NCBI RefSeq assembly: GCF_023716485.1 | Contig: NZ_CP092418.1 | Span: 2,959,001 to 3,023,000 of the forward strand | Length of the DNA stretch: 64,000 nucleotides | Reading direction: 5' to 3' | Source of the DNA: Microbulbifer variabilis | GTDB lineage: Bacteria > Pseudomonadota > Gammaproteobacteria > Pseudomonadales > Cellvibrionaceae | Shown here: positions 1-64,000 of the stretch, piece by piece | Position numbering within the stretch: position 1 is the stretch's first letter | How the letters are laid out: each line of letters opens with the position of its first letter | The notes under the pieces: model-generated | Seen by the model: the letters and a program-made list of their open reading frames with translations, nothing else | What the model was told of the DNA's origin: nothing | Database searches by the model: none | Program-made: the position numbers and the translations under genes

Positions 1-3000
1 CAGAGTAGCGTCGTAACTTAGCAGCAGATGGTGATCCGCAGCCAACATTGCCCCAGCGCCAATTGATGTGATGGTAAGAGTACAACTGGCTGCATCAAAG
101 GCCGTATTAAAATCGGTACCTTCACTCAGGGTGGCAATCGCAGTACCGGCCGCATCGGTGATTTGAGCCGCAAAATTATTTGGTGCGGTTTCACACATGC
201 CACCGGGATTATTATCCGGCAGGATATCGGTCACGCTGATATCCCAGGCTGGGCCGGTACCAATATTGTGTAAGTCCAAAGTAAAGGTGCCGGGTAAACC
301 GGACTGCACACTGGCCGGGCCGGTTTTTGTCAGGGTAATCGCCGTAGGTTCTACCACCTGCATATCCAAGGTGGAATTACCCGCACCAGCACCCTGCCCC
401 ATGGCCGGGTTGTCATTATCGTAGTTGTAGCTGTAACTGGCACCGTTGCTAAACATGAAGCCATCCACATTGGGTGGATTGCTGTCGCGCAAGCGCAGCG
501 TTACATCAATAACCACCTGCTCACCAGCGGGCACATCGATGCCGTTGGTAGTATCGGCAATCACCAGTGCAGAAGCGGAACCGGTATTTTGCGGAGTAAA
601 TGTATTTTTGCCGGAAACCTTGGCCGCACCAATAAATTCCAAATCCGCCGCGGAAGCACTGAGGTCAATCAACACGCTAACATCGTGCAGGGCTGCTGGC
701 TGCGGCGTTTGCGGAATAGTAATGCGGTAATTGAACGGCTCGCCAATAGAAGCTGTGGGCTGAGTATTTTCAATGAGAAGCGGCGCGGCATTGGGAGTAT
801 TAAACTGCACACTCACCGGGGCTGTGGGGCCGTAGTCTTCGCGCATATCCGCAGTCACGGCCGTCGTACCGAGAGAAGGCAGATTGTCGCCATCCAGAGA
901 GTAATAAGTCTCCACATAAGCGGCATTTTGCAGATTGAGGCCCGCGCCCAAGTTAGCATCCGCCTGAACGCGGTACACCATTTGTAAAGTCTGGCCCGGG
1001 TTAATGGCGTAATCGGTACCCGCGGAGAAATCCCAAATCGCTGCGCCAGTGCTGCTGTCGAAAGTTGGAGCAACAACCGTTGCAGTAGCGCCATTGACAG
1101 TTACTGACTGCATATTGATACCAGCCTGGCGCAGGCCGATGGGAATCAAATCTTTAAAGAGCGGATCATAGGCGGGCGCAGAACCATTATTGGTAATCGT
1201 AATGGTGTAATCGACCCTATCACCGGCGGAGAGAGTGGTACCCCCAGCAGGATTCGAACTGATTGCTATTGCCAGGTCTGGCTGTAGCAGATCCAGAGTT
1301 TCACTGTCATTGCGTGTTTCATTACCGGTAGCGGCATCGAAGCTGAAAACAACATTATTAGTGAGTGCAGTATTGTTGGCTGGCCATGGGTGCACATCGC
1401 GGTTTAATACCCGCGCGCGATAGCGCAGCACAAATTCATCATTAGCTGCGTTGTTATCGCCTTGGTTGCGCAAATCAGCAATATTCCAACTCAGTGTGGT
1501 CGGGCCCGCGGCCGGATCACCGGTCTGCACCGGCTCGGCGATAGCGTTGTGGAGGAAAGGTGCCACAGCCGCGAAAGGTGCATTACTATCTCCATTGATC
1601 GACACAGTGCCGGCAAAGACCATGCCCTGCGGCAAGGTATCGACAATCTGCGCCTTCGGTGCTGTACCTTCTGGCAGGGCCAGACGCAGCTCGTATTCCA
1701 CCAGATCGCCGATACGCAACTGCACATCAGTGCTACCGTAGCTATCGTCAACACGGGTTTTGCTCAGTACGCTGTCATTGGCGGCGGTCAGCTGTGCGGC
1801 AATATTTTCCAGTACATAATCATTTAAACCACCGACACCGTCAGCACCATTGCGCTCATGGGGACTGCTGTTATCTTCATCCAGGCTGGTCCACTCGATG
1901 CGCGCAGTGGTGGAAAGTGTGGCAGCTGCCAGCACTTCATCCAGTACCAGAGCATCGAATACCAACAGGCTGTTATTACCGGCAGAGATATCCAGATCGC
2001 TGTTGGCACGGCTCCACTCGAGAGTTTGCGTAGTATTAACACCATCGCCGGTTACCGTGGGATCGGCCTGGGCGGCACCTGCAAAGGTGACGCTGCCCGG
2101 TACGAATTGCAGCCCCAGAGAGAGCTGCTCAAGGATAGCCAAATCGAAAGCGGCGGAATTCTCCGGGCTGCCCGCAGCGGCTAGGTCCAGGGTAAAGCGC
2201 AGAATATCGCCCGCATCGGGGTCATTACCGGGGGTGGTCTGGTTGACCACCGTATTGGTTGCGGATAAATCCGGCTCCACAATAGTAAGCACCGGCGCAG
2301 TACCGACACCGCCGGCCTGTGCAGCCCCACCTTTAGTGGCGGCAAAGGTATAACTGGCTTGATTGGCAAAGTTGTGCCCCGCTTGCGCGGTTGCATTATT
2401 GGCAACCCGTGCGCGCACTTCAAAAATTGCCACTTCGCCGGCCGGAAGCATGTCAACAGCCAGGGCAATATTGTTACTGCTGGTGTTATCAGTAAATGCG
2501 CGGCCATTAATTTCCTGCAGCTGCATCAGTGTCAGGCTGGGGTCGAGCACATCGGTAATCACCAAATCGTGAATCGCCGCAGTAGTGGCGCTACCCGGTA
2601 CTTGAATGCGGTATATCACTTCCTCACCCACTGCCGCTGTGGGGGCAGTAAGCAGCGTTTTCTGCGGAGGCGTTACCGTAGTGGCAACAGTACCCATCGG
2701 GTAAGGCGTTGCCAGGGGAACTGCAGCATACTGTTCACCGCTCTTGCTGGGCAGTGACCAGAATTCATTTGCTGTAAAAGTGTTTACCCAGTTTTCACCG
2801 CCGCCGATATCAGTATAAAAGCCAATTTCATAATAAATATCCAAGCAGGCACCAGCGTCGATAGGCACCTGTAAAGTAAAGTGCATATCGTCACCGCGAT
2901 TGACCGGTGCAGTGTAGCTATAATCAGTACCTTGAGTCAGTACTGAGCCATCCAGGGAGACCCGTAAATTGGCGATGGAACTTTGCTCCATCTGCGTCGC

Positions 3001-6000
3001 CAGATCATCGGTCAAAGACAGATCGTACGCTGGAGCCAAGCCAGTGTTACAGGCTTGTAAAGTAAACTGCATCACATCATTGGCCGGATCCACATTCATA
3101 TGGGAACTGGGCCAGTTGGCATCGGTTTTAGTCAGATTCGCAAGGCGCGGCTGCAGTACTGTAATACTGGCGCTGTCCTGCAATGTGCTGGCAGCACCGG
3201 TGTAATTCAGTTGCGCAGTATTGGTGAGGGTGGCAGTGGGCACCGCAATGCCCGCGCCGGCTTGTACCTTAGCGGTGTACTCAATAATAAATTGATTGGT
3301 ATTACCGAAGTTACTGAGGATATCGCCCAGATTCCAGGTCACGGTACCAGTATCCCCGGCGCCAGGCACGGCAATCGCCGCATAGGTGTAATCATTCAAG
3401 TTGTCATCGTAGGGCGCGGTGGTATCACCGTTCACGCTGACAATGGAATCAAACTCCAGTCCGCTCGGCAGCGTATCGGTAACGGTTACCGCCGGTGTGG
3501 TGCCCGCCTGCAGATTCAGAACCAGCTGATAGGTAACAGTGTCACCAACTCGTACCGTACCCACTGGAGTGGCGCTATCGGAATCCGCAATGACTGTCTT
3601 GGAAATAGTGGTGTTATCCACCGTGTCGATACTGGCACTGGCCGGGCCCACACAGTAATCATCCGGTGCCGAAATACTTGGGCAGCCAGCACCATCGCGT
3701 TCATAGGCCTGATCATTTGTACTGCTGTTGTCGAGAGAGGTCCAATCCAACATCACACTATTGCTAATGGGAGAACCAAATACCCCATTCACCTGAGTGC
3801 GGTAGGTAATCACCAGAGTTTCACCCAACTGCAGGTCCAGACTGTTATCACCGTTCTCCCGCCCCCAAACCAAGGGGCCATTGGGCGCTGCCGCCGGTGT
3901 TGAGACAAAACCTGCCACAGCACCACCATTAATTAGTGCCGTTGGGGTGAAACTGCTGTCCAGGCGCAATTCCGAAGGTAGTGTATCCACCAGATTTAAG
4001 TCGTAAGCAGCTGCTGTGGAGCCACCATCGTGGGCCACGGTAATTTCGTACTCCAGTACATCACCACCCACAGGCAAATTGCCGGGGTTGGTCGCATTAC
4101 TGACAGTTTTACTGACCGCTAGCAAAGGCTCTACCACGGTAACCGCAGCGGTGTTGTCATTGAGATTTTCCCCGGCTCCGGTTTCGCCATTGCGGTAAGA
4201 CAGGGTGGCACCATTGCGACGGGAATCGCCATTATTTGTAACCAAATCATTGGCGATACGGGCAAAGTAGGTAATACGAATCAGTGGTTCAATAGTACCG
4301 CCAACCGTGTCATTTTCACTGGCAGTATCCACGGTGCCAATATTCCAGGTGGCATTGCCGGCAGTATTATCTGTGGGGAAACTATTGAATGCTGTTTCAG
4401 ATGGCGCTACGCCGTTAATGGTTTCGATACCGACAAAATCATAAGTAATATCGAAATCGGCATTATGGCTGAGCACATAGCCTTCCGGGCTGCCGAGCTG
4501 ATCGGTAACCGCTACATTTTGGCTGATTCCTTCTGGCAAGCGGATTTCCAGCTGGAATTTTTTATGAGCACCAATGGTGGGAACTACAGCGGGCTGTAAA
4601 TCGGTTTTGTTTATCTGTAGCGGCAAGACCTCTGTCTGGGCACTGGCATTGGTTTCATAATCATTAATCGCGTCGCCACCATTGGGTAGCACGCCGATAC
4701 GCATACCGTCAGCAGCTCCATCATTGCCGATAGTCTTACTGCTATTCAGTGAAATATCTTTGCCCGGCAGGGACTGCCAGCGGGCCTGAATGGTGTTATC
4801 CAGAATCTCATGGGGCTCTACACCCTGCTCTACCCGCACATCAAAGGTGAATGACTTGGTAGCGCCCATAGCGATGCTGTAATCCGCATTACTGCGATTC
4901 CAGCTAAAGATCGGTGCATTAGCACCTACGGAAGTGATATCGACATTTTGGGGTGGATCATTACCTCCAATATTGCCGATATAAACCAACTTGGAGCCGG
5001 TAAGGTCATCGAGTACCTGTAGGTTATAGGCGGCGGCGGTACCGATATTTTCTGCAGTGACAGTTACTGTGAGAATATCATCCGCATCGCTGTTAGTTAC
5101 AGCGAACGATTTGTTCAGCTGTATCTTGGGTTCCAGCACGGTAATTTCGTGGGAGGCAAAAGGTACCGTAACGTTTTGATTAGCCTCATCCACATAGCTC
5201 ACCTGGGCAGTGGTATAACTACCACCATTACCCAGCACATCACCGTCATCGGTATTGCTGCTATTTTCAATGCGCGCAATAAATTCCACCGGGAAATCAA
5301 ACAGGCTACCGGTTACCGTGGTGAGTTCCTGATCGCCAAAATTCCACTCCACGTAATCAGCGCTACCTGTGCTGGTACAGGTAGCGCTAAAAGTACCACC
5401 GGGAATAAAACCAGCAGCATCGTAGGGCGATGCATCGAGGTTTACGGTTTGCCCTTCAATACAGCGCATTCCCGCCGGCAGTTCATCGCGGATAATAAAG
5501 TTACGCAATTTAGCTGCAGGAATTTTTGCGGTCAGCTGATAGTGAATTTCCTCGCCCACAACCGCAGTATCTTTATTGGTGCCGCTGGCAGCACCATTGG
5601 ATAATTGCAAAGCCTGCTTCGGTTCCGCTTTCACCTCAATAATCTGCATTCGCGCTTGTGCATCCGCAGATTTATAGTGGCGCGCACGCCCTGCTGCGGG
5701 AGTGCCATCGCCAACGCCATCATTGTCCACGTCACTATCGATCTGTGTGGCGGTCTGTTGGCCAAAGTTGCCTTCCAGGCTATCGTAGCGGGCATAAAAG
5801 GTATTGTTAAAAATTTGTAGTGGCGCTACGGAGCGATGTGGCTTAACGCGGTAGTAAAGGGTTACCGAGTCACCGGGATTAATGCGCTCCAGTGCTGTGG
5901 AATGTTCATAAGAGAAAGTGACAATCGCCGGAGTTCCACCACTACTACAATGGCTGGCTTCAGAATAATTATTAGCACCTGTAGTGGTGCCTACCCATCC

Positions 6001-9000
6001 ATCATCACCGTTATTCGTTTCCGCTGAGCCATCACCATCGTTATCCAGGCCATCGCTGCTCAGGGCCTGCACACACATTTGACCGGAAGGGTCGAGCGTA
6101 TCGGTGATCACCAGATCGTAGGCAGGAGCACGGTTTACACCGCTATCGGCTGTGCGATTAGTCAGGGTCAGGCGGAAAATGTAAGTCTGGTCCCGGTGGC
6201 CTTCATTAGTAAAGTCCACGAAATTTGTACAGCTGGTACCTATACCGTAGAGATTTTCGTTACAGACTTTTTTATCAACTTCGATATGGGGCTCGGAGAC
6301 GGTTACAGTTTCCGACCACTCGGTAATATCCGGGAAACCCGGTACGGTAGTAGGCACACCATCAATATTGGTAAAAATACCGCTGGTATTGTAGTTATCC
6401 ACCACAATAGTTTCGGTGTCGAAAACCGCGGTAAATTGCGCGCGCGCGTAATCGGTGCTGGGATTGGCATGCTGATTCGGATCGGTGTTCTCAGTATCCA
6501 CCGGATCATTGAGTAAGCGCGTGGTCATATCTGCAAGGAACCAGCGGTCGCGCAGGGTTATCTTGGAGGTCACATCCCAGAGAAAGTCTGCTTCGCTAAG
6601 GGGAATATTCAAGCCCCCGGTCTCCACAATATCGCCACTGGGAATCACTACACAATTTGCCTGAGAAACCGGGTGCGGCAGGATGACATCCGCACAAGTA
6701 AGCGGAGCATCGGCGATATAGCCCTGACCATCCGGCAGGTCATCGCGCACATCAATATCGCGCACTTCAATCAGGGTAAATCCGGGCGTGTCGAAACCAA
6801 ACCAGCCTCCGGCCTGGATTTCAAAGCGACACTCTTCACCAATCAACACATTGCTATTGGGGAATGCAGCTTCGGAAGTTAATTCATTACACTGATCAGA
6901 GCGCTCCTTGATCAGGTTAAAACCCATGACCCGCGCGCGCATACCGTCGAGGGTGTAGTTATTGGCCAACTGCTTCTGGGGCGTTGTTTCATTCAACACC
7001 GCTGGATTAGGGAAATACAGCGGAGTGCCATCGGACAAGGTTATCTCTCCCACCACATCGGCGCGGAAGGTAAGATCATCATCGGTGGCAGAATGGTTTT
7101 TTTCTACCTGGAAAATAATACGCTCGGTTCTTCCCGGTTCAATGACACCATCTAGACTGGTACAGCGATAAACCGCAGCCGAAGCTGGCAGAAAGTCCGG
7201 TTGGTTCCAAAGCGGGTGTGCGGGCACGGTGCCGGGGTTAGGCTTGCCAACTGGAGTACAGGCGCGGTCATTTGACAGTACGCGCATGGCTTCACCAAAG
7301 GTGACATACACATCGTAGTTATCCGCATCGTGTCCACCATTGTTGGTTACATCTACCGTCAGCTCAGACGTACCGCTATCCCGCACTATGTACAGAGGAT
7401 GCACGGTGCTGATATCCAGATCTTCCGGGTTCGGGGTAACCGACTGATTTTCAATCTGCGTGGGAGGATTGGTACTGGGGCAGAAATCCTCGTAGTCAAC
7501 CGTTAAAACATTATTGGCGAGGCTAATATTACTGTTCGGGTCTTTGCCGTTACCTGCCGATTCTACTTCCACATCGAGATCGGCCATTTTGTCGAAAAAG
7601 TCAGGCTCAGTGGTAACAATACGGAAACGGATTTGTATCTCATCGCCCTGGCGCATCATATTGCGCTGGTCCGAATAATTCGGGTGCGTGGTGCTACTCA
7701 GCAGGCGGAATTCCGGCTTGTTATTTTGCAGTGGGTCAGTGTGCCATTGATTCCAATTGCTACCCACACGCCATTGCAGGGTATCGGCCTTACCGGGGTA
7801 AGTGGAGCTGTAGTTGGCCCCATGTCCATCAACGCCACGGCGCTCGCGGGTAATCTGTGGTGTATAGGTGGTATCCACCACATATTCATCCGGAAGATCA
7901 CTAACGAACTGGATATCCTTAACCGAGCCACGTGTCTGGTTATTGATGGTAATAGTTACAAAACCGGCCGAACCCAGTGGTTGATTCAAATTAGTGCCGG
8001 TAATGGCCTGGGTAATATCGAGTGCATCGGCAACTCGGGCATACATTGCTTCGGAATCTGAACCGGGCCCTGAGCCTACTGCAGGAGAGGAAATCCCCCC
8101 AACACCGGTATCGTCATCAATTTCGCAACCCCACTGTATATCTGAAACCGTATTCGTGCCGTCACTACAGGAGGTGTTTACCTTACCTACCAGATAGATG
8201 TTCAGGGTTGAGTTTGCCGGAACATCTGTGCGTCCTGAACCACCGGAGAAGCTGCCATTCAGCTCAAAATTATTGATATTGTTGCTGGCTGAAACACACC
8301 CAGAGACACCTGGATTGGAACCATTGTTATTGGCGATAGCCTGCGCCGCTGATTCGCTGGAACAAGCATAATTGATGTCCATATTCGGGTTGGTCATCAA
8401 ATCATCAAAGCGTACATCCTGCATATCTGCATCCCCAGCATTGGAGATAGCGATACGCCAGATCACGTCATCATTAATATTGCCATAAACATTATTGGTG
8501 TAATTAGTTTGACCCGCATCGATATTACGCCCGCGTTTATCTACGGAGGGCAGCGGCTCTTTAATAGCCAGCTCCATACTATCGTAATCTGTCTCCGAAT
8601 CACCACAATAGTCGAAAGAGGCAGATGCATTAATAGTGCGGTTGTTATTAACCAAATCTTCTTCACGGTCTGCCCTACTGCGTACACCGAAAGTAATCCA
8701 TACGGTAGTACTTTCATTACGGGCAGCGAGTGCAGACAAGTCGTTTTGGTCCCAACGGATAGTAGTGCCGCTGACAGTAGGTTCGCTTAAAACAACACCA
8801 GAGCTTACTGTAGTGGAACCGGGGATATATTCCAGTTGTGAAGTCCCCAGGTTTTCTGTGACCACAATATTTTCAATATGCTGGGTTCCCATAAAACCAC
8901 TGCGGATGCTGGGAACAACAATTTCGATGGTCACTTGGCCATCGCCACAGAGTTCACACCAGCTATTACTATAGCTATGGTCAAGGATATTAAAAAATGC

Positions 9001-9135
9001 GGGGTTATCCGGAGATGAGGGACAATTGTGATCCGCCCTTGCCTGCGGAGAAAATAAAGCAATGTAAATACAGAGCAGCACTAAACCAACAAGCGCATTA
9101 TTCCAGGATTTCCGTCCAATTACTTCCGACATCAT
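1..9135 (-). CDS. Giant secreted DUF11-repeat surface protein, partial (C-terminus outside window)
   Basis: One reading frame stays open from the ATG at 9135 to the left edge of the window: 3045 codons with no stop, so this is only the N-terminal part. The start MMSEVIGRKSW is followed by a hydrophobic stretch (VGLVLLCIYIALF) and a likely signal-peptidase site near QARA, so the product is exported. The rest is an array of beta-sandwich repeats of the DUF11 / isopeptide-forming adhesin type: phrases such as VDYTITITNNGSAPAYD and VTAENIGTAAAYNLQVLDD recur, each followed by a D-x-L-P/S-x-L-type segment and a stretch rich in Asn and Asp. Such proteins are normally large adhesins or S-layer-like surface proteins. 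It lies directly downstream of the ExbB/ExbD/TonB-like operon, but a strong terminator separates them, so it probably has its own promoter. Ligand and anchoring are unknown because the C-terminus is missing. The choice between the adjacent ATGs at 9135 and 9132 is open. Confidence 0.88.
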   Translation of the reverse strand, partial: MMSEVIGRKSWNNALVGLVLLCIYIALFSPQARADHNCPSSPDNPAFFNILDHSYSNSWCELCGDGQVTIEIVVPSIRSGFMGTQHIENIVVTENLGTSQLEYIPGSTTVSSGVVLSEPTVSGTTIRWDQNDLSALAARNESTTVWITFGVRSRADREEDLVNNNRTINASASFDYCGDSETDYDSMELAIKEPLPSVDKRGRNIDAGQTNYTNNVYGNINDDVIWRIAISNAGDADMQDVRFDDLMTNPNMDINYACSSESAAQAIANNNGSNPGVSGCVSASNNINNFELNGSFSGGSGRTDVPANSTLNIYLVGKVNTSCSDGTNTVSDIQWGCEIDDDTGVGGISSPAVGSGPGSDSEAMYARVADALDITQAITGTNLNQPLGSAGFVTITINNQTRGSVKDIQFVSDLPDEYVVDTTYTPQITRERRGVDGHGANYSSTYPGKADTLQWRVGSNWNQWHTDPLQNNKPEFRLLSSTTHPNYSDQRNMMRQGDEIQIRFRIVTTEPDFFDKMADLDVEVESAGNGKDPNSNISLANNVLTVDYEDFCPSTNPPTQIENQSVTPNPEDLDISTVHPLYIVRDSGTSELTVDVTNNGGHDADNYDVYVTFGEAMRVLSNDRACTPVGKPNPGTVPAHPLWNQPDFLPASAAVYRCTSLDGVIEPGRTERIIFQVEKNHSATDDDLTFRADVVGEITLSDGTPLYFPNPAVLNETTPQKQLANNYTLDGMRARVMGFNLIKERSDQCNELTSEAAFPNSNVLIGEECRFEIQAGGWFGFDTPGFTLIEVRDIDVRDDLPDGQGYIADAPLTCADVILPHPVSQANCVVIPSGDIVETGGLNIPLSEADFLWDVTSKITLRDRWFLADMTTRLLNDPVDTENTDPNQHANPSTDYARAQFTAVFDTETIVVDNYNTSGIFTNIDGVPTTVPGFPDITEWSETVTVSEPHIEVDKKVCNENLYGIGTSCTNFVDFTNEGHRDQTYIFRLTLTNRTADSGVNRAPAYDLVITDTLDPSGQMCVQALSSDGLDNDGDGSAETNNGDDGWVGTTTGANNYSEASHCSSGGTPAIVTFSYEHSTALERINPGDSVTLYYRVKPHRSVAPLQIFNNTFYARYDSLEGNFGQQTATQIDSDVDNDGVGDGTPAAGRARHYKSADAQARMQIIEVKAEPKQALQLSNGAASGTNKDTAVVGEEIHYQLTAKIPAAKLRNFIIRDELPAGMRCIEGQTVNLDASPYDAAGFIPGGTFSATCTSTGSADYVEWNFGDQELTTVTGSLFDFPVEFIARIENSSNTDDGDVLGNGGSYTTAQVSYVDEANQNVTVPFASHEITVLEPKIQLNKSFAVTNSDADDILTVTVTAENIGTAAAYNLQVLDDLTGSKLVYIGNIGGNDPPQNVDITSVGANAPIFSWNRSNADYSIAMGATKSFTFDVRVEQGVEPHEILDNTIQARWQSLPGKDISLNSSKTIGNDGAADGMRIGVLPNGGDAINDYETNASAQTEVLPLQINKTDLQPAVVPTIGAHKKFQLEIRLPEGISQNVAVTDQLGSPEGYVLSHNADFDITYDFVGIETINGVAPSETAFNSFPTDNTAGNATWNIGTVDTASENDTVGGTIEPLIRITYFARIANDLVTNNGDSRRNGATLSYRNGETGAGENLNDNTAAVTVVEPLLAVSKTVSNATNPGNLPVGGDVLEYEITVAHDGGSTAAAYDLNLVDTLPSELRLDSSFTPTALINGGAVAGFVSTPAAAPNGPLVWGRENGDNSLDLQLGETLVITYRTQVNGVFGSPISNSVMLDWTSLDNSSTNDQAYERDGAGCPSISAPDDYCVGPASASIDTVDNTTISKTVIADSDSATPVGTVRVGDTVTYQLVLNLQAGTTPAVTVTDTLPSGLEFDSIVSVNGDTTAPYDDNLNDYTYAAIAVPGAGDTGTVTWNLGDILSNFGNTNQFIIEYTAKVQAGAGIAVPTATLTNTAQLNYTGAASTLQDSASITVLQPRLANLTKTDANWPSSHMNVDPANDVMQFTLQACNTGLAPAYDLSLTDDLATQMEQSSIANLRVSLDGSVLTQGTDYSYTAPVNRGDDMHFTLQVPIDAGACLDIYYEIGFYTDIGGGENWVNTFTANEFWSLPSKSGEQYAAVPLATPYPMGTVATTVTPPQKTLLTAPTAAVGEEVIYRIQVPGSATTAAIHDLVITDVLDPSLTLMQLQEINGRAFTDNTSSNNIALAVDMLPAGEVAIFEVRARVANNATAQAGHNFANQASYTFAATKGGAAQAGGVGTAPVLTIVEPDLSATNTVVNQTTPGNDPDAGDILRFTLDLAAAGSPENSAAFDLAILEQLSLGLQFVPGSVTFAGAAQADPTVTGDGVNTTQTLEWSRANSDLDISAGNNSLLVFDALVLDEVLAAATLSTTARIEWTSLDEDNSSPHERNGADGVGGLNDYVLENIAAQLTAANDSVLSKTRVDDSYGSTDVQLRIGDLVEYELRLALPEGTAPKAQIVDTLPQGMVFAGTVSINGDSNAPFAAVAPFLHNAIAEPVQTGDPAAGPTTLSWNIADLRNQGDNNAANDEFVLRYRARVLNRDVHPWPANNTALTNNVVFSFDAATGNETRNDSETLDLLQPDLAIAISSNPAGGTTLSAGDRVDYTITITNNGSAPAYDPLFKDLIPIGLRQAGINMQSVTVNGATATVVAPTFDSSTGAAIWDFSAGTDYAINPGQTLQMVYRVQADANLGAGLNLQNAAYVETYYSLDGDNLPSLGTTAVTADMREDYGPTAPVSVQFNTPNAAPLLIENTQPTASIGEPFNYRITIPQTPQPAALHDVSVLIDLSASAADLEFIGAAKVSGKNTFTPQNTGSASALVIADTTNGIDVPAGEQVVIDVTLRLRDSNPPNVDGFMFSNGASYSYNYDNDNPAMGQGAGAGNSTLDMQVVEPTAITLTKTGPASVQSGLPGTFTLDLHNIGTGPAWDISVTDILPDNNPGGMCETAPNNFAAQITDAAGTAIATLSEGTDFNTAFDAASCTLTITSIGAGAMLAADHHLLLSYDATL

Positions 9136-9365
9136 CGTCACTTATTAGCCGCCGCTTTTCTGTTTACAAAATCCTTGACAGCACCCTCAGGTACTGCCGC
9201 CGCACAGGGTCTGCCCGGTGCGCGAACTTTAATTGCAGAGGGGAAAAGTGGCCGTGAAGCAGGTCATAAATACCGCCCGGCAGGAGGACTTTTTTGAAGA
9301 TTGCCAAGTGGTTCTCAGGCAAACCCAGGAGGGAAAAAGCTGTGAAAGCAGACAAAAACTGCCCG

Positions 9366-9406
9366 AAAAAAAGGGGCCCCTTCCCGCACAAGCGAGAAGG
9401 AGGCCC
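9366..9406 (-). terminator. Rho-independent terminator of the TPR/ExbBD/AgmX operon
   Basis: On the minus strand, just after the stop codon at 9413, a GC-rich hairpin with about 15 paired bases (arms 9392-9406 and 9373-9387, loop TTGT) is followed directly by seven T residues. This is a textbook intrinsic terminator. It ends the eight-gene operon and isolates it from the giant surface-protein gene. The remaining 230 bp up to that gene should hold its promoter, but no convincing -35/-10 pair could be picked by eye. Confidence 0.9.
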
Positions 9407-9412
9407 ATTTGA

Positions 9413-10792
9413 TTAACTCTGCGGTAGGAAGTCGATCGGGTAGAGAATGGTGATTGTTGGAACACCAGCCTTTTCACCGAAGTTAAACCGTTTGACCCTT
9501 GCAACAATTTTGGCATTAAGTGCCGGCGAATCCATATCGCTGGACTCCACTTGTGCCAGGGACACAGAGCCATCCGGTTCGATAGTGATCTTCAGCACCA
9601 TCTTGCCCTGCAGAGCCGGGTTGTTGCGCAGCTCGCGGTTGTAGATGCGATAGAGCGCATTCTTATAGCGGTCGAAGACAATCTGGATTTCCTCGTCGGT
9701 ACGAGACGGGCCAACACCATCGCTGAGCGGTCGGTCCTCACCGGCAAAGTCACCCTCATTGCCAATAGCACTTTCAACACGTGCAAACTCGACACCACCC
9801 AGGGAAGAACCCGTTCCACCCACATTGCGACTCACATCTGAAGCGCTGATGCCACCACTGCCCTTGGCTGCGGCAGACGTAATCAGAGAGCGCTGGCTGC
9901 GATTCTCTTTCTTACCCGCCGTGCTCAGCTGGGTCTGCTGGCCGAGACGGTTATCCAGATCATCCTGGATCAGATCCTGGAAATTATCCTTAAAGGCTAG
10001 AACACCTGTGCGCTCAGCTTTCTTGCGCGCCTGCTTCTTCTCAGTTTTGGTTGGCTTGGGCTCTTGCTTGGCCACTTTCTGCTCAGGCTTGGGCTCGGGC
10101 TTCTTCTCCTCTTTCTTGGGCTTGGTTTTCTCCGGCTCCGGCGGTGGCTTGGGCTTGGTTTTCTTCTCGATTACCAGCTTGGCCAAACGCTCTGGAATCT
10201 CAACCACTTCGCTTTCCGGTTCCGGCAACGTATAGAGTGGCACCAGATAACCTAATAAAGTGGCAATAAACAGAGAGGCGAATACACAGAGACGGAAACG
10301 CTTTTCATCTTCACCCTGCGTATGCCAGGGCATAACCATTGGGCGAAAATCCGGTTGCTCGAACTCACGGGTAATTTCAAACTCGTACTTGGACTCTTCC
10401 TCTTCACGGCGCAGCTCATCTGCCTGCTCGTCCAGAGCAAAGATTTCCTCGCTGCAGTATTCAATATTATCGAGCACTTGCCGGCGGGATTGATGCAGCT
10501 GCTCCAGCTGTTCGTTGAAATCGCGGGTGGACTCACCGATTCGAGCAATCACCCGCTCGGAGGCATCGACCCTGTAATCCTCGGCCCAGAACATTTCACC
10601 GGCGCCGGCCTCTTCGAGCTTGCGCAAGCGCTCGGAAATTTCATCAAGCAGCTGGAACTTGGTGCCATTGGCCTGCAACTCGGCCAGCTGTGCCTCTATC
10701 TGCTGCCGCTCATCCTCGAGCAGGAGCATGCGCTGGCGAACCGCATTGAGCGATTCGCTAAGTGCCTGCTGTTGTTGTAGAAAATTACTCAC
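9413..10792 (-). CDS. TonB-like energy transducer with AgmX/PglI C-terminal domain
   Basis: A 459-residue inner-membrane protein. Residues 1 to about 160 are a charged, Gln/Glu/Arg-rich cytoplasmic coiled coil. One membrane segment (about 167-187, LCVFASLFIATLLGYLVPLY) follows, then a periplasmic Pro/Lys/Glu-rich spacer (repeated KPKP, KPEPKPE) like those of TonB and TolA. The C-terminal 90 residues contain ALQGKMVLKITIEPDGSV and end in ILYPIDFLP, typical of the AgmX/PglI C-terminal domain, a TonB-fold relative. The role inferred is to carry proton-motive energy from the ExbB/ExbD-like channel encoded just upstream to a periplasmic or outer-membrane partner. Its long cytoplasmic coiled coil differs from ordinary TonB, which has only a short cytoplasmic tail. 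It is the last gene of the operon, 9 bp after the second ExbD gene. Confidence 0.85.
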   Translation of the reverse strand: MSNFLQQQQALSESLNAVRQRMLLLEDERQQIEAQLAELQANGTKFQLLDEISERLRKLEEAGAGEMFWAEDYRVDASERVIARIGESTRDFNEQLEQLHQSRRQVLDNIEYCSEEIFALDEQADELRREEEESKYEFEITREFEQPDFRPMVMPWHTQGEDEKRFRLCVFASLFIATLLGYLVPLYTLPEPESEVVEIPERLAKLVIEKKTKPKPPPEPEKTKPKKEEKKPEPKPEQKVAKQEPKPTKTEKKQARKKAERTGVLAFKDNFQDLIQDDLDNRLGQQTQLSTAGKKENRSQRSLITSAAAKGSGGISASDVSRNVGGTGSSLGGVEFARVESAIGNEGDFAGEDRPLSDGVGPSRTDEEIQIVFDRYKNALYRIYNRELRNNPALQGKMVLKITIEPDGSVSLAQVESSDMDSPALNAKIVARVKRFNFGEKAGVPTITILYPIDFLPQS

Positions 10793-10801
10793 AAACTTCC
10801 A

Positions 10802-11347
10802 TTAACCCTGAGATGCTTTCTGAATAACCGCCAGCGATACCTTGGTGTAACCAGCTTCCGTACAACTGGACATCACCTTCTTAAGCAAACTGAACGGAAT
10901 GCCCCTGTCCGCGAGAATATTGACTTCCGGTGGCTCCGGCTGAACTTCTCCCTCGGTGCCGGCTTCCTCGGCCTCCGCCTCAGCAGAGGCCTGGGCCACA
11001 CCGATAGCCTTACCCATCTCGGCGATCATCGCCTGCTTAATGGCCTCGATAATGATTTCTTCACTCTCAAGTACCTCGCTGGTAGCCACCACTGAATTGG
11101 ATTCCACCAGAATTTCCTCATTGGTCACCATCAGGGTTACGGTTTCCCTTGGTTTGGTCTCCACCACCGAATCCGGCAGTGTGATCACCTTGGGTGGCTC
11201 CAACGCTTCATTACTGGAGGTGTTGGTCAAGAGGAAAAAAACCAAAATGGTGAACACGTCCATTAGCGAGGTAAGGTTCATACCCGAGGTTTTTTTACGC
11301 TTATGGCTGCGCGCCATACGCTTCATACGTCGGCTTTCATGTCTCAC
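10802..11347 (-). CDS. ExbD/TolR-like biopolymer transport protein (canonical Asp present)
   Basis: A 181-residue protein with a basic N-terminal tail, one membrane segment (residues about 23-42) and a periplasmic domain. The segment SGMNLTSLMDVFTILVFFLL contains the conserved Asp (D30) that carries protons in ExbD, TolR and MotB-like subunits. The periplasmic part has a Glu/Ala-rich insertion (EAEAEEAGTEGEV) before the usual ExbD-like C-terminal segment around NILADRGIPFSLLKKVM. It starts inside the end of the preceding ExbD gene (ATGA overlap at 11344-11347), so translation of the two is coupled. It is inferred to form a hetero-oligomer with the neighbouring ExbD-like protein inside an ExbB-type pentamer. 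Confidence 0.9.
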   Translation of the reverse strand: MRHESRRMKRMARSHKRKKTSGMNLTSLMDVFTILVFFLLTNTSSNEALEPPKVITLPDSVVETKPRETVTLMVTNEEILVESNSVVATSEVLESEEIIIEAIKQAMIAEMGKAIGVAQASAEAEAEEAGTEGEVQPEPPEVNILADRGIPFSLLKKVMSSCTEAGYTKVSLAVIQKASQG

Positions 11348-11934
11348 GGCGCATCTCCTATGGAAATATCGGGAAACAGCACCACTTTCTCTACAGCACT
11401 TGGATCACTGGGATCGCTGCCTTCCACACGCACCTCGGCTCCGCGCACGGTATCCATTACACCCACCAAGTGCTCATAGGCAATATCCGCTTCCATCAAC
11501 AAAATGGAGTCGGTTTTTTCTGGATAGCTGGCCTTTACCTGCAGTAAAAACTCGGTGAGTTTTTTCAGGTCGTAGACCTCCGCGGTTGGCAACAGAGCAA
11601 GCTGTTCACCCTCCCCGGCACCTTCCTCTGTAGCCGCTTCCAGCGGCGCAGACTCACCCTCTTCGGATTGCGTCAGGTTTGGAAAACGCGCAATGACTTT
11701 CTCACCATCACTAATCTCCAGCGCCTCTGTGCGAACGACGACTTCTACCGTGACCGTGGGATCATCCGGCGCTCCACCACCGGCTCCGCTCGGCATATTT
11801 AGCTCTAAAATTGTTACCCTTGAGAACACCGCCGATACCAACAGAAACGGCACCAGCACCACCATCAGGTTTAGGAAGGCGGTGATGTCCAGCTCCGGGG
11901 CCTCTTTATCTCTCCCGTGGCGCCGCCTTCTCAT
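11344..11934 (-). CDS. ExbD/TolR-like protein with Asn at the proton-carrier position
   Basis: A 196-residue protein with a basic start, one membrane helix (about residues 16-37) and a periplasmic domain with an acidic, Glu/Ala-rich linker. It belongs to the ExbD/TolR family by layout and by the helix ELDITAFLNLMVVLVPFLL. When this helix is aligned with TolR or ExbD (N-x-x-P-L-L-D-V-x-L-V-L), the position of the essential Asp is occupied by Asn (N22), although an Asp lies nearby at residue 16. It may therefore be a structural rather than proton-carrying partner of the second ExbD-like protein. Its ATG overlaps the stop of the ExbB-like gene (TAATG) and its end overlaps the next start (ATGA), so all three are translationally coupled. 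Confidence 0.88.
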   Translation of the reverse strand: MRRRRHGRDKEAPELDITAFLNLMVVLVPFLLVSAVFSRVTILELNMPSGAGGGAPDDPTVTVEVVVRTEALEISDGEKVIARFPNLTQSEEGESAPLEAATEEGAGEGEQLALLPTAEVYDLKKLTEFLLQVKASYPEKTDSILLMEADIAYEHLVGVMDTVRGAEVRVEGSDPSDPSAVEKVVLFPDISIGDAP

Positions 11935-12701
11935 TACGCAGTTTCCGTTTGCTGTTCTTCGGTTTTGGCCTCGGCCACTGGTTGTGATTTGGTGTGCTTC
12001 TCAGACTTGCTAGCCGACTTGTTTTCACCTTTATTTTTTGAAGCAGGCGCATCGACTTCGAAGCGACGGCGGGTTGAACTGTCAATCAGATTGGAGGCTT
12101 TTACGGAAACCATTTCCAGGCTATCGATAATTTCTCCAGTGAGGGAGTTGAGCAGTGCATGCACAATCAACAGGGGGATACCGGTCATCAGACCGAAAGC
12201 CGTTGTGTTCATCGCTACCGAGATACTGGCGGAAAGAAGGTCGGCTTTTTCTGCCGGGTTGGCATTGGCCACTGCGGTAAAGGCTTCAATCAGGCCCATA
12301 ATAGTTCCGAGCAGACCCAGCAGCGTGGCGATATTAGAAAACAGTGCTACGTAGGGCGTGCGCTTTTCCAGCTGCGGAGTGATTTCCATCATGCTCTCTT
12401 CCATCGCGATTTCGATATCTTCGCGGCGGCGCACTGCACCCTGACGGGCCAGCCCCATGGAAAGTAGCTTTGCCACACTGGAGTTATCCTGCTTAACCAG
12501 ATTGCGCGCACGATCGAAATCACCACTGGAGAGGATTGGCTGCAATTTATCCCACATAGTGCGGTTGGTACGACGCTCGTAATGCAGGCGAATAAATCGC
12601 TCAATTGCTACTGCGCCACCCAGGGCGGCCACCACAAGAATGGGGTACATAAAAGTACCGCCCGTCTGGAAAAACTCGATGACGCTGTTGAAAAAGTCCA
12701 T
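11934..12701 (-). CDS. ExbB/TolQ/MotA-type proton channel protein
   Basis: A 255-residue inner-membrane protein of the MotA/TolQ/ExbB family. It has a short periplasmic N-terminus and three membrane helices (about residues 17-34, 120-145 and 160-185). The cytoplasmic loop carries the charged ERFIRLHYERR segment after helix 1. The family signature is clear in ATLLGLLGTIMGLIEAFTA and in AMNTTAFGLMTGIPLLIVHA. A Lys/Ser/Glu-rich tail of about 50 residues follows, longer than in typical ExbB. It should form the stator channel with the two ExbD-like subunits encoded immediately downstream. It starts 69 bp after the preceding small secreted protein gene, the largest gap within the operon. Confidence 0.93.
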   Translation of the reverse strand: MDFFNSVIEFFQTGGTFMYPILVVAALGGAVAIERFIRLHYERRTNRTMWDKLQPILSSGDFDRARNLVKQDNSSVAKLLSMGLARQGAVRRREDIEIAMEESMMEITPQLEKRTPYVALFSNIATLLGLLGTIMGLIEAFTAVANANPAEKADLLSASISVAMNTTAFGLMTGIPLLIVHALLNSLTGEIIDSLEMVSVKASNLIDSSTRRRFEVDAPASKNKGENKSASKSEKHTKSQPVAEAKTEEQQTETA

Positions 12702-12741
12702 TACAAACCCTCTTGAGAAATACTGCAGTAATTGGTTGCTG

Positions 12742-12759
12742 CTCTGGCTTTAGCCAGAG
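12742..12759 (-). other. Short perfect hairpin inside the operon
   Basis: In the 69-bp gap before the ExbB-like gene there is a perfect 8-bp inverted repeat, CTCTGGCT and AGCCAGAG separated by two bases. No T-run follows, so it is not a complete terminator. It could stabilise or process the mRNA between the TPR genes and the channel genes. Confidence 0.35.
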
Positions 12760-12770
12760 AAAGGACGGCG

Positions 12771-13094
12771 TTAATCGCCGGACAGGCTGAGCTGGTAGAA
12801 CTCCAGCTCACGCATGAAAACTTCCTTGTCGAGCGGCTTGAGCTTGTCGTCCATCAAACTGGAGACAAGATCACTTTCGACACCCACCTCGGAACTTTTC
12901 CAGGGAACGATATACAGAGACTTGGGCGCTTCCTTATTACCAATAATGGAAATACCCGATAACTCTTTAACTTTGGTATCCACTTTCTTATCTGTGGCTT
13001 GGTTTTTTTCACCTTCTTGTGCCTGCGCACCGGCAAAAGGAAAAATGGCAAACCCCATCATAAACGGCAAAATCCATTTACACTGCGCTATCAC
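12771..13094 (-). CDS. Small secreted protein of the TPR/ExbBD operon, unknown family
   Basis: A 107-residue product if translation begins at the GTG at 13094, which overlaps the stop of the upstream TPR lipoprotein gene (GTGA) and has a strong GGAGGG ribosome site 7 bp before it. A longer in-frame ATG at 13190 would lie far inside the upstream gene and is less likely. The N-terminus KWILPFMMGFAIFPFAGAQA is a signal peptide. The mature part is a charged Lys/Glu/Asp-rich linker and a compact domain around ISIIGNKEAPKSLYIVPWKS that ends in FMRELEFYQLSLSGD. I do not recognise the family. Its fixed place between the TPR proteins and the ExbB channel suggests a periplasmic part of the same machine. 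Confidence 0.75.
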   Translation of the reverse strand: MIAQCKWILPFMMGFAIFPFAGAQAQEGEKNQATDKKVDTKVKELSGISIIGNKEAPKSLYIVPWKSSEVGVESDLVSSLMDDKLKPLDKEVFMRELEFYQLSLSGD

Positions 13095-13675
13095 TTGCCC
13101 GCCCTCCGTTTGAGATCCGCCAGCCAGATAGACACATCCTGGTCCTCGGGTTCCAGCTGTACATATTGCTGGAATTGTGCCAGAGCGCACTGGAGATCTT
13201 GCAGATAGAGATCACACAATATGCCGAGATTTTTTATCAATGGCAGGTATTCGGGGTTTTCTGCCAAGGCATTCACATAAATTTTGCGCGCATCGGCAAA
13301 ACGACCCTGCTTGCGGTAAAGCACTGCCAGTTCATTAGTGGCCACCGGGTGCTCGGCATCTATTTCCAGCGCTTTAAGAAAAGCCTCTTCCGCTTTTTTT
13401 TCTTCTGCCACCTGAATTTGGGCAATGCCGAGATTAATAAAAGGCGCGGGCAAACGCTGCTCCCGCTCAACTACCGTCTCCAACAATTCAATCGCGCGCG
13501 CAAACTCCTTATCCGCAAGGAATTCCAGGGATCGTTCAAAGTCCCGGCTCACACTGCCGGACACCCGCACAGAGGAATAATCAGAAACCTTGCCCGACTT
13601 GGTCTGAACTCCCGCACAGGCAGCCAAAAACAGCGTAACCACCCACAGGAAAACCACTCGCAGTTTTATTTGCAT
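13091..13675 (-). CDS. TPR lipoprotein
   Basis: A 194-residue exported lipoprotein. The start at 13675 is preferred over an ATG 15 bp upstream because an AGAAGAGGG ribosome site precedes it. The signal peptide MQIKLRVVFLWVVTLFLAAC ends in a lipobox with Cys20. Residues about 50-185 form tetratricopeptide repeats: alternating helices with the A/G/A spacing typical of TPRs, for example EEKKAEEAFLKALEIDAEHP and RFADARKIYVNALAENPEYL. TPRs are protein-protein docking modules, so this is probably a scaffold between the inner-membrane channel and the outer membrane. It sits 23 bp after the giant TPR lipoprotein gene and overlaps the next gene by 4 bp. Confidence 0.85.
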   Translation of the reverse strand: MQIKLRVVFLWVVTLFLAACAGVQTKSGKVSDYSSVRVSGSVSRDFERSLEFLADKEFARAIELLETVVEREQRLPAPFINLGIAQIQVAEEKKAEEAFLKALEIDAEHPVATNELAVLYRKQGRFADARKIYVNALAENPEYLPLIKNLGILCDLYLQDLQCALAQFQQYVQLEPEDQDVSIWLADLKRRAGK

Positions 13676-13698
13676 AGCCCTCTTCTCCATTCTCGCTA

Positions 13699-16600
13699 TT
13701 ACTGGCCGGAAACTACTTCCGCTGATTCCAAGGCCTCCGGCTCCGGTGGCAGAGGGACAATACTCTGCAGATAGTCACCAGCCTCTTCGGCACGGGCGTA
13801 ACGGGCCGGCATCAGACCGGCAAGTTGGCCGATACTCTTATCGATCCAGGGATTGTAGATACCCACCCCAAGTAACTCGACATTTTTTTCATGCACGGAA
13901 ATCGCTTTTTCCTCGAACGGATAAATTTGATCTTCCAGAGCCAGCTCGTACTCTTCCAGTTCCAGCGCACTCAAATTCGTTGGGCGCTCGGACTCTTTCA
14001 GAGACACACTGAAGTGCAAATAAATTTCCGCGAGGTAATAAGTGGCTGCGGCGGTCACATCCGCTGCCTGGTAATCAATCAGGGCAGAGAAATCGCTAAT
14101 CGCTTTTTTCATGCGCTTGCGTTTCAAATTGAGGTTCTGCTCGATTGGCTTAACCAGCGCCACCTGGGTAAAGGCCTGATAACTGGGCTCAGCCAGCTGT
14201 AACGCGGCGCTACCAGCCAGGTAGCGGGTGCGATCACTGCGCTGGGAACCGCCACGCTTCTCTATGCGCACCATCTCACGCAGTTCCTGCATATAGCGTT
14301 TTTGCTGCCCAGCAGTTTTGTAGATATCGGCGATTTTTTGCCGCGTCTCCAGCGCGGGCTCCATGGGGTTGGGGAACAGCTTCACGTAGCGCCTCAACAC
14401 CGCCAACGCCCTGTCGCTGTCTTTAGCGGTACTGTAGAGATCCGCTGCCTGCGTCAGAGCCTCGCGGCGTATTTCCTCGTCCTCAGATTCTCGCTCAATA
14501 CGCTCAAACTCCGCCGCTGCCAATAAGAGCTCGCCACTTTCCTGATAGACCACCGCCAGTTTCTTGGTGACATCTTTGGCCAGTTCATGCTCTGGGAAAT
14601 TCCCACGGAAATTGTTCAGCACTGTGGCGGCCTGGGTCCAATCCTTGAGCACAATCAGGGAAGCAGCAGCATCGTATTCGGCGGTGGCCAGTAAAGTGGC
14701 TCCCGGAGCCGCAGCGCGAATGCGCAGGAAGTGGCCGGCAGCAGTAGCGTGGTCTTCCTGCTTGCGCGCCATATCGCCCTGCTGGTAAATGGATGCCGCC
14801 AGATTGTCGACCAGGCCAGCACGATCCTTAGCATCGGTGGCGGTGAGATTCAGGGTTTCCCCATAGGCCACCTCCGCATCGGCATAGGCATGGGTATCAA
14901 AGGAGCCGTGGGCCACCACCATCCAGGCGGAGCGGCGAATCTCCTGCTCTGCAGCCGGGAATTTTTCCAATAGCTGACGACCGTTATCGATCGCCGGCGT
15001 ATAGTCTTTAAGACCGTACAAATCTTCCACCGCACCCAGCATTACCTGCGGCGCTTTGGCGTGCTGTGAGAAGGTATCGGCAAACGTTAACGATGAACGA
15101 ATAATTTCACGCAACAATGGAGCGCGCTGATCTGCACTGGCTTCTTTCAGATTATTGGCCAGATGTTCGCGATAAGCGTAAACCGCAGCGTAACCCGCCT
15201 CACTGGAATCCTTGTGGGCAGGGTATTCGTAGGCGGTGCGCTCATATTCCAGAGCGGCATTGTGGAAATCGCGATTTTCCAGCATCAAGCCGGCGAGCTG
15301 GTAGTTCATTTCCGGCGCACGCTCAGCTTCACGGAAGGACTGCAAGTAACGGCGATACCAGTGAATTGCCTCTACGTAGTGCTCGCCCTTTTTATCCTTC
15401 AGTTTTTTGTTTTGGTAGGCGGCATGGTAATGGCCGGCCAGGTCGATCAAGTTAGCCTGTAGAAATTCGACCACCTCGCCGAACTCATTAATATCGAATA
15501 CTGTCCAGTAGTCGGCATTGAGGGCATAGGTATTTACAAAAGTCTTCTTCGCTTCAAGCACCAGTTTGGGGAAACCGCCCTTGCTGTAAATCTCGATCAC
15601 ACGAATGGAAAAGTCCGCAGAAACCTTGTGCAGTGGATTGCGCTCCACAAAGGCGATATAGGATTTGGCCGAATCCTGGTAGCGACGTTTATTCAGGTAA
15701 TACTCCCCGAGATGGCTGTACACCAGGTATTCATACTGGCGCGCACCCTTGCGAGAGAAATAGTCGACAATAGAATCCGGGCCCTCCATATATGAGAAGC
15801 TCAAACTCACCACGCGGAAAGTATCGTCCACATGCTTGCGCTCAACCGTATTGGTCTGCTGGTCAAAGTCGTAACCCTGGGAGACTTTGTAATCGAGCAT
15901 GGCCACATAATCGTCCAGGGCCATCTCGTACATATCCTGCTTAAACAGGGACCAACCGCGTTTATACAGGGCCAGCTCGTAAAAACTGGAAATCTGCCCA
16001 ATGGTGATTACCCGGCCATAGGCCTCTTCCGCATCCAGATACTTTTTGCGGGTAAAGTAATATTCCCCCAGGCGAAACCAGGCTTCATCGATATGACGGG
16101 AATCCGGGTATTTGGCCACCAACTGCCGCAATACATCTACTGCGGCATCAATTTGCCCGGCTTCTTCATAAGCGCGGGAGAGCTGGTACATCACCTGGTC
16201 GTTGCGGTCGTAAAGAGGGTATTTCTTCAGCAGGTTGAGATACAGCGCGATGGCCTCTCGGGCATTCGCCGACATCAGCGCTTCCGGGTCTTCTTCAGGA
16301 ACCTGCAGTGTAGTGGTGTCTGCGACGATATCCACACTGCCACTAGCGCGAGCTTCAAAGTCCGCATCAGACTCCGCCCCTGCTACATGCTCAGTGGGGA
16401 TGCGCTGCACCTTGGCAACGGGCGCGGTTACCTCAGCCGGAGCTTCCAGGGCATTTTCTGCTGTTGCCTCCGGTGCTTCGATGGCAATCACAGCACCACT
16501 GCCTGCTGTGGCAGGGGCAATACCATCAATGGCAGCATCCTCGGCCCGGTGCGCCTGCTTAATTTTCAGGTCGGCAATCCGACGCATCGCTTCAGGGGTG

Positions 16601-16869
16601 AGACTCGATTCGGGCGTTTCCTGCAGGTAGCGCTGATAACTTGCCAGGGCCTTTTCCAGACTGCCGTCGATATATTCCTCTTTAATCTCAATATCGACAT
16701 TTTGCAGGCTGCCAATTGTTTTACCGCTGTTCACCGCACAAGCGTTAAGTAACAGTAATGCCGCGGCGAATGCACCATAGCGCAGTGCATTTTTGGGCTT
16801 CCGCCCTGTAGCTATTGGCTCGATCGCAAAACTAGCAGAGAGGCTTACGCGATGATTTACAGGTTTCAC
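13699..16869 (-). CDS. Very large TPR lipoprotein of the envelope operon
   Basis: A 1056-residue protein. An N-terminal cytoplasmic/basic stretch leads to a hydrophobic segment and a lipobox-like LLLLNAC (Cys44), so it is probably a lipoprotein with an unusually long pre-region; a later start could shorten it. An Ala/Glu/Pro-rich linker (about 100-190) is followed by many TPR-like helix pairs, for example AREAIALYLNLLKKYPLYDR, YFTRKKYLDAEEAYGRVITI and YLNKRRYQDSAKSYIAFVER, running to about residue 940. The family is that of long periplasmic TPR proteins such as the GltE/AglT-like components of gliding-type machines; this link is by architecture only. Its ATG overlaps the stop of the upstream TPR gene (ATGA), so the two are made in fixed ratio. 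Confidence 0.82.
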   Translation of the reverse strand: MKPVNHRVSLSASFAIEPIATGRKPKNALRYGAFAAALLLLNACAVNSGKTIGSLQNVDIEIKEEYIDGSLEKALASYQRYLQETPESSLTPEAMRRIADLKIKQAHRAEDAAIDGIAPATAGSGAVIAIEAPEATAENALEAPAEVTAPVAKVQRIPTEHVAGAESDADFEARASGSVDIVADTTTLQVPEEDPEALMSANAREAIALYLNLLKKYPLYDRNDQVMYQLSRAYEEAGQIDAAVDVLRQLVAKYPDSRHIDEAWFRLGEYYFTRKKYLDAEEAYGRVITIGQISSFYELALYKRGWSLFKQDMYEMALDDYVAMLDYKVSQGYDFDQQTNTVERKHVDDTFRVVSLSFSYMEGPDSIVDYFSRKGARQYEYLVYSHLGEYYLNKRRYQDSAKSYIAFVERNPLHKVSADFSIRVIEIYSKGGFPKLVLEAKKTFVNTYALNADYWTVFDINEFGEVVEFLQANLIDLAGHYHAAYQNKKLKDKKGEHYVEAIHWYRRYLQSFREAERAPEMNYQLAGLMLENRDFHNAALEYERTAYEYPAHKDSSEAGYAAVYAYREHLANNLKEASADQRAPLLREIIRSSLTFADTFSQHAKAPQVMLGAVEDLYGLKDYTPAIDNGRQLLEKFPAAEQEIRRSAWMVVAHGSFDTHAYADAEVAYGETLNLTATDAKDRAGLVDNLAASIYQQGDMARKQEDHATAAGHFLRIRAAAPGATLLATAEYDAAASLIVLKDWTQAATVLNNFRGNFPEHELAKDVTKKLAVVYQESGELLLAAAEFERIERESEDEEIRREALTQAADLYSTAKDSDRALAVLRRYVKLFPNPMEPALETRQKIADIYKTAGQQKRYMQELREMVRIEKRGGSQRSDRTRYLAGSAALQLAEPSYQAFTQVALVKPIEQNLNLKRKRMKKAISDFSALIDYQAADVTAAATYYLAEIYLHFSVSLKESERPTNLSALELEEYELALEDQIYPFEEKAISVHEKNVELLGVGIYNPWIDKSIGQLAGLMPARYARAEEAGDYLQSIVPLPPEPEALESAEVVSGQ

Positions 16870-19076
16870 GCCTTATCCCCCTCAGCTTCTGAAACTTGCC
16901 GTTCAGCGGATTTGTTCTCAGGTAAAATTTCCGGCTGGTCTGCTTGGGGTTGCCCGCCCTGCTCCAGTGGCCCATTTTCACTTTCTGGCACTTTCAATTC
17001 GGCAGGATTGCTCTCAGGCAGAGTTTCCGGCTGAGCTTCTAGGCTCTGCTCCTGCAGCCCATTTTCGCTTTCCGGTGCTTCCAATTCGGGAGGATTTTGT
17101 TCTGGCAAAGTTTCAGGCTGAGCCTCGCGATGCTGTTCAATCTTGCGCTGATCCTCGCGCTGCTCCTGCAGCTCATTGGCACGGTCGTAACTGTCGGCTA
17201 GGGCGAAGCGCGCTTTGATCTGGTAACTCTCCAGTTGGCTGCGGCGGCGCTCCAGCTCTTCAACAGCGAGTGCTTCCAGCATGCTGCCCTGGCGCGCCAT
17301 CAACATCTCCAGACGCTGCTGGGCCGAGCGAATCTGCGCACGCGAACGCTGGATATCCTTGTTATAACCGGTGTAACTGTGAGTCGCCGCCTGGCGACTG
17401 CGCACATAGGAACGGTACACCGTTTGTAACTTTTCGATCTCAGCATTGAGGGCCTGCAAATGCTTATAGGCCTCGGTGAGACGCTGGTGATATTCGGTAG
17501 AGAGACGCAAATCCAAAATACCCTGCAAGCGCTCAACACGGCTGCGGCTTTGCTCGGTAAAACCTTTAGGATTGCGTGCGATCTGCTTATGCAGCTGCAG
17601 TAGTTGCAGGCGCGCTTCCTGCTCTTCGGCGGTGGCGAGATACTCCGGGCGGCGAGAAACCAGCATTTGCTCTATGCGACTGGAAAATTGATCGCGCTGC
17701 TCCATACGCAACTTGATCCGTGCATCCAAGGTACGGAACTGCTCATCCAGCTGTGGTAACAGGGGCTCGTAGTAAGCCCGGCGTGCACTAATAATATCCT
17801 CGAAGGCAGCAAGGCTCTTAAGCCACTCTTTATTGCGCTCGTAGAGATCATTCAAGTCGCGGTAGTTACGCAGGAATTCTTGGTAGTCATTGGAGGCCAT
17901 GAGGTCGAGGAGATAGTGAGTCTCCGGTGCCTCCGGCAAATTGCGCAGCGCCACCACCCAGTTTTGTACCTGGGTAGCCTCTTTGCGCCGCAGCGCTTCG
18001 AGAAATTTGCCCTGACGAATACTGTTGATGGAAGCCGTCAGTGTGTCGATCTCACGGCCAAAAGCATCCAGAGCGCGTCCGTAATGAATTGCCGCAGTAC
18101 TGTGTACATCCAATTTTCCGTAGGCGTAAGGCACAGCCAGCATCACTTCCTGCACCGATTCATTGGTGCCCTTGCGGTTTTGCAATATCCGCCAGGGCAC
18201 CAGGGCGCGGTCGAAACGCCCCGCTCGGGCCTCCACCCAACCGGCACCGAGCAGCGCCCGATTGGAGAAAGGCCCTTCGAGATTCACCCGGTCAAAATAG
18301 GGGCGCGCCAGCTGCAGTTCGCCGGCCTCCATCAAGTGGGAACCCAGTAATAAATTGGTCTTGTCGTACAGGGCCTGATCGGCCGGGTCGCCACTGTGCC
18401 GCTTGCCCAGAGCGGTCAGCTCCAACACCCCACGTGCTTCCTCGCCGGATTTCAACTGGGCAATGCCCAGGTTGAACTCCACAAAGCCCTCCAGGGATTC
18501 CTCACCTTTCAGGTCTTTCAGTAGCTCTACCGCCTCTTCGAGACGCCCCAACTCCATAAAAACCCGCGCGCGCAGGAATTGCTCATCGGCACGCACCCGC
18601 AAGGGCACCCTGCCCTCAATCATTTCCAGCGCATGCAAAGCGTTTAGAGGTTGCTGTTTGTGGTAGTGAATTTTGGCCAGACGATAGGCGGCTTCATTGC
18701 GCACTTCCTGCGAAACATTGCCCTTCAGCACCGCTTCAATTGCACGCCCCGCTTCCCGGTGCATACGGTAGGAAAGCTCCAGGTCACCCACAGAGAATTC
18801 AGCCTGCCCAAGATGATTACTAAAGGGGTCTAACGCGGGCTCATCCAGACGGTGATACTGGGCCAGCTCGTTATCCAGCGCTACAATCGCATCAAAGTAG
18901 TTTTCCTGGTGGGCGTAGTACATGGCCGCACCAAAGAACAGATCGCGCAATTCTTCTTTATCATCGTCTGCGCCAGACACACTAGGGAGTAGAGACAAGC
19001 TACATAATGTAAAGCTGAGAACACGCAGGCCAGCTCCAGCTACGCCGGAAAATGCCGAAAGCAGGGGTATACGCAT
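16866..19076 (-). CDS. Periplasmic TPR/coiled-coil protein with C-terminal PETLPE repeats
   Basis: A 736-residue exported protein. The first 36 residues are a signal peptide (hydrophobic VLSFTLCSLSLLPSVSG). Residues about 45-350 are TPR-like helix pairs (for example RVFMELGRLEEAVELLKDLK). Residues about 400-640 form long amphipathic helices rich in Glu, Gln and Arg, probably a coiled coil. The last 100 residues are three imperfect repeats of about 30 residues built on EAQPETLPE, NPPELEAPESENG and similar, an acidic, Pro-rich and probably unfolded tail. It starts only 2 bp after the upstream gene and overlaps the next by 4 bp. It is inferred to be a periplasmic scaffold of the same trans-envelope complex. 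Confidence 0.82.
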   Translation of the reverse strand: MRIPLLSAFSGVAGAGLRVLSFTLCSLSLLPSVSGADDDKEELRDLFFGAAMYYAHQENYFDAIVALDNELAQYHRLDEPALDPFSNHLGQAEFSVGDLELSYRMHREAGRAIEAVLKGNVSQEVRNEAAYRLAKIHYHKQQPLNALHALEMIEGRVPLRVRADEQFLRARVFMELGRLEEAVELLKDLKGEESLEGFVEFNLGIAQLKSGEEARGVLELTALGKRHSGDPADQALYDKTNLLLGSHLMEAGELQLARPYFDRVNLEGPFSNRALLGAGWVEARAGRFDRALVPWRILQNRKGTNESVQEVMLAVPYAYGKLDVHSTAAIHYGRALDAFGREIDTLTASINSIRQGKFLEALRRKEATQVQNWVVALRNLPEAPETHYLLDLMASNDYQEFLRNYRDLNDLYERNKEWLKSLAAFEDIISARRAYYEPLLPQLDEQFRTLDARIKLRMEQRDQFSSRIEQMLVSRRPEYLATAEEQEARLQLLQLHKQIARNPKGFTEQSRSRVERLQGILDLRLSTEYHQRLTEAYKHLQALNAEIEKLQTVYRSYVRSRQAATHSYTGYNKDIQRSRAQIRSAQQRLEMLMARQGSMLEALAVEELERRRSQLESYQIKARFALADSYDRANELQEQREDQRKIEQHREAQPETLPEQNPPELEAPESENGLQEQSLEAQPETLPESNPAELKVPESENGPLEQGGQPQADQPEILPENKSAERQVSEAEGDKA
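16880..17125 (-). repeat. Three imperfect ~90-bp coding repeats (PETLPE tail)
   Basis: The 3-prime end of the large TPR gene contains three diverged tandem copies of a unit of about 90 bp encoding E-x-QPE-T/I-LPE, N-x-x-E-L and PESENG-like steps. The copies differ at many positions, so the duplication is old and selected at protein level. Nothing suggests recent slippage. Confidence 0.6.
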
Positions 19077-19078
19077 GG

Positions 19079-19588
19079 TTACCAGTCCTTGAAGTTAATC
19101 TCGGACTCGGTTCCGGAAATTCTGATCTCGACAAACTTTGGCCCTACCGCCTTGTCGATTTGATAAGAAGCATTGGCTCGATACTCTTTACCGGAAGGGG
19201 TCTTGCCTATAAAGCGCACTTGTAACGGGTGTCCACCAGCCTGCACATTACCGGTATAGATTTTTTGCACCCCCCCTTTTTGTAAGGATTCAATTTCCCG
19301 ATAGGTGTAGAGGTGGTGCGCCACGATTTCACCATTGAGAGTGACTTCTACGGATTCCAGTTCAAAAGGCTTTTCGTCTGCGACAGAAACAAACAAAGCC
19401 ACCTGAGTATTGGAAGGAAACAACAGTTTCTCTTCCAACTGTGCCAAAGTTGCTGTCAGATCAATTACATCTTTCTTAACATCCTGGATTTGCTCGTCCA
19501 AACCACGGATATCATCACGACTGACATTCTGCGCATTCACTGCGGCAGCCAGTAAAAGAAGGAGAGCTATCTGTAAAATTCTGAACAT
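19079..19588 (-). CDS. Small periplasmic protein, first gene of the TPR/ExbBD operon
   Basis: A 169-residue exported protein. The ATG at 19588 is chosen because an AGAGGTAGG ribosome site lies just before it and because it opens directly with a signal peptide (MFRILQIALLLLLAAAVNA); an ATG 66 bp upstream is open but unsupported. A short predicted coiled coil (residues about 25-55, DDIRGLDEQIQDVKKDVIDL) is followed by a beta-rich domain with VEVTLNGEIVAHHLYTYREI and GGHPLQVRFIGKTPSG, resembling an immunoglobulin-like or AMIN-like fold. The family was not recognised. It leads the operon and is 2 bp from the next start, so it is probably a stoichiometric component. Confidence 0.8.
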   Translation of the reverse strand: MFRILQIALLLLLAAAVNAQNVSRDDIRGLDEQIQDVKKDVIDLTATLAQLEEKLLFPSNTQVALFVSVADEKPFELESVEVTLNGEIVAHHLYTYREIESLQKGGVQKIYTGNVQAGGHPLQVRFIGKTPSGKEYRANASYQIDKAVGPKFVEIRISGTESEINFKDW

Positions 19589-19863
19589 GTGGCCTACCTC
19601 TGACCCAATCCTTATCAATGAAAACCAGCGATGTGCAAACCCCTTGAGGGCCACATTGAAGTGCCTGTAAACAGGGACCTTTCAGCCAGCGGCATTGTAG
19701 TGAATACAGAAATAGGCAGATGTGAGGAAAGTCAAATCTAGGAAAACCGGCAATTGCTAATTTTTTGCACTGAGAAGTGATGCGACTGAGCAATTATGTG
19801 AGGTGGATCTCATTAATTCTAAATTCGCGCCGAAATATTAATGGCTACTGTTTTATAGATTCA

Positions 19864-19882
19864 TTGTGAAAGTCTTTCACAA
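19864..19882. promoter_or_regulatory. Perfect 9-bp inverted repeat, candidate operator
   Basis: TTGTGAAAG and CTTTCACAA flank a single central T, giving a 19-bp perfect dyad about 280 bp upstream of the first gene of the envelope operon. The half-sites contain TGTGA...TCACA, but with 7 bases between them instead of the 6 of a CRP site, so a different dimeric regulator is more likely. It has no following T-run on either strand, so it is not a terminator. Confidence 0.45.
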
Positions 19883-19928
19883 GCAAAACTGCCAACCTAT
19901 AAAATATTAAAAGTACCTGCTGTGCAAT

Positions 19929-19947
19929 CGATAATCATTTATCATTT
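19929..19947. promoter_or_regulatory. Weak Fur-box-like stretch
   Basis: The sequence CGATAATCATTTATCATTT contains two GATAAT/ATTATC-like hexamers in the head-to-head spacing of a Fur box, with mismatches. A TonB/ExbBD-like operon downstream would be a plausible Fur target, but the region is AT-rich and a chance match is quite possible. Confidence 0.2.
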
Positions 19948-20049
19948 GCGACTAGCAATAAAATAAGAGTGGCTAGCCATTGGCAATCACCCAATAGATA
20001 CAGGAATGACTGCCAACTTGTAAAGAAGCCGTTCAAATAGTCCGGCGAT

Positions 20050-21063
20050 TTAATCGCCGCTGTTCAATGAAATGATCACTTTACCCTTTGCTCGCTTGCT
20101 ATTCAGGTAAGAGAAAGCCGCCAGACTCTGGCTGAATGGATAAACTTTATCAACGACGGGAGAAATGATTTTGTCCCTGTATAAGGCGCTTAGCTCACTG
20201 AGCTGATCCCCATTCGCCTGCATAATGACCATACGGTAAAACGCATTCTTGTCTTTCGCCTGTTTCAATACCGGGCGAGACTTAAGCCCGATTAGCTTAC
20301 GGAAAAACCAGTTGATACCCAACTCCCTCGCCGTCAACGGGTCCAGCACCCCAGCAATAGATACTACTCTGCCGCCTCTTTTCAATACTTTAAAAGCATC
20401 CATTGTGTATTGTTGGCCTAGGGTGTCATACACCACATCAATATCAGACAATAAATCCAGATAGTTTTCTTTCTTATAATCGATCACTTGGTCCGCACCG
20501 AGTTTACGCACCCAGTCCACATTGGCACTACTGGTTGTAGTAATCACATAAGCGCCGTAGGCCTTGGCAAGCTGAATCGCCATAGAGCCGATGCCACCGG
20601 AACCCGCATGGATCAATACTTTCTCTCCCTTCTTCAAACCAGCAACCTGGATCAAGGCCTGGTAGGAGGTCAGCCCCACCAAAGGGATACTTGCAGCTTC
20701 TTCATGGGAGAGGTTTTCAGGTTTCTTCGCCAGATGCGTAGCATCCACCACCAGATACTGGGCAAGGGTGCCCACGTGATCCTCCCCCACCCTGGCGAAC
20801 ACTTCCTCTCCGGGCTGATATTGTGAGACTCCACTACCCACTGCGACCACCTCGCCACTCAGATCCCGGCCAATTCCCACCGGCAAGTTGAGCTTCTTTA
20901 GCGCTTTCATCTCGCCGCGCATCACCATTAGATCAATGGGGTTGATGCTGGCGGCATTGATCTTGATCAACACCTCGCTCGCACCTGGCTCGGGTACATT
21001 CGCCTCCTGGAAAGCCAGACTGCTATCGATATCGCCATACTGAGTAATTTTGAGTGCTTTCAT
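20050..21063 (-). CDS. Medium-chain dehydrogenase/reductase, quinone oxidoreductase-like
   Basis: A 337-residue cytosolic oxidoreductase of the zinc-independent quinone oxidoreductase branch of the MDR family. The N-terminal GroES-like domain (1-125) has NAASINPIDLMVMRGEM and GRDLSGEVVAVGSGV. The Rossmann domain (about 126-280) has VLIHAGSGGIGSMAIQLAKA, the NADPH-binding AxxGGxG motif. The zinc-binding Cys/His residues of true alcohol dehydrogenases are absent. Such enzymes reduce quinones or enones with NADPH; the substrate here is unknown. It is transcribed divergently from a LysR regulator gene 147 bp away, the classic layout for a regulator controlling its neighbour. A GGCGATTTAATCGCC palindrome overlaps the stop codon without a T-run. 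Confidence 0.9.
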   Translation of the reverse strand: MKALKITQYGDIDSSLAFQEANVPEPGASEVLIKINAASINPIDLMVMRGEMKALKKLNLPVGIGRDLSGEVVAVGSGVSQYQPGEEVFARVGEDHVGTLAQYLVVDATHLAKKPENLSHEEAASIPLVGLTSYQALIQVAGLKKGEKVLIHAGSGGIGSMAIQLAKAYGAYVITTTSSANVDWVRKLGADQVIDYKKENYLDLLSDIDVVYDTLGQQYTMDAFKVLKRGGRVVSIAGVLDPLTARELGINWFFRKLIGLKSRPVLKQAKDKNAFYRMVIMQANGDQLSELSALYRDKIISPVVDKVYPFSQSLAAFSYLNSKRAKGKVIISLNSGD

Positions 21064-21210
21064 TAATCTCTCTAGTCATCAGTTCAAGAATGAGAGCGAT
21101 AGTGCCCCCTGCCCCAACGGAGAAACAGAGAGCATTTAGTGGAAGTCTTTTGTCTTTCTGACAATAATGAATGCTAAGTTGCCGTGTAAACAAGCAAGAA
21201 TAGGGGCTTT

Positions 21211-22143
21211 ATGGACAAAATCCGGGCATTACGCTACTTCAAGCGCGTGGCAGAACTCTGTAGTTTTACTGCAGTGGCTGAGGAATTCGATGTTCCCGCC
21301 TCTTCTATTTCACGGCGTGTGCGGGACCTTGAGCAGTCTCTGGGAGTAGAGCTATTGCAGCGCAGCACCCGCAAGGTGGAAGTTACCGAACTGGGTAAGC
21401 TCTATTACTCCATGATTAATGAAGCCATTCGCCAACTGGAGCAGGCAGATGAGCTGGTGAGCCAAACCTTCGAAGCCCCCAGCGGGTTGATCCGTATCAG
21501 CTGCCTACCTTCTTACGGCGAACAGCACTTAACCCCCCTACTGGAACAATTCATCCAACGTTACCCAAACATTGTTTTTGACCTGCACTATAGCGACGAT
21601 CTTACCCAGCTAGGTAAAGATCCTGTAGATATCGCCATTCGCGGAGGCTCCGCTCCCGATGAGCATGTCATCGCTAAGCGTCTATCCAAGAACGAATTCT
21701 CACTCACCGCCACACCCGAGTACCTAAACACCCTAGGGAAAGAGATACCGCTAAACAAACAGACTATTGAATCTGCCCACGCCCTCCAATACCGCGGCCC
21801 CAGAGGACTGATTGACTGGCATTATTTCGATGATGATCACTGGGTGCCACTAAAGCTATCCACCCACCTGATCAGCAATAATGGCAAAGCTTTACTGGCT
21901 GCAGCACTAAATCATCGCGGTATGTTCTGTGTACCCTCATGGAGTATTTGCGAACACCTGGAATCTGGAGAATTAGTACAGGTTCCCACCCAAGGTAAAG
22001 TCTCTGTCAGCCCTGGAGGTGATATTGGCATCTTTCTTCTTTACGAGCGCAGTAAATATCAAATACCAAAAATTAAACTATGTGTGGATTTTATTTGTGA
22101 GCATTTGCAGCATCACCTAGATAGAACCAACGAGCAAATATAA
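21211..22143 (+). CDS. LysR-family transcriptional regulator
   Basis: A 310-residue regulator. The N-terminal winged helix-turn-helix (residues 1-60) reads FKRVAELCSFTAVAEEFDVP then SSISRRVRDLEQSLGVELLQ, a typical LysR DNA-binding domain. Residues about 90-295 form the periplasmic-binding-protein-like effector domain (ISCLPSYGEQHLTPLLEQFI, VDIAIRGGSAPDEHVIAKRL), of the type related to small aromatic- or aldehyde-stress regulators. The start has an AGGGGC ribosome site. It is divergent from the quinone oxidoreductase-like gene, which is its probable target; the inducer cannot be read from sequence. Confidence 0.93.
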   Translation: MDKIRALRYFKRVAELCSFTAVAEEFDVPASSISRRVRDLEQSLGVELLQRSTRKVEVTELGKLYYSMINEAIRQLEQADELVSQTFEAPSGLIRISCLPSYGEQHLTPLLEQFIQRYPNIVFDLHYSDDLTQLGKDPVDIAIRGGSAPDEHVIAKRLSKNEFSLTATPEYLNTLGKEIPLNKQTIESAHALQYRGPRGLIDWHYFDDDHWVPLKLSTHLISNNGKALLAAALNHRGMFCVPSWSICEHLESGELVQVPTQGKVSVSPGGDIGIFLLYERSKYQIPKIKLCVDFICEHLQHHLDRTNEQI

Positions 22144-22402
22144 GCAACCTGAATACCAATAAATGAACTTTTGAGAAGTGCCATATAGCTGACTAGGCTA
22201 CCATTTTTACTGAAAAATTTACCACTCCTTAGTTAACCTTATTAATCACGACTTGAATTTTATGTTTTTGTCACTTTAAAGATTTACTCTCCAAAGAATA
22301 ACCAACTGAACTATAAATCGTTGTAAGTGCCTGGGAAGCACATACATCAAATGATATATTGCGACTTCAATAAATGATCAGTCAGCCGTACAAAAGGTAA
22401 CA

Positions 22403-22990
22403 ATGGATTCCTCACTCGAGAAAAGAGCAACACTTAAGCACAAGATATATGCATGTATAGCTATTGGCATAGCCTGCCTACTCCCAATTGGAGCTTCGAG
22501 TGAACTTTTGATCAGTGATGAAAAAGCTAGGTTTCTTGCTTTTACTAGCATCGCTCTCTCTATAGTTCTACTCACAATCTTATTCATTTCTCTCCCCAGA
22601 AGAAAATCGACAATAAGGGAAATTATCGAAGATCAGAAAAAAAGCCCTCTCTTGATGGGGATAGCTTTAACTATGGGGATCCCAATTACCATCTATCTTT
22701 CAATAGCAAGAGGATTACCAGCAACATTACATTTTTTCATATCAACTCACGATAGCATAGATGTGACAGTTTCAGGAAAATCATCTAGATACCGAGAGAA
22801 GCATTGCAAAGGTAGAATCCTTCTGAGTGAGTACAACTCCTTAATGAGCAATCAGATATGCGGCGTGACAAAAAAGTCATGGGAGGATCTCAAACCTGGC
22901 GACAAACTACGTCTTTATGGTAGGAGGTCATTTTTTGGGTTTAACCATATAAATTACACAAAATTAACCGACACAGAAGTGTCCATTTGA
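22403..22990 (+). CDS. Hypothetical membrane protein
   Basis: A 195-residue protein with three hydrophobic segments: about residues 14-34 (IYACIAIGIACLLPIGASSE), 45-65 (FTSIALSIVLLTILFISL) and 87-107 (LMGIALTMGIPITIYLSIA). The C-terminal 80 residues are soluble, with two Cys (KHCKGRILL and NQICGVTKKS) and basic character. An AAAGGTAAC ribosome site precedes the ATG. No family was recognised. It lies alone in an AT-rich stretch between the LysR gene and the insertion elements, a common setting for strain-specific genes. Confidence 0.65.
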   Translation: MDSSLEKRATLKHKIYACIAIGIACLLPIGASSELLISDEKARFLAFTSIALSIVLLTILFISLPRRKSTIREIIEDQKKSPLLMGIALTMGIPITIYLSIARGLPATLHFFISTHDSIDVTVSGKSSRYREKHCKGRILLSEYNSLMSNQICGVTKKSWEDLKPGDKLRLYGRRSFFGFNHINYTKLTDTEVSI

Positions 22991-23540
22991 AACCCACATT
23001 TATACATTAAAACCTTAAAACAGATGAACAATGGGGGCAGCCCAAGCTATAAATTTAAGCTAAAAAATATAACAATGAAAAGGGACTTCGATGAATACTC
23101 ATTACCTTTTTACTAATCTTCTCGACGTACTCTCACTTTTCTTCGGTTTACTTATCACGATCGAGCACAGTAAATCTGATATCTTGGTGGTTCACAAAAA
23201 AAACAGATGAAGCATTTCATAATGGGGAAGGGTTTTTACTGATACTGCAAAGTAGGTACTACCAATGATGGTTCTTACCTTCTTGATTAGCCCTATCAAC
23301 CTGCAGCATGGACTGGATGGTTTGTTGTACTGCTTCCGGCAACTATATTGTTGGCTTGGAGATGTATATAGCGCTTGCGCAACAAGTATTAGAGTTATAA
23401 AGCAAAACAACAGCCTCTTAATACCAAGGCATAACTTATAGCTAGTAGAATTGTTAGCATTCCTAGCCATACCTATATCCCTCACCACCACATGGATTGT
23501 GCTTTAATGATTCCTATGTCACTAGATGACTAGATCTCTA
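22991..23540. other. 550-bp AT-rich stretch with short membrane-peptide remnants
   Basis: No intact gene. At 23091-23210 a 39-codon frame with a reasonable AAAGGGA ribosome site begins MNTHYLFTNLLDVLSLFFGL. Two further broken plus-strand frames follow up to about 23400 (including FLISPINLQHGLDGLLYCFR). Together they look like a decayed small membrane protein, though this is uncertain. The left end of the first insertion element closes the stretch. Confidence 0.35.
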
Positions 23541-24394
23541 GAGGCTGTTTCATAACTTGAAATCGGTTATTCTCACGCAATTACATAGAAAAAAAGTTCA
23601 GCAATAGTGAGCCGATTCAAGTCAGAGTTAACCAATGATCAATGGAAATTGATCGAACCATGTCTTCCTGAATTAAAACGAGGAAAGGGAGGCCCAAAAC
23701 CCATTGATAATCGGGCTTGTTTTGAAGGCATCCTGTGGGTTTTGCGTTCTGGAGCGCGATGGAAAGATCTTCCTTCACACTATCCATCACCGAGTACATG
23801 TTGGAGAAGGCTTCAGTTTTGGGAAGAGCAAGGAGCTTGGCTACATGCATGGAGAAGATTCCTGGAGCTATTGGATCAACAGTCTTTGCTTAACTGGGAG
23901 GAAGTCTTTTCTGATGGTAGCTTTGCACCAGCAAAAAAGGGGGCTTCGAAGTCGGGAAAACCAAGCGGGGCAAGGGTTCAAAGTGGATGGTGGTGGTCGA
24001 TGGCGAAGGTATTCCACTGGGAGGCACCATTACTTCGGCCTCACCAGCAGAAGTAAAGTTATTACATCCATTGCTTGATGTTACGTATAAAAATACAAAG
24101 ATTCATCGCTTAGTTTATGATAAAGCGGCGGACTCTGATCCTCTTAGAGATAGTCTGTTGAGTCGTGGAATCGACCTTATCTGTCCACACAGGATAAATA
24201 GGAAAAAAGCCTCAAGGCAGGATGGTAGAAAGCTCAGAAGGTATACTCGCCGTTGGAAAGTTGAGCGGACTTTTGCGTGGTTGGGAAATTACCGCCGTTT
24301 GGTTGTTAGATGGGAGCGATATTTGTCCACTTATCGTGCTTTTTTCTATATTGCATGCATGTTAATTACGTTAAATAAGTTATGAAACAGCTTC
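23541..24394 (+). mobile_element. IS5-family insertion sequence, copy 1 (854 bp)
   Basis: The ends are inverted: GAGGCTGTTTCATAACTT at the left and, read inward, GAAGCTGTTTCATAACTT at the right, with a TA dinucleotide on both outer sides that fits a 2-bp target duplication. Length and a two-frame transposase fit the IS427-like branch of IS5. A second copy of nearly the same length starts 178 bp further right and a decayed one lies at 54575-55090. Confidence 0.88.
23607..24385 (+). CDS. IS5-family transposase, two frames joined by -1 frameshift
   Basis: The first frame starts at the GTG at 23607 (MSRFKSELTNDQWKLIEPCL) and is a typical DUF4096-type N-terminal domain, closing at 24056. The second frame, open to 24385, carries the rest of the DDE domain (MVVVDGEGIPLGG, YDKAADSDPLRDSL, RRWKVERTFAWLGNYRRLVV). 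The frames join naturally if ribosomes slip back one base on the A AAA AAG run at 23933-23939; continuous translation from there gives the family sequence GKTKRGKGSKWMVVV. This is the programmed frameshift known in this IS group. The catalytic Asp and Glu are present, so this copy may be active. Confidence 0.85.
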
Positions 24395-24572
24395 TAGGCA
24401 AAGTAAAAAATAAATTCATAAATTTTTATCCAGTTAGCACACAAGAACCACCACTCTTTATTTTCTCCAGCCAGCCCCATATGCACAGTATCTAATTCAG
24501 GAGGTTTGCACAATTAGTCCCTACCACGAGCATTCAAACAAGCGTAAGATATTACTATTAAGGTAATGGTTA

Positions 24573-25425
24573 GAAGCTGTTTCATAACTTGAAATCAGTT
24601 ATTCTTGCGACCTCATGGAATGATAAGACCAGTAAGTGTGAGTAGATTTAAGTCAGAATTAACCGACGCTCAGTGGAAATTGATTGAGCCTTGCCTTCCC
24701 CAGCTAAAACGTGGAAAAGGAGGTCCCAAACCCATTGATAACCGTGCATGTTTTGAAGGTATCTTGTGGATTTTGCGCTCAGGAGCACGATGGAAGGATC
24801 TCCCCCCATCTTACCCTTCGCCGAGTACTTGCTGGAGAAGGCTCCAGTTTTGGGAAGAGCAAGGCGCTTGGTTGGAGGCTTGGAGAAAATTTTTCGGACA
24901 GCTCGATCAAAGATCCCTGCTTAATTGGAAAGAAGTCTTTTCGGATGGTAGCTTTGCTTCAGCAAAAAAAGGGGAGCAGAAGTCGGAAAAACTAAGCGAG
25001 GCAAGGGTACAAAGTGGATGGTGGTGGTCGATGGCGAAGGTATTCCATTGGGAGGCACCGTTACTTCGGCCTCACCAGCAGAAGTAAATTTATTACACCC
25101 ACTACTCGATGTTACCTATGAAAATACAAAAATTCGACGACTAGTGTACGACAAGGCTGCAGATTCTGATCCACTACGCCATAGTTTGGCCCGCCGTGAA
25201 ATTGACCTGATTTGCCCTCACCGTAGGAATAGAAGAAAACCTTCGAAACAAGATGGCAGAAAGCTTAGGAGATATATGCGACGTTGGAAAGTTGAGCGAA
25301 CTTTTGCATGGCTAGGGAACTACCGTCGTTTAGTTGTCAGGTGGGATCGCTACTTATCTTCATACAGAGCTTTTTTCTATATTGCCTGAATGTTAATTAC
25401 GCTAAAGAAGTTATGAAACAGCTTC
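24573..25425 (+). mobile_element. IS5-family insertion sequence, copy 2 (853 bp)
   Basis: Same element as copy 1, in the same orientation. The ends GAAGCTGTTTCATAACTT match perfectly as an inverted repeat and TA flanks both sides. The body differs from copy 1 at many scattered positions, so the copies are not a recent local duplication but separate arrivals or an old pair. Confidence 0.88.
24638..25389 (+). CDS. IS5-family transposase, frameshifted, slightly truncated
   Basis: Same two-frame organisation as copy 1. The first frame begins at the GTG at 24638 (an upstream ATG at 24605 is also open) and closes at 25087; the second runs to 25389. The slip site is a run of seven A followed by GGGG at 24964-24974. 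The DDE-domain motifs YDKAADSDPLRHSL and RRWKVERTFAWLGNYRR are intact. Compared with copy 1 the protein stops nine residues early, at FFYIA, because of a TGA where copy 1 has a sense codon; whether this affects activity is unknown. Confidence 0.8.
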
Positions 25426-25662
25426 TAGGCACGCATAAGATTTTTGAGTCTAATAACTGTGGCCACACGGCCCTTTGTGAGGCCCGTTAATACCCATAAG
25501 TACACTCAAAAGCCCTCTCAAAGAGCTGCAGCAAGCTTAGCAATACCATCTATCGCTCAAGTCTCCCAATCTGTACCTCTCCACCATTACCTCTTAAAAT
25601 CTACAGCTGTCCTAAAATTAGCACGCCAAAAAATCAATTGCCTTTCACAAAAGGAGTTCGAT

Positions 25663-25902
25663 ATGAAAACTATGACCTGCAAGCAATTAGATGGCGCTTG
25701 TGATGTTGAATTTCAAGCAAACTCCTTTGAAGAGATTGCGGATCTTAGTAAGAAACATGGCATAGAGATGTATCAGCAAAAAGAACCGAAGTATCTAGAG
25801 TCCATGCATAAAATGCAGGAACTTATAAGAAATTCTGAATCCATGAAAAAATGGATGGAATACAAAAAGGAGCTTTTCAGCTCCCTACCCTCTCAGTATT
25901 AA
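25663..25902 (+). CDS. DUF1059 family small protein
   Basis: A 79-residue cytosolic protein beginning MKTMTCKQLDGACDVEFQAN, which matches the DUF1059 family (small proteins with conserved K-x-M-x-C and a G-x-C-D motif, function unknown). The start at 25663 has an AAGGAG ribosome site 6 bp upstream; the frame is open further left but only because it crosses into IS-flanking DNA. The second half is helical and Met/Lys-rich (MQELIRNSESMKKWMEYKKE). The gene stands alone just right of IS copy 2. Confidence 0.8.
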   Translation: MKTMTCKQLDGACDVEFQANSFEEIADLSKKHGIEMYQQKEPKYLESMHKMQELIRNSESMKKWMEYKKELFSSLPSQY

Positions 25903-26094
25903 TTGTGAACCCAAAGATGACCAAAAATACTATAGAGAGAATATCGATGGCTACTTGGTATTTCTGGTAAAACCAACAAATCAATTTTCCAACCAAACAA
26001 GCCACCTCATAGTGAAAGCAATCACTATAGCAGTGTAAAAAAATAGACTTTCTAAGTTAAAATAGGTACAGACCATTGAACATGTTGAAATGTT

Positions 26095-26487
26095 ATGCAA
26101 ATCATAATAACTCTATCCATCGCACTTTTATCTAGCTCAAGCTCCAACCAGAGTACGCTTGAGATCCTTAAAATGTATGAACACTTTACCTTGTCTAGTG
26201 CCGCTGCTGGTAAGTGTTACCAACCTAAAAAGCCAGAGCTAGCTTCATTCTTGGCAAATTATGAGCTGGTAACACGTATGTCATCTCAATACCTTAAAGA
26301 GAAAAGGCCCCAACTAACAGAAAAACAAACAGCGCAGATACTTCTAGACGCAGGTAAACGAGCAACTGATAGGGTATATCAGGAAATAGAATCCGCAAGC
26401 TGTATGAGCCCCAAGATTCAGGATCTTATTAAGCGATTTAAGGTGCAATCAGCTTGGAAGCCGAACATACCACCTTCAGGTGGGTGA
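26095..26487 (+). CDS. Hypothetical small secreted protein
   Basis: A 130-residue product with a short hydrophobic N-terminus (MQIIITLSIALLSSSSS) that looks like a signal peptide. The mature part is helical with two Cys (AAAGKCYQPKKPELASF and IESASCMSPKIQDLI), which could pair in the periplasm. No family recognised. The ribosome site is weak, so the gene call rests on the open frame and the signal peptide. Confidence 0.55.
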   Translation: MQIIITLSIALLSSSSSNQSTLEILKMYEHFTLSSAAAGKCYQPKKPELASFLANYELVTRMSSQYLKEKRPQLTEKQTAQILLDAGKRATDRVYQEIESASCMSPKIQDLIKRFKVQSAWKPNIPPSGG

Positions 26488-26760
26488 TCATGAAAGGATT
26501 AACTAGTACTAACGATCAAGGTAAGACGATCTTCCCTCCCTAAGAGATCGTTAACTTACGACAAAAGCCAGAATGGCTACTCCCCAAAGGATAGCTTTAA
26601 CAATATAATTGTTACCTAGACCTTAAAGGGAAATAAATCTAACTTTCAGCAACAGGAAACATAGTCAAGTTTGTATTAATAAATCTATTAACATTCCACA
26701 AGCTTAGGCCTGTGTATGTTTCCCTATCTACTTCATCAATTTTATCGAAAAGGATTACCC

Positions 26761-27027
26761 GTGGGACGTAAATTAATGTGGTCAAGCATTTTGATTGCTT
26801 CACTAAGTGGTTGCACCTCCCTCATGGAGGAAACTGTCACAAAAAGAGCACCCTTTGACTTAAACTGTGATGCTAAATCAATGACGATCCATCAACTTGA
26901 CCGGCGTACATACGGCGCTTCCGGCTGTAATAAGCGCGCCACATACATTTTGAAAGGTCCCTGCGCTGGGCCAGGGAGTGCATGTGTAGCCATAATGAAT
27001 TCCACCATTGAAGAGCAAAAACTTTAA
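26761..27027 (+). CDS. Hypothetical small lipoprotein
   Basis: An 88-residue lipoprotein if started at the GTG at 26761, which has an AAAGGA ribosome site 7 bp before it; an in-frame ATG at 26716 is open but lacks one. The signal LMWSSILIASLSGC carries a lipobox with Cys18. The mature part has four more Cys (LNCDAKS, ASGCNKRA, GPCAGPGSACVAIM), suggesting disulfides. No family recognised beyond similarity in layout to small envelope lipoproteins. Confidence 0.65.
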   Translation: MGRKLMWSSILIASLSGCTSLMEETVTKRAPFDLNCDAKSMTIHQLDRRTYGASGCNKRATYILKGPCAGPGSACVAIMNSTIEEQKL

Positions 27028-27174
27028 TAACCTCTTAATCTTTAGATATCTGCGAAGTTGAATTTATTTCAAACTTACTTCGCAGATTCATTCCCACTCA
27101 AAGGTGTAGATCAACTTTTAAACAAACCTGAAATATCATCAAAATTAATGAACTAATGGAATCTTGAGCAGACA

Positions 27175-27696
27175 ATGAAAGTCAGTACCCAGCGCTTAAC
27201 CATGTCACTAATCACCGAGGGTGATTGGTCACTTTTTGTAAGTCTGCATACTAACCCTCAAGTAATCCAGTTATGTTTCGATACGCCAGATGAAACAGTA
27301 TTAAAGTCTAAGTTTGAATCAAGACTTACCCCCTGGGAAGCAAACTCTAATACTTGGTTGTGTATGGTTATTATAGATAAGCTCTCCGGCCAGAAAATGG
27401 GTGTAACTGGGTTTCATTTGGAGGATGGCATAGCTGAAGTTGGCTATTTACTGTTACCAGAATTCCATGGAAAAAGTTATGGTACCGAATCGCTTAGCGG
27501 CTTAATGGAATGGGCATATTTAGAGCATGGTATTGCGCACTATAAGGCAGTGGTAACAGAAGGCAACATTGCTTCAGAGCGAGTGCTCGGAAAGTGCGGC
27601 TTTCATCTTGATATGATCATCCCAGAAGCTCATATGATTGGCGGAAAAACTTATAGCGACCATATTTATTTTCGAAAAATAGAAACTTATAAATAA
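27175..27696 (+). CDS. GNAT family N-acetyltransferase (RimJ/RimL-like)
   Basis: A 173-residue acetyltransferase. The N-terminal half has the strand-helix pattern of ribosomal-protein-type acetyltransferases (TQRLTMSLITEGDWSLFVSL). The acetyl-CoA binding motif A is EVGYLLLPEFHGKSYGTESL, with the Q/R-x-x-G-x-G/A loop replaced here by HGKSYG, and motif B is VVTEGNIASERVLGKCGFHL. Such enzymes acetylate small molecules or protein N-termini; the substrate is not evident. It converges on the MFS gene cluster. Confidence 0.88.
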   Translation: MKVSTQRLTMSLITEGDWSLFVSLHTNPQVIQLCFDTPDETVLKSKFESRLTPWEANSNTWLCMVIIDKLSGQKMGVTGFHLEDGIAEVGYLLLPEFHGKSYGTESLSGLMEWAYLEHGIAHYKAVVTEGNIASERVLGKCGFHLDMIIPEAHMIGGKTYSDHIYFRKIETYK

Positions 27697-27835
27697 TTCA
27701 ACTCTGCTATTTTAGTAATTAAGAGCGGATAGAAGCTTGAAAACTATGATAGTTACTATAAAGTGCCCTCCGTCACCCCTAAAATCATCACTCTTTTGAA
27801 GAGCTATTTACTTATAGATATTCTCAAAAGGAATA

Positions 27836-29224
27836 CTAACCAGATACCTCTTTCTTCTGGCTAGCACCAACAAAAAATAGACAAGCAACCAACCCTGCAA
27901 GTGCAAGATAAGCATTAACCGTAAACGCCCGGTCAATACCTGAAGAGATATCTGGTGATAAAGCCACAATAGTCGCATTCATCCCAAGACCAATGGCACC
28001 TCCAGCAATTTTAAACATATATATTACGGCTCCGGCCAAACTGGCTCGACTTGGTGATACAGCAGTGATTGCAGCAGTGGTAACTGCAGGGTTAAAGAGG
28101 CCAATGCCTGTACCCAACATCATCATACCCGGCAAAAGGCTAATGAATCCGGTATTGTCGCTTAGATGAGACAACATAAACATTCCTACGCACATACAGA
28201 GTGTGCCTGCCCCAGCCAACCACCTTGGCCCAATCAGCTCATAAAAACGCCCTGATATATAAGCAAAGATTCCCGAAACAACCATCAATGGAATCAATGA
28301 CATACCAGATTGCATCGCACTATACCCCTGTGTTTTTGTCAAAAACTGCGGAATATAAAGTAAGGCTGAAAAATATAAAACAGCGACTAACAGGGTAACA
28401 ACACTTACTGAAAGAAATTTTTTATTGCCGATAACATCACCTGGAACCAATGCAGTACGCCCTATGCGACATTCAATAACGGAAAATAAACATATAAAAA
28501 CTAAAAATATCGTCAACAAAACAATAACCAATGGATGCTTGAAGCCAATCTGCCCAGAAATATCCAACGCAAACAATAGTCCAAATAGTGAAATAGAAAG
28601 TGTTGCTACACCTGGATAATCAATTTTCTCTTCTGTCTGCTCTGGTGGTGTAAACGGAACTACTTTCCAGCAGACAAATAGTGCGATTGATGCTATAGGG
28701 ATATTGATTAAAAAAATCCACCGCCAGCTTAAAAGGTCCGCCAGTATTCCTCCCAGTACTGGGCCTACGGCATTAGCAAAAGCGCAAACTGCCATAATCA
28801 GCCCGCCAGCCTGGCCAGAGCGGTCATCGGGCATCAAGTTATAGGTCATCCCCAGAATTGATGGCCACATCAACGCTGCCCCAACTGCCATCAAAGCTCG
28901 GGAAATCAACAGCATATTAGCATTAACTGCCAATCCGCCTAAAATGGAGAAAAATATAAAAATCAGGGTACCGCAAAAAAATACACCTCTTCTACCGTAG
29001 AGATCAGCAAGCCGGCCACCAGTAATGATCAGCACCCCAAAGACCAGCGCATAGCCATTAATAATCCACTGGGAAGTGGTAATGTCTACATTAAATTCAC
29101 TTTCAATAGCAGGTAATGCAGGAGCAAAAGCCGTAAAGTCATTTGCCACAAGGAACACAGCCACTGACAAGGCCGCGAGCCCTAAATATTGCTCCTTTCC
29201 TAGAGTAGAATTTAGCGCGGGCAT
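27836..29224 (-). CDS. DHA2-type MFS exporter, paralogue 1 of 3
   Basis: A 462-residue inner-membrane transporter with about 14 membrane helices. The start at 29224 is preferred to a GTG 21 bp upstream because AGGAGG lies 8 bp before it. Family motifs are clear: GGRLADLYGRRG in loop 2-3, the antiporter motif around GPVLGGILADLLSWRWIFLI, and FNPAVTTAAITAV in the second half. The DHA2 (EmrB/QacA) family exports drugs and other amphiphiles with protons. It is the last of three homologous genes read in the same direction, so it probably belongs to one operon with them. Confidence 0.9.
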   Translation of the reverse strand: MPALNSTLGKEQYLGLAALSVAVFLVANDFTAFAPALPAIESEFNVDITTSQWIINGYALVFGVLIITGGRLADLYGRRGVFFCGTLIFIFFSILGGLAVNANMLLISRALMAVGAALMWPSILGMTYNLMPDDRSGQAGGLIMAVCAFANAVGPVLGGILADLLSWRWIFLINIPIASIALFVCWKVVPFTPPEQTEEKIDYPGVATLSISLFGLLFALDISGQIGFKHPLVIVLLTIFLVFICLFSVIECRIGRTALVPGDVIGNKKFLSVSVVTLLVAVLYFSALLYIPQFLTKTQGYSAMQSGMSLIPLMVVSGIFAYISGRFYELIGPRWLAGAGTLCMCVGMFMLSHLSDNTGFISLLPGMMMLGTGIGLFNPAVTTAAITAVSPSRASLAGAVIYMFKIAGGAIGLGMNATIVALSPDISSGIDRAFTVNAYLALAGLVACLFFVGASQKKEVSG

Positions 29225-29341
29225 TAATTGAAACCTCCTGCGCACTAGATCTCAAATCGAACTCAACACATTATCAAACCATGCTCCTGAGCACATTTAC
29301 AAACCCAACACAGGATCTTTTAAAACGATTAAGTTTCATTA

Positions 29342-30730
29342 TTACTGCCGTCTCGAGAAGGCTTTTGGTAACTGCCCGGGAAGAAAGAAAACAGCAATCA
29401 CAAACGCACTAAGAGCAAAATAAGCATTTACCGTATAGGCCCAACCAATACCACTCACCACATCTGGCGCAAAACCTACAATAGCCGCATTGATTCCCAA
29501 GCCCAAGGCACCTCCTGCAATCTTGAACATATAAAGAATCGCACTCGCCAAGCTTGAGCGCGCAGAATCTACAACTGATATCGCAGCGGTAGTCACTGCC
29601 GGATTGAACAAGCCAATACCAATCCCCAAAATAATCAATCCGGGTATAAGCTCAAGATATTCTGTTTCTTTGTTCAGATAAGATAGTGAAAATATTCCAG
29701 CGCCTTTGCAGACAAGTCCCCCACATATCAACAATTTAGCCCCCAGCTGTTTATGCAGAACACCCGATAGATAGGAGGTCAGTGCAAAGGTTGCCATAAT
29801 GGGGATCATTCCCACACCAGACTGAACTGCCGTAAACCCCCGATATTCAATTAAAAACTGGGGCAAAAACAAAATAACGGCAAAAAACATCACTGCCGAT
29901 AAAAGAGTAACCAAACTTACCAGGGAAAATGTTTTATTAGAGACAATATCAGCAGGAATTAATGCAATCTCTTGATTGCGCTTTTCCACAATAATAAACA
30001 AGCAGATGAACACTAAGAATAGCATTATCAGATAGATCACCAATAGATCCCTGAAACCAATTTCGGCAGCCAAATTCAAAGAAATCAAAAGGCTGAACAG
30101 AGAAATGCTCAACGTCAAAACTCCCAGGTAGTCTATCTTCTCTCGTGAAATTTTGGGAACATCATCTGGAACTGACTTCCAGCAAAAACAAATTATGGTA
30201 ATCGCAAGAGGAATATTTATAAAAAAAATCCACCTCCAACTTAAATATTCAGCCAACACCCCTCCAGCCACAGGCCCAACAATATTTGCCACCCCCAATA
30301 CTGCCATCAAGCCCCCACCAACCTGCCCAGCATACTCTTTGGGAACCAGGCTATAGGTCATACCTATAATAGAGGGCCACATTAACGCTGCACCTATCCC
30401 CATCAGACAGCGGACTACCAGTAACATGGCCATATCAATAGCGAGGCCACCAATTAATGAACAGAGAGCAAAAATGGCCGTTCCCACCATAAATGCACGT
30501 TTTCTGCCATAGATATCCGCTATGCGACCGCCAGTGACCACCAAAATACCAAAGACAAGTACATAACCATTAATCACCCATTGCGAAGTGGTGATATCAA
30601 ATCCAAACTCACGCTGTATAGCTGGCAATGCAGGGGAGAAGGCGCTCATATCAATCGCGATCATAAATAAGGCCAGAGCGGCAGCAAATAAGCCATAAAC
30701 CTGCCCTCTGGAAATCTGTAGCTGACTCAC
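29342..30730 (-). CDS. DHA2-type MFS exporter, paralogue 2 of 3
   Basis: A 14-helix transporter closely similar to its two neighbours throughout. Motifs: GGRIADIYGRKRA, GPVAGGVLAEYLSWRWIFFI and LFNPAVTTAAISVV. The GTG at 30730 gives the same N-terminal length as the paralogues (start to SAFSPALPAI is about 30 residues); an ATG at 30763 is open and would add 11 residues. It begins 88 bp after the end of the third paralogue and ends 117 bp before the first. Substrate unknown. Confidence 0.88.
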   Translation of the reverse strand: MSQLQISRGQVYGLFAAALALFMIAIDMSAFSPALPAIQREFGFDITTSQWVINGYVLVFGILVVTGGRIADIYGRKRAFMVGTAIFALCSLIGGLAIDMAMLLVVRCLMGIGAALMWPSIIGMTYSLVPKEYAGQVGGGLMAVLGVANIVGPVAGGVLAEYLSWRWIFFINIPLAITIICFCWKSVPDDVPKISREKIDYLGVLTLSISLFSLLISLNLAAEIGFRDLLVIYLIMLFLVFICLFIIVEKRNQEIALIPADIVSNKTFSLVSLVTLLSAVMFFAVILFLPQFLIEYRGFTAVQSGVGMIPIMATFALTSYLSGVLHKQLGAKLLICGGLVCKGAGIFSLSYLNKETEYLELIPGLIILGIGIGLFNPAVTTAAISVVDSARSSLASAILYMFKIAGGALGLGINAAIVGFAPDVVSGIGWAYTVNAYFALSAFVIAVFFLPGQLPKAFSRRQ

Positions 30731-30818
30731 CCCTATAAATCCCTCAGCAATTCTGCAATCCATTCGGATAGATTCGCAGCTTCCTTCACTTTCATCACAT
30801 GGTCTTGCACTTCAGTGA

Positions 30819-32201
30819 CTACCCGCCTTCCCGCTCTGGAATTCTAGGAGCGCTCATAAACATGAAAGCAACAACAAAGCCCACAAAAGCAAAACAAGCG
30901 TTTACCTCAAATGCCAAGCTAATACCCGATGTGATATCTGGAGAGAAACCCAATATGGCCGCATTTACACCAAGCCCTACCGCTCCACCGGTAATTTTGA
31001 GCATATAAATAATAGCACTTGCTAAACTAGCGCGGTTGGGATTTACAACCGCAATAACCATTGTGGTTGTCGAGGGGTTAAACAGCCCCAGGCCAGCGCC
31101 TAATATAATCAGCCCTAAGATGTAGTTATACCCTTCTCCCAGCCTGGACAAGTAAAACATCCCCAGGCTCATGCCCAAAATTCCAACACATACCAATATT
31201 TTCCCTCCGGTACGCAAATATAATTTACCTGCAATAAAGGACATCATGCCAAAAGCGACCATCATGGGTACCAGGGACAAGCCGGACTGAATAGTAGAGA
31301 AACCCCGCACATTGGTTAAGTATTGTGGCAAATACAAGATCACGGAAAAAAAAGTTACGGAGGTAAAAAGGGTAACAGCTCCTGCGGCAAAGAATCGCTT
31401 ATTCTTAATGATATCCTGAGGTATCAGGGCGAAATCTCGCTCTTTTGTTTCAATCAGTACAAAAGCAACCGTAAACAGAAGAAAGGAGGTTAATAACCCC
31501 ACTACCAAGGGATTCATAAAGCCATTTTCAGAAGCGAAATTTAAGGCCAAGAGAAAACTTAACAAAGAACCCGTAAGGGTCAAAACCCCCAAATAGTCAA
31601 TTTTTTCGTTTGGGTCATAAGGTATATCTATCGGGATATATTTCCAGCACATATAGACCGCCGCAGTAGCGATGGGCAAGTTGAAAAAGAATAGCCAGCG
31701 CCAACTCAGTAGATCTGCCAACACTCCCCCCACTACTGGCCCCAAAGTATTGGCAAGACCGCAGATGGCCATAATTAATCCGCCGGTTTCCCCTGCGCGT
31801 TCTTCTGGCATAAGGTTGTAAGCCATCCCCAGAATTGATGGCCACATTAAGGCGGCCCCAATACCCATTGCAGCCCTGGCAGCCAACAGCATTGGAACAT
31901 TTACAGCTAGCCCTCCGAGTAGGGAAAAGATAAGGAATATACACGCACCAATGATGAAGGTACGGCGCCGCCCAATAATGTCGGCAATACGGCCACCGGT
32001 AACAACCATTACCCCAAAAACCAGCCCATAGCCATTAATTACCCACTGTGAAGTGGTAATATTCATATTCATCTCCCTTTCTATGGCGGGAATCGCCGGG
32101 GAGAATGCACTGATATCAATGGCAATGATAAATAGGGCAACATAAATGGCTAATAGGCCTAAACGGTTTGACTGCTGGGTAGGCTCCTGCATATGTGCCA
32201 T
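30819..32201 (-). CDS. DHA2-type MFS exporter, paralogue 3 of 3 (promoter-proximal)
   Basis: About 460 residues, 14 predicted helices, with GGRIADIIGRRRT, GPVVGGVLADLLSWRWLFFF and LFNPSTTTMVIAVV. The ATG at 32201 (MAHMQEPTQQSNRLGLLAIY) matches the paralogues best; a start at 32264 is open but would add an atypical 21 residues. It is the first of the three tandem exporters. No regulator or biosynthetic gene is linked to the cluster, so the exported compound cannot be named. Confidence 0.88.
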   Translation of the reverse strand: MAHMQEPTQQSNRLGLLAIYVALFIIAIDISAFSPAIPAIEREMNMNITTSQWVINGYGLVFGVMVVTGGRIADIIGRRRTFIIGACIFLIFSLLGGLAVNVPMLLAARAAMGIGAALMWPSILGMAYNLMPEERAGETGGLIMAICGLANTLGPVVGGVLADLLSWRWLFFFNLPIATAAVYMCWKYIPIDIPYDPNEKIDYLGVLTLTGSLLSFLLALNFASENGFMNPLVVGLLTSFLLFTVAFVLIETKERDFALIPQDIIKNKRFFAAGAVTLFTSVTFFSVILYLPQYLTNVRGFSTIQSGLSLVPMMVAFGMMSFIAGKLYLRTGGKILVCVGILGMSLGMFYLSRLGEGYNYILGLIILGAGLGLFNPSTTTMVIAVVNPNRASLASAIIYMLKITGGAVGLGVNAAILGFSPDITSGISLAFEVNACFAFVGFVVAFMFMSAPRIPEREGG

Positions 32202-32451
32202 AAATGGTACCAGCTTCAGAAACTCCAATTTGATTGTTAGGCCAGGGGAGTTCGACCACACCATGCAATACGCTAATCTATCGCAGATTCGATTTTTTAT
32301 CCTAAAACCTGATTACAAAAACCGGTAAGCTTGAAAGGGTCACCCAAAACCGTTTCTTTTGGAGTGCCACAAAGGGTACTACTTAAGCTTAGTTGAGTTT
32401 ACTCAGCTAAACTCCAATGTATTTAGCAATCTAAATAGCAGAGTTGTGATA

Positions 32452-32964
32452 ATGCGTACACTATTTTTCTTGCTATTACTTATTCAATCCTTACAGCTTG
32501 CCGCTGAAGAAACAGCTATAAGTAACCTCAAAGATTTTCAATGGAAAAATCGTATTTTACTGCTAGCAAACCCACCAAAGCCCCCTGAAACCCTAGAGTC
32601 ACTGCTCAAGCTGGGGCCACAATTTGCTGAGAGGCAACTTCTCTGGTTTTTATTTTCAGGTGACAAAATTGAAACGAATTATGCAGGAAAAATTACCGGG
32701 GATTTTGGTAAAAATATTCGCGATGAATATTTCAAGGGAAATAGTGAGCAAGTTGTGCTAATTGGCAAGGATGGCAGAGAAAAATATCGTACAGTTACCT
32801 TTTCCCCTGTAGAAATTTTTCAGCGCATAGACCGTATGCCTATGCGCAAGCAGGAGATGCAGGGCAGCCATCAGCCCAGTGAAGTACTTTTGGGTAAATG
32901 TACTGTATCTGTTGGTTCATTAAATATTGTACCAAGATTGACCAGAAAGTTTTGCCAGGAATGA
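32452..32964 (+). CDS. DUF4174 domain secreted protein
   Basis: A 170-residue exported protein. The ATG at 32452 opens directly with a signal peptide (MRTLFFLLLLIQSLQLAAEE); the frame is open further upstream but without a signal. The mature part matches DUF4174: LKDFQWKNRILLLANPPKP, RQLLWFLFSG, VVLIGKDGREKYR and IDRMPMRKQEM. The fold is probably thioredoxin-like, without a CxxC pair. A tail of about 35 residues with two Cys follows the domain. Function unknown. It is divergent from the MFS cluster. Confidence 0.82.
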   Translation: MRTLFFLLLLIQSLQLAAEETAISNLKDFQWKNRILLLANPPKPPETLESLLKLGPQFAERQLLWFLFSGDKIETNYAGKITGDFGKNIRDEYFKGNSEQVVLIGKDGREKYRTVTFSPVEIFQRIDRMPMRKQEMQGSHQPSEVLLGKCTVSVGSLNIVPRLTRKFCQE

Positions 32965-33193
32965 CTACACCCAATTTCTCCGTCGTGCACCTTGCTCTAT
33001 ATTTACTGCTTCAAACCTTGAGAGGACCTTTGAAGCCACTATAGAAACGGGCCCATCAAGATCCACACTATACCGATAACGATTATAACGGTAGACGCTT
33101 CATCCTCATTGGCATATGGGCTTTTCTAGCCCACCATAGGCATTTTATCAATTGAATCTGGCTCACTATTCCAAAGGGAGAGTAGCTTGCTAC

Positions 33194-34432
33194 TTAAGCC
33201 CTATCCCTGGCTCTTTTCCCCACCATTTTAAACAAAATCGGGCGAACCTTGGCAAACAGCCACCCCAATGCCTTACCCCCGGCCGTCGTCTCACTTGCCT
33301 GGGCATATGTATCCAGCGCCAGTTGACTTTGTACCTGCTGACTTAACAGATCCACTTCTTGATCTAGCTCTATTCCTGTGGCGCTGGCAATACGATTCAT
33401 ACGCTGGAAACTGCCTATTAGCGCGGCCGTATCCACCAGTGCAGAATCACCATGCTCCTTGGATAACTTCTCCCTGGCGAGGACAAGTTGCTGATTATCA
33501 TCCCCCATAGCAGCGTCCACAAAGCCAATAAGCTCCGCATACTCCCCGGAAATTCCCCCATTACCAGGTCCATTATTTTCACTAGCTGCCGCTCTTTCCG
33601 AAGAGAGCAAGTCGGTGATATTTTGCTGCTTACCCTGCACCTCTCCGCTTACTTGTAACAACATTGCGTGAGACGCCGAACAATAGAAGCACTCATTATT
33701 CATCGACACCCTGGTAGCGACTAACTCAATTTCTATACGAGATAGTGCACGATCGTGACTCTCACCTACCTGCATGACTTCAGAGGGTAAAAAGTAATAA
33801 CGATTCTCCATATAGCGCTGACAACGCACCGCCTCTGGTACCAAACTCAAAGCTCTAAGCACATTAGTGGGCTTGGGGACATCCCTATATAAATCTTGCT
33901 CCTCCTCTGCACACTGGCTCTTGCCGATCATTGGCACCCAGGCTGCGCCCTCTTCCAAGCCTCCGGGAATATATTGCGATGGCGATTCATTCACTAAAGT
34001 TTGAATTTCTGGCAATGCCTCCAAAGGTAAACCCAGTGCCCGATGGAAGGTATCCACATTCATGACAAATACAACTACAGCGACCAACTCCACATACTGT
34101 CCCTTGGAGATTTCTGAGGGTATTAGTCTTTTAAACCACTCGTCACTTAAACGGGAGGAGTCTGTCACTATACGGTGAACTGTATCGACAATAACTTCGG
34201 AAAGTTCCGAATTAGATTCATGCCGCCCCTCCACCTGATAAGGTGAAAGCGCTTTCTTCCGCTCTCGGCAAAATGCACATTCATGTGCTGCACGCACCTC
34301 TCTGGCAATGGCAAGGTGCTGCTGGGCAGACCACCAATTACCGGTCTCCCCAATAAACTGCCAGGCTTTTAAATTTGCCTCACGTAGACCTTCACGAATA
34401 GGCAACTTCTGTTTCGAGTAATCAAATAGCAT
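33194..34432 (-). CDS. Double AhpD-like (carboxymuconolactone decarboxylase fold) protein
   Basis: A 412-residue protein built as two AhpD-like halves. The N-terminal half has REVRAAHECAFCRERKKAL (CxxC but without the following His); the C-terminal half has MNNECFYCSASHAMLLQVSG, the complete CxxCxxxH peroxidase motif of AhpD. Each half also shows the helical segment typical of the fold (YVELVAVVVFVMNVDTFHRA; YAELIGFVDAAM). It is likely a cytosolic peroxidase-like or thiol-redox protein; the physiological reductant is unknown. Tandem fusion with one degenerate active site is less common than single-domain AhpD. It lies alone, divergent from the TIP30-like gene. Confidence 0.78.
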   Translation of the reverse strand: MLFDYSKQKLPIREGLREANLKAWQFIGETGNWWSAQQHLAIAREVRAAHECAFCRERKKALSPYQVEGRHESNSELSEVIVDTVHRIVTDSSRLSDEWFKRLIPSEISKGQYVELVAVVVFVMNVDTFHRALGLPLEALPEIQTLVNESPSQYIPGGLEEGAAWVPMIGKSQCAEEEQDLYRDVPKPTNVLRALSLVPEAVRCQRYMENRYYFLPSEVMQVGESHDRALSRIEIELVATRVSMNNECFYCSASHAMLLQVSGEVQGKQQNITDLLSSERAAASENNGPGNGGISGEYAELIGFVDAAMGDDNQQLVLAREKLSKEHGDSALVDTAALIGSFQRMNRIASATGIELDQEVDLLSQQVQSQLALDTYAQASETTAGGKALGWLFAKVRPILFKMVGKRARDRA

Positions 34433-34676
34433 TGTTCAATCCGACTCCCTAAAAGGGTTGATACCTTCACTAACAATTACGAAGGAGATTAATATGTAAT
34501 AAGCAAACATTTCTACATTTATTTTTGGAATTATTTTTTTAAATAAATCGCCCATTTATTTAAAAAAATAGTCGGAAAATTTACAGCGGGGAAAGGGACC
34601 AATACACTTGACAACACCACCCCTAAATAGTGGATCATCAGCTAATTGGCAAATGTATGAATCGGAAATTTTTATA

Positions 34677-35318
34677 ATGAAGGCAATTATTATCGGTGCA
34701 ACGGGACTGATTGGTAGTGAACTGGTTGAACTGTTGGCAAAGGAATCCGCTATCGATGAGATAATCACTCTTACCCGCCGAAATGCCCCTATTCGCCACC
34801 CCAAGGTACGCAATGAAATTGTGGACTTTGAACATCTGACGGACTATGCAGACTTATTCCGTGGTGACTTGCTTTTTTCCTGCCTTGGCACTACCAAAAA
34901 ACAAGCAGGCAGCCTGGAGCAACAACATAAGGTGGATGTGGAGTATCAATACCAGGCGGCAAAGCTTGCTGCGGATAATGGGGTGTCGCATTACCTGCTG
35001 GTATCCTCTAGCGGTGCCAATACCAAAAGTGGCAATGCCTACTTGCAAATGAAGGGGGAACTTGAACAGGAAATTTTATCTTTGTCCTTTGCCCGAACCA
35101 GTATCTTTCGCCCTTCCCTACTTTTAGGTGAGCGGGGCGATTCCCGTCCAGCAGAGAAAATTGGCGCCATATTATTACCCTGGATCTGCCGACTCCCCGG
35201 ACTACAGCGTTTTCGCCCAATTGAGGGGGCTCAGGTAGCGGCAAAGATGGTGAGAGAGAGTCTTAAAGAGGGCAAAGGCCAAGAAACCTTCACTCTGGAT
35301 GAATTGTTTTCCAACTAG
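34677..35318 (+). CDS. TIP30-like NAD(P)H-binding protein
   Basis: A 213-residue atypical short-chain dehydrogenase. The start at 34677 places the nucleotide-binding motif AIIIGATGLIGSELVELL at the extreme N-terminus as in the family. Further motifs are LLFSCLGTTKKQAGS, YLLVSSSGANTKS and SIFRPSLLLGERGDSRP, typical of the HTATIP2/TIP30 group of NAD(P)-binding oxidoreductase-like proteins. The classic Ser-Tyr-Lys triad is degenerate (the YxxxK Tyr/Lys is replaced by AYLQMKGELE), so it may be a redox sensor rather than an enzyme. Confidence 0.88.
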   Translation: MKAIIIGATGLIGSELVELLAKESAIDEIITLTRRNAPIRHPKVRNEIVDFEHLTDYADLFRGDLLFSCLGTTKKQAGSLEQQHKVDVEYQYQAAKLAADNGVSHYLLVSSSGANTKSGNAYLQMKGELEQEILSLSFARTSIFRPSLLLGERGDSRPAEKIGAILLPWICRLPGLQRFRPIEGAQVAAKMVRESLKEGKGQETFTLDELFSN

Positions 35319-35392
35319 CGCCTTTTTGGGCTGGCGCTTGAGGCTTTGGCGGCACAGACTATCTCTATAGGATTCCCTTTGCGGTGAACGCC

Positions 35393-35560
35393 ATGCTGTT
35401 GTTTGTGCACTATTTATCTAGGCTGCTCCTGTCTTTAGCCCCCTCCCTGCTGCTTATCTACGTAGCCTATCACCGGCATAAGCGCCAGTATGGAAGATCC
35501 CAGATGGAAGATCCCGGATGGAAGATCCCGACTCACCGTTCTTGTCCGATCAATCAGTAA
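35393..35560 (+). CDS. Small hydrophobic ORF (55 aa) with 14-bp tandem repeats
   Basis: A short frame beginning MLLFVHYLSRLLLSLAPSLL, with one clear membrane segment followed by a basic tail (YHRHKRQYGRSQ). It ends six bases before the first possible start of ExoD and lies in the same frame as that gene. The distal half consists of three 14-bp direct repeats. The ribosome site is weak, so it may be a leader peptide or a chance frame. Confidence 0.35.
   Translation: MLLFVHYLSRLLLSLAPSLLLIYVAYHRHKRQYGRSQMEDPGWKIPTHRSCPINQ
35490..35531 (+). repeat. Three tandem 14-bp repeats
   Basis: ATGGAAGATCCC followed by AG, GG or GA is repeated three times in direct, gap-free order. The copies are almost identical, so the array is recent and could slip. 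A unit of 14 bp is not a multiple of 3, so gain or loss of a unit changes the reading frame across it. Confidence 0.85.
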
Positions 35561-35581
35561 TGGGCATTGAAGCCTAAGCCT

Positions 35582-36166
35582 ATGCCCCAGGAATTTACCG
35601 GCCTATGCCAGCTGCTGGAACACATAGAAGCCAGCTGCCGGCATACTGAACGGGTCTCCCTAGAGTTGGTAATAGATGCCGTAGGGCTCGGTTCTTATGC
35701 GCCCTTTCTGCTGGTGGTGGGATTGATTCTATTTTCTCCCCTAAGCGGCGTGCCCGGCATATCTACCTCCATGGCAGCATTACTCCTACTAGTGGCCATT
35801 CAGCTGCTACTGGGGCGCAAACATGTGTGGCTGCCCCAGTGGCTATTAAACCGTTCGATTTCCAAGAAGAAGCTCACCCGAGCATTGCACTGGTTGAGGC
35901 GACCGGCAGAGTTTGCCGATCACTGGATGCAGCCACGCCTGCATTTTCTGGTAAAGCGCAGTGGTACCTATGCTATTGCCACTACTTGCTCACTTATCGC
36001 CCTGACAATGCCGCTGATGGAACTGGTGCCCTTTTCGGCCACTACAGCCGGCTTCGCCCTCACTATTTTTGGGCTGGCCTTGGTGGCTCACGATGGCTTG
36101 CTAGCGCTGATCGGCTTTACCATGACCGCCCTACTAACCCTACTACTAGCGCATACCCTGCTGTAA
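35582..36166 (+). CDS. ExoD family membrane protein
   Basis: A 194-residue membrane protein of the ExoD family (exopolysaccharide synthesis, ExoD). The N-terminal soluble helix region (CQLLEHIEASCRHTERVSLE) is followed by hydrophobic pairs: YAPFLLVVGLILFSPLSGVP with the conserved P-x-x-G-x-P turn, MAALLLLVAIQLLLGR, and two more pairs at the C-terminus. ExoD was named from Rhizobium exopolysaccharide and alkali-tolerance mutants; the molecular role is unsettled. The start could be the ATG at 35582 or a TTG at 35567. It converges with the CPBP protease gene. Confidence 0.85.
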   Translation: MPQEFTGLCQLLEHIEASCRHTERVSLELVIDAVGLGSYAPFLLVVGLILFSPLSGVPGISTSMAALLLLVAIQLLLGRKHVWLPQWLLNRSISKKKLTRALHWLRRPAEFADHWMQPRLHFLVKRSGTYAIATTCSLIALTMPLMELVPFSATTAGFALTIFGLALVAHDGLLALIGFTMTALLTLLLAHTLL

Positions 36167-36198
36167 GGCTGACACACTCAACCACTGAAATGCGCTTG

Positions 36199-36798
36199 TT
36201 ACTTGGCCAGCCACCGATCCGCACCCAGTACTTTCGGGTAATAGGCAAGTGTGGCCAGGGCAAAAAAATCGTAGAGGGCATGCCAGACAACCACCCCCAA
36301 TAGGCTGCCGCTGGCTTGGTAGACAAAACCAAGGATTAGGCCAAATGCGAAAATTAGCAGCACATAGATCAGCGAAGCCCAGTGAAGAAGGGCAAAAACG
36401 AAAGAAGCTCCGAGTAACCCCAGCAGCGGGGAGCTCAGTTGCGACAGCCAGGTTTGCAGAAAGCCACGAAATAACAACTCCTCACAAACACCTGCGGCGA
36501 GAGACAACAGTACCACCTGGGCCAACGGCATTTTGCAGAAAATTGGCGCCAGCTGGGCACAGTACCAACGCAGAGTACGCCCCACGCGATGATGAGCGCG
36601 GGTCAATGCCACAACCACAGCAAAGCTAAACAGTGCGCCCAAGACTCCCCAGGCAATAGAACTCCACGGGTCGCCTCTTGCTGGTGATAGCGTCACATCG
36701 GAAAACCAAAGTCCGATCACTGCCAACAACAGGCAAGCCCCCTGCACCCACATCATGGTGCTGAAGATATTTATCTGGCGCTTTTTTTCCTGTGACAT
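36199..36798 (-). CDS. CPBP family intramembrane glutamic endopeptidase
   Basis: A 199-residue membrane protein of the CAAX protease / bacteriocin-processing (CPBP, Abi) family. The catalytic motifs are present: EELLFRGFL (EExxxR), the F-x-x-x-H-type FALLHWASL and the final HALYDFFAL. About six membrane helices are predicted. The ATG at 36798 has GGAG 9 bp upstream, better than the ATG at 36813. Substrate is unknown; bacterial members process peptides or membrane proteins, and some give bacteriocin immunity. Confidence 0.88.
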   Translation of the reverse strand: MSQEKKRQINIFSTMMWVQGACLLLAVIGLWFSDVTLSPARGDPWSSIAWGVLGALFSFAVVVALTRAHHRVGRTLRWYCAQLAPIFCKMPLAQVVLLSLAAGVCEELLFRGFLQTWLSQLSSPLLGLLGASFVFALLHWASLIYVLLIFAFGLILGFVYQASGSLLGVVVWHALYDFFALATLAYYPKVLGADRWLAK

Positions 36799-36892
36799 AG
36801 ATTCTGACTCCATTCATTAGAGCTGTTTTTTTCCCTCGACTCTTGGCCCAATACAGCCTCGCGTTACAACTCCAGAGCTTAAAGTGAGTGAC

Positions 36893-37414
36893 TCAGCCAC
36901 CCCCTATTACACTCTTGAGGCTCACCTGACCACTGGGCGCTACCATAAGCTCGGCAATCCCACCATCGCGTAATTCCCGCTCCAACTGCAGGGCCTTTTC
37001 TTTGGGGGCAAAGTAGGCCTCTATACCGTACTTGATGCGGTAAAATTGCTCTGTACTCCAGGGATTAGCACCGGCAATCCGCCCCTTAATAAATATCCCC
37101 TCGATCGGTTTTTCCAGGCTCGCCGCAGAAAATTCATAAAGTCCTGAGGGGGATTTTTTCAAGGAGACATACACCACCTCCCCCTCTCGTATAGGGCGCT
37201 CTCCCGTTAAGGCTGACTTGGCAATACGGGAAAAGTCGTAATTCAAGCGCGCATAGTTGCCGCGAAACAGGGAGCGGGGGTCTACCGGTATCGTTTTTAC
37301 CCGGATTGGCTCTCCAGTCCAAAGCGGCACCTGTGCCTTTACATACATGCCTACCAGAATCAAAAACTGTGCAGCTATCGCCATACCCAAGGCAAAAGTC
37401 AGTCCCTTTTTCAT
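36893..37414 (-). CDS. GDYXXLXY domain membrane-anchored protein
   Basis: A 173-residue protein with an N-terminal membrane anchor (LTFALGMAIAAQFLILVGMY) and an extracytoplasmic domain. FRGNYARLNYDFS is a variant of the family-defining GDYxxLxY motif, with Asn replacing Asp. The family is nearly always encoded next to a DUF2157/DUF4401 membrane protein, as here; the two genes overlap by 4 bp (ATGA). Function is unknown. Confidence 0.87.
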   Translation of the reverse strand: MKKGLTFALGMAIAAQFLILVGMYVKAQVPLWTGEPIRVKTIPVDPRSLFRGNYARLNYDFSRIAKSALTGERPIREGEVVYVSLKKSPSGLYEFSAASLEKPIEGIFIKGRIAGANPWSTEQFYRIKYGIEAYFAPKEKALQLERELRDGGIAELMVAPSGQVSLKSVIGGG

Positions 37415-38727
37415 TGTGCTCCCTCCCTGCCCTGGTGGTACTTCCAGTACTTGGCGGCGCCCAATAACAGGCCCGCAAATAAAATAAAGATCAGCGAAGC
37501 CCCCAGGTAATCACCGATCAGATCGATATAACGCAGCAATGCAGTGATCAGTATCGACATCACCCCAAGGAAGAAATAATGGGAAATACCATCGTGAATA
37601 CCCCGGTAAATTAACCAGCTACCACAGCCAATAAGGGCGAAATTGGTAGCCACTTGCAAATACATCGCCAAGTCTTGGTTATCACTGCTGCTGACAGTGA
37701 TGAGGGCACCAATAAAGAACACATAGAGCAAACCACTCGATATCAAACGCCTGGCCGGCAGTGCCAACAGCAGAGTAACAGTGGCCATCACGGCCACCAC
37801 CAGCCACATAGACAACCGGTGTTGCCAATCGGCCTCGATCAACGCCTCCCAAGGCTGTTCGAAGCTGAATACCAACAGGCTGGCCAGGGCAAAACGCAGA
37901 CACCACACCGAGATCACCGCAGCGTAGTCCTTGGCCACCGGCGAAGCCCTCAGCGCCAGCCAATGACTAAAGGTATACAGCAGAATAAAAAGGGAGACCG
38001 CCACCGCCAGATTCTCTGAATAAAATTCCAGCCCTGCGCCCAGCTGCTCGCCACGCCAGAATTCCGATAGCGAGAATTCGATCCAGAAGCCGATGCTCAC
38101 CACAAGCAGCAGCATAAGAATGGTGCTCGCTCGCCCGCGTAAAAGTACATAGAGAGATTGCGCTATAAAGAGCGGGAAGAGCGCCGGGTAATAGCCCATG
38201 CTCACCTGTAAAAAGAACCACAGCAGTGCCAGCACATTAGCCTGAATGGCCAGCCAAGGGCTGCGGGTAATCAAGGCAAATGGCAGACAGCCCAGTGCCC
38301 ACCAGAAGATTCCATCGGGCATATGCTCACCCAGATGGTAGATTTGTGCGATCAGAATTATCGCGGCACCAAAAAAGAAGTTCCCCAGCAGAAAGAGCCC
38401 TTCGCCGGCACGGCGGTCCCCTGTGCAATAAGCTCGCAAGGCAACCCACTGAGTGACCAGCGTGAGCGCAATCAAACCGCCCATACGCAACGCGCGGGGG
38501 ATTTCTTCCCAGTTGGCGCCAATCAGGGTGATCAGTGCAAGCGCGATAAATAGATAAGCGAGCCCCACTAACACGTTGTAACCCAGTGAGCGCTGCCGGG
38601 CACTGCGATAATCCACCTGGTAGCGGGCACAGATTAACTCTGCCTGTGCCTCGCTGATCACCCCGTCATCCACCCAATCCTCGGCTTCACGCGCCAAGTC
38701 ATATTTCAATAAGCGTATCAATCGCAT
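37411..38727 (-). CDS. DUF2157 domain polytopic membrane protein
   Basis: A 438-residue protein. The start at 38727 (MRLIRLLKYDLAREAEDWVD) is preferred because AGGA lies 7 bp upstream and because the family begins with such a cytoplasmic helical region (VDDGVISEAQAELICARY). It is followed by about 12 membrane helices starting at YNVLVGLAYLFIALALITLI, then GANWEEIPRALRMGGLIALT, the DUF2157 signature. Its end overlaps the GDYXXLXY gene, so the pair forms a two-protein membrane unit of unknown function. It is divergent from the first ahpC. Confidence 0.87.
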   Translation of the reverse strand: MRLIRLLKYDLAREAEDWVDDGVISEAQAELICARYQVDYRSARQRSLGYNVLVGLAYLFIALALITLIGANWEEIPRALRMGGLIALTLVTQWVALRAYCTGDRRAGEGLFLLGNFFFGAAIILIAQIYHLGEHMPDGIFWWALGCLPFALITRSPWLAIQANVLALLWFFLQVSMGYYPALFPLFIAQSLYVLLRGRASTILMLLLVVSIGFWIEFSLSEFWRGEQLGAGLEFYSENLAVAVSLFILLYTFSHWLALRASPVAKDYAAVISVWCLRFALASLLVFSFEQPWEALIEADWQHRLSMWLVVAVMATVTLLLALPARRLISSGLLYVFFIGALITVSSSDNQDLAMYLQVATNFALIGCGSWLIYRGIHDGISHYFFLGVMSILITALLRYIDLIGDYLGASLIFILFAGLLLGAAKYWKYHQGREGAQ

Positions 38728-38884
38728 ACCACTGTCCTGCGGCCAAATATCCATTGCGGCGCTGTTCAGCGCCCGCTGTAAGTCTTTGGAGTATCTCTGA
38801 TGTCGTCTCCATCCACAATCTAACAACCAAGCCGGTCAAGCCCCAGGGCAGCAAGATAGCGACAAGCTATCTGACACATTTAAA

Positions 38885-38924
38885 TTGTTAATTTTTATCA
38901 AAATTAAACCACCAATAGTATTAA
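38885..38924 (+). promoter_or_regulatory. ahpC-1 upstream block shared with ahpC-2 (candidate OxyR site)
   Basis: TTGTTAATTTTTATCAA (near-dyad, 38885-38901) is followed, 30 bp from its first base, by an ATAGTATTAA element. The same two elements at exactly the same spacing precede the second ahpC at 48996-49036. Conserved spacing in otherwise diverged upstream DNA indicates a shared regulator; the dyad with ATAG-like steps would suit OxyR, the usual activator of ahpC, but this is inference. Confidence 0.5.
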
Positions 38925-38973
38925 GCCCAGAGAAATTACTGACACAACGCGGTATTCACTTAAGGAGTTACCC

Positions 38974-39540
38974 ATGTCCCGTTACATCGAATCCGAACTT
39001 AAACCCTTCAACGCCAAAGCCTACCAAAATGGCGAGTTTCACGACGTCAGCGATGCCGATGTCAAAGGCAAGTGGGCGGTATTCTTCTTTTACCCCGCCG
39101 ACTTCACCTTTGTTTGCCCCACCGAGCTGGGCGATCTGGCCGACAACTATGAAGAGTTCAAGAAGTTGGGAGTGGAGATTTACTCCGTATCCACCGATAC
39201 CCACTTCACCCATAAAGCGTGGCACGATTCCTCTGAAACCATCGGTAAGATCCAGTACCCGATGATTGGTGATCCCACCGGCACTATCACCCGCAACTTC
39301 AGCGTAATGATTGAGGAAGAAGGTATCGCAGACCGCGGCACCTTTGTAATTGACCCGGAAGGCCGTATTCAGATCGTTGAGATCACTGCAGGTGGTATTG
39401 GCCGCGACGCCAACGAACTGCTACGTAAAATCAAGGCCGCCCAGTACGTGGCCGAACACCCCGGTGAGGTATGCCCGGCCAAGTGGAAGGAAGGCGAGGA
39501 AACCTTAGCCCCGTCTCTCGACCTGGTAGGTAAGATTTAA
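38974..39540 (+). CDS. ahpC: Alkyl hydroperoxide reductase subunit C (peroxiredoxin), copy 1
   Basis: A 188-residue typical 2-Cys peroxiredoxin that reduces H2O2 and organic peroxides in the cytosol, recycled by AhpF. The peroxidatic Cys is in [12 protein letters not shown] (C48) and the resolving Cys in [11 protein letters not shown] near the C-terminus; length is exactly that of the family. The ribosome site AAGGAG is ideal. A second gene at 49088 encodes a protein differing at only nine positions, but here no ahpF follows; it is monocistronic with a terminator-like hairpin behind it. Confidence 0.97.
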
Positions 39541-39575
39541 GTTTTCCCAAGCCCTCACAGGATTGGAACTGGCTT

Positions 39576-39595
39576 TGCCCACTCTTTGGTGGGCA
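39576..39595 (+). terminator. Terminator-like hairpin after ahpC-1
   Basis: TGCCCAC and GTGGGCA form a 7-bp stem with a 6-base loop, 35 bp after the ahpC stop codon, followed by a T-rich but interrupted tract (TTGTCATTT). This is a moderate intrinsic terminator. Confidence 0.6.
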
Positions 39596-39713
39596 TTGTC
39601 ATTTATAAATTCTGACAAACTGATCCGAACAAATTCAATAGAGTAAGCATTACCACTGATTTCTTTTCAGAAAAAGCTCACCTGATCATCACAAATTTGA
39701 GTGCAGTAAGAAT

Positions 39714-40781
39714 CTAGTTCTCCCTACTTTTGATGATACGATCGCACTCGGATAATAACTGAATAGCCAATAATGATTCATCCATAGGAGCTTGAGGGCA
39801 TTCAGTGCGTCCTGCAGAAATACAGCGTTGTACCGCTGCAGCCTCATAAATGAGCCCCTCTGAACTTGGAAAGTTAAATTCCCCCTGAATACTAGGGAGA
39901 TGGAAAACCTGTGTTTCAACAACATTTTTTGGATTACGGCGGCTTCCACCGTACTTAATTAATGAAAGACATGTTGGACTATGCGCGGGGGCTTGCACTC
40001 TAATCCGACCTTTCGACCCATATATATCCATCTCCTCCGCACCTTCATATAAAATGCTCCAGGTTGCTATTGCTGTTGATGACCCTTCAAAATGGATATG
40101 CATTGCGCCTGCGGCCACTTGCCCAAAACCATAGCCATCAATTACTCCAGCACAGTCAGCTTCTTTAATATTACTTCCACCAAATATTAAAGCTTGATGA
40201 ATAGGGTAAACCCCAGCATCGAAGCTGCCTCCTGTTTTCCAGGTTGGCGAATTTAATCCTTCATCACGCTTTAGGTCAAAACTTAAATCTGCTCTAACTT
40301 GCTGGACCTCTCCGATATCACCACTTTCAACTATTTTTCGTGAGTATTCAATTGCTGGAAAGAAACGCATCCACATAGCCTCACTACAAAACAGGCCTTT
40401 TTCCCTGGACAGAACTTTTATTTTAACGATATCTTCTACAGAAAGAGCGACTGGCTTTTCAATAAAGACATGTTTTCCTGCATTTAGAGCCAAAATGGCA
40501 TGTTCAGCATGAGACTCTGTTGTGGTTGCGATATAGACTATATCTACAAGAGGGTCACTCACCAAGTTTGCATAATTCCCATAATATCTTTTAGCCCCAT
40601 GCAATATTGCAAATGCCTGCGCACGGCCAATATCCCTTGCCGCAACTGCATAGACTTGGGCTGACTCAAGAAAATTCAGCACCAAGGCAAAGTCGTTTGC
40701 AATTTTCCCACAACCAATAAAACCCCACCTATACACCCGCTCACTTTCCATAGGTAGATTATCCATAGGCGATACAACCAT
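39714..40781 (-). CDS. Gfo/Idh/MocA family NAD(P)-dependent dehydrogenase
   Basis: About 355 residues. The Rossmann domain begins RWGFIGCGKIANDFALVL and contains IVYIATTTESHAEHAILALN and the family EKP motif HVFIEKPVALSVED. The C-terminal substrate domain includes FDAGVYPIHQALIF (the conserved D/G-x-x-x-x-H step). Such enzymes oxidise or reduce hydroxyls of sugars and cyclitols with NAD(P). It is homologous along its length to the C-terminal third of the fusion protein at 45433-48789 (shared MWMRFFPAI, RADLSFDL and DAGVYPIH blocks), so the two may act on related intermediates. The start is one of three ATGs (40781, 40766, 40751); a much longer open frame upstream looks non-coding. Confidence 0.87.
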   Translation of the reverse strand: MVVSPMDNLPMESERVYRWGFIGCGKIANDFALVLNFLESAQVYAVAARDIGRAQAFAILHGAKRYYGNYANLVSDPLVDIVYIATTTESHAEHAILALNAGKHVFIEKPVALSVEDIVKIKVLSREKGLFCSEAMWMRFFPAIEYSRKIVESGDIGEVQQVRADLSFDLKRDEGLNSPTWKTGGSFDAGVYPIHQALIFGGSNIKEADCAGVIDGYGFGQVAAGAMHIHFEGSSTAIATWSILYEGAEEMDIYGSKGRIRVQAPAHSPTCLSLIKYGGSRRNPKNVVETQVFHLPSIQGEFNFPSSEGLIYEAAAVQRCISAGRTECPQAPMDESLLAIQLLSECDRIIKSREN

Positions 40782-41107
40782 ACCCGACGCGGATGTATAT
40801 AGGCTCACTGGGTTTATCTCCAATAAAATTGTTAAACACCAGTGTAATGAAAAAGAGGGATGTACCGCCAAACAAACGTGGCAGAGCTCAAAGGTTGAAG
40901 CAATCCAAGACTGCGACCAATTAGTCACCGAGTTAAAATGACAGTTTTTAATGACCCTTGGCTGACTTTTAAATAACACCTTTTAGGAGATCTTAATTCT
41001 TATAAGGGTAGGTAGTAGCTATAGCAATATTTCATTAATCGAGATATTCAACCAACACAATATACTTACCTCCAGTACTACACCTTAATTAAATTAATCA
41101 AACCATC
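40782..41107. other. 326-bp divergent intergenic region
   Basis: Lies between the divergent Gfo/Idh/MocA and GST genes. The frame of the former stays open across much of it, but the reading lacks family similarity. Promoters for both genes must lie here; none was identified with confidence. Confidence 0.4.
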
Positions 41108-41791
41108 ATGTACCAGCTATTTATTGCCAATAAAAACTACTCTTCATGGTCTTTAAGAGTTTGGCTCTTAATGAAGGAGATGTGTATACCGTTCGAGGAA
41201 AAAATGATCACTTTTGAGGGTGGGGATAGTTGGAAAAAATTTTCCAGTTTCTCACCTAGCGGAAAACTACCTTGCCTGAAAGATAACAATCTCTTAATCT
41301 GGGATTCTCTTTCAATTACAGAGTATCTAGCCGAAAAAATCTCTCTCATCTGGCCAATGAATAGGTCTGCCAGAGCTTGGGCGCGCAGTATTTCAGCAGA
41401 AATGCACTCAGACTTTGAATTCTTCAATAGCAAATCGCTAAGCTGCGCGACAGAAGTTAACACCCCAGTAATACCAGATAATCTTAGTAAAGCGGTCACC
41501 CGAATTGATGATCTGGTGCAGGAAGGACTTGGAAATTTTGGTGGCCCTTTCCTTGCCGGCGAAAAGTTTACCGCCGCAGATGCATTCTACTCTCCAACAA
41601 TCATTAAAATAAATAACTACAATTTATCAGTTAGCACAGAGACAAACCAATATTTCAACAAGATATTGGCTTTACCAAATTTAAAGGAATGGATAGGTCA
41701 GGCCATACAGGAACCATGGAAAGTTTCAGAATATGAAGAAATGGAAAAGGATATTGGGAGGATAATAAGAGACAAGAGAGGACAAGGATAA
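41108..41791 (+). CDS. Glutathione S-transferase family protein
   Basis: A 227-residue cytosolic protein. The N-terminal thioredoxin-like domain has YSSWSLRVWLLMKEMCIPFE, with the active-site Ser region of bacterial GSTs, and GKLPCLKDNNLLIWDSLSIT, the cis-Pro and glutathione-contact segment. The all-helical C-terminal domain includes GGPFLAGEKFTAADAFYSPT. It could conjugate, isomerise or detoxify an electrophile; in this setting it might serve the neighbouring cyclitol-type pathway, but that is only by location. Confidence 0.88.
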   Translation: MYQLFIANKNYSSWSLRVWLLMKEMCIPFEEKMITFEGGDSWKKFSSFSPSGKLPCLKDNNLLIWDSLSITEYLAEKISLIWPMNRSARAWARSISAEMHSDFEFFNSKSLSCATEVNTPVIPDNLSKAVTRIDDLVQEGLGNFGGPFLAGEKFTAADAFYSPTIIKINNYNLSVSTETNQYFNKILALPNLKEWIGQAIQEPWKVSEYEEMEKDIGRIIRDKRGQG

Positions 41792-42102
41792 ACTATAGAT
41801 ATCCCACTTCCAGCTAAACCCAATTTAAACTAAGGCTTCATAGGGTTGAACAACAGATGTGTTGTAGATCTTACAGAGAGCTAACCAGGCTAAGCCCCCT
41901 GTACCCCCCGAAAGATTAGCCAATCCAAGACTTGGAATTATGGTGAAAACCCACCCCAAAGCCTCTCGATAATAGCAAATGTCCAGAGATTATTGATAAA
42001 AAATACAAAGTAACCTAGCTATTATCATGATCAACTATATAGATTGCCACCTGTGACACACTACCTACAAACACCCCTTACCTACCAAACGATAAAGATT
42101 CT
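41792..42102. other. 311-bp intergenic stretch
   Basis: Convergent region between the GST and ABC-F genes. AT-rich; no gene, hairpin terminator or repeat was recognised. Confidence 0.4.
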
Positions 42103-43677
42103 TCAATCCAAATTGAGCTGACTATCTACACCTATAGCATTAATAAAACTCAGATCATGTGAGACCAATAAGACAGCACCAGAAAAATCCATAATGGCAT
42201 TTACTAATAGCTGGCGGGAATCCAGATCCAAGTGATTATCTGGCTCGTCTAGCAGTATCAAGTCTGTGGCAATGGTGCCCCGTGTAACGGCAAGTAATGC
42301 CACTTTTAGTTGCTCCCCTCCACTTAGGAGCCTGAGAGGCAGCAGCGGCGTATCTCCCCTTAGCCGCAAACTACCTAGCATGGTACGCCATTCAGATTCT
42401 TTTCTACCGGGGTGAAGATAGAAAAGATTCTCTAAGGCGGATAACTCTTTATTGAGAAAACTGAAGCCCTGGTCTAAATAACACAAACTTCCACGAGTTT
42501 GGCAGACGCCACTTAGAGCTTTTAGCTGACCAGCTATGACCTTTAGCAGAGTGGATTTTCCACTACCATTGCCACCCGCTATCCTCCAACGTTCCCCCTT
42601 GCGGACTGTTAAAGATATAGGCTTATCATGAGAACCATATGGGAGCTGCAAATTTTCAAGATGTAATTGTATTGACTTGCGAGAATCACACTTAGTGAGG
42701 GATAGCTTTTGCGGTCTTAGTCTCTGTGACTCAATTACTGTTATTTTACTTATTTCCTCTCTTTTTTTCTCTAACTGTAACTGGCGCTGCTCTAACTTTC
42801 GCTTTAATTTTCCAAGACCTTTCCCTGCGCGATCTTTTTGTGAGTCCATAAGACTCTTACTTTGAGAGTTCCGCTTGCCTTTTCCCTGCCGTTGTCTAGT
42901 AGCGAAATTATGCAGACTTTTCTGCCTGACATTATTTAGTTGGTTGAACTCTTTTCGATTATCCTCTGCCCTTTGGAGCAGGGCTGCTTGCTCTGATTCT
43001 TTTTGTTGCATATACGCACTGTATGCGCCGCCATAGGTTTTCAATCCTCGCTGATAAATCTCTATTATTTGTCGGACATTTTCCAGCAGCTCTACATCAT
43101 GACTGGCGACCAGTGCCCCTCCTGCATGATTTAAGATTTTCTCTTGCAGCCACTCCCGCCCACTCTGATCAAGATGATTGCTAGGCTCATCTAGCAGTAA
43201 GTAGTCACTTGAGAGAGAAAATGCATAGGCAAGGCTTAACTTGGCTCTCTGACCACCACTCAATCGTTCTATCGGCGTATCCAATGGCGCATTGATTTTT
43301 GCTTCCTCTAGCTGGCGCTGCCAAGTAAGAGGCAGATGCCAATAGTCCGCAACGGATATCAGGTCATCCTCTGATGCATGCCCTTGCTCTACCCGTAAAA
43401 AAACTTCATACAAATGGCCATCTGCAAGACAATCGACGATCCGCAAATCAAGTCGGGGATTAAGCTGTTTCACCAGATGATGGCGTCTTCTCCAAGAGAC
43501 CTTACCACCAGTAACGGAAGCTTGACCGTGAAGAACACTTAGTAGTGTGGATTTCCCGCTGCCATTAGGTGCAACTAATCCAGTGATTCCAATAGGTAAT
43601 TCCAAGCTTACTTTATGGAAAATCGGGGTGTCCCCAAATATCAGGGAGATGTTTTCAAGAGTACAAATAGCTGTCAT
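42103..43677 (-). CDS. ABC-F family ATPase (duplicated ATP-binding cassette, no membrane domain)
   Basis: A 524-residue soluble protein with two ABC cassettes. The start at 43677 has a GGAGGG site 4 bp upstream; an ATG 81 bp earlier is open. Cassette 1 has the Walker A GLVAPNGSGKSTLL, signature LSGGQRAKLSLA and Walker B YLLLDEPSNHLD. Cassette 2 has GGNGSGKSTLLKV, LLSGGEQLKVALLA and LILLDEPDNHLD. A highly charged linker (about residues 240-330, rich in Lys, Arg and Gln) joins them. ABC-F proteins act on the ribosome; some protect it from antibiotics. Placement inside the cyclitol module makes self-protection conceivable, but housekeeping translation factors of the same family look alike. Confidence 0.9.
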   Translation of the reverse strand: MTAICTLENISLIFGDTPIFHKVSLELPIGITGLVAPNGSGKSTLLSVLHGQASVTGGKVSWRRRHHLVKQLNPRLDLRIVDCLADGHLYEVFLRVEQGHASEDDLISVADYWHLPLTWQRQLEEAKINAPLDTPIERLSGGQRAKLSLAYAFSLSSDYLLLDEPSNHLDQSGREWLQEKILNHAGGALVASHDVELLENVRQIIEIYQRGLKTYGGAYSAYMQQKESEQAALLQRAEDNRKEFNQLNNVRQKSLHNFATRQRQGKGKRNSQSKSLMDSQKDRAGKGLGKLKRKLEQRQLQLEKKREEISKITVIESQRLRPQKLSLTKCDSRKSIQLHLENLQLPYGSHDKPISLTVRKGERWRIAGGNGSGKSTLLKVIAGQLKALSGVCQTRGSLCYLDQGFSFLNKELSALENLFYLHPGRKESEWRTMLGSLRLRGDTPLLPLRLLSGGEQLKVALLAVTRGTIATDLILLDEPDNHLDLDSRQLLVNAIMDFSGAVLLVSHDLSFINAIGVDSQLNLD

Positions 43678-44239
43678 ATGCCCTCCGATCATAGGACCGT
43701 GCGGCGTATTTCTGCTATCAGCCAAGATAGGTGTTTGAGGAAGATACGCCACCTGCAAAGGATTGATTAGGTCCGCAGCGATAGAGTGCGAACTTAGTTC
43801 CAGTTATGCGCAGGGCTTAATTCATCGGCGTAAATGACTCCGGACAAGATATTAGATTAGTATTTCCCAAGGCGTGGGCATCTATTAAAGGCGCTTAGCG
43901 TAATTAATATGCCAATATATTTCAAGCACTATTTGCAAACCAATCAACTTAGATGATACCTACTATCCTAGCGGTTAGAGTAACCTAACATGCTTCTCCA
44001 TCGAGACTTGGTACTGAACACTGCGCCACCAATCCGACCATCTAGTAGCTTTCTAAGTCTCAACTTGTAGGAAGGGGGTACCTTAACAACCCGCCAGTAT
44101 TTTCGTTCAAACCACTCTCTTATAGTCAGACTGATTCATCTGTAAGTGAATGGTTAGGATTAAATAACCCTGCACATTAAGAATTTCAACGGGTTAACTT
44201 TCTTTCTGAGCCATAAAGGTAATATGGATTGTCAGGAAC
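43678..44239. other. 562-bp intergenic stretch
   Basis: No supported gene. On the minus strand about 44130-43970 a 54-codon stretch without stop (around ERKYWRVVKVPPSYKLRLRK) could be a remnant, but it has no start, no ribosome site and no recognised family. Confidence 0.35.
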
Positions 44240-45436
44240 TTACCGAGACTTTACCAACCTCTCAATAAAGGCTACCAGTGTGCAGAAAACAATCCCCGCC
44301 AGAAGAAATACTGGAACTATATAGATAGCAGTTTGTATACCATAATTCTCATCCAGCCATCCTACTAAGGCATGGGCAAATATCAAAAACACGCCCCCCA
44401 TTCCAAGAGAAAATGAAACAGTAAACGGTGGATTTCTTGAACTACGCGTCAACCACTCCATCGTATAGGGAAAAAGGTAAGATAGAGTTAGACCACATAC
44501 AGGCAACCACAAAGGATTAACCCAATAACCAAGAAGAAATACAACTGCTGTTGATACAAAAGAAATTATCAACCAAATAAATGCACTACCCCTTAGAAGG
44601 ATGAAGGTAAAAAATATCCTTCCAATACACAGCAGGCCAAAAAAAATTGAAAGTAAAACATCTGCCTCAACAGCCCATGGACCACCCCTTGCATCAAGAA
44701 ATAACACAAGTCGACTAGCAAGGATGTGTTCAGATCCATTATATGCAGAAACAATTAACCCACCCCCAATTGCAATCCACCATTCTTTTGGCTCTTTATC
44801 TCGTTTACTGTTTTCTCGATAAGCACTGGGATCAAAGTCCCCACCTCCTGTTTGATGCCTTCTTTTTCTTCTGAATAAGCCGACATAAATATATAGAAGA
44901 ATGACAGCAGCAAGTACGCCAAATAAATAGAACCCCCCTTCCCAGTCAAAATGATACTTATAGGATAATGCAGGTATTAAGGGAGATAGTATCGATGCAA
45001 CTCCATAGGTGCTATGCAACCCACAATATCCTTGACGCGCGAGATCTTGAGGAACAAAAAGAGGGATTGCTACATTAATCAGTACCATACAGCCCCCTGC
45101 TCCCATTCCAAAAATAAAACTTCCTAAAATAAGAGTGGGAAAGGAATGATAATAACCAGAAACTCCCGATAGTATTGAGCCAACCCCCATAAAAGCGACA
45201 AATAACCCCAAACCCGATATCACTCTAACTCTCTTTACCCATAAAGATCCTGATAGAGTCATTAATAAGGCAGAAAAAGTAGACAAAAAGAAAAAGGTAG
45301 AACCCTTAGAAGGGGTTACAGAAAAGTAATCCAAGATTTGAGGATAAATTGGCGCCTTATAAACCTCTATAAAACCTAGAAGAAATAGCGCTCCATAACA
45401 GGATAACAATCCAAACCAATAGATCTTTTGCTTCAC
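44240..45436 (-). CDS. MFS transporter coupled to the cyclase fusion gene
   Basis: A 398-residue, 12-helix major facilitator protein with a central charged cytoplasmic loop (FRRKRRHQTGGGDFDPSAYR, about residues 188-207). The N-terminal half has FIFGMGAGGCMVLINVAIPL and the C-terminal half LSIFFGLLCIGRIFF, a pattern like FucP-type sugar/small-molecule porters; no closer assignment can be made. Its start overlaps the stop of the cyclase fusion gene by 4 bp (ATGA), which ties its synthesis to that enzyme. It is inferred to move the fusion product out of the cell, or a precursor in. Confidence 0.85.
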   Translation of the reverse strand: MKQKIYWFGLLSCYGALFLLGFIEVYKAPIYPQILDYFSVTPSKGSTFFFLSTFSALLMTLSGSLWVKRVRVISGLGLFVAFMGVGSILSGVSGYYHSFPTLILGSFIFGMGAGGCMVLINVAIPLFVPQDLARQGYCGLHSTYGVASILSPLIPALSYKYHFDWEGGFYLFGVLAAVILLYIYVGLFRRKRRHQTGGGDFDPSAYRENSKRDKEPKEWWIAIGGGLIVSAYNGSEHILASRLVLFLDARGGPWAVEADVLLSIFFGLLCIGRIFFTFILLRGSAFIWLIISFVSTAVVFLLGYWVNPLWLPVCGLTLSYLFPYTMEWLTRSSRNPPFTVSFSLGMGGVFLIFAHALVGWLDENYGIQTAIYIVPVFLLAGIVFCTLVAFIERLVKSR

Positions 45437-48400
45437 GCAGCTCTTCTTTTAATATAGTGATCGCACTCTACAACCATCTGAATCGCTCGCACGGAGTCTG
45501 CTAGAGGAAGCTCCGGGCACTCAATTAAACCTTTCTCCAAACATTGCTGCACAGTCCGAGCCTCGTAGTATAGCCCCTCAGAGTTGGGATAATTAAATTT
45601 ACCCCTAATTCTCGGCAGCGGGAATTCATACATCTTAGAAACATTATTCGATCTTCTATCGCCTGAAATTCTAGTTGTTGAAATCTTTGTTGGACAATGC
45701 GCCGGCGTAAAAATTTTTATCCTGCCTTCAGTTCCATAGATCTCCAACTCTTCTGCTCCCTCCACCAGATGACTCCAAGAAACAACTGCAGTAGATCCAG
45801 AATTAAAGTGGGCATAAATCAGTCCGGCTCCATCTTCCTTAAATCCATGATCATCAAGTACCCCGGAGAACTCCAGATCTGATGTATCCCGACCCAGCAT
45901 CATCAACGCTGCATGTATTGGGTATACCCCGGCATCCAAACCTGCCCCAACTTTCCATTTAGGAGATTGAAGCCCTTCGTCCATGAGTAAATCAAAACTC
46001 AAATCAGCCCGTAGCTGACAAACATCCCCAATGCCACCGGAAGTTATAATGCTTCTGCAGTGTTGTATAGCTGGAAAGAATCTCATCCACATACCTTCCA
46101 TGCAAAAAAGCCGCTTTTTATTGGCAAGATCCTTAATCTTTTGGGCATCTTCGACGGTCAGCGCTATAGGTTTTTCAATCAGTACCGGCTTCCCTGCCCT
46201 TAAAGCCAATTCAGCATGCTGTCGATGCAACTCGGGAATAGTCGCAATATAGACAATATCGACTTCTGGGTCAGAAACTAATTCCTGGTAATCTCCATAT
46301 GCTCGACAGACTCCATGCTTACCTGCAAAATCTTTAGCCCGCCCAAAGTCCCTAGAAGCCACAGCATGAATTTCTGCAGATTCCAGATAATTGATCACTA
46401 TGGCAAAATCATTCGCAATCCTTCCACAACCAATAAACCCCCAACGTAGCTTTTGGGGAGAGACCCTCTCTGGAGTATAAACATTCGCTATTTCTACGTC
46501 CTCAATCAGCCCCTCTTCATCTTCTATAGTATCGGGATCTAATACGAGTTCAGGGTGGTAGTAAAGCCTCTCTTGCAGGCTATTCCAGGCACCCTCAAGA
46601 TGTTTACCCTTTATTTTGTTCACCCATATGCACCTTCCGAGAGGTGCAGGTAGAGGCGCGCGTAACGTTCCTGAACGGTGGATTGAAATCTGTTTAATTG
46701 CCGTTTTGTATACATCCAGACTCAGCCCCTTCACACTAGCGGAAAGTCCCAGATTCACGTAAATGTCAAACAGCAATTTAACTTCTGCCTTAGATATCAA
46801 TCCCATCTGTTCAGCAACCAGTGAAGTAAATAGGCAATCAATACCCACAGCTTCACCATGCATCAACCTAAAAGCCTCATCACGTTCCAACCATCGAGAT
46901 AGCGTATGTCCAAAGTCCATTGGCCTAGATAAGTTCTCCTCTTTTAAATCTCCCGCAATACTGTCAAGCATTGCATCGATACAATTTATTAATAATTTAT
47001 AGGATGCTTCTCCCGGGAGCCCATCAGGTCCCAGAAATTTATTTTCTAATAATGATGCACCTTGGGCTGACAATGTATCGAGTACATTTCTATTAAATAC
47101 CACGCCAACCTTGATCATTTCACCAATCGCGCTTTTCAGCACTCGCTGTGGATTAGTTTTTAAGAAGGTTGGATCAATTATTGTGTGCAAAGGGCTATGA
47201 AAAGCACCTATCCCATTTTTGATGTTGTGGTTTACACTAACCTTAATACCGATAGATGAGTCAATCATGCCCATTAGAGTGGTTGGGATACGTATCCAGG
47301 GCGTATTACGTCGCCATACCGCACTGACAAACCCTATTGTATCCGTTACCGCTCCCCCCCCGATAGCTACAATTGGCTCCCTATAACGAAGAGGGTTGAC
47401 CTTCCATATTTCATCAATCATTTTTAAAAGACTGTCAATATTTTTTGACTGCTCACCGCCCTTCATAACAATTGGAATAAATTTAACCCCAACAGACTTT
47501 TCCCACGCAATGATAGATTTTTCATACAAACCCCAAACCTTGTCATCAACACAACAAATAATTCTGTTCTTTGGGGGCCTTAAGAGCTCAATAAGAAACC
47601 GATTGCCGAGGTCAAACAGCCCGTGGTGATACCAGATTCTCTGATTTGTAGGGGCCTGACAAATAGTGTCTGAAACTTGGACAATAGAGTGATGGTTTTC
47701 GTCTGCTCGCACTTGAGCCTTGATACTAGGCTCAATCAATGTGGCTAACTCAAGTACACTGCATGCATGATTTAACCGCGGTAGCCGCTGGTATTTTTCA
47801 TTATCATCATCCAAGATAGATTCAATGAAAAGCCTCTTCAAATCACGATAATCTTGTTCAAATAAATAGCAATACCATATAGCCCCCTTTTCCTTTCTTG
47901 TAAGTTCAAGCGCGCGATCAAGCCTATCCGGCATAGCTTGTCGAATGAAAATCGGCCTGCCCCTGAGCCCTTTCCGCATCACTATACAGTTTTCTACACC
48001 TTCACAACGGGTAGCCAGAAAGGAGAAACTGATTCCCAAGTTGGTTTTTAAAGTAAAAGATAGCTTTTTGAAATCCTCAATATCACCAAATTGCTTCTGT
48101 GCCGTCTCATCCTGATTCACCACTACATCCACAATGTTGTGGGGGGCTAGATTCCACTTTGCGACACAAAGCTCAAGCTCATGGCAGCATTGGTTAAGTA
48201 ACATACCTTCGGCATTTTGCCTGAAGATGCTTTCCAAATTAGCTTCTGGATGTGGATTGTGATGTATAAATCCCACACTTCTGGACTTTAACTGCCATTG
48301 TTCATTAATTCTCTCAGCTTCGCTGACGTAGCTGGCGATATGCTTCTGATAGCCTATAACAACATTTACATGCTCCTCACCAGCACGTCTCTCCATGTCA

Positions 48401-48789
48401 CGCAATTTTTCCAGTGAGTCGGCGCCAGGTTTTTCCAGGTAGATATTTCTATACCCTTTGCCTACTACAAAATCAAAAATCCTTTTCGTTGATTGAGTTC
48501 TAACTGAAATCAACACCAAACTTTTATGGGAAAGATTTGCCTTAGGTAATTGTTCTAAAGAGGAATAGAGTTTGAAGTCACCAAATTGATCTTTGAGCCT
48601 TGCCATCTCCTCATGAAATGCCATCCCTTTTTTAGAAGACGAAACAGCAGCAGACAGCCAGTGCTGCTCAACGATGGCATCTACTACGACATTAGGCATA
48701 CTCATCAACTGAGAAAGATGCAGCCATCCGATTGACTCCCCTGGCAAGCCAACACCAATCACGATGACATGCACCACATTTTGGTTCAT
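45433..48789 (-). CDS. Trifunctional fusion: Gfo/Idh/MocA dehydrogenase - sugar phosphate cyclase - Gfo/Idh/MocA dehydrogenase
   Basis: An 1118-residue protein in three parts. Residues 1 to about 370: Gfo/Idh/MocA-like dehydrogenase (VIVIGVGLPGESIGWLHL; EKP motif in NIYLEKPGADS near 118). About 380-770: a dehydroquinate-synthase-fold sugar phosphate cyclase, with IVAIGGGAVTDTIGFVSAVW, RIPTTLMGMIDSSIGIKVSV, KNGIGAFHSP, GEMIKVGVVFN and MHGEAVGID. In RPMDFGHTLSRWLE an Asp replaces the Asn of dehydroquinate synthases, and HRSGTLRAPLPAPLGRCIW replaces the DKK region; both fit C7-cyclitol synthases such as 2-epi-5-epi-valiolone synthase. About 782-1118: a complete second dehydrogenase (RWGFIGCGRIANDF, VLIEKPIALTVED, DAGVYPIHAALM). 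It probably cyclises a sugar phosphate such as sedoheptulose 7-phosphate and then oxidises or reduces ring hydroxyls. The first domain is the most diverged and may be inactive. Confidence 0.86.
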   Translation of the reverse strand: MNQNVVHVIVIGVGLPGESIGWLHLSQLMSMPNVVVDAIVEQHWLSAAVSSSKKGMAFHEEMARLKDQFGDFKLYSSLEQLPKANLSHKSLVLISVRTQSTKRIFDFVVGKGYRNIYLEKPGADSLEKLRDMERRAGEEHVNVVIGYQKHIASYVSEAERINEQWQLKSRSVGFIHHNPHPEANLESIFRQNAEGMLLNQCCHELELCVAKWNLAPHNIVDVVVNQDETAQKQFGDIEDFKKLSFTLKTNLGISFSFLATRCEGVENCIVMRKGLRGRPIFIRQAMPDRLDRALELTRKEKGAIWYCYLFEQDYRDLKRLFIESILDDDNEKYQRLPRLNHACSVLELATLIEPSIKAQVRADENHHSIVQVSDTICQAPTNQRIWYHHGLFDLGNRFLIELLRPPKNRIICCVDDKVWGLYEKSIIAWEKSVGVKFIPIVMKGGEQSKNIDSLLKMIDEIWKVNPLRYREPIVAIGGGAVTDTIGFVSAVWRRNTPWIRIPTTLMGMIDSSIGIKVSVNHNIKNGIGAFHSPLHTIIDPTFLKTNPQRVLKSAIGEMIKVGVVFNRNVLDTLSAQGASLLENKFLGPDGLPGEASYKLLINCIDAMLDSIAGDLKEENLSRPMDFGHTLSRWLERDEAFRLMHGEAVGIDCLFTSLVAEQMGLISKAEVKLLFDIYVNLGLSASVKGLSLDVYKTAIKQISIHRSGTLRAPLPAPLGRCIWVNKIKGKHLEGAWNSLQERLYYHPELVLDPDTIEDEEGLIEDVEIANVYTPERVSPQKLRWGFIGCGRIANDFAIVINYLESAEIHAVASRDFGRAKDFAGKHGVCRAYGDYQELVSDPEVDIVYIATIPELHRQHAELALRAGKPVLIEKPIALTVEDAQKIKDLANKKRLFCMEGMWMRFFPAIQHCRSIITSGGIGDVCQLRADLSFDLLMDEGLQSPKWKVGAGLDAGVYPIHAALMMLGRDTSDLEFSGVLDDHGFKEDGAGLIYAHFNSGSTAVVSWSHLVEGAEELEIYGTEGRIKIFTPAHCPTKISTTRISGDRRSNNVSKMYEFPLPRIRGKFNYPNSEGLYYEARTVQQCLEKGLIECPELPLADSVRAIQMVVECDHYIKRRAA

Positions 48790-48995
48790 AGGGGCGATCT
48801 CATATCAAATCTAAGCCATCCAGGCTCACATGAATCCGAGTTACTTCTTTAACTCATTGCTAACGTCCTCCCATTTAGACTCCAAGTCTTTTCTGTTCAT
48901 GAGCCTGTAACGACAAGGCTACATCAGCCAACTGGCGCCTTCCCCTCCCCTAAAAACCAATGATCGATTGGGAAAATTTATTAGAAGTATTTATA

Positions 48996-49036
48996 TTGAT
49001 AATTTTTATTAAAAGAAATGAATCGATAGTATCAAT
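48996..49036 (+). promoter_or_regulatory. ahpC-2 upstream block shared with ahpC-1 (candidate OxyR site)
   Basis: TTGATAATTTTTATTAA followed at the same 30-bp offset by ATAGTATCAA, the counterpart of the block before ahpC-1. Combining the two copies gives a perfect dyad TTGATAA-N3-TTATCAA. It lies about 50-90 bp before the start codon, a position suited to an activator. Confidence 0.5.
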
Positions 49037-49087
49037 GCCGTTCCAAAGACAAAGACTGAATAGAAAGTGATGAATAAGGAGTTATCC

Positions 49088-49654
49088 ATGTCACGTTACA
49101 TCGAATCCCAACTAAAGCCCTTTAACGCCAAGGCCTATCAGAATGGCGACTTCTTCGATATGAGCGACGCCGACGTAAAGGGCAAGTGGGCGGTGTTCTT
49201 CTTCTATCCCGCAGACTTCACCTTTGTGTGCCCCACCGAGCTGGGTGATCTGGCGGACAACTACGAAGAGTTCAAAAAGTTGGGTGTGGAGATCTACTCC
49301 GTATCTACCGATACTCACTTCACCCACAAGGCCTGGCACGACTCTTCCGACACCATCGGTAAAATTCAATACCCCATGATTGGCGACCCTACCGGCACCA
49401 TCACTCGTAATTTCGGAGTGATGATCGAAGAAGAGGGCATTGCCGATCGCGGCACCTTTGTCATCGATCCGGAAGGTCGTATCCAGATTGTGGAGATCAC
49501 AGCCGGCGGAATAGGCCGCGATGCCAGTGAGCTGTTACGCAAGATCAAAGCGGCCCAGTACATCGCCGCTCACCCTGGAGAAGTCTGCCCTGCTAAGTGG
49601 AAGGAAGGTGAAGAAACCTTAGCGCCCTCCCTCGATCTGGTAGGCAAGATATAA
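49088..49654 (+). CDS. ahpC: Alkyl hydroperoxide reductase subunit C (peroxiredoxin), copy 2
   Basis: 188 residues, nearly the same protein as copy 1: nine substitutions (for example H23F, V25M, S110G, E161A), both catalytic Cys retained in FTFVCPTE and GEVCPAKW. The two DNA sequences differ at many third positions, so this is an old duplication kept under selection, not a fresh copy. The ATG at 49088 has an AAGGAG site; an ATG 21 bp upstream is in frame but lacks one. ahpF follows 77 bp downstream, so this copy is the one in the standard ahpCF operon. Confidence 0.97.
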
Positions 49655-49672
49655 ACCCAATGCCTCTGACCC

Positions 49673-49693
49673 GGCCCATCTAGATGGTGGGCC
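49673..49693 (+). other. Hairpin between ahpC-2 and ahpF
   Basis: GGCCCA and TGGGCC enclose a further CATCTAGATG palindrome between the two genes, with no T-run. It may act as an mRNA stabiliser or partial terminator that keeps AhpC above AhpF, as is common for ahpCF. Confidence 0.35.
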
Positions 49694-49731
49694 ACAACCA
49701 AGCCTGAATTAGTTAGAGAAAGGACACACCG

Positions 49732-51282
49732 ATGTTGGACGCAAACCTGAAAAAACAACTGGACACTTACCTGCAGAATATCGTCAAACCGATCGAGATT
49801 CGTGTGTCTACAGATAACAGCGAAAAATCGAAAAAGCTGGAAACCCTGGTAGATCAAATCTCCGGGCTCTCCAAAAAAATTACTGTACAACAGGGCCAGG
49901 CCAAGCGCACACCAAGCATGGCTATCGCCCCTGCTGGAGAGGAACCCCGTGTAAGCTTTGCCGGTATTCCCCTGGGCCACGAATTAACCTCATTGGTTCT
50001 GGCACTCCTGCAGGCGGGTGGCCACCCATCCAAGGCAGACCCGCAGCTGCTGGAGCAAGTACGTAATCTGGAAGGTAAATTTCACTTTGAAACCTATATT
50101 TCTCTCTCCTGCCAAAATTGCCCGGATGTCGTACAGGCAGTGAACCTGATGGCCACCCTCAACCCGAACATTACTCACGAGATGATCGATGGAGGGTTGT
50201 TTCAGCAGGAAGTAGAACAACGCAATGTAATGGCGGTACCTGCGGTCTACTTAAACGGCGAACACTTTGGCCAAGGCAGAATGTCCCTTGAGGAGATTAT
50301 TGGCAAACTGGATACAGGTACCGCAAAACGCAAAGCTGAAAAACTGAATGGAAAGGCTCCTTACGACCTACTAGTCATTGGTGGTGGACCTGCCGGCGCA
50401 GCAGCTGCCATCTACGCTGCGCGTAAAGGTATTCGCACCGGGTTAGTAGCTGAACGTTTCGGCGGCCAGGTGATGGATACTGTAGGTATCGAGAACTTTA
50501 TCTCCGTACCTTATACAGAAGGCCCGAAGCTAGCAGCCAGCCTGGAACAGCACGTTAAAGAATACGGTGTAGATATTATTACTGACCAACGTGCGACAAA
50601 TTTACAGCGCAATGAACTGGTAGATATAGAACTAAAGAGCGGTGCCACCCTGTCCAGTCGCTCTGTGGTGCTGGCCACTGGTGCAAGATGGAGAGAGCTT
50701 GGTGTACCTGGTGAAGCGGAATACCGTACCAAGGGCGTTGCCTACTGCCCCCATTGTGATGGGCCCTTCTTTAAAGGTAAGCACGTAGCGGTTATTGGCG
50801 GCGGTAACTCTGGTATTGAAGCGGCTATTGATCTTGCTGGAATTGTCGAACATGTCACCGTACTGGAGTTCGCTGACTCACTCCGTGCCGATGAAGTACT
50901 GGTGCGCAAGACACAACAAATGGACAACATCGATATTATCCTCAATGCACAAACTACCGAAGTATTGGGGGATGGTAACAAAGTCAATGGCCTTGCCTAC
51001 ACCGATCGCAAATCGGGAGAGAGCAGAAAGCTCGACCTTGCAGGAGTCTTTGTGCAAATCGGACTAGTGCCAAATACAGAATTCCTCAAAGAGAGTGATG
51101 TCGTAATGAATCGTATGGGTGAAATTCAAATCGATGAGCGCGGCGCAACTTCCATTCCAGGCGTCTACGCTGCCGGCGATGCCACTACTGCCCCCTACAA
51201 GCAAATTGTGATCTCAATGGGCGCAGGGGCCACAGCGGCACTGGGAGCGTTTGACTACTTAATTCGGTCTTCTGTGGAATAA
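49732..51282 (+). CDS. ahpF: Alkyl hydroperoxide reductase subunit F
   Basis: A 516-residue flavoprotein disulfide reductase that passes electrons from NAD(P)H to AhpC. The N-terminal tandem thioredoxin-fold domain (1 to about 200) has its redox pair in [13 protein letters not shown]. The FAD domain starts [20 protein letters not shown] (about 215), the catalytic pair is in [10 protein letters not shown] (about 339-345), the NAD(P)H motif is [19 protein letters not shown] and the C-terminal FAD motif is [18 protein letters not shown]. Full length for the family. A GAAAGGA ribosome site precedes the ATG. It is in operon with ahpC-2. Confidence 0.97.
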
Positions 51283-51299
51283 AGACTGGAATATCAAAC

Positions 51300-51318
51300 G
51301 GCCGGTCATTGACCGGCC
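51300..51318 (+). terminator. GC-rich hairpin after ahpF
   Basis: GGCCGGTCA and TGACCGGCC form a perfect 9-bp inverted repeat around one base, 17 bp after the ahpF stop. No T-run follows, so it is a weak or factor-dependent terminator, or a 3-prime-end stabiliser. Confidence 0.45.
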
Positions 51319-51557
51319 ACTCACTCAATCTTCATCTTCTATTTCTCCACGCCACGCCGCTATAAGGGCTTTCCTGCCAAGTTCCATAAAAATCTCTTTT
51401 GCTTACCTTTTCGTAAAACAAATGCCTACTGCCTATTGAATGGTTCACAAGCTCATAGTGACTTCAGCAACTTCCTCATGGATACGTACAAATCGGTATA
51501 CATACAAGCAATTTGAGGCATTCCAACAAACAGACTGCTTTACTATTCCAGAATGAA

Positions 51558-51910
51558 AAATTGACAACTTGATCTCGGTTGGCCCCTTTATTGGGATCGA
51601 TTTCAATGGGCTGGTTAACGTCAAATTTGTTGATCATCAATTCCAGGTGTTGATGGTCAGCTGGATTTTATAAAACTATATTAGCAAGTGGCTCTACCAT
51701 TTAAAAAGGAAGCGTTTCAAAAATTGAGCCTCGATTAAATACACTCTCAACAGACTCGAGACTTGATGTTGACTACATTGTTACAGAATATGGCTACTGT
51801 CAATTAATGGGAAAACCCTCGACTGACCACACACACGCACTGACCAACATTGCTCACCTAGGCTTTAGAGAGGGCCTGTTCAAGTGGGCAGAGAACACAA
51901 CTTCAAATAA
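51558..51910 (+). pseudogene. Decayed 3-prime fragment of an acetyl-CoA hydrolase/CoA-transferase gene
   Basis: This stretch aligns base for base with the end of the intact CoA-transferase gene at about 56305-56691, for example ATTGACAAC, TTTATTGGGATCGATTTC against TTTATTGAGATCGATTTC, and the tail VTEYGYCQLMGKPSTDHTHA in one frame. It has an internal deletion of about 28 bp, frameshifts and an early start of the match: only the last quarter of the gene is left. The end, GAACACAACTTCAAATAA, matches the intact terminus. It is dead coding sequence from a second, lost copy of the operon's first gene. Confidence 0.85.
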
Positions 51911-52586
51911 ACCACCAAATAAGTGCCCTAAATAAAATTCCCACAGTGCCTTTAACTCCAAGTAATTTACCTGAATCCCCTCAAGCAAACTGAAAGCGTA
52001 TTATGCCAAAATCGTCACAGTGTGGCCCTGTGGTCATTGAGCCACGATGTTTACAATAAAAAGAAATGACCATATAGACTCTCCAGTTTTGTTACCCATC
52101 CCGGCCACAAAACCAGACGTTCACGAAGCCACATATAAATCCGCTAAAGAGAAAAAAACCAGAAGTTTTACCCTTAACATCGTATTTTGACTTTATTTAG
52201 CTAAGATATTGGGATCAAAGAGGATATATCTAGACCAAAAAAGCAAAGCTGGTCATAGGCAATTTAGCCAGAAAGAGAAACCAAGAAGTTAAATTTTACC
52301 CTGTCAACGGGAACCCACATCCAAACCGAATGTCTGTTTGAGTGATGCAACTGAATAAACACAAATATTAATTCGAAATTTTTTCACATTTTTTACGTAA
52401 TAAAAAACTCAACCTTCGTCACAGTTCACACTGGCTTTTAAATTTAGAGTGTCACCTAGATTTTTTGACATCATCTAGAGGAACACTCTACAAACAGATT
52501 TTTATTACAAGAATTCAACCACCGTGAAACACTCTTATTCACGGAGTTAACGGACTCACAAAAATAGAGATACCAGGAGTAAATCC
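51911..52586. other. 676-bp intergenic region upstream of the monooxygenase
   Basis: No gene seen. AT-rich DNA between the CoA-transferase relic and the AA10 monooxygenase. The last 140 bp hold the likely promoter region, including an inverted repeat at 52445-52490. Confidence 0.45.
52445..52490. promoter_or_regulatory. Interrupted inverted repeat upstream of the AA10 gene
   Basis: TAGAGTGT...CCTAGA and TCTAGAGG...ACACTCTA are inverted copies around a T-rich centre containing TTGACA. The outer 8 bp match perfectly. The placement about 100 bp upstream of the start codon suggests an operator, or a hairpin at the 5-prime end of the mRNA. Confidence 0.4.
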
Positions 52587-54116
52587 ATGCTACTAAGAAC
52601 AAAATGTGCCATTGCCACATTACTACTGATGCCTTTCAGCTTGCAGGTTCAAGCTCACGGCTGGTCTGAATACCCAAAGGCGAGGCAAAAAATATGCTAT
52701 GACCAAGGGAATGTCTGGTCTGGAACTCCCCCAAATCCTGGCTGTGCATTAGCAAAAACCATCTCTGGGTCTTATCCATTTCAGCAACACAATGAATTTT
52801 CCATCAACATTCCTGACTACAATAATTTTACGGCCGTAAAAGCAGCCATTCCAGATGGAACACTCTGCTATGCCAATGACCCACAAAAAAAGGGCATGGG
52901 TGCAGCTACAAACACTTGGAGCCGAGTTGAAGTTAACGCTGGAACTTTTGAATACGTATTCAATGCAACCGCACCGCACAACCCCTCTTTTTGGCAGTTT
53001 TATCTAACCAAGCCCAACGCTGACCTTTCAAAGCCTCTCGCCTGGGATGACTTGGAGCTTATTCAGGAAGTGGGCGATGTGCCAGTTGTGAATAGCCAAT
53101 ATCGAATGAATGTTACGATCCCTCAAGACAGGGTAGGCAATGCGATTTTATTTGTACGCTGGCAACGAGTAGATGCAGCGGGGGAAGGTTTCTACAATTG
53201 TAGTGATATCACCATTGTAAATGGTGATGTTCAACCGCCTACCGAACCTGATCCGGGTACAACAGAGCCATACCTTAGTCAAGGCAACACCTTTATCCCG
53301 CAGGATATTAATATCGATTCAGTAGCTGTAGGGGATACTGTCAATTATACGGTCTTAAATAAAAATGGTGAGGAACACTCATCGTTTTCATTAGCAATTA
53401 CTGAGGACAATAAAAATGATTGGGATAGACTGCTAGCATCTCAAGTTACTGGCTGGTATCAATCCAATCACAATGGAAATGTCTTTATCGGTCGCTGGCA
53501 TGAGGAAATGAACCATTACATGTATTTCCAAGGCGATTTGCATGGCAACTATTTTAACTCTAAAGATGCACGCGCTTCAGGCCAGTTCAGTATCACAAGT
53601 AATGGCAGTGAATTGATTGCGTCTATTACGCCCAAGGTGTTAAAGCCTCTCGACATAGCCAAGGTCGAGCACGGTGAATTACTGGTGCTCTCTACAGGAG
53701 AAAGCACAGGAAACATCACAGATACCCAATGGTCACAAGTGAGTGGCAGCCCAGTGGAAACAGCAGCCGGGCCGAGTGGTGCATTGGTTATTGACACTTC
53801 AAGTTTAACCAATGCCCGACACGAGTTGAGTTTTAAGTTAACCGTAAGTAGTAGTTCTGCCAATGATGACGAGGTCTACTCCTTTGTCGTTGAACCCTCG
53901 ACACCCACAGATCCTACAGATCCTACAGATCCTACAGATCCTACAGATCCTACAGATCCTACAGATCCTACAGATCCCACTATTCAAACCTGGGACAGTA
54001 ACCAAATCTACACTGCTGGGGACACGGTAAGCCATAATGGTAAAACATGGACTGCCGGATGGTGGACCAGGGGTGAAGAGCCAGGCACAACCGGGCAATG
54101 GGGTGTTTGGCGCTAA
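52587..54116 (+). CDS. Secreted AA10 lytic polysaccharide monooxygenase with CBM5/12
   Basis: A 509-residue secreted enzyme. The signal peptide (1-23, ending VQA) leaves His24 as the mature N-terminus (HGWSEYPKARQKICYDQGN), the first ligand of the copper brace; the second is the His in NATAPHNPSFWQF (about 131), and EGFYNCSDI supplies the axial aromatic. This catalytic domain (24 to about 215) is the AA10 fold acting on chitin or cellulose. A middle domain (about 230-435) of unclear family follows, then a linker of eight T-D-P triplets, and a C-terminal carbohydrate-binding module CBM5/12 (YTAGDTVSHNGKTWTAGWWT), typical of chitin binding. Chitin oxidation is therefore the best guess. It is monocistronic with its own terminator. 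Confidence 0.92.
   Translation: MLLRTKCAIATLLLMPFSLQVQAHGWSEYPKARQKICYDQGNVWSGTPPNPGCALAKTISGSYPFQQHNEFSINIPDYNNFTAVKAAIPDGTLCYANDPQKKGMGAATNTWSRVEVNAGTFEYVFNATAPHNPSFWQFYLTKPNADLSKPLAWDDLELIQEVGDVPVVNSQYRMNVTIPQDRVGNAILFVRWQRVDAAGEGFYNCSDITIVNGDVQPPTEPDPGTTEPYLSQGNTFIPQDINIDSVAVGDTVNYTVLNKNGEEHSSFSLAITEDNKNDWDRLLASQVTGWYQSNHNGNVFIGRWHEEMNHYMYFQGDLHGNYFNSKDARASGQFSITSNGSELIASITPKVLKPLDIAKVEHGELLVLSTGESTGNITDTQWSQVSGSPVETAAGPSGALVIDTSSLTNARHELSFKLTVSSSSANDDEVYSFVVEPSTPTDPTDPTDPTDPTDPTDPTDPTDPTIQTWDSNQIYTAGDTVSHNGKTWTAGWWTRGEEPGTTGQWGVWR
53908..53979 (+). repeat. Eight tandem 9-bp repeats coding the TDP linker
   Basis: The unit ACAGATCCT is repeated eight times with one change at the very end (ACAGATCCC), encoding eight TDP triplets between the middle domain and the CBM. 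The near-perfect DNA repetition shows recent expansion by slippage; unit length is a multiple of 3, so the frame is always kept and only linker length varies. Confidence 0.95.
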
Positions 54117-54147
54117 GTAACCAATCAATAATTTATCTCACAGGCTT

Positions 54148-54178
54148 CGGGGGTTTATGTCAATAAGCCCCCGTTTTT
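54148..54178 (+). terminator. Rho-independent terminator of the AA10 gene
   Basis: CGGGGGTTTAT and ATAAGCCCCCG pair (one G-T wobble) around a GTCA loop and are followed by five T residues, 32 bp after the stop codon. Confidence 0.9.
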
Positions 54179-54574
54179 ACATACCAAGAAATTAAAAAAA
54201 ATCGATTGAACCTGCGGAGACCCTGATGGAATTTTCTATACAGCCCGTCTAAAACCCTATCAAATATGGTTTATGATATTTCACGGTCGCTTTACATCGC
54301 TACAATTTATAAGCTGAATTTCTAACTATCGGCAAAACCATAATCACCAAAATAAACCAAAAATTTTCTAGATTATATTCCGCCGCTCACACAAACCTGA
54401 TCAAACTTCTATTCCATATCACGCAAATACATGATTGTTGAATCCATTCACGATCTCACGCAGAACACAATCAAAGCAGAGCATCACAATTCATTTCCCA
54501 TAAATTTAATTGACATTGCCAATATTTATCTTACGGAGAGAGTCAACTCTCTAGTGAGGAATAAAATAATATTA
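54179..54574. other. About 400-bp AT-rich intergenic stretch
   Basis: Nothing recognisable between the AA10 terminator and the decayed insertion element. Confidence 0.4.
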
Positions 54575-55090
54575 GAAAATGTTTCATAACTTGAAATCAG
54601 TTATTCTTACGATCGAATAGAATGATAAGAACAGTAGGTGCGAGTAGAGTTAAGTCAGAATTAACAGACACTCAGTGGAATTTCTTGAGCCATATCTTCC
54701 CCCAACTAAAACGTGACAAAGGTAGCCCCAACCTCATTGATAACTCTGTTTATTTTTAAGACCTCTTGTGGATTTTGCACTTAGGGGCAAGATAGAAAAC
54801 AAAGAAACGACGCCTATTCGTACAACAAAGCTCCGAATTGGGAATCCGCTACGATACAGCCTGCCCGCCGTAAAATTGGCCTTATTTCCCCTCACCGCAG
54901 GAATAGAAAGACACCTTCGAAAAAAATGGCAGAAGGTTTATAAAGTATGTACAACATCTTAAGTTTCAGCGAACTTTAACATGACAAGGAAACTGCCGTC
55001 GTCCGGTAGAATCGCTATGTATCAACTTAAAGAGCATTTTTCTATATTGCCTGAAAATCAACTGATTTAATGAAGCTTTGAAACAGTTAC
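54575..55090 (+). mobile_element. Decayed, internally deleted IS5-family copy 3
   Basis: The left end (GAAAATGTTTCATAACTT) and right end (GAAACAGTT before a CTAG) match the two intact copies, and the first 190 bp follow their transposase start with many changes and in-frame stops. About 340 bp of the middle of the element is missing; the final part retains recognisable pieces, such as the sequence before TTTTTCTATATTGCCTGA. It is inactive and clearly older than the copies at 23.5 and 24.6 kb. Confidence 0.85.
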
Positions 55091-55377
55091 TAGAAAAATA
55101 GTCGCGAAACAACCCCAATATATCACTTGATCGATCTTAGCCCTCTAAATGTCACCTATAATGCCCTGAAACAATGGCATAGATGCGTAGCAAGGCAAGG
55201 TAAACCTGCAGAATATTCATCTTCCCCAACAGGTCAAAAGTATAATTTAAACCTTACGAAATCTACTTTATTAAAAATATTTCAAACCCTACATATAAAA
55301 GTCAAGGCTCACGGAAGACAATAAATCCACCAAAAACACGGCAAGAACCCACCTAAGGCACCGAAAATTTAGCCACT

Positions 55378-56691
55378 ATGAATCACGAAGATCAATACCA
55401 CAGAAAGCTAACCACAGCCGATAATGCCGTAGCCTCTATACCCAGCGAGAGTATCATCTCCATGGGTATGCGCGTAGCAACCCCGCCAGCTTTACTTAAA
55501 GCTTTAGAAAACCGGGTTCGGACAGGCGACATAAAAAAACTCATGGTTTATTACATGCGTTGTGGCGGTGTCGCGATGAAAACAATCTTTCAGGAGGACT
55601 TGCTAGATCGCGTCAGACCCTTCTCATCCATGCTTACCAAAGACGAGGTCAAGCTTGCAAAGAAAGGCTTCGCCAAAGGAAAGAAGTATATCAATTATGT
55701 TCCCATTTCTTTTAGTCGATACCCGGAAATTATAAAAAGGCAAGTGGATCTAGATGCTTTCCTCGTAACTGTATCCCCAATGGATAAATATGGATATTTC
55801 AATTTTGGTACTAGTGGAGATTATGCGATTGAGTTATCCAGACATGCAGACCAACTCATCGTTGAAGTCAACAAAAACATGCCGAGAACTTCTGGGGGCA
55901 CATTACTTCACATTAGTGAAGTAGATACAATTATAGAAAACGACACTCCATTAATTGAAGAACCGCAAAGAGAAACCTCTGAACTGGATAAGAAAATTAG
56001 CGATTATATTGCACCGCTAATACCCGATGGCGCCACAATTCAAATGGGGATTGGAGGTGTTCCCAATGCCGTGTGCGAGCAGCTGAGAAACAAGAAGGAT
56101 CTAGGGATACATACAGAGGTCATTACCTCCGGAATGATAGATCTAATCAAATCTGGTGCGGTTAATAATTCACGCAAAAAACTAAACGCCCACCTCAATG
56201 TGTTCACCTTTGCTATAGGGGATAGGACACTCTATGACTTTATTGATAACAACCCTTCAATGGCCTGCCTTCCAGTCTCCTACGTGAATGAACCACAAAC
56301 TATTGCTCAAATTGACAACATGATCTCAGTCAACTCCTTTATTGAGATCGATTTCAATGGGCAGGTAAATGCAGAATTTATCGATCATCAATTCTCTGGG
56401 GTGGGTGGACAACTGGATTTTATCAGAGGCGTATATTACTCAAGAAATGGTAAAACTATATTGGCGAGCAGTTCTACGGCACAGGGAGGGAAAATTTCCC
56501 GGATTGTACCGCGCCTAAATACAATCACAACAGACTCTAGACTGGATGTTGACTATGTCGTTACTGAGTACGGTTGCTGCCAGCTTATGGGTAAATCAAC
56601 CACAGAACGCACACATGCCCTAATTAACATTGCACACCCAGACTTTAGAGACAACCTGATAAAGCAGGCTAAAGAACACAACTTTATCTAA
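55378..56691 (+). CDS. Acetyl-CoA hydrolase/4-hydroxybutyrate CoA-transferase family, probable itaconate CoA-transferase
   Basis: A 437-residue family I CoA-transferase. The C-terminal domain has the catalytic Glu in FIEIDFNGQVNAEF followed by the GVGGQLDFIRG glycine loop, and SRIVPRLNTITTDSRLDVDY, the CoA-binding segment; the N-terminal domain has SIISMGMRVATPPALLKALE. Family members move CoA from acetyl- or succinyl-CoA to a carboxylic acid. Because it is followed, in one operon, by a CitE-like lyase and a MaoC-like hydratase, the best match is the itaconate degradation set (Ict, Ccl, Ich; RipA/C/B of Yersinia). On that reading it makes itaconyl-CoA. Gene pitch is 8 bp to the next start. 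4-hydroxybutyrate use is the alternative. Confidence 0.85.
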   Translation: MNHEDQYHRKLTTADNAVASIPSESIISMGMRVATPPALLKALENRVRTGDIKKLMVYYMRCGGVAMKTIFQEDLLDRVRPFSSMLTKDEVKLAKKGFAKGKKYINYVPISFSRYPEIIKRQVDLDAFLVTVSPMDKYGYFNFGTSGDYAIELSRHADQLIVEVNKNMPRTSGGTLLHISEVDTIIENDTPLIEEPQRETSELDKKISDYIAPLIPDGATIQMGIGGVPNAVCEQLRNKKDLGIHTEVITSGMIDLIKSGAVNNSRKKLNAHLNVFTFAIGDRTLYDFIDNNPSMACLPVSYVNEPQTIAQIDNMISVNSFIEIDFNGQVNAEFIDHQFSGVGGQLDFIRGVYYSRNGKTILASSSTAQGGKISRIVPRLNTITTDSRLDVDYVVTEYGCCQLMGKSTTERTHALINIAHPDFRDNLIKQAKEHNFI

Positions 56692-56699
56692 CCAAGCAT

Positions 56700-57548
56700 A
56701 TGATCAACCTACACATTTATCCTGCACTACTTTTTACGCCAGGCAATAAGCCCAATCTTTTTCAGAAAGCAACAGAGGTAGAAGCCAGCGCAATTATTAT
56801 TGATCTCGAAGACAGTGTACCTGCTAGTGATAAGCAATTAGCCAGAGACAATGCTATTCACTACTGTTCCAAGATCCAAAGCGACAATACTGCCAACATT
56901 ATTCGAATCAACCACCTAACGAGCAATGAAGGACTAAAAGACATACTTGCCATTACTACAACCAAGTTACAAATCGACGCTGTACTTTACCCAAAGACAG
57001 AGTCTCCTAATGATATCCAACAACTTGGTAAACTCCTCGCCCAAACTTATACAGACATAGCCATTATTGCTTTAATCGAAACTGCCTGTGGAACAATGAA
57101 TATCCACAATATTGTTAAGGACAGCCCCAAAAAACTGCAGGCCTTAATGTTTGGTGCCGCAGACTATGCCAACGACCTCAATTGTGACAACTCAATAGAC
57201 GCCCTAAGCTCTGCACGTAGTAAAATCGTGGAAGCTTCAGCAGCAAACAATCTGGCCTGCTTTGACTCCCCCTATTTTGATTTCAATAATGAAGATGGAC
57301 TAAATAAAGAACTAAATATCGTTAAGGGGATGGGATTCAATGGCAAGGCCGCCATTCACCCCAAACAAATTTCTGCTATCAAGTCTTCTTTCAAGCCTAC
57401 TCAAGAACAATACGAAAAAGCAGAGAAAATAGTAGAAATCTATAACAATTCAAAGGGTAAAGCCTGTCAATACCAAGGGGAGATGATTGATGTACCGGTT
57501 TACTCCAAAGCAAAGCAAGTTATCTCTATATTCAATAAACTTAGCTAA
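56700..57548 (+). CDS. CitE-like CoA-ester lyase, probable citramalyl-CoA lyase
   Basis: A 282-residue TIM-barrel enzyme of the HpcH/HpaI aldolase / citrate lyase beta family. It shows LLFTPGNKPNLFQKA, SAIIIDLEDSVPASDKQLAR (Mg-binding Asp/Glu region), ALIETACGTMNIHN (catalytic Glu), MFGAADYANDL and GFNGKAAIHPKQI, all standard positions. The length is that of standalone CoA lyases rather than the citrate lyase subunit, and no citrate lyase alpha/gamma genes are present. In the itaconate pathway this enzyme splits (S)-citramalyl-CoA into acetyl-CoA and pyruvate. Confidence 0.87.
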   Translation: MINLHIYPALLFTPGNKPNLFQKATEVEASAIIIDLEDSVPASDKQLARDNAIHYCSKIQSDNTANIIRINHLTSNEGLKDILAITTTKLQIDAVLYPKTESPNDIQQLGKLLAQTYTDIAIIALIETACGTMNIHNIVKDSPKKLQALMFGAADYANDLNCDNSIDALSSARSKIVEASAANNLACFDSPYFDFNNEDGLNKELNIVKGMGFNGKAAIHPKQISAIKSSFKPTQEQYEKAEKIVEIYNNSKGKACQYQGEMIDVPVYSKAKQVISIFNKLS

Positions 57549-57570
57549 AACCTAAAGGGAAGTGGTGGTC

Positions 57571-58101
57571 ATGCAATTCCAGCCATATAAAAAAATTAAC
57601 GATAATCGCTACCGGGAAGACTTTGGATTTTACTTCGAAGACTTCACAGAAGGTATGATCATTGAACATCGTCCAGGTAGGACATTAACTCGAACAGACA
57701 ATACCTGGATGACACTATTAACAATGAATACGGCACAGTTACACTTTGACGCCCACTATGCACAAAAAACCGAGTGGCAGTTACCGCTAGTGGATAGTAC
57801 TTTAACCCTGGCGATTATAACTGGAATGACAGTAAACACTATCAGCAAGAAGGTAGTAGCCAATTTAGAGTGGGATAAGGTACAGCTACTGAAACCTGTT
57901 TTTGAGGGGGACACCATCTACGCAGAGAGTGAGATCCTATCTAAACGAGAATCGCATTCCCGCCCCACTCAAGGAATAGTGACGGTTGAGACTCGTGGCT
58001 TCAAGCAAGATGGCGAACTATTTATGCGCTTTATGAGAACAGTATTAGTGTATAAGAAAGGACACTCACCAAACTATAACATTGACGAAGCCTCAGAATA
58101 A
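57571..58101 (+). CDS. MaoC-family hydratase, probable itaconyl-CoA/mesaconyl-C4-CoA hydratase
   Basis: A 176-residue hotdog-fold protein. GFYFEDFTEGMIIEHRPGRT and NTAQLHFDAHYAQ are the MaoC start and hydratase helix with the active-site Asp/His, and LLKPVFEGDTIYAESEILSK the typical beta segment. The sequence resembles the mesaconyl-CoA hydratase branch rather than R-specific enoyl-CoA hydratases. It would hydrate itaconyl-CoA to citramalyl-CoA, the step between its two operon neighbours. The ATG at 57571 is favoured over a GTG 9 bp upstream; AAGGGA precedes it. It starts 22 bp after the lyase gene. Confidence 0.83.
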   Translation: MQFQPYKKINDNRYREDFGFYFEDFTEGMIIEHRPGRTLTRTDNTWMTLLTMNTAQLHFDAHYAQKTEWQLPLVDSTLTLAIITGMTVNTISKKVVANLEWDKVQLLKPVFEGDTIYAESEILSKRESHSRPTQGIVTVETRGFKQDGELFMRFMRTVLVYKKGHSPNYNIDEASE

Positions 58102-58420
58102 CTCTGAGATTCCCCTGACTTTTAGAGCGATTGACAGTAAGAGTGGTCCTTTTGAGCTACTTATGCTGTATGCTCAACTGCTAAAACTGACCGTCTACAC
58201 AGAACCATCTTTCGCCTAACGAACAAAAACAAGCTGAAAGGACATTACCCAAAGTAACTGGCACGATAGAACCTGTTTACTTTTGCGCAGGACCTAGCCA
58301 TTCATCATCTTTCTTTGCCGCTCATCCATTATATAAAACCTCCCCTACTAAATTAACTGCACAAAGTTAATCAATATCTAGAATGCCAGCCATTCAACTA
58401 ACCCTATGGAATAATTACTG
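58102..58420. other. 319-bp intergenic region, duplicated promoter area
   Basis: No gene. The last 120 bp resemble the segment before the second hydrolase gene at 60303 (shared CCGCTCAT, CCTACTAAATT, GCCAGCCATTCAA-like steps), showing that upstream DNA was copied together with the coding region. Confidence 0.5.
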
Positions 58421-59851
58421 ATGCAAACGATCAAAACGAAATTTAGAGTTACCAAGTGGCGATTAAAGTCATTAATCCTAGCCACTTTATTGACTTCCAA
58501 CGCTATGGCCACTGACATTGAAGGCGACTGGAGATCGATGCTTAAAACAAATGATGAGAAGATAATACCAATAGTGATTCAACTAGAGGAGAATAGCGGT
58601 GAATGGACTGGCGTATTAAATAGCCCATCTTTGGAGGAAATGAAATTAGACATTACGGGGCTGGAGGTTATAGATAATAGAATTGTTTTCGAGGTAGAAG
58701 CCCTAGATATCAAATACGAGGGAAGTTACATTAATCAGGTAGACCTAATCGCTGGTGCAAACATTAAGAAAGGCGCATCATCTCTTACATTTTTTAGCAG
58801 AATAAATGACCATATTGATGGTTCTAGCAATCATTCGCAAACACAAAAAAAATCTACTCCATATATTATTGAAGATGTCAATTTTAAAAATAAAGAGACA
58901 AGCAATCTAATTTCGGGAACTTTAACCAAGCCAGTATCCAGAATTAAAGCAACGGCTGTTCTTATCAGTGGTAGTGGTCCCCAAGATAGAGATGAATCTC
59001 TTTTTGGACATAAACCTTTTGCCGTAATAGCCGATCACCTAACCCGGCAAGGATATGCAGTATTACGCTACGATGACCGAGGCGTTGGTGGATCTAGTGG
59101 CAGCTATCAAACAGCAACTACAAAAGACTTCGCAAGTGACACCAGTGCAGCTGTTGACTATTTGAACAGCCGTAGCGACCTACCTCAGGGTAAAACTGGC
59201 TTAATTGGCCACAGTGAAGGCGGTATGATAGCTCCTATGGTTGCCAGTAGGCGTGATGATATTGCATTTGCCATTTTACTTGCTGGGCCTGCAGTTAAAA
59301 TACCAACTATGCTTGCTGATCAGTGGTACCGTGGTCGTAAATTTAATGGTTTATCCGAAGAAATATTAAGCAAACTCAAAGAGTTAGATAAGGAAATCCT
59401 AGAAAAAATTGGCAATCTTGAATTAAATGAACCGCTTAATGATGCCATTCAGGATCTTATTTATTCCAGCATCAGGCTTGAGGGGGTGCCCGAAGAAGAC
59501 ATAAATACCCAATTTGAAGAGGTAAAGAAAGAGTACTCTCTTTTGATATTTCGTGATTACTTAAAGTTCAATCCAGAATTCTATTTAGAACAAATAAAAG
59601 CTCCGCTATTGGCTCTAAATGGTTCTTTAGACTTTCAAGTTGATGCAAAAATGAATTTAGGTAATATACAATCAGTGTTAAATAGAACCGGACATAAAGA
59701 TTTTACGGTCATTGAACTTGACAGAATGAATCATCTTTTTCAAATAGCTAACAAAGGTTCAAGTACTGAGTATGCTGAAATAAAAGAAAGCTTTTCGCCA
59801 AAAGCATTACATGTAATTTCTAAATGGTTAAACGAACGATTCAAAATCTAG
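58421..59851 (+). CDS. Secreted alpha/beta hydrolase (serine aminopeptidase-like), duplicate 1
   Basis: A 476-residue exported protein. After a basic start and signal peptide (LILATLLTSNAMA) comes a beta-rich domain (about 32-150, DIEGDWRSMLKTNDEKIIPI), then the alpha/beta-hydrolase domain: AVLISGSGPQDRDESLFGH (oxyanion region), nucleophile elbow GLIGHSEGGMIAP (Ser about 265), Asp in LALNGSLDFQVD and His in ELDRMNHLFQIA, a full catalytic triad. Such enzymes cleave esters or short peptides; substrate unknown. It has a closely related neighbour at 60303. Confidence 0.85.
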   Translation: MQTIKTKFRVTKWRLKSLILATLLTSNAMATDIEGDWRSMLKTNDEKIIPIVIQLEENSGEWTGVLNSPSLEEMKLDITGLEVIDNRIVFEVEALDIKYEGSYINQVDLIAGANIKKGASSLTFFSRINDHIDGSSNHSQTQKKSTPYIIEDVNFKNKETSNLISGTLTKPVSRIKATAVLISGSGPQDRDESLFGHKPFAVIADHLTRQGYAVLRYDDRGVGGSSGSYQTATTKDFASDTSAAVDYLNSRSDLPQGKTGLIGHSEGGMIAPMVASRRDDIAFAILLAGPAVKIPTMLADQWYRGRKFNGLSEEILSKLKELDKEILEKIGNLELNEPLNDAIQDLIYSSIRLEGVPEEDINTQFEEVKKEYSLLIFRDYLKFNPEFYLEQIKAPLLALNGSLDFQVDAKMNLGNIQSVLNRTGHKDFTVIELDRMNHLFQIANKGSSTEYAEIKESFSPKALHVISKWLNERFKI

Positions 59852-59866
59852 ATTTGACTAGAATTT

Positions 59867-59895
59867 ATGGCTCCAATTTGGGAGCCATTTTATTA
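59867..59895 (+). terminator. Intrinsic terminator after hydrolase 1
   Basis: ATGGCTCC and GGAGCCAT form a stem around a short loop, followed by TTTTATTA. The same stem sequence recurs after the second hydrolase gene, so the terminator was duplicated with the gene. Confidence 0.8.
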
Positions 59896-60302
59896 CATTC
59901 AAACGAAATGCTATTTAAAAAAATCAAATCGAGTGGGTATACTTAAATTAACCTAAAGATTAAAATATATTGGGAAAACCTTATAGATATTGATAATAAA
60001 CGCCCCATACTGGAGCTGATAATTAGTAAACCCTCAAAGATCTATCGGCCGACTAATTCCCTTATAGAGAGATCGATCACAGCAAAACTAGAATACTTTG
60101 CACCCTAGTCTCAAGTCTGTGGTCAACCACTTTATGAGCAAGATATCTGTTTGAATTTCCTATTCAGAGTAATCCTAGACCGCTCATCGCCCCTCCCTAC
60201 CATTCATCCCCTCAGGAAGCCACTCCTACTAAATTTATAACACCAGGCTAATCGACAGGTAGAATATCAACCATTCAACAAGTAGGTACAGGAAGAGTAC
60301 AA
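59896..60302. other. About 400-bp intergenic region between the duplicated hydrolases
   Basis: No gene. AT-rich; the distal 130 bp are the diverged counterpart of the leader before hydrolase 1, and presumably carry its promoter. Confidence 0.45.
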
Positions 60303-61730
60303 ATGCAGCCTATCAAAACACTCTTTGCAGAAGCCAAGTGGCACTTGAAAACAGTAATCCTCACAACTGGCTTAATATCAACCAATGTAATGGCTTCAGG
60401 TTTAGAGGGGGATTGGAGGTCCGTAGCCCAGATTAATGGTGAAAAGAATATACCTGTAGTCATTCACCTGGAAGAAGATAACGGTATGTGGAAAGGCTCC
60501 TTAGATAGCCCTTCCCTTGGGGCTAAGGGAGTAGAAATATCTATGCTGGAAATCCGGGACAGCAGTATCACTTTCGAAGTAGAAGACTTACAGATTAACT
60601 ACAAAGGCACTTACAGTGCAGCAGTTGATCTTGTATTTGGGTTTATCAGCCAGGAAGTGACATCCCCTCTGAACTTTAGCCGGGCATCTGAAGATGCAAA
60701 GAACAGGACTAGCAATCGACCCCAAACACCAAAGGGCCCATTTCCGTATGCTATAGAGGAAGTAAGCTTTAAGAATGCTGCGACAGGCAATATCATTTCG
60801 GGAACACTGACCAAACCAAAGTCTAATATCAAAGCAACTGCTGTTCTTATCAGTGGTTCTGGGCCTCAAGACCGGGATGAAACCCTGTTTGGCCATAAGC
60901 CATTTGCGGTAATCGCCGATCATTTGACACGGCAAGGATATGCAGTATTTCGTTATGACGACCGCGGTATTGGCGGCTCAAGTGGTGACTTTCGAGCAGC
61001 CACCAGCAAGGATTTCGCCAGTGACGCCAACGCAGCTGTAGATTATTTAAACAGCCGTAAAGATCTCCCAAAGGGTAAAGTTGGATTAATAGGACACAGC
61101 GAAGGCGGTATGATAGCTCCCATGGTTGCCAGTAGTCGAGATGATATTGGATTTACCATCTTACTTGCTGGACCTGGAGTTAAAATACCTGAGCTACTGG
61201 TTGATCAGTGGCACCGAAATCGTAAGTTCAATAACTTACCTGAACAAAATATGCAAAGACTTAGCCAGTTAGATAAGGAGATTTTTGAAAGAATTGCTCA
61301 ACTCGGAATGTATGAAAGTCTTAATGATGAGATTCATGAGCTGCTTTATGAAAGCGTGAAGCTCGAAGGCGCTCAGGAAGAGGAGTTGGATGCTCAGGTT
61401 GAACAACTAAAGAAGCAGTATACTACTCCTTGGTTCCGTTATTTTGTTAAGTTCAATCCTGAACCTTATTTGAAACAAACAAAGTCACCACTTCTGGCTC
61501 TTAATGGCTCACTTGATTACCAGGTTGATGCAAAAATGAACCTAAGTAATATACAATCAATATTGAGCAGCGCTGGACATAAAGACTTTAAAACTATCGA
61601 GCTGAATAAAATGAACCACCTTTTTCAAATAGCCAATAAGGGCTCATTTTCAGAGTATGCCGAACTAGAGGAGAGCTTTTCACCTGTTGCCCTCGAAGTG
61701 ATGTCCTCATGGCTGAATGAACGCTTCTGA
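60303..61730 (+). CDS. Secreted alpha/beta hydrolase (serine aminopeptidase-like), duplicate 2
   Basis: 475 residues with the same layout as its neighbour: signal peptide ending near NVMASG, beta domain from GLEGDWRSVAQINGEKNIPV, then AVLISGSGPQDRDETLFGHK, GLIGHSEGGMIAPMVASS (Ser about 265), LNGSLDYQVDAKMN and LNKMNHLFQIANKG. The catalytic triad is complete in both. The two proteins are alike over their whole length but diverged enough (for example in the region about 290-370) to have different substrates. It is followed by a sensor kinase gene 65 bp downstream. Confidence 0.85.
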   Translation: MQPIKTLFAEAKWHLKTVILTTGLISTNVMASGLEGDWRSVAQINGEKNIPVVIHLEEDNGMWKGSLDSPSLGAKGVEISMLEIRDSSITFEVEDLQINYKGTYSAAVDLVFGFISQEVTSPLNFSRASEDAKNRTSNRPQTPKGPFPYAIEEVSFKNAATGNIISGTLTKPKSNIKATAVLISGSGPQDRDETLFGHKPFAVIADHLTRQGYAVFRYDDRGIGGSSGDFRAATSKDFASDANAAVDYLNSRKDLPKGKVGLIGHSEGGMIAPMVASSRDDIGFTILLAGPGVKIPELLVDQWHRNRKFNNLPEQNMQRLSQLDKEIFERIAQLGMYESLNDEIHELLYESVKLEGAQEEELDAQVEQLKKQYTTPWFRYFVKFNPEPYLKQTKSPLLALNGSLDYQVDAKMNLSNIQSILSSAGHKDFKTIELNKMNHLFQIANKGSFSEYAELEESFSPVALEVMSSWLNERF

Positions 61731-61752
61731 TACTTGATAAGAATGTCAAGAC

Positions 61753-61782
61753 ATGGCTCCTAATTTAGGAGCCATCTTACTT
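61753..61782 (+). terminator. Terminator-like palindrome between hydrolase 2 and the kinase gene
   Basis: ATGGCTCCTAA and TTAGGAGCCAT form a perfect 11-bp inverted repeat followed by a short T-rich tract (CTTACTT). It lies 14 bp before the kinase start, so it may also act as a read-through attenuator for the two-component genes. Confidence 0.65.
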
Positions 61783-61795
61783 AGATATATGTGCA

Positions 61796-62881
61796 ATGAG
61801 TATTTTCAAATCCCCAACACCATCCGCAAAATTTTTAGCCTACCATTTTGGTGGCTGGTTGATATTTTCTTTAGTTAATGTTTTCTCTTTAGGGCTTCAA
61901 TCTCAGAATCACACCGATAAAATCGTGATTAATATTATTATTGTAGGGTTTACTACAGGGATCTCTACCCTTCTTACTCGAGAAATCATATATCGATTTA
62001 GCCTCTTTGATAAAAACGGGTATCAACAATGGATTGGCTTCCTATTAGCTGCCATTCCTCTTGGCGGTATAGGCGCCTATATTGCAACTGGCTTTGGATA
62101 TTTATATTACATCTTTGTAGGATATGAAATTCCATCTTCCTTTTGGGAGGTTGTTGTTAGCAATTGGTTCTATCTTACCATTCTTATATTTATTTGGAGT
62201 TTCATTTATCTTACTCTGGTAAATCAAGAGCAATTACGCAAAGCCGAACATGATGCAACACAACTTAAATTACAACTGAACGAAGTAAAAATGAGCGCTC
62301 TAATGGGGCAGTTAAACCCTCACTTTCTATTCAATGGGCTTAATAATATTCGTGGACTAATCCTTGAAGATACAGATAAATCCAGGGATATGTTGACAAA
62401 CTTATCTGACCTTTTACGTTATACGTTAATGGCCCATAAGCATAAAACTGTGTCATTAAGAGATGAATTGGAAATCGTTTGTCAGTATATCGAACTTTTG
62501 AAAATACAATATGAAGATCGATTGTCTTTCACATTGGAAGTTAACGAAGATTTAATGGGAGAGCGGATACCTCCACTCCTAATCCAGCTGCTTGCCGAGA
62601 ATGCCGTTCGCCATGGAATAGAAAAATGTAAACAAGGCGGTGAACTAGTGGTTAAAATCACCAAAGAAGACAATCATATGGTAATCACTGTGATAAATCC
62701 AGGTACTCTCATCAGAGAGTCAACCAAAGAGAGTGGTAATACCGGCCTGGGGTTAATCAATATACAAAAAAGGTTAACCATACAATATGGAGACAAGACA
62801 TATTTTGGAATTGAACAGCAGGGCTCCCAGGTAGTTGCTCGGTGCCATATTCCCTCCTCTCCCTTACAATTAGTGGTATAA
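61796..62881 (+). CDS. LytS/YehU-type sensor histidine kinase
   Basis: A 361-residue membrane kinase. Four membrane helices (about residues 12-35, 45-62, 78-100 and 125-145) are followed by a cytoplasmic coiled coil and the LytS-type phosphoacceptor QLNPHFLFNGLNNIRG (His176). The ATP-binding part has LLAENAVRHGI (N box) and NTGLGLINIQKRL (G box). No extracellular sensor domain is present, so the membrane helices themselves probably sense the signal, as in other family members. It forms an operon with the LytTR regulator 3 bp downstream. Confidence 0.93.
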   Translation: MSIFKSPTPSAKFLAYHFGGWLIFSLVNVFSLGLQSQNHTDKIVINIIIVGFTTGISTLLTREIIYRFSLFDKNGYQQWIGFLLAAIPLGGIGAYIATGFGYLYYIFVGYEIPSSFWEVVVSNWFYLTILIFIWSFIYLTLVNQEQLRKAEHDATQLKLQLNEVKMSALMGQLNPHFLFNGLNNIRGLILEDTDKSRDMLTNLSDLLRYTLMAHKHKTVSLRDELEIVCQYIELLKIQYEDRLSFTLEVNEDLMGERIPPLLIQLLAENAVRHGIEKCKQGGELVVKITKEDNHMVITVINPGTLIRESTKESGNTGLGLINIQKRLTIQYGDKTYFGIEQQGSQVVARCHIPSSPLQLVV

Positions 62882-62884
62882 GAA

Positions 62885-63601
62885 GTGAAAGCCATTATCG
62901 TTGAAGATTCTCGACTCGCACGCAATGAATTAAGAGAGTTACTCAAACCTTATAAGAATATAAACTTAATAGCAGAAGCAAAAAACTGTGAAGAAGCTAT
63001 TCTCCTTATATCAGAGGAAAAGCCTGATTTAGTATTCTTGGATATCAATCTTCCTGATGGCAATGGCTTTGACATACTTGAAAAACTGGATTTCACACCT
63101 CAGGTTATTTTTACAACAGCTTATGACGAATACGCCATACAAGCTTTTGAAGTAAATGCACTGGATTATCTACTAAAACCCATAAACCCTGAAAAACTAA
63201 AGAAAGCTCTCGATAAGACGTCAAGTGAAACACCCACCGAGCACACAAATAGCTTAACAAGCTATTTAGACTCCAACAATAAAATATTTATCAAGGATGG
63301 GGAGCGTTGCTGGTTAATCGAAATTGGAAAAATTCGATACTTTGAAAACTGCGGCAACCATGCTCAAGTATTTTTCGATGACAGCAAGCCTTTTATCTAT
63401 AAATCTCTAACCAAAATAGAACAACGATTAAACCCAGAAGTATTCTTTCGTGTAAATCGACAACAAATTATCAATCTAAACTTTATTAAGAATATAGAAT
63501 CGTGGGTTAATAGTGGATTAATAATAACAATGACCGATGGGAAAGAAATAGAGGTTGCCAGACGGCCAGCCACTCGGCTACGTGAAATGTTAAGCCTCTG
63601 A
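62885..63601 (+). CDS. LytTR-family response regulator
   Basis: 238 residues. The receiver domain (1 to about 118) has the acidic pocket IVEDSRLARNELRELLKPY, phospho-acceptor Asp53 in LVFLDINLPDGNGFDILEKL, and TTAYDEYAIQAFEVNALDYL, then LLKPINPEKL with the conserved Lys. The C-terminal LytTR DNA-binding domain follows (about 135-238: IFIKDGERCWLIEI, IRYFENCGNHAQVFF, FFRVNRQQIINLNFI). It starts at a GTG only 3 bp after the kinase stop. It is the cognate regulator; targets are unknown, the duplicated hydrolases next door being an obvious first guess. Confidence 0.95.
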   Translation: MKAIIVEDSRLARNELRELLKPYKNINLIAEAKNCEEAILLISEEKPDLVFLDINLPDGNGFDILEKLDFTPQVIFTTAYDEYAIQAFEVNALDYLLKPINPEKLKKALDKTSSETPTEHTNSLTSYLDSNNKIFIKDGERCWLIEIGKIRYFENCGNHAQVFFDDSKPFIYKSLTKIEQRLNPEVFFRVNRQQIINLNFIKNIESWVNSGLIITMTDGKEIEVARRPATRLREMLSL

Positions 63602-64000
63602 GAATCAGGCCTAAAAAATAGCAGTGGAGCAAAGCATCAGTTAGATTAGTTTAGACTTGGTAGGATCATTTCCTATTTAAATAAAGTGTACGGCCAAGCC
63701 AAGTCTAAACTACTATAGATTCACCCATATTAAAGTTATAGGCTCAAACTCTGCGACTTAGCTACATCTCAGATTTTCTGATATATACCCCATCAACGAA
63801 TCATACTATTAACCATTTAATCAATCAGGCCTGCAGGGCTAAATCATCAAATTATTGTGTTCAATAGATGGCATTGCAATATGACTGATACTTATACTTC
63901 GGAAAATATTTCAGTTAATCAACTGACCAACATTTTGCTAGACGCTATATTAAACTAACATTTAACATTAGAGATCAATCTGTTAATGATACTTATATAT
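63602..64000. other. 399-bp stretch at the right edge, with a structured inverted repeat
   Basis: No gene seen. It contains the 14-bp inverted repeat at 63647-63712 listed separately; the rest is AT-rich and unremarkable. Confidence 0.45.
63647..63712. repeat. Perfect 14-bp inverted repeat with an internal hairpin
   Basis: TAGTTTAGACTTGG and CCAAGTCTAAACTA bracket 38 bp. Directly inside the left arm, TAGGA and TCCTA form a second small hairpin (63661-63675). The 66-bp unit could fold into a branched structure on either strand. It lies 46 bp after the LytTR gene and lacks a T-run, so it may be a small mobile-type repeat, a structured RNA or a bidirectional transcription barrier. Confidence 0.6.

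Follow-up and report, generated by a model that had tools for sequence, protein, structure and literature searches.

The window, by which we mean the whole stretch of 64,000 nucleotides that was analyzed, encodes a protein of 1118 amino acids (P0001) in which a sugar phosphate cyclase is flanked on both sides by a domain with the Gfo/Idh/MocA dehydrogenase fold (Table 1). The cyclase apparently represents a previously unstudied class of sugar phosphate cyclases that is also found in marine algae, and the host of the fusion is probably a marine bacterium. Since the cyclase-dehydrogenase fusion adjoins a transporter gene, the locus may serve to build and export a small ring compound. By a narrow preference, we favor the hypothesis of a multi-step cyclitol synthase, in which the cyclization of sedoheptulose 7-phosphate and two dehydrogenase steps would occur on one polypeptide, with export of the product by an MFS transporter. 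The biosynthesis of acarbose, validamycin, gadusol and the mycosporine sunscreens starts with sugar phosphate cyclases, and a further cyclase clade in marine algae would point to a new cyclitol in the sea.

Table 1. Features of the fusion locus, with positions counted from the first letter of the window.
Feature	Position	Strand	Remarks
Fused three-domain protein P0001, 1118 aa	45433..48789	-	Frame also intact in G021, G029 and G031
N-terminal domain, residues 1-372, divergent Gfo/Idh/MocA, inositol-dehydrogenase-like	47674..48789	-	Motifs; standalone relative P0175
Sugar phosphate cyclase, residues 376-750	46540..47664	-	Metal ligands E557, H628, H644; D625, R632, H704
Linker, residues 751-776, fast-changing, low confidence	46462..46539	-	dN/dS 0.27-0.63 where computable; pLDDT <50 at 757-769
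C-terminal domain, residues 777-1118, Gfo/Idh/MocA, dihydrodiol-dehydrogenase type	45436..46461	-	K873, D952, Y956
MFS transporter gene, proposed exporter	44240..45436	-	First 4 bp shared with the end of the fusion gene
ABC-F protein, between the MFS gene and the Gfo paralog	42103..43758	-	No match in the compared stretches of three other loci
Standalone Gfo/Idh/MocA protein sharing 57% identity with the C-terminal domain of the fusion	39714..40979	-	Similarly close counterpart in G021 but not in G029 or G031
Right-flanking ahpC copy, adjoining ahpF and oriented divergently to the fusion gene	49067..49654	+	
Left-flanking second ahpC copy	38974..39540	+	

Conservation and distribution of the fusion

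The first-pass annotation had described a dehydrogenase-cyclase-dehydrogenase order within a single frame, and this order is real and conserved. A frame artifact was ruled out because the frame is intact in four Microbulbifer genomes and all three domains evolve under purifying selection in these. The fusion was present in 4 of the 48 Microbulbifer genomes sampled, the genome of the window included. The database search for the same domain order that the annotation had suggested recovered eight more distant fusions (P0009-P0016) from public assemblies, with cyclases that are 53-55% identical; P0010 (805 aa) is without the C-terminal domain. A profile of the N-terminal domain matched 3 of 390 genomes from the order, 1 of 398 from the phylum and 1 of 321 from the class, its own genome being counted in each set, and revealed no loci beyond those already found in Microbulbifer. 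Likewise, a scan of genome contigs yielded six loci, all related to the C-terminal domain only, with no further fusion, while the viral contigs scanned contained no loci and none of the plasmid records matched a fusion query over 80% of its length. No description of the fusion was found in the open-licence PMC literature, as judged from titles and the opening lines of abstracts, and the same holds for the algal cyclase clade. The fusion is in itself not unique, because such cyclases are also fused to other enzymes, for example ROK-type kinase domains (PF00480). The full-length model had a pTM of 0.64, too low to show how the active sites face each other.

Class and likely substrate of the cyclase

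The cyclase domain was recognized by the Pfam models DHQ_synthase (105 bits, cut-off 24) and DHQS_C (65 bits, cut-off 28), and the Glu/His/His metal ligands are kept in 40 of the 40 cyclases of its clade. Members of the superfamily such as DHQS and EEVS, which makes 2-epi-5-epi-valiolone from sedoheptulose 7-phosphate, catalyze a series of oxidation, phosphate elimination, reduction and aldol reactions. Identity as a dehydroquinate synthase (DHQS) was ruled out by three results. The score against the curated aroB model was 192 bits, below the cut-off of 305 bits. The Lys, Asn and His present at positions 607, 625 and 632 in all six DHQS are replaced in the clade by Met (39 of 40), Asp (40 of 40) and Arg (39 of 40). 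Finally, nesting of the clade with 4 or 5 DHQS was rejected by the AU test (p-AU 0.001 and 0.015). The first-pass annotation was thus right that the cyclase is not a DHQS, and the phylogenetic comparison with the sugar phosphate cyclase classes that it had called for gave no grouping with these enzymes. A separate AroB-like gene is also present.

D625 and H704 are each found in all 40 cyclases of the clade and correspond to chain positions 287 and 366 of ValA, where ValA and Ava_3858 differ; we take them to be the two fingerprint sites shown for EEVS (ValA). The Ala302 and Thr381 of desmethyl-4-deoxygadusol synthase (DDGS), a pattern read from Ava_3858 alone and given in its numbering, are replaced by Asp and His in all 40 cyclases. 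The active-site fingerprint of ValA comprises 14 residues (PMC4426668). Pro294 of ValA is Arg632 in the fusion cyclase, and this Arg, which had been flagged as unusual, is instead a marker of the clade that is common to the algal enzymes.

The phylogeny was inferred from 104 rows, including 24 algal-type rows (about every third sequence longer than 360 aa plus four named ones, with partial rows left out), and from 61 rows after 43 long-branched and redundant rows had been dropped. The labeled classes compared were EEVS (ValA), DDGS, DHQS and 2-deoxy-scyllo-inosose synthase. The clade of the fusion cyclase was separate from the ValA clade in both free trees, and it also contained the algal proteins P0060, P0091, P0092 and P0103 (61-row tree) and P0094 (104-row tree). 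The EEVS/DDGS-type pattern proposed earlier is to be qualified: in the free tree, the cyclase branches apart from both the ValA (EEVS) clade and that of the two cyanobacterial DDGS. A forced grouping with the ValA clade was 20.7 lnL worse and was not rejected (p-AU 0.096). A basal position relative to all the remaining non-DHQS cyclases was not rejected either (p-AU 0.30), whereas the free tree places the clade higher up, above a branch with 98/95. DDGS appeared as its sister in the 61-row tree at 84/19, that is, without support. Grouping with 2-deoxy-scyllo-inosose synthase (DOIS) was ruled out (p-AU 0.0006), the DOIS labels being the annotations of two plasmid records.

The stem of the clade is long (0.85 changes per column in the 61-row tree) and the whole clade carries changes within or near conserved motifs (R632, D614, W492, W498 and H535), which would suit a cyclase that acts on a different ketose phosphate, such as an octulose or a modified heptulose, and makes a ring other than the C7 cyclitols of known types. 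We consider this improbable, since the metal ligands and the tested residues for a non-carboxylate substrate agree with ValA, and nothing speaks positively for another substrate. On the preferred interpretation as a cyclitol synthase, the cyclase domain would convert sedoheptulose 7-phosphate, or a closely related heptulose phosphate that lacks a carboxylate, into a phosphate-free C7 keto-cyclitol, most likely with NAD and a divalent metal bound to it.

The two dehydrogenase domains

The modeled N-terminal domain shows the two-domain Gfo/Idh/MocA fold, at about 12-16% identity to its best matches. Its motifs are G12-x-G-x-x-G17, E41 at the end of beta-2, E119-K120-P121, GYQK (146-149), HHNP (176-179) and N199-x-x-x-H203-E204. 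Inositol dehydrogenases have the catalytic motif D-x-x-x-H in the place of N199-x-x-x-H203. No Pfam match was obtained for this domain of P0001 at 0.001, whereas P0175, a standalone relative with the same motifs, passes (39.7 versus 24 bits); it was the only such relative among 3036 length-matched candidates.

Three of the 16 fusion proteins (P0013, P0015 and P0016) have lost the dinucleotide (GxGxxG), EKP and His motifs in an N-terminal region that is about 40 residues shorter than that of P0001, with the cyclase and C-terminal motifs retained, and a fourth has EEP in place of EKP. It is therefore not certain that the protein has three active sites. These losses, together with the missing Pfam match and the single standalone relative, could mean that the N-terminal domain is a structural or regulatory pseudo-enzyme and that only the cyclase and the C-terminal dehydrogenase are active. 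We are inclined to doubt this explanation, given that NxxxHE is kept in 13 of the 16 fusions and EKP in 11 of the 15 that cover the region, that a standalone protein has the same motifs, and that dN/dS for the domain was 0.063 in the one genome pair for which it could be computed.

The C-terminal domain scores above the Pfam cut-off and has the Rossmann glycine motif, EKP and the Gfo/Idh/MocA fold, with dihydrodiol dehydrogenase as its best match. The standalone paralog in the window is likely a freed duplicate of this domain; it entered the paralog comparison twice (PARA_G000 and DH_L002). The position of Asp952 is occupied by Asn in 8 of the 14 proteins compared.

If the protein acts as a cyclitol synthase, the C-terminal domain would be probably NADP(H)-dependent and most likely work as a reductase on the ring ketone or a neighboring hydroxyl. 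Where its motifs are kept, the N-terminal domain would oxidize or epimerize another ring position, probably with NAD(H). The cofactor preferences of both domains were read from single residues. The intermediates may be channeled within the polypeptide, as the first-pass annotation had suggested. The domain folds (as models), the cyclase class, the intact motifs, their conservation and the pairing with the MFS gene in four genomes follow from sequence comparison, while the substrate, the export of the product and the order in which the redox steps run, with their direction and partners, are inferred.

Genomic neighborhood

In each of the four loci, the fusion gene lies between two ahpC copies and runs divergently from ahpC-ahpF. 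The MFS gene follows directly downstream with a 4-bp overlap in all four genomes, which belong to one genus, and its protein would export the product; the MFS frame of G029 ends early and its C-terminal end continues in another frame. Among ORFs of at least 150 aa, judged partly by eye, only the fusion and the MFS gene are found between the ahpC copies in three loci, to which the window adds the genes for ABC-F, a GST-like protein and the Gfo paralog. The ABC-F gene is probably not part of the fusion/MFS unit because it is unmatched in the compared stretches of the three other loci. Promoter-like sites were not more frequent than expected by chance (16 versus a mean of 20.8 in shuffles). A conserved block before ahpC resembles OxyR half sites by eye.

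Among the ORFs of at least 150 aa between the ahpC copies of the four loci, annotated partly by eye, we recognized no methyltransferase, sugar kinase, aminotransferase or NRPS, and on this ground membership in a classical cluster was rejected. The same ORFs included neither a mycosporine-type O-methyltransferase and ATP-grasp ligase, in 4 of 4 loci, nor a set like the six-gene ebo cluster.

Dihydrodiol dehydrogenase oxidizes ring diols. It could be imagined that the cyclase forms 2-epi-5-epi-valiolone, in line with D625 and H704, and that the C-terminal domain, in line with its best match, oxidizes this to a gadusol-like antioxidant or UV screen that is tied to peroxide defense through the divergent ahpC and ahpF genes. 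A precedent is vertebrate gadusol, which comes from EEVS and a methyltransferase/NAD-dependent oxidoreductase protein (PMC4426668). We judge such a product to be quite unlikely: no methyltransferase was recognized among these ORFs between the ahpC copies, whereas one adjoins the DDGS gene of Nostoc, and the ahpC neighborhood may be a mere insertion site because it carries other cargo or none in related genomes.

Implications for marine cyclitols

A more far-reaching hypothesis, which we offer tentatively and with less confidence than that of a cyclitol synthase as such, is that a new class of cyclases is common to haptophytes, pelagophytes, dictyochophytes and a few bacteria. The bacterial protein would then combine cyclization with redox steps of opposite direction, an NAD-dependent oxidation by the N-terminal domain and an NADPH-dependent reduction by the C-terminal domain, that relocate or invert a ring hydroxyl. 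No protein other than this enzyme and the exporter would then be needed to make a new C7 cyclitol, the synthesis of which the algae would also begin. Where a label was shown, the named algal copies are described only as "dehydroquinate synthase domain" or "hypothetical protein." The substrate, product and redox partners of the bacterial fusion could be tested by working with a single gene and its purified protein, and the product obtained would hint at the compound formed by the algal enzymes.

Comparison with known systems

DHQS (AroB) has the superfamily and the fold in common with the fusion cyclase but Lys, Asn and His where the latter has Met607, Asp625 and Arg632. EEVS (ValA, PDB 4p53) is a standalone enzyme of 420 aa in the PDB record with a Pro at the position of Arg632, whereas the fusion cyclase is one domain of a protein of 1118 aa. 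DDGS (Ava_3858, PDB 5tpr) differs in having Ala302 and Thr381 rather than Asp and His, and the Nostoc gene adjoins an O-methyltransferase gene, unlike the fusion between its ahpC copies. EboD is likewise an uncharacterized clade of the superfamily, but the ebo genes form a six-gene cluster (PMC5133447), and the fusion locus holds no such set between the ahpC copies. The ROK-type (PF00480) fusions also combine a cyclase with an enzyme domain, although with more distant cyclases and other partners. The inositol dehydrogenases and the dimeric dihydrodiol dehydrogenase have the folds of the N- and C-terminal domains, but the known ones are separate enzymes, while in the fusion the tailoring dehydrogenases would be joined to the cyclase within a single chain.

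Haptophytes, pelagophytes and dictyochophytes have uncharacterized cyclases (P0060, P0091, P0092, P0094, P0103 and P0134) that are 42-45% identical to the fusion cyclase and share the motif MD[FY]GH[TS][FL]SR with it; the two that were scanned (P0060 and P0091) have an unannotated N-terminal stretch and, unlike the fusion, no dehydrogenase domain. In the EEVS and MT-Ox systems of vertebrates and green algae, a two-gene pathway in vertebrates, the cyclase is followed by a dehydrogenase-type step, as in the fusion (PMC4426668, PMC7826186). In those systems the redox domain has a methyltransferase as its fusion partner, in the protein described here the cyclase itself.

The cyclase and its algal relatives

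The closest solved structures to the cyclase domain (residues 376-750) of the 1118-residue fusion protein are ValA, a 2-epi-5-epi-valiolone synthase (EEVS), and Ava_3858, a desmethyl-4-deoxygadusol synthase (DDGS), with the 3-dehydroquinate synthases (DHQS) much more distant. Within the best 120 of 3187 cyclase matches, the top ones of single-domain length are 41-47% identical to the domain and other cyclases 30-36%; the motif MD[FY]GH[TS][FL]SR occurs in 81 of these 120, one of the 81 (P0127) being a piece of a fusion. Among the matches listed, the top relatives with a named organism come from marine algae rather than being known bacterial cyclases: the pelagophytes Aureoumbra lagunensis and Chrysophaeum taylorii, the haptophytes Calcidiscus leptoporus, Haptolina brevifila (named through its taxid) and Prymnesium sp., and the dictyochophyte Octactis (formerly Dictyocha) speculum.

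The fusions group with the algal-type cyclases in one clade, which in the careful 61-row tree has 100/100 support and a stem 0.85 changes per column long; a quick 104-row tree recovered the same clade with an SH-aLRT value of 100. Placement of the cyclase among four or five DHQS was rejected (p-AU 0.001 and 0.015, respectively), which bears out the first-pass annotation of an enzyme other than a dehydroquinate synthase. A grouping with 2-deoxy-scyllo-inosose synthase (DOIS) was also ruled out (p-AU 0.0006). The clade tentatively falls beside DDGS in the 61-row tree, a position that 84/19 does not support; constraining it with the clade of ValA (p-AU 0.096) or as basal to every cyclase other than the DHQS (p-AU 0.30) was not rejected.

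Residues were counted over 40 clade members, 16 fusions and 24 algal-type proteins. The metal ligands E557, H628 and H644 are kept in all 40, as are D625 and H704, which are the same in ValA and are Ala and Thr in Ava_3858. M607 (39/40) is also Met in ValA and Ava_3858, and is Lys in 8/8 DHQS and DOIS. D614 (40/40) is Asn in ValA, Ava_3858 and 52 of 54 other cyclases, and W492, W498, G526, H535 and M624 are further clade-specific residues. R632 had been called unusual. The position is Pro in ValA, Ava_3858 and 39 of the 54 other cyclases (ValA within the 54) and His in DHQS and DOIS; the Arg is clade-specific, occurring in 39/40 members, and is thus no peculiarity of a single protein. The matching His of DHQS touches the substrate phosphate, and by analogy Arg632 could make such a contact.

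The longer algal-type proteins have a stretch ahead of the cyclase with a conserved DKRRxDE...GQGAVKR pattern, for which Pfam gave no match in the members P0060, P0091 and P0017. Some of these longer proteins start, as judged by eye, like plastid-targeted ones.

Dehydrogenase domains and proposed pathway

The C-terminal domain (residues 777-1118) is similar to the dimeric dihydrodiol dehydrogenase of mammals (E 5e-50), with which it shares ME-x-x-W-x-RFFPA, EKP and D-x-G-x-Y. Among the fusion proteins, K873 is kept in 15/15 covering rows and Tyr956 in 14/14, and Asp952 is replaced by Asn in 8/14. Arg813, after beta-2, is kept in 15/15, and the N-terminal domain (residues 1-372) has Glu41 at the equivalent position in 11/15. 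By what is generally known of Rossmann folds, these residues suggest that the C-terminal site would use NADP(H) and the N-terminal one NAD(H). The N-terminal EKP is found in 11/15 covering rows and NxxxHE in 13/16 fusion proteins. The dinucleotide, EKP and His motifs of this domain are gone in three fusions (P0013, P0015 and P0016), and P0010 has EEP in place of EKP. To judge from these motifs, the Microbulbifer fusion is therefore likely to have three active sites, yet this would not be universal among fusions.

We propose that the middle domain cyclises sedoheptulose 7-phosphate with loss of phosphate to give a keto-cyclitol; the substrate class is probable, judging by residues and kinship. 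The C-terminal domain would next alter the oxidation state, most likely by reduction, and activity at this step is only a little less probable. The N-terminal domain, where intact, would oxidise another carbon, a step that we favour slightly. A major facilitator superfamily (MFS) protein may then export the product, a putative role for and against which the balance is even.

Conservation and spread of the fusion

The frame is genuine: the complete fusion is present in four of 48 Microbulbifer genomes, our own counted (identity to the window protein 81% in G029, 77% in G031 and 72% in G021), and Nei-Gojobori dN/dS is low in all three domains. The values were 0.063 for the N-terminal domain, where a single pair was computable, 0.052 and 0.078 for the cyclase (two pairs), 0.056-0.081 for the C-terminal domain (three) and 0.27-0.63 for the linker (three), with dS of 1.1-3.2 in the pairs used and the remaining pairs saturated. 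Of 55 proteins of similar length matched by the cyclase part, 16 (P0001-P0016) carry a clade-type cyclase together with at least one Gfo/Idh/MocA domain. These are the window's own, seven with cyclases 81-91% identical to it, six of them from Microbulbifer, and eight, taken from public assemblies, with cyclases 53-55% identical. The C-terminal part exceeds 300 residues in 14 of the 16; P0002 stops inside this domain and P0010 ahead of it. A profile of the N-terminal domain had no match outside the genus, with hits in 3/390 sampled genomes of the order, 1/398 of the phylum and 1/321 of the class, own genome counted.

Genomic setting

The MFS gene lies downstream of the fusion gene with a 4-bp overlap and follows it in 4/4 genomes; its last part is in another frame in G029. 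In these four genomes the unit sits between two ahpC copies, divergent from the ahpC-ahpF pair. The standalone paralogue of the C-terminal domain branches within the C-terminal clade of the fusions (91/95) and so looks freed from a fusion.

In other genus genomes, the two ahpC copies are only 0.2-0.35 kb (G035, G045) or about 1.9 kb (G030, G044) apart. In G030 this longer interval has two ORFs, one for a 2OG-Fe(II)-oxygenase-like protein and one that has no Pfam match. The ahpC pair thus brackets cargo that varies between related genomes, and the site looks like a hotspot of insertion or exchange; the association of the fusion with peroxide defence may be purely positional. G041 also has two ahpC copies, and in G021 a third, partial one adjoins the Gfo paralogue.

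Features of the window around the fusion gene and elsewhere
Position	Feature	Remarks
23607-24385	Transposase, over two frames	At G+C drop; matches IS4/5-type family DUF4096
24605-25389	Similar transposase copy, over two frames	At G+C drop; assigned by eye
27836-32264 (-)	Three similar tandem MFS transporters, ~470-480 aa	Pfam check on first; similar single ORFs in G021 and G029 stretches (by eye)
38974-39540	ahpC copy	86% identical to other copy over 300 nt
39714-40979	Standalone paralogue of C-terminal domain	57% identical; counterpart in G021
45433-48789 (-)	Fusion gene
48790-49066	Between divergent fusion gene and ahpC	A+T-rich block conserved in four loci; OxyR half-site-like by eye
49067-49654	ahpC copy
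52587-54116	LPMO_10, CBM5/12 module, weak GbpA_2 match	PTD repeat as joint; probable chitin degradation
58421-63601	Two similar tandem alpha/beta hydrolases, LytS-like histidine kinase (His_kinase family), LytTR response regulator	First hydrolase checked

Comparison with known systems

No account of the fusion or of the algal clade was found in the titles and abstract openings of a mostly open-access literature. The parts of PMC4426668, PMC5133447, PMC7826186, PMC8599487 and PMC9200736 that we consulted do not mention the haptophyte/pelagophyte cyclase clade described here.

Being fused is not unique per se, because different sugar phosphate cyclases also occur as fusions with other partners. 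Seven proteins (P0018, P0020, P0022, P0023, P0026, P0027 and P0030) have a ROK-type domain (PF00480), P0031 and P0032 have one of epimerase type, and the eukaryotic P0021 has inositol-phosphate-synthase domains. As far as the consulted parts of these papers go, the known algal enzymes include a different stramenopile cyclase, the Aureococcus EEVS, which is found beside MT-Ox (PMC4426668), and a green algal EEVS that groups with the vertebrate EEVS (PMC7826186).
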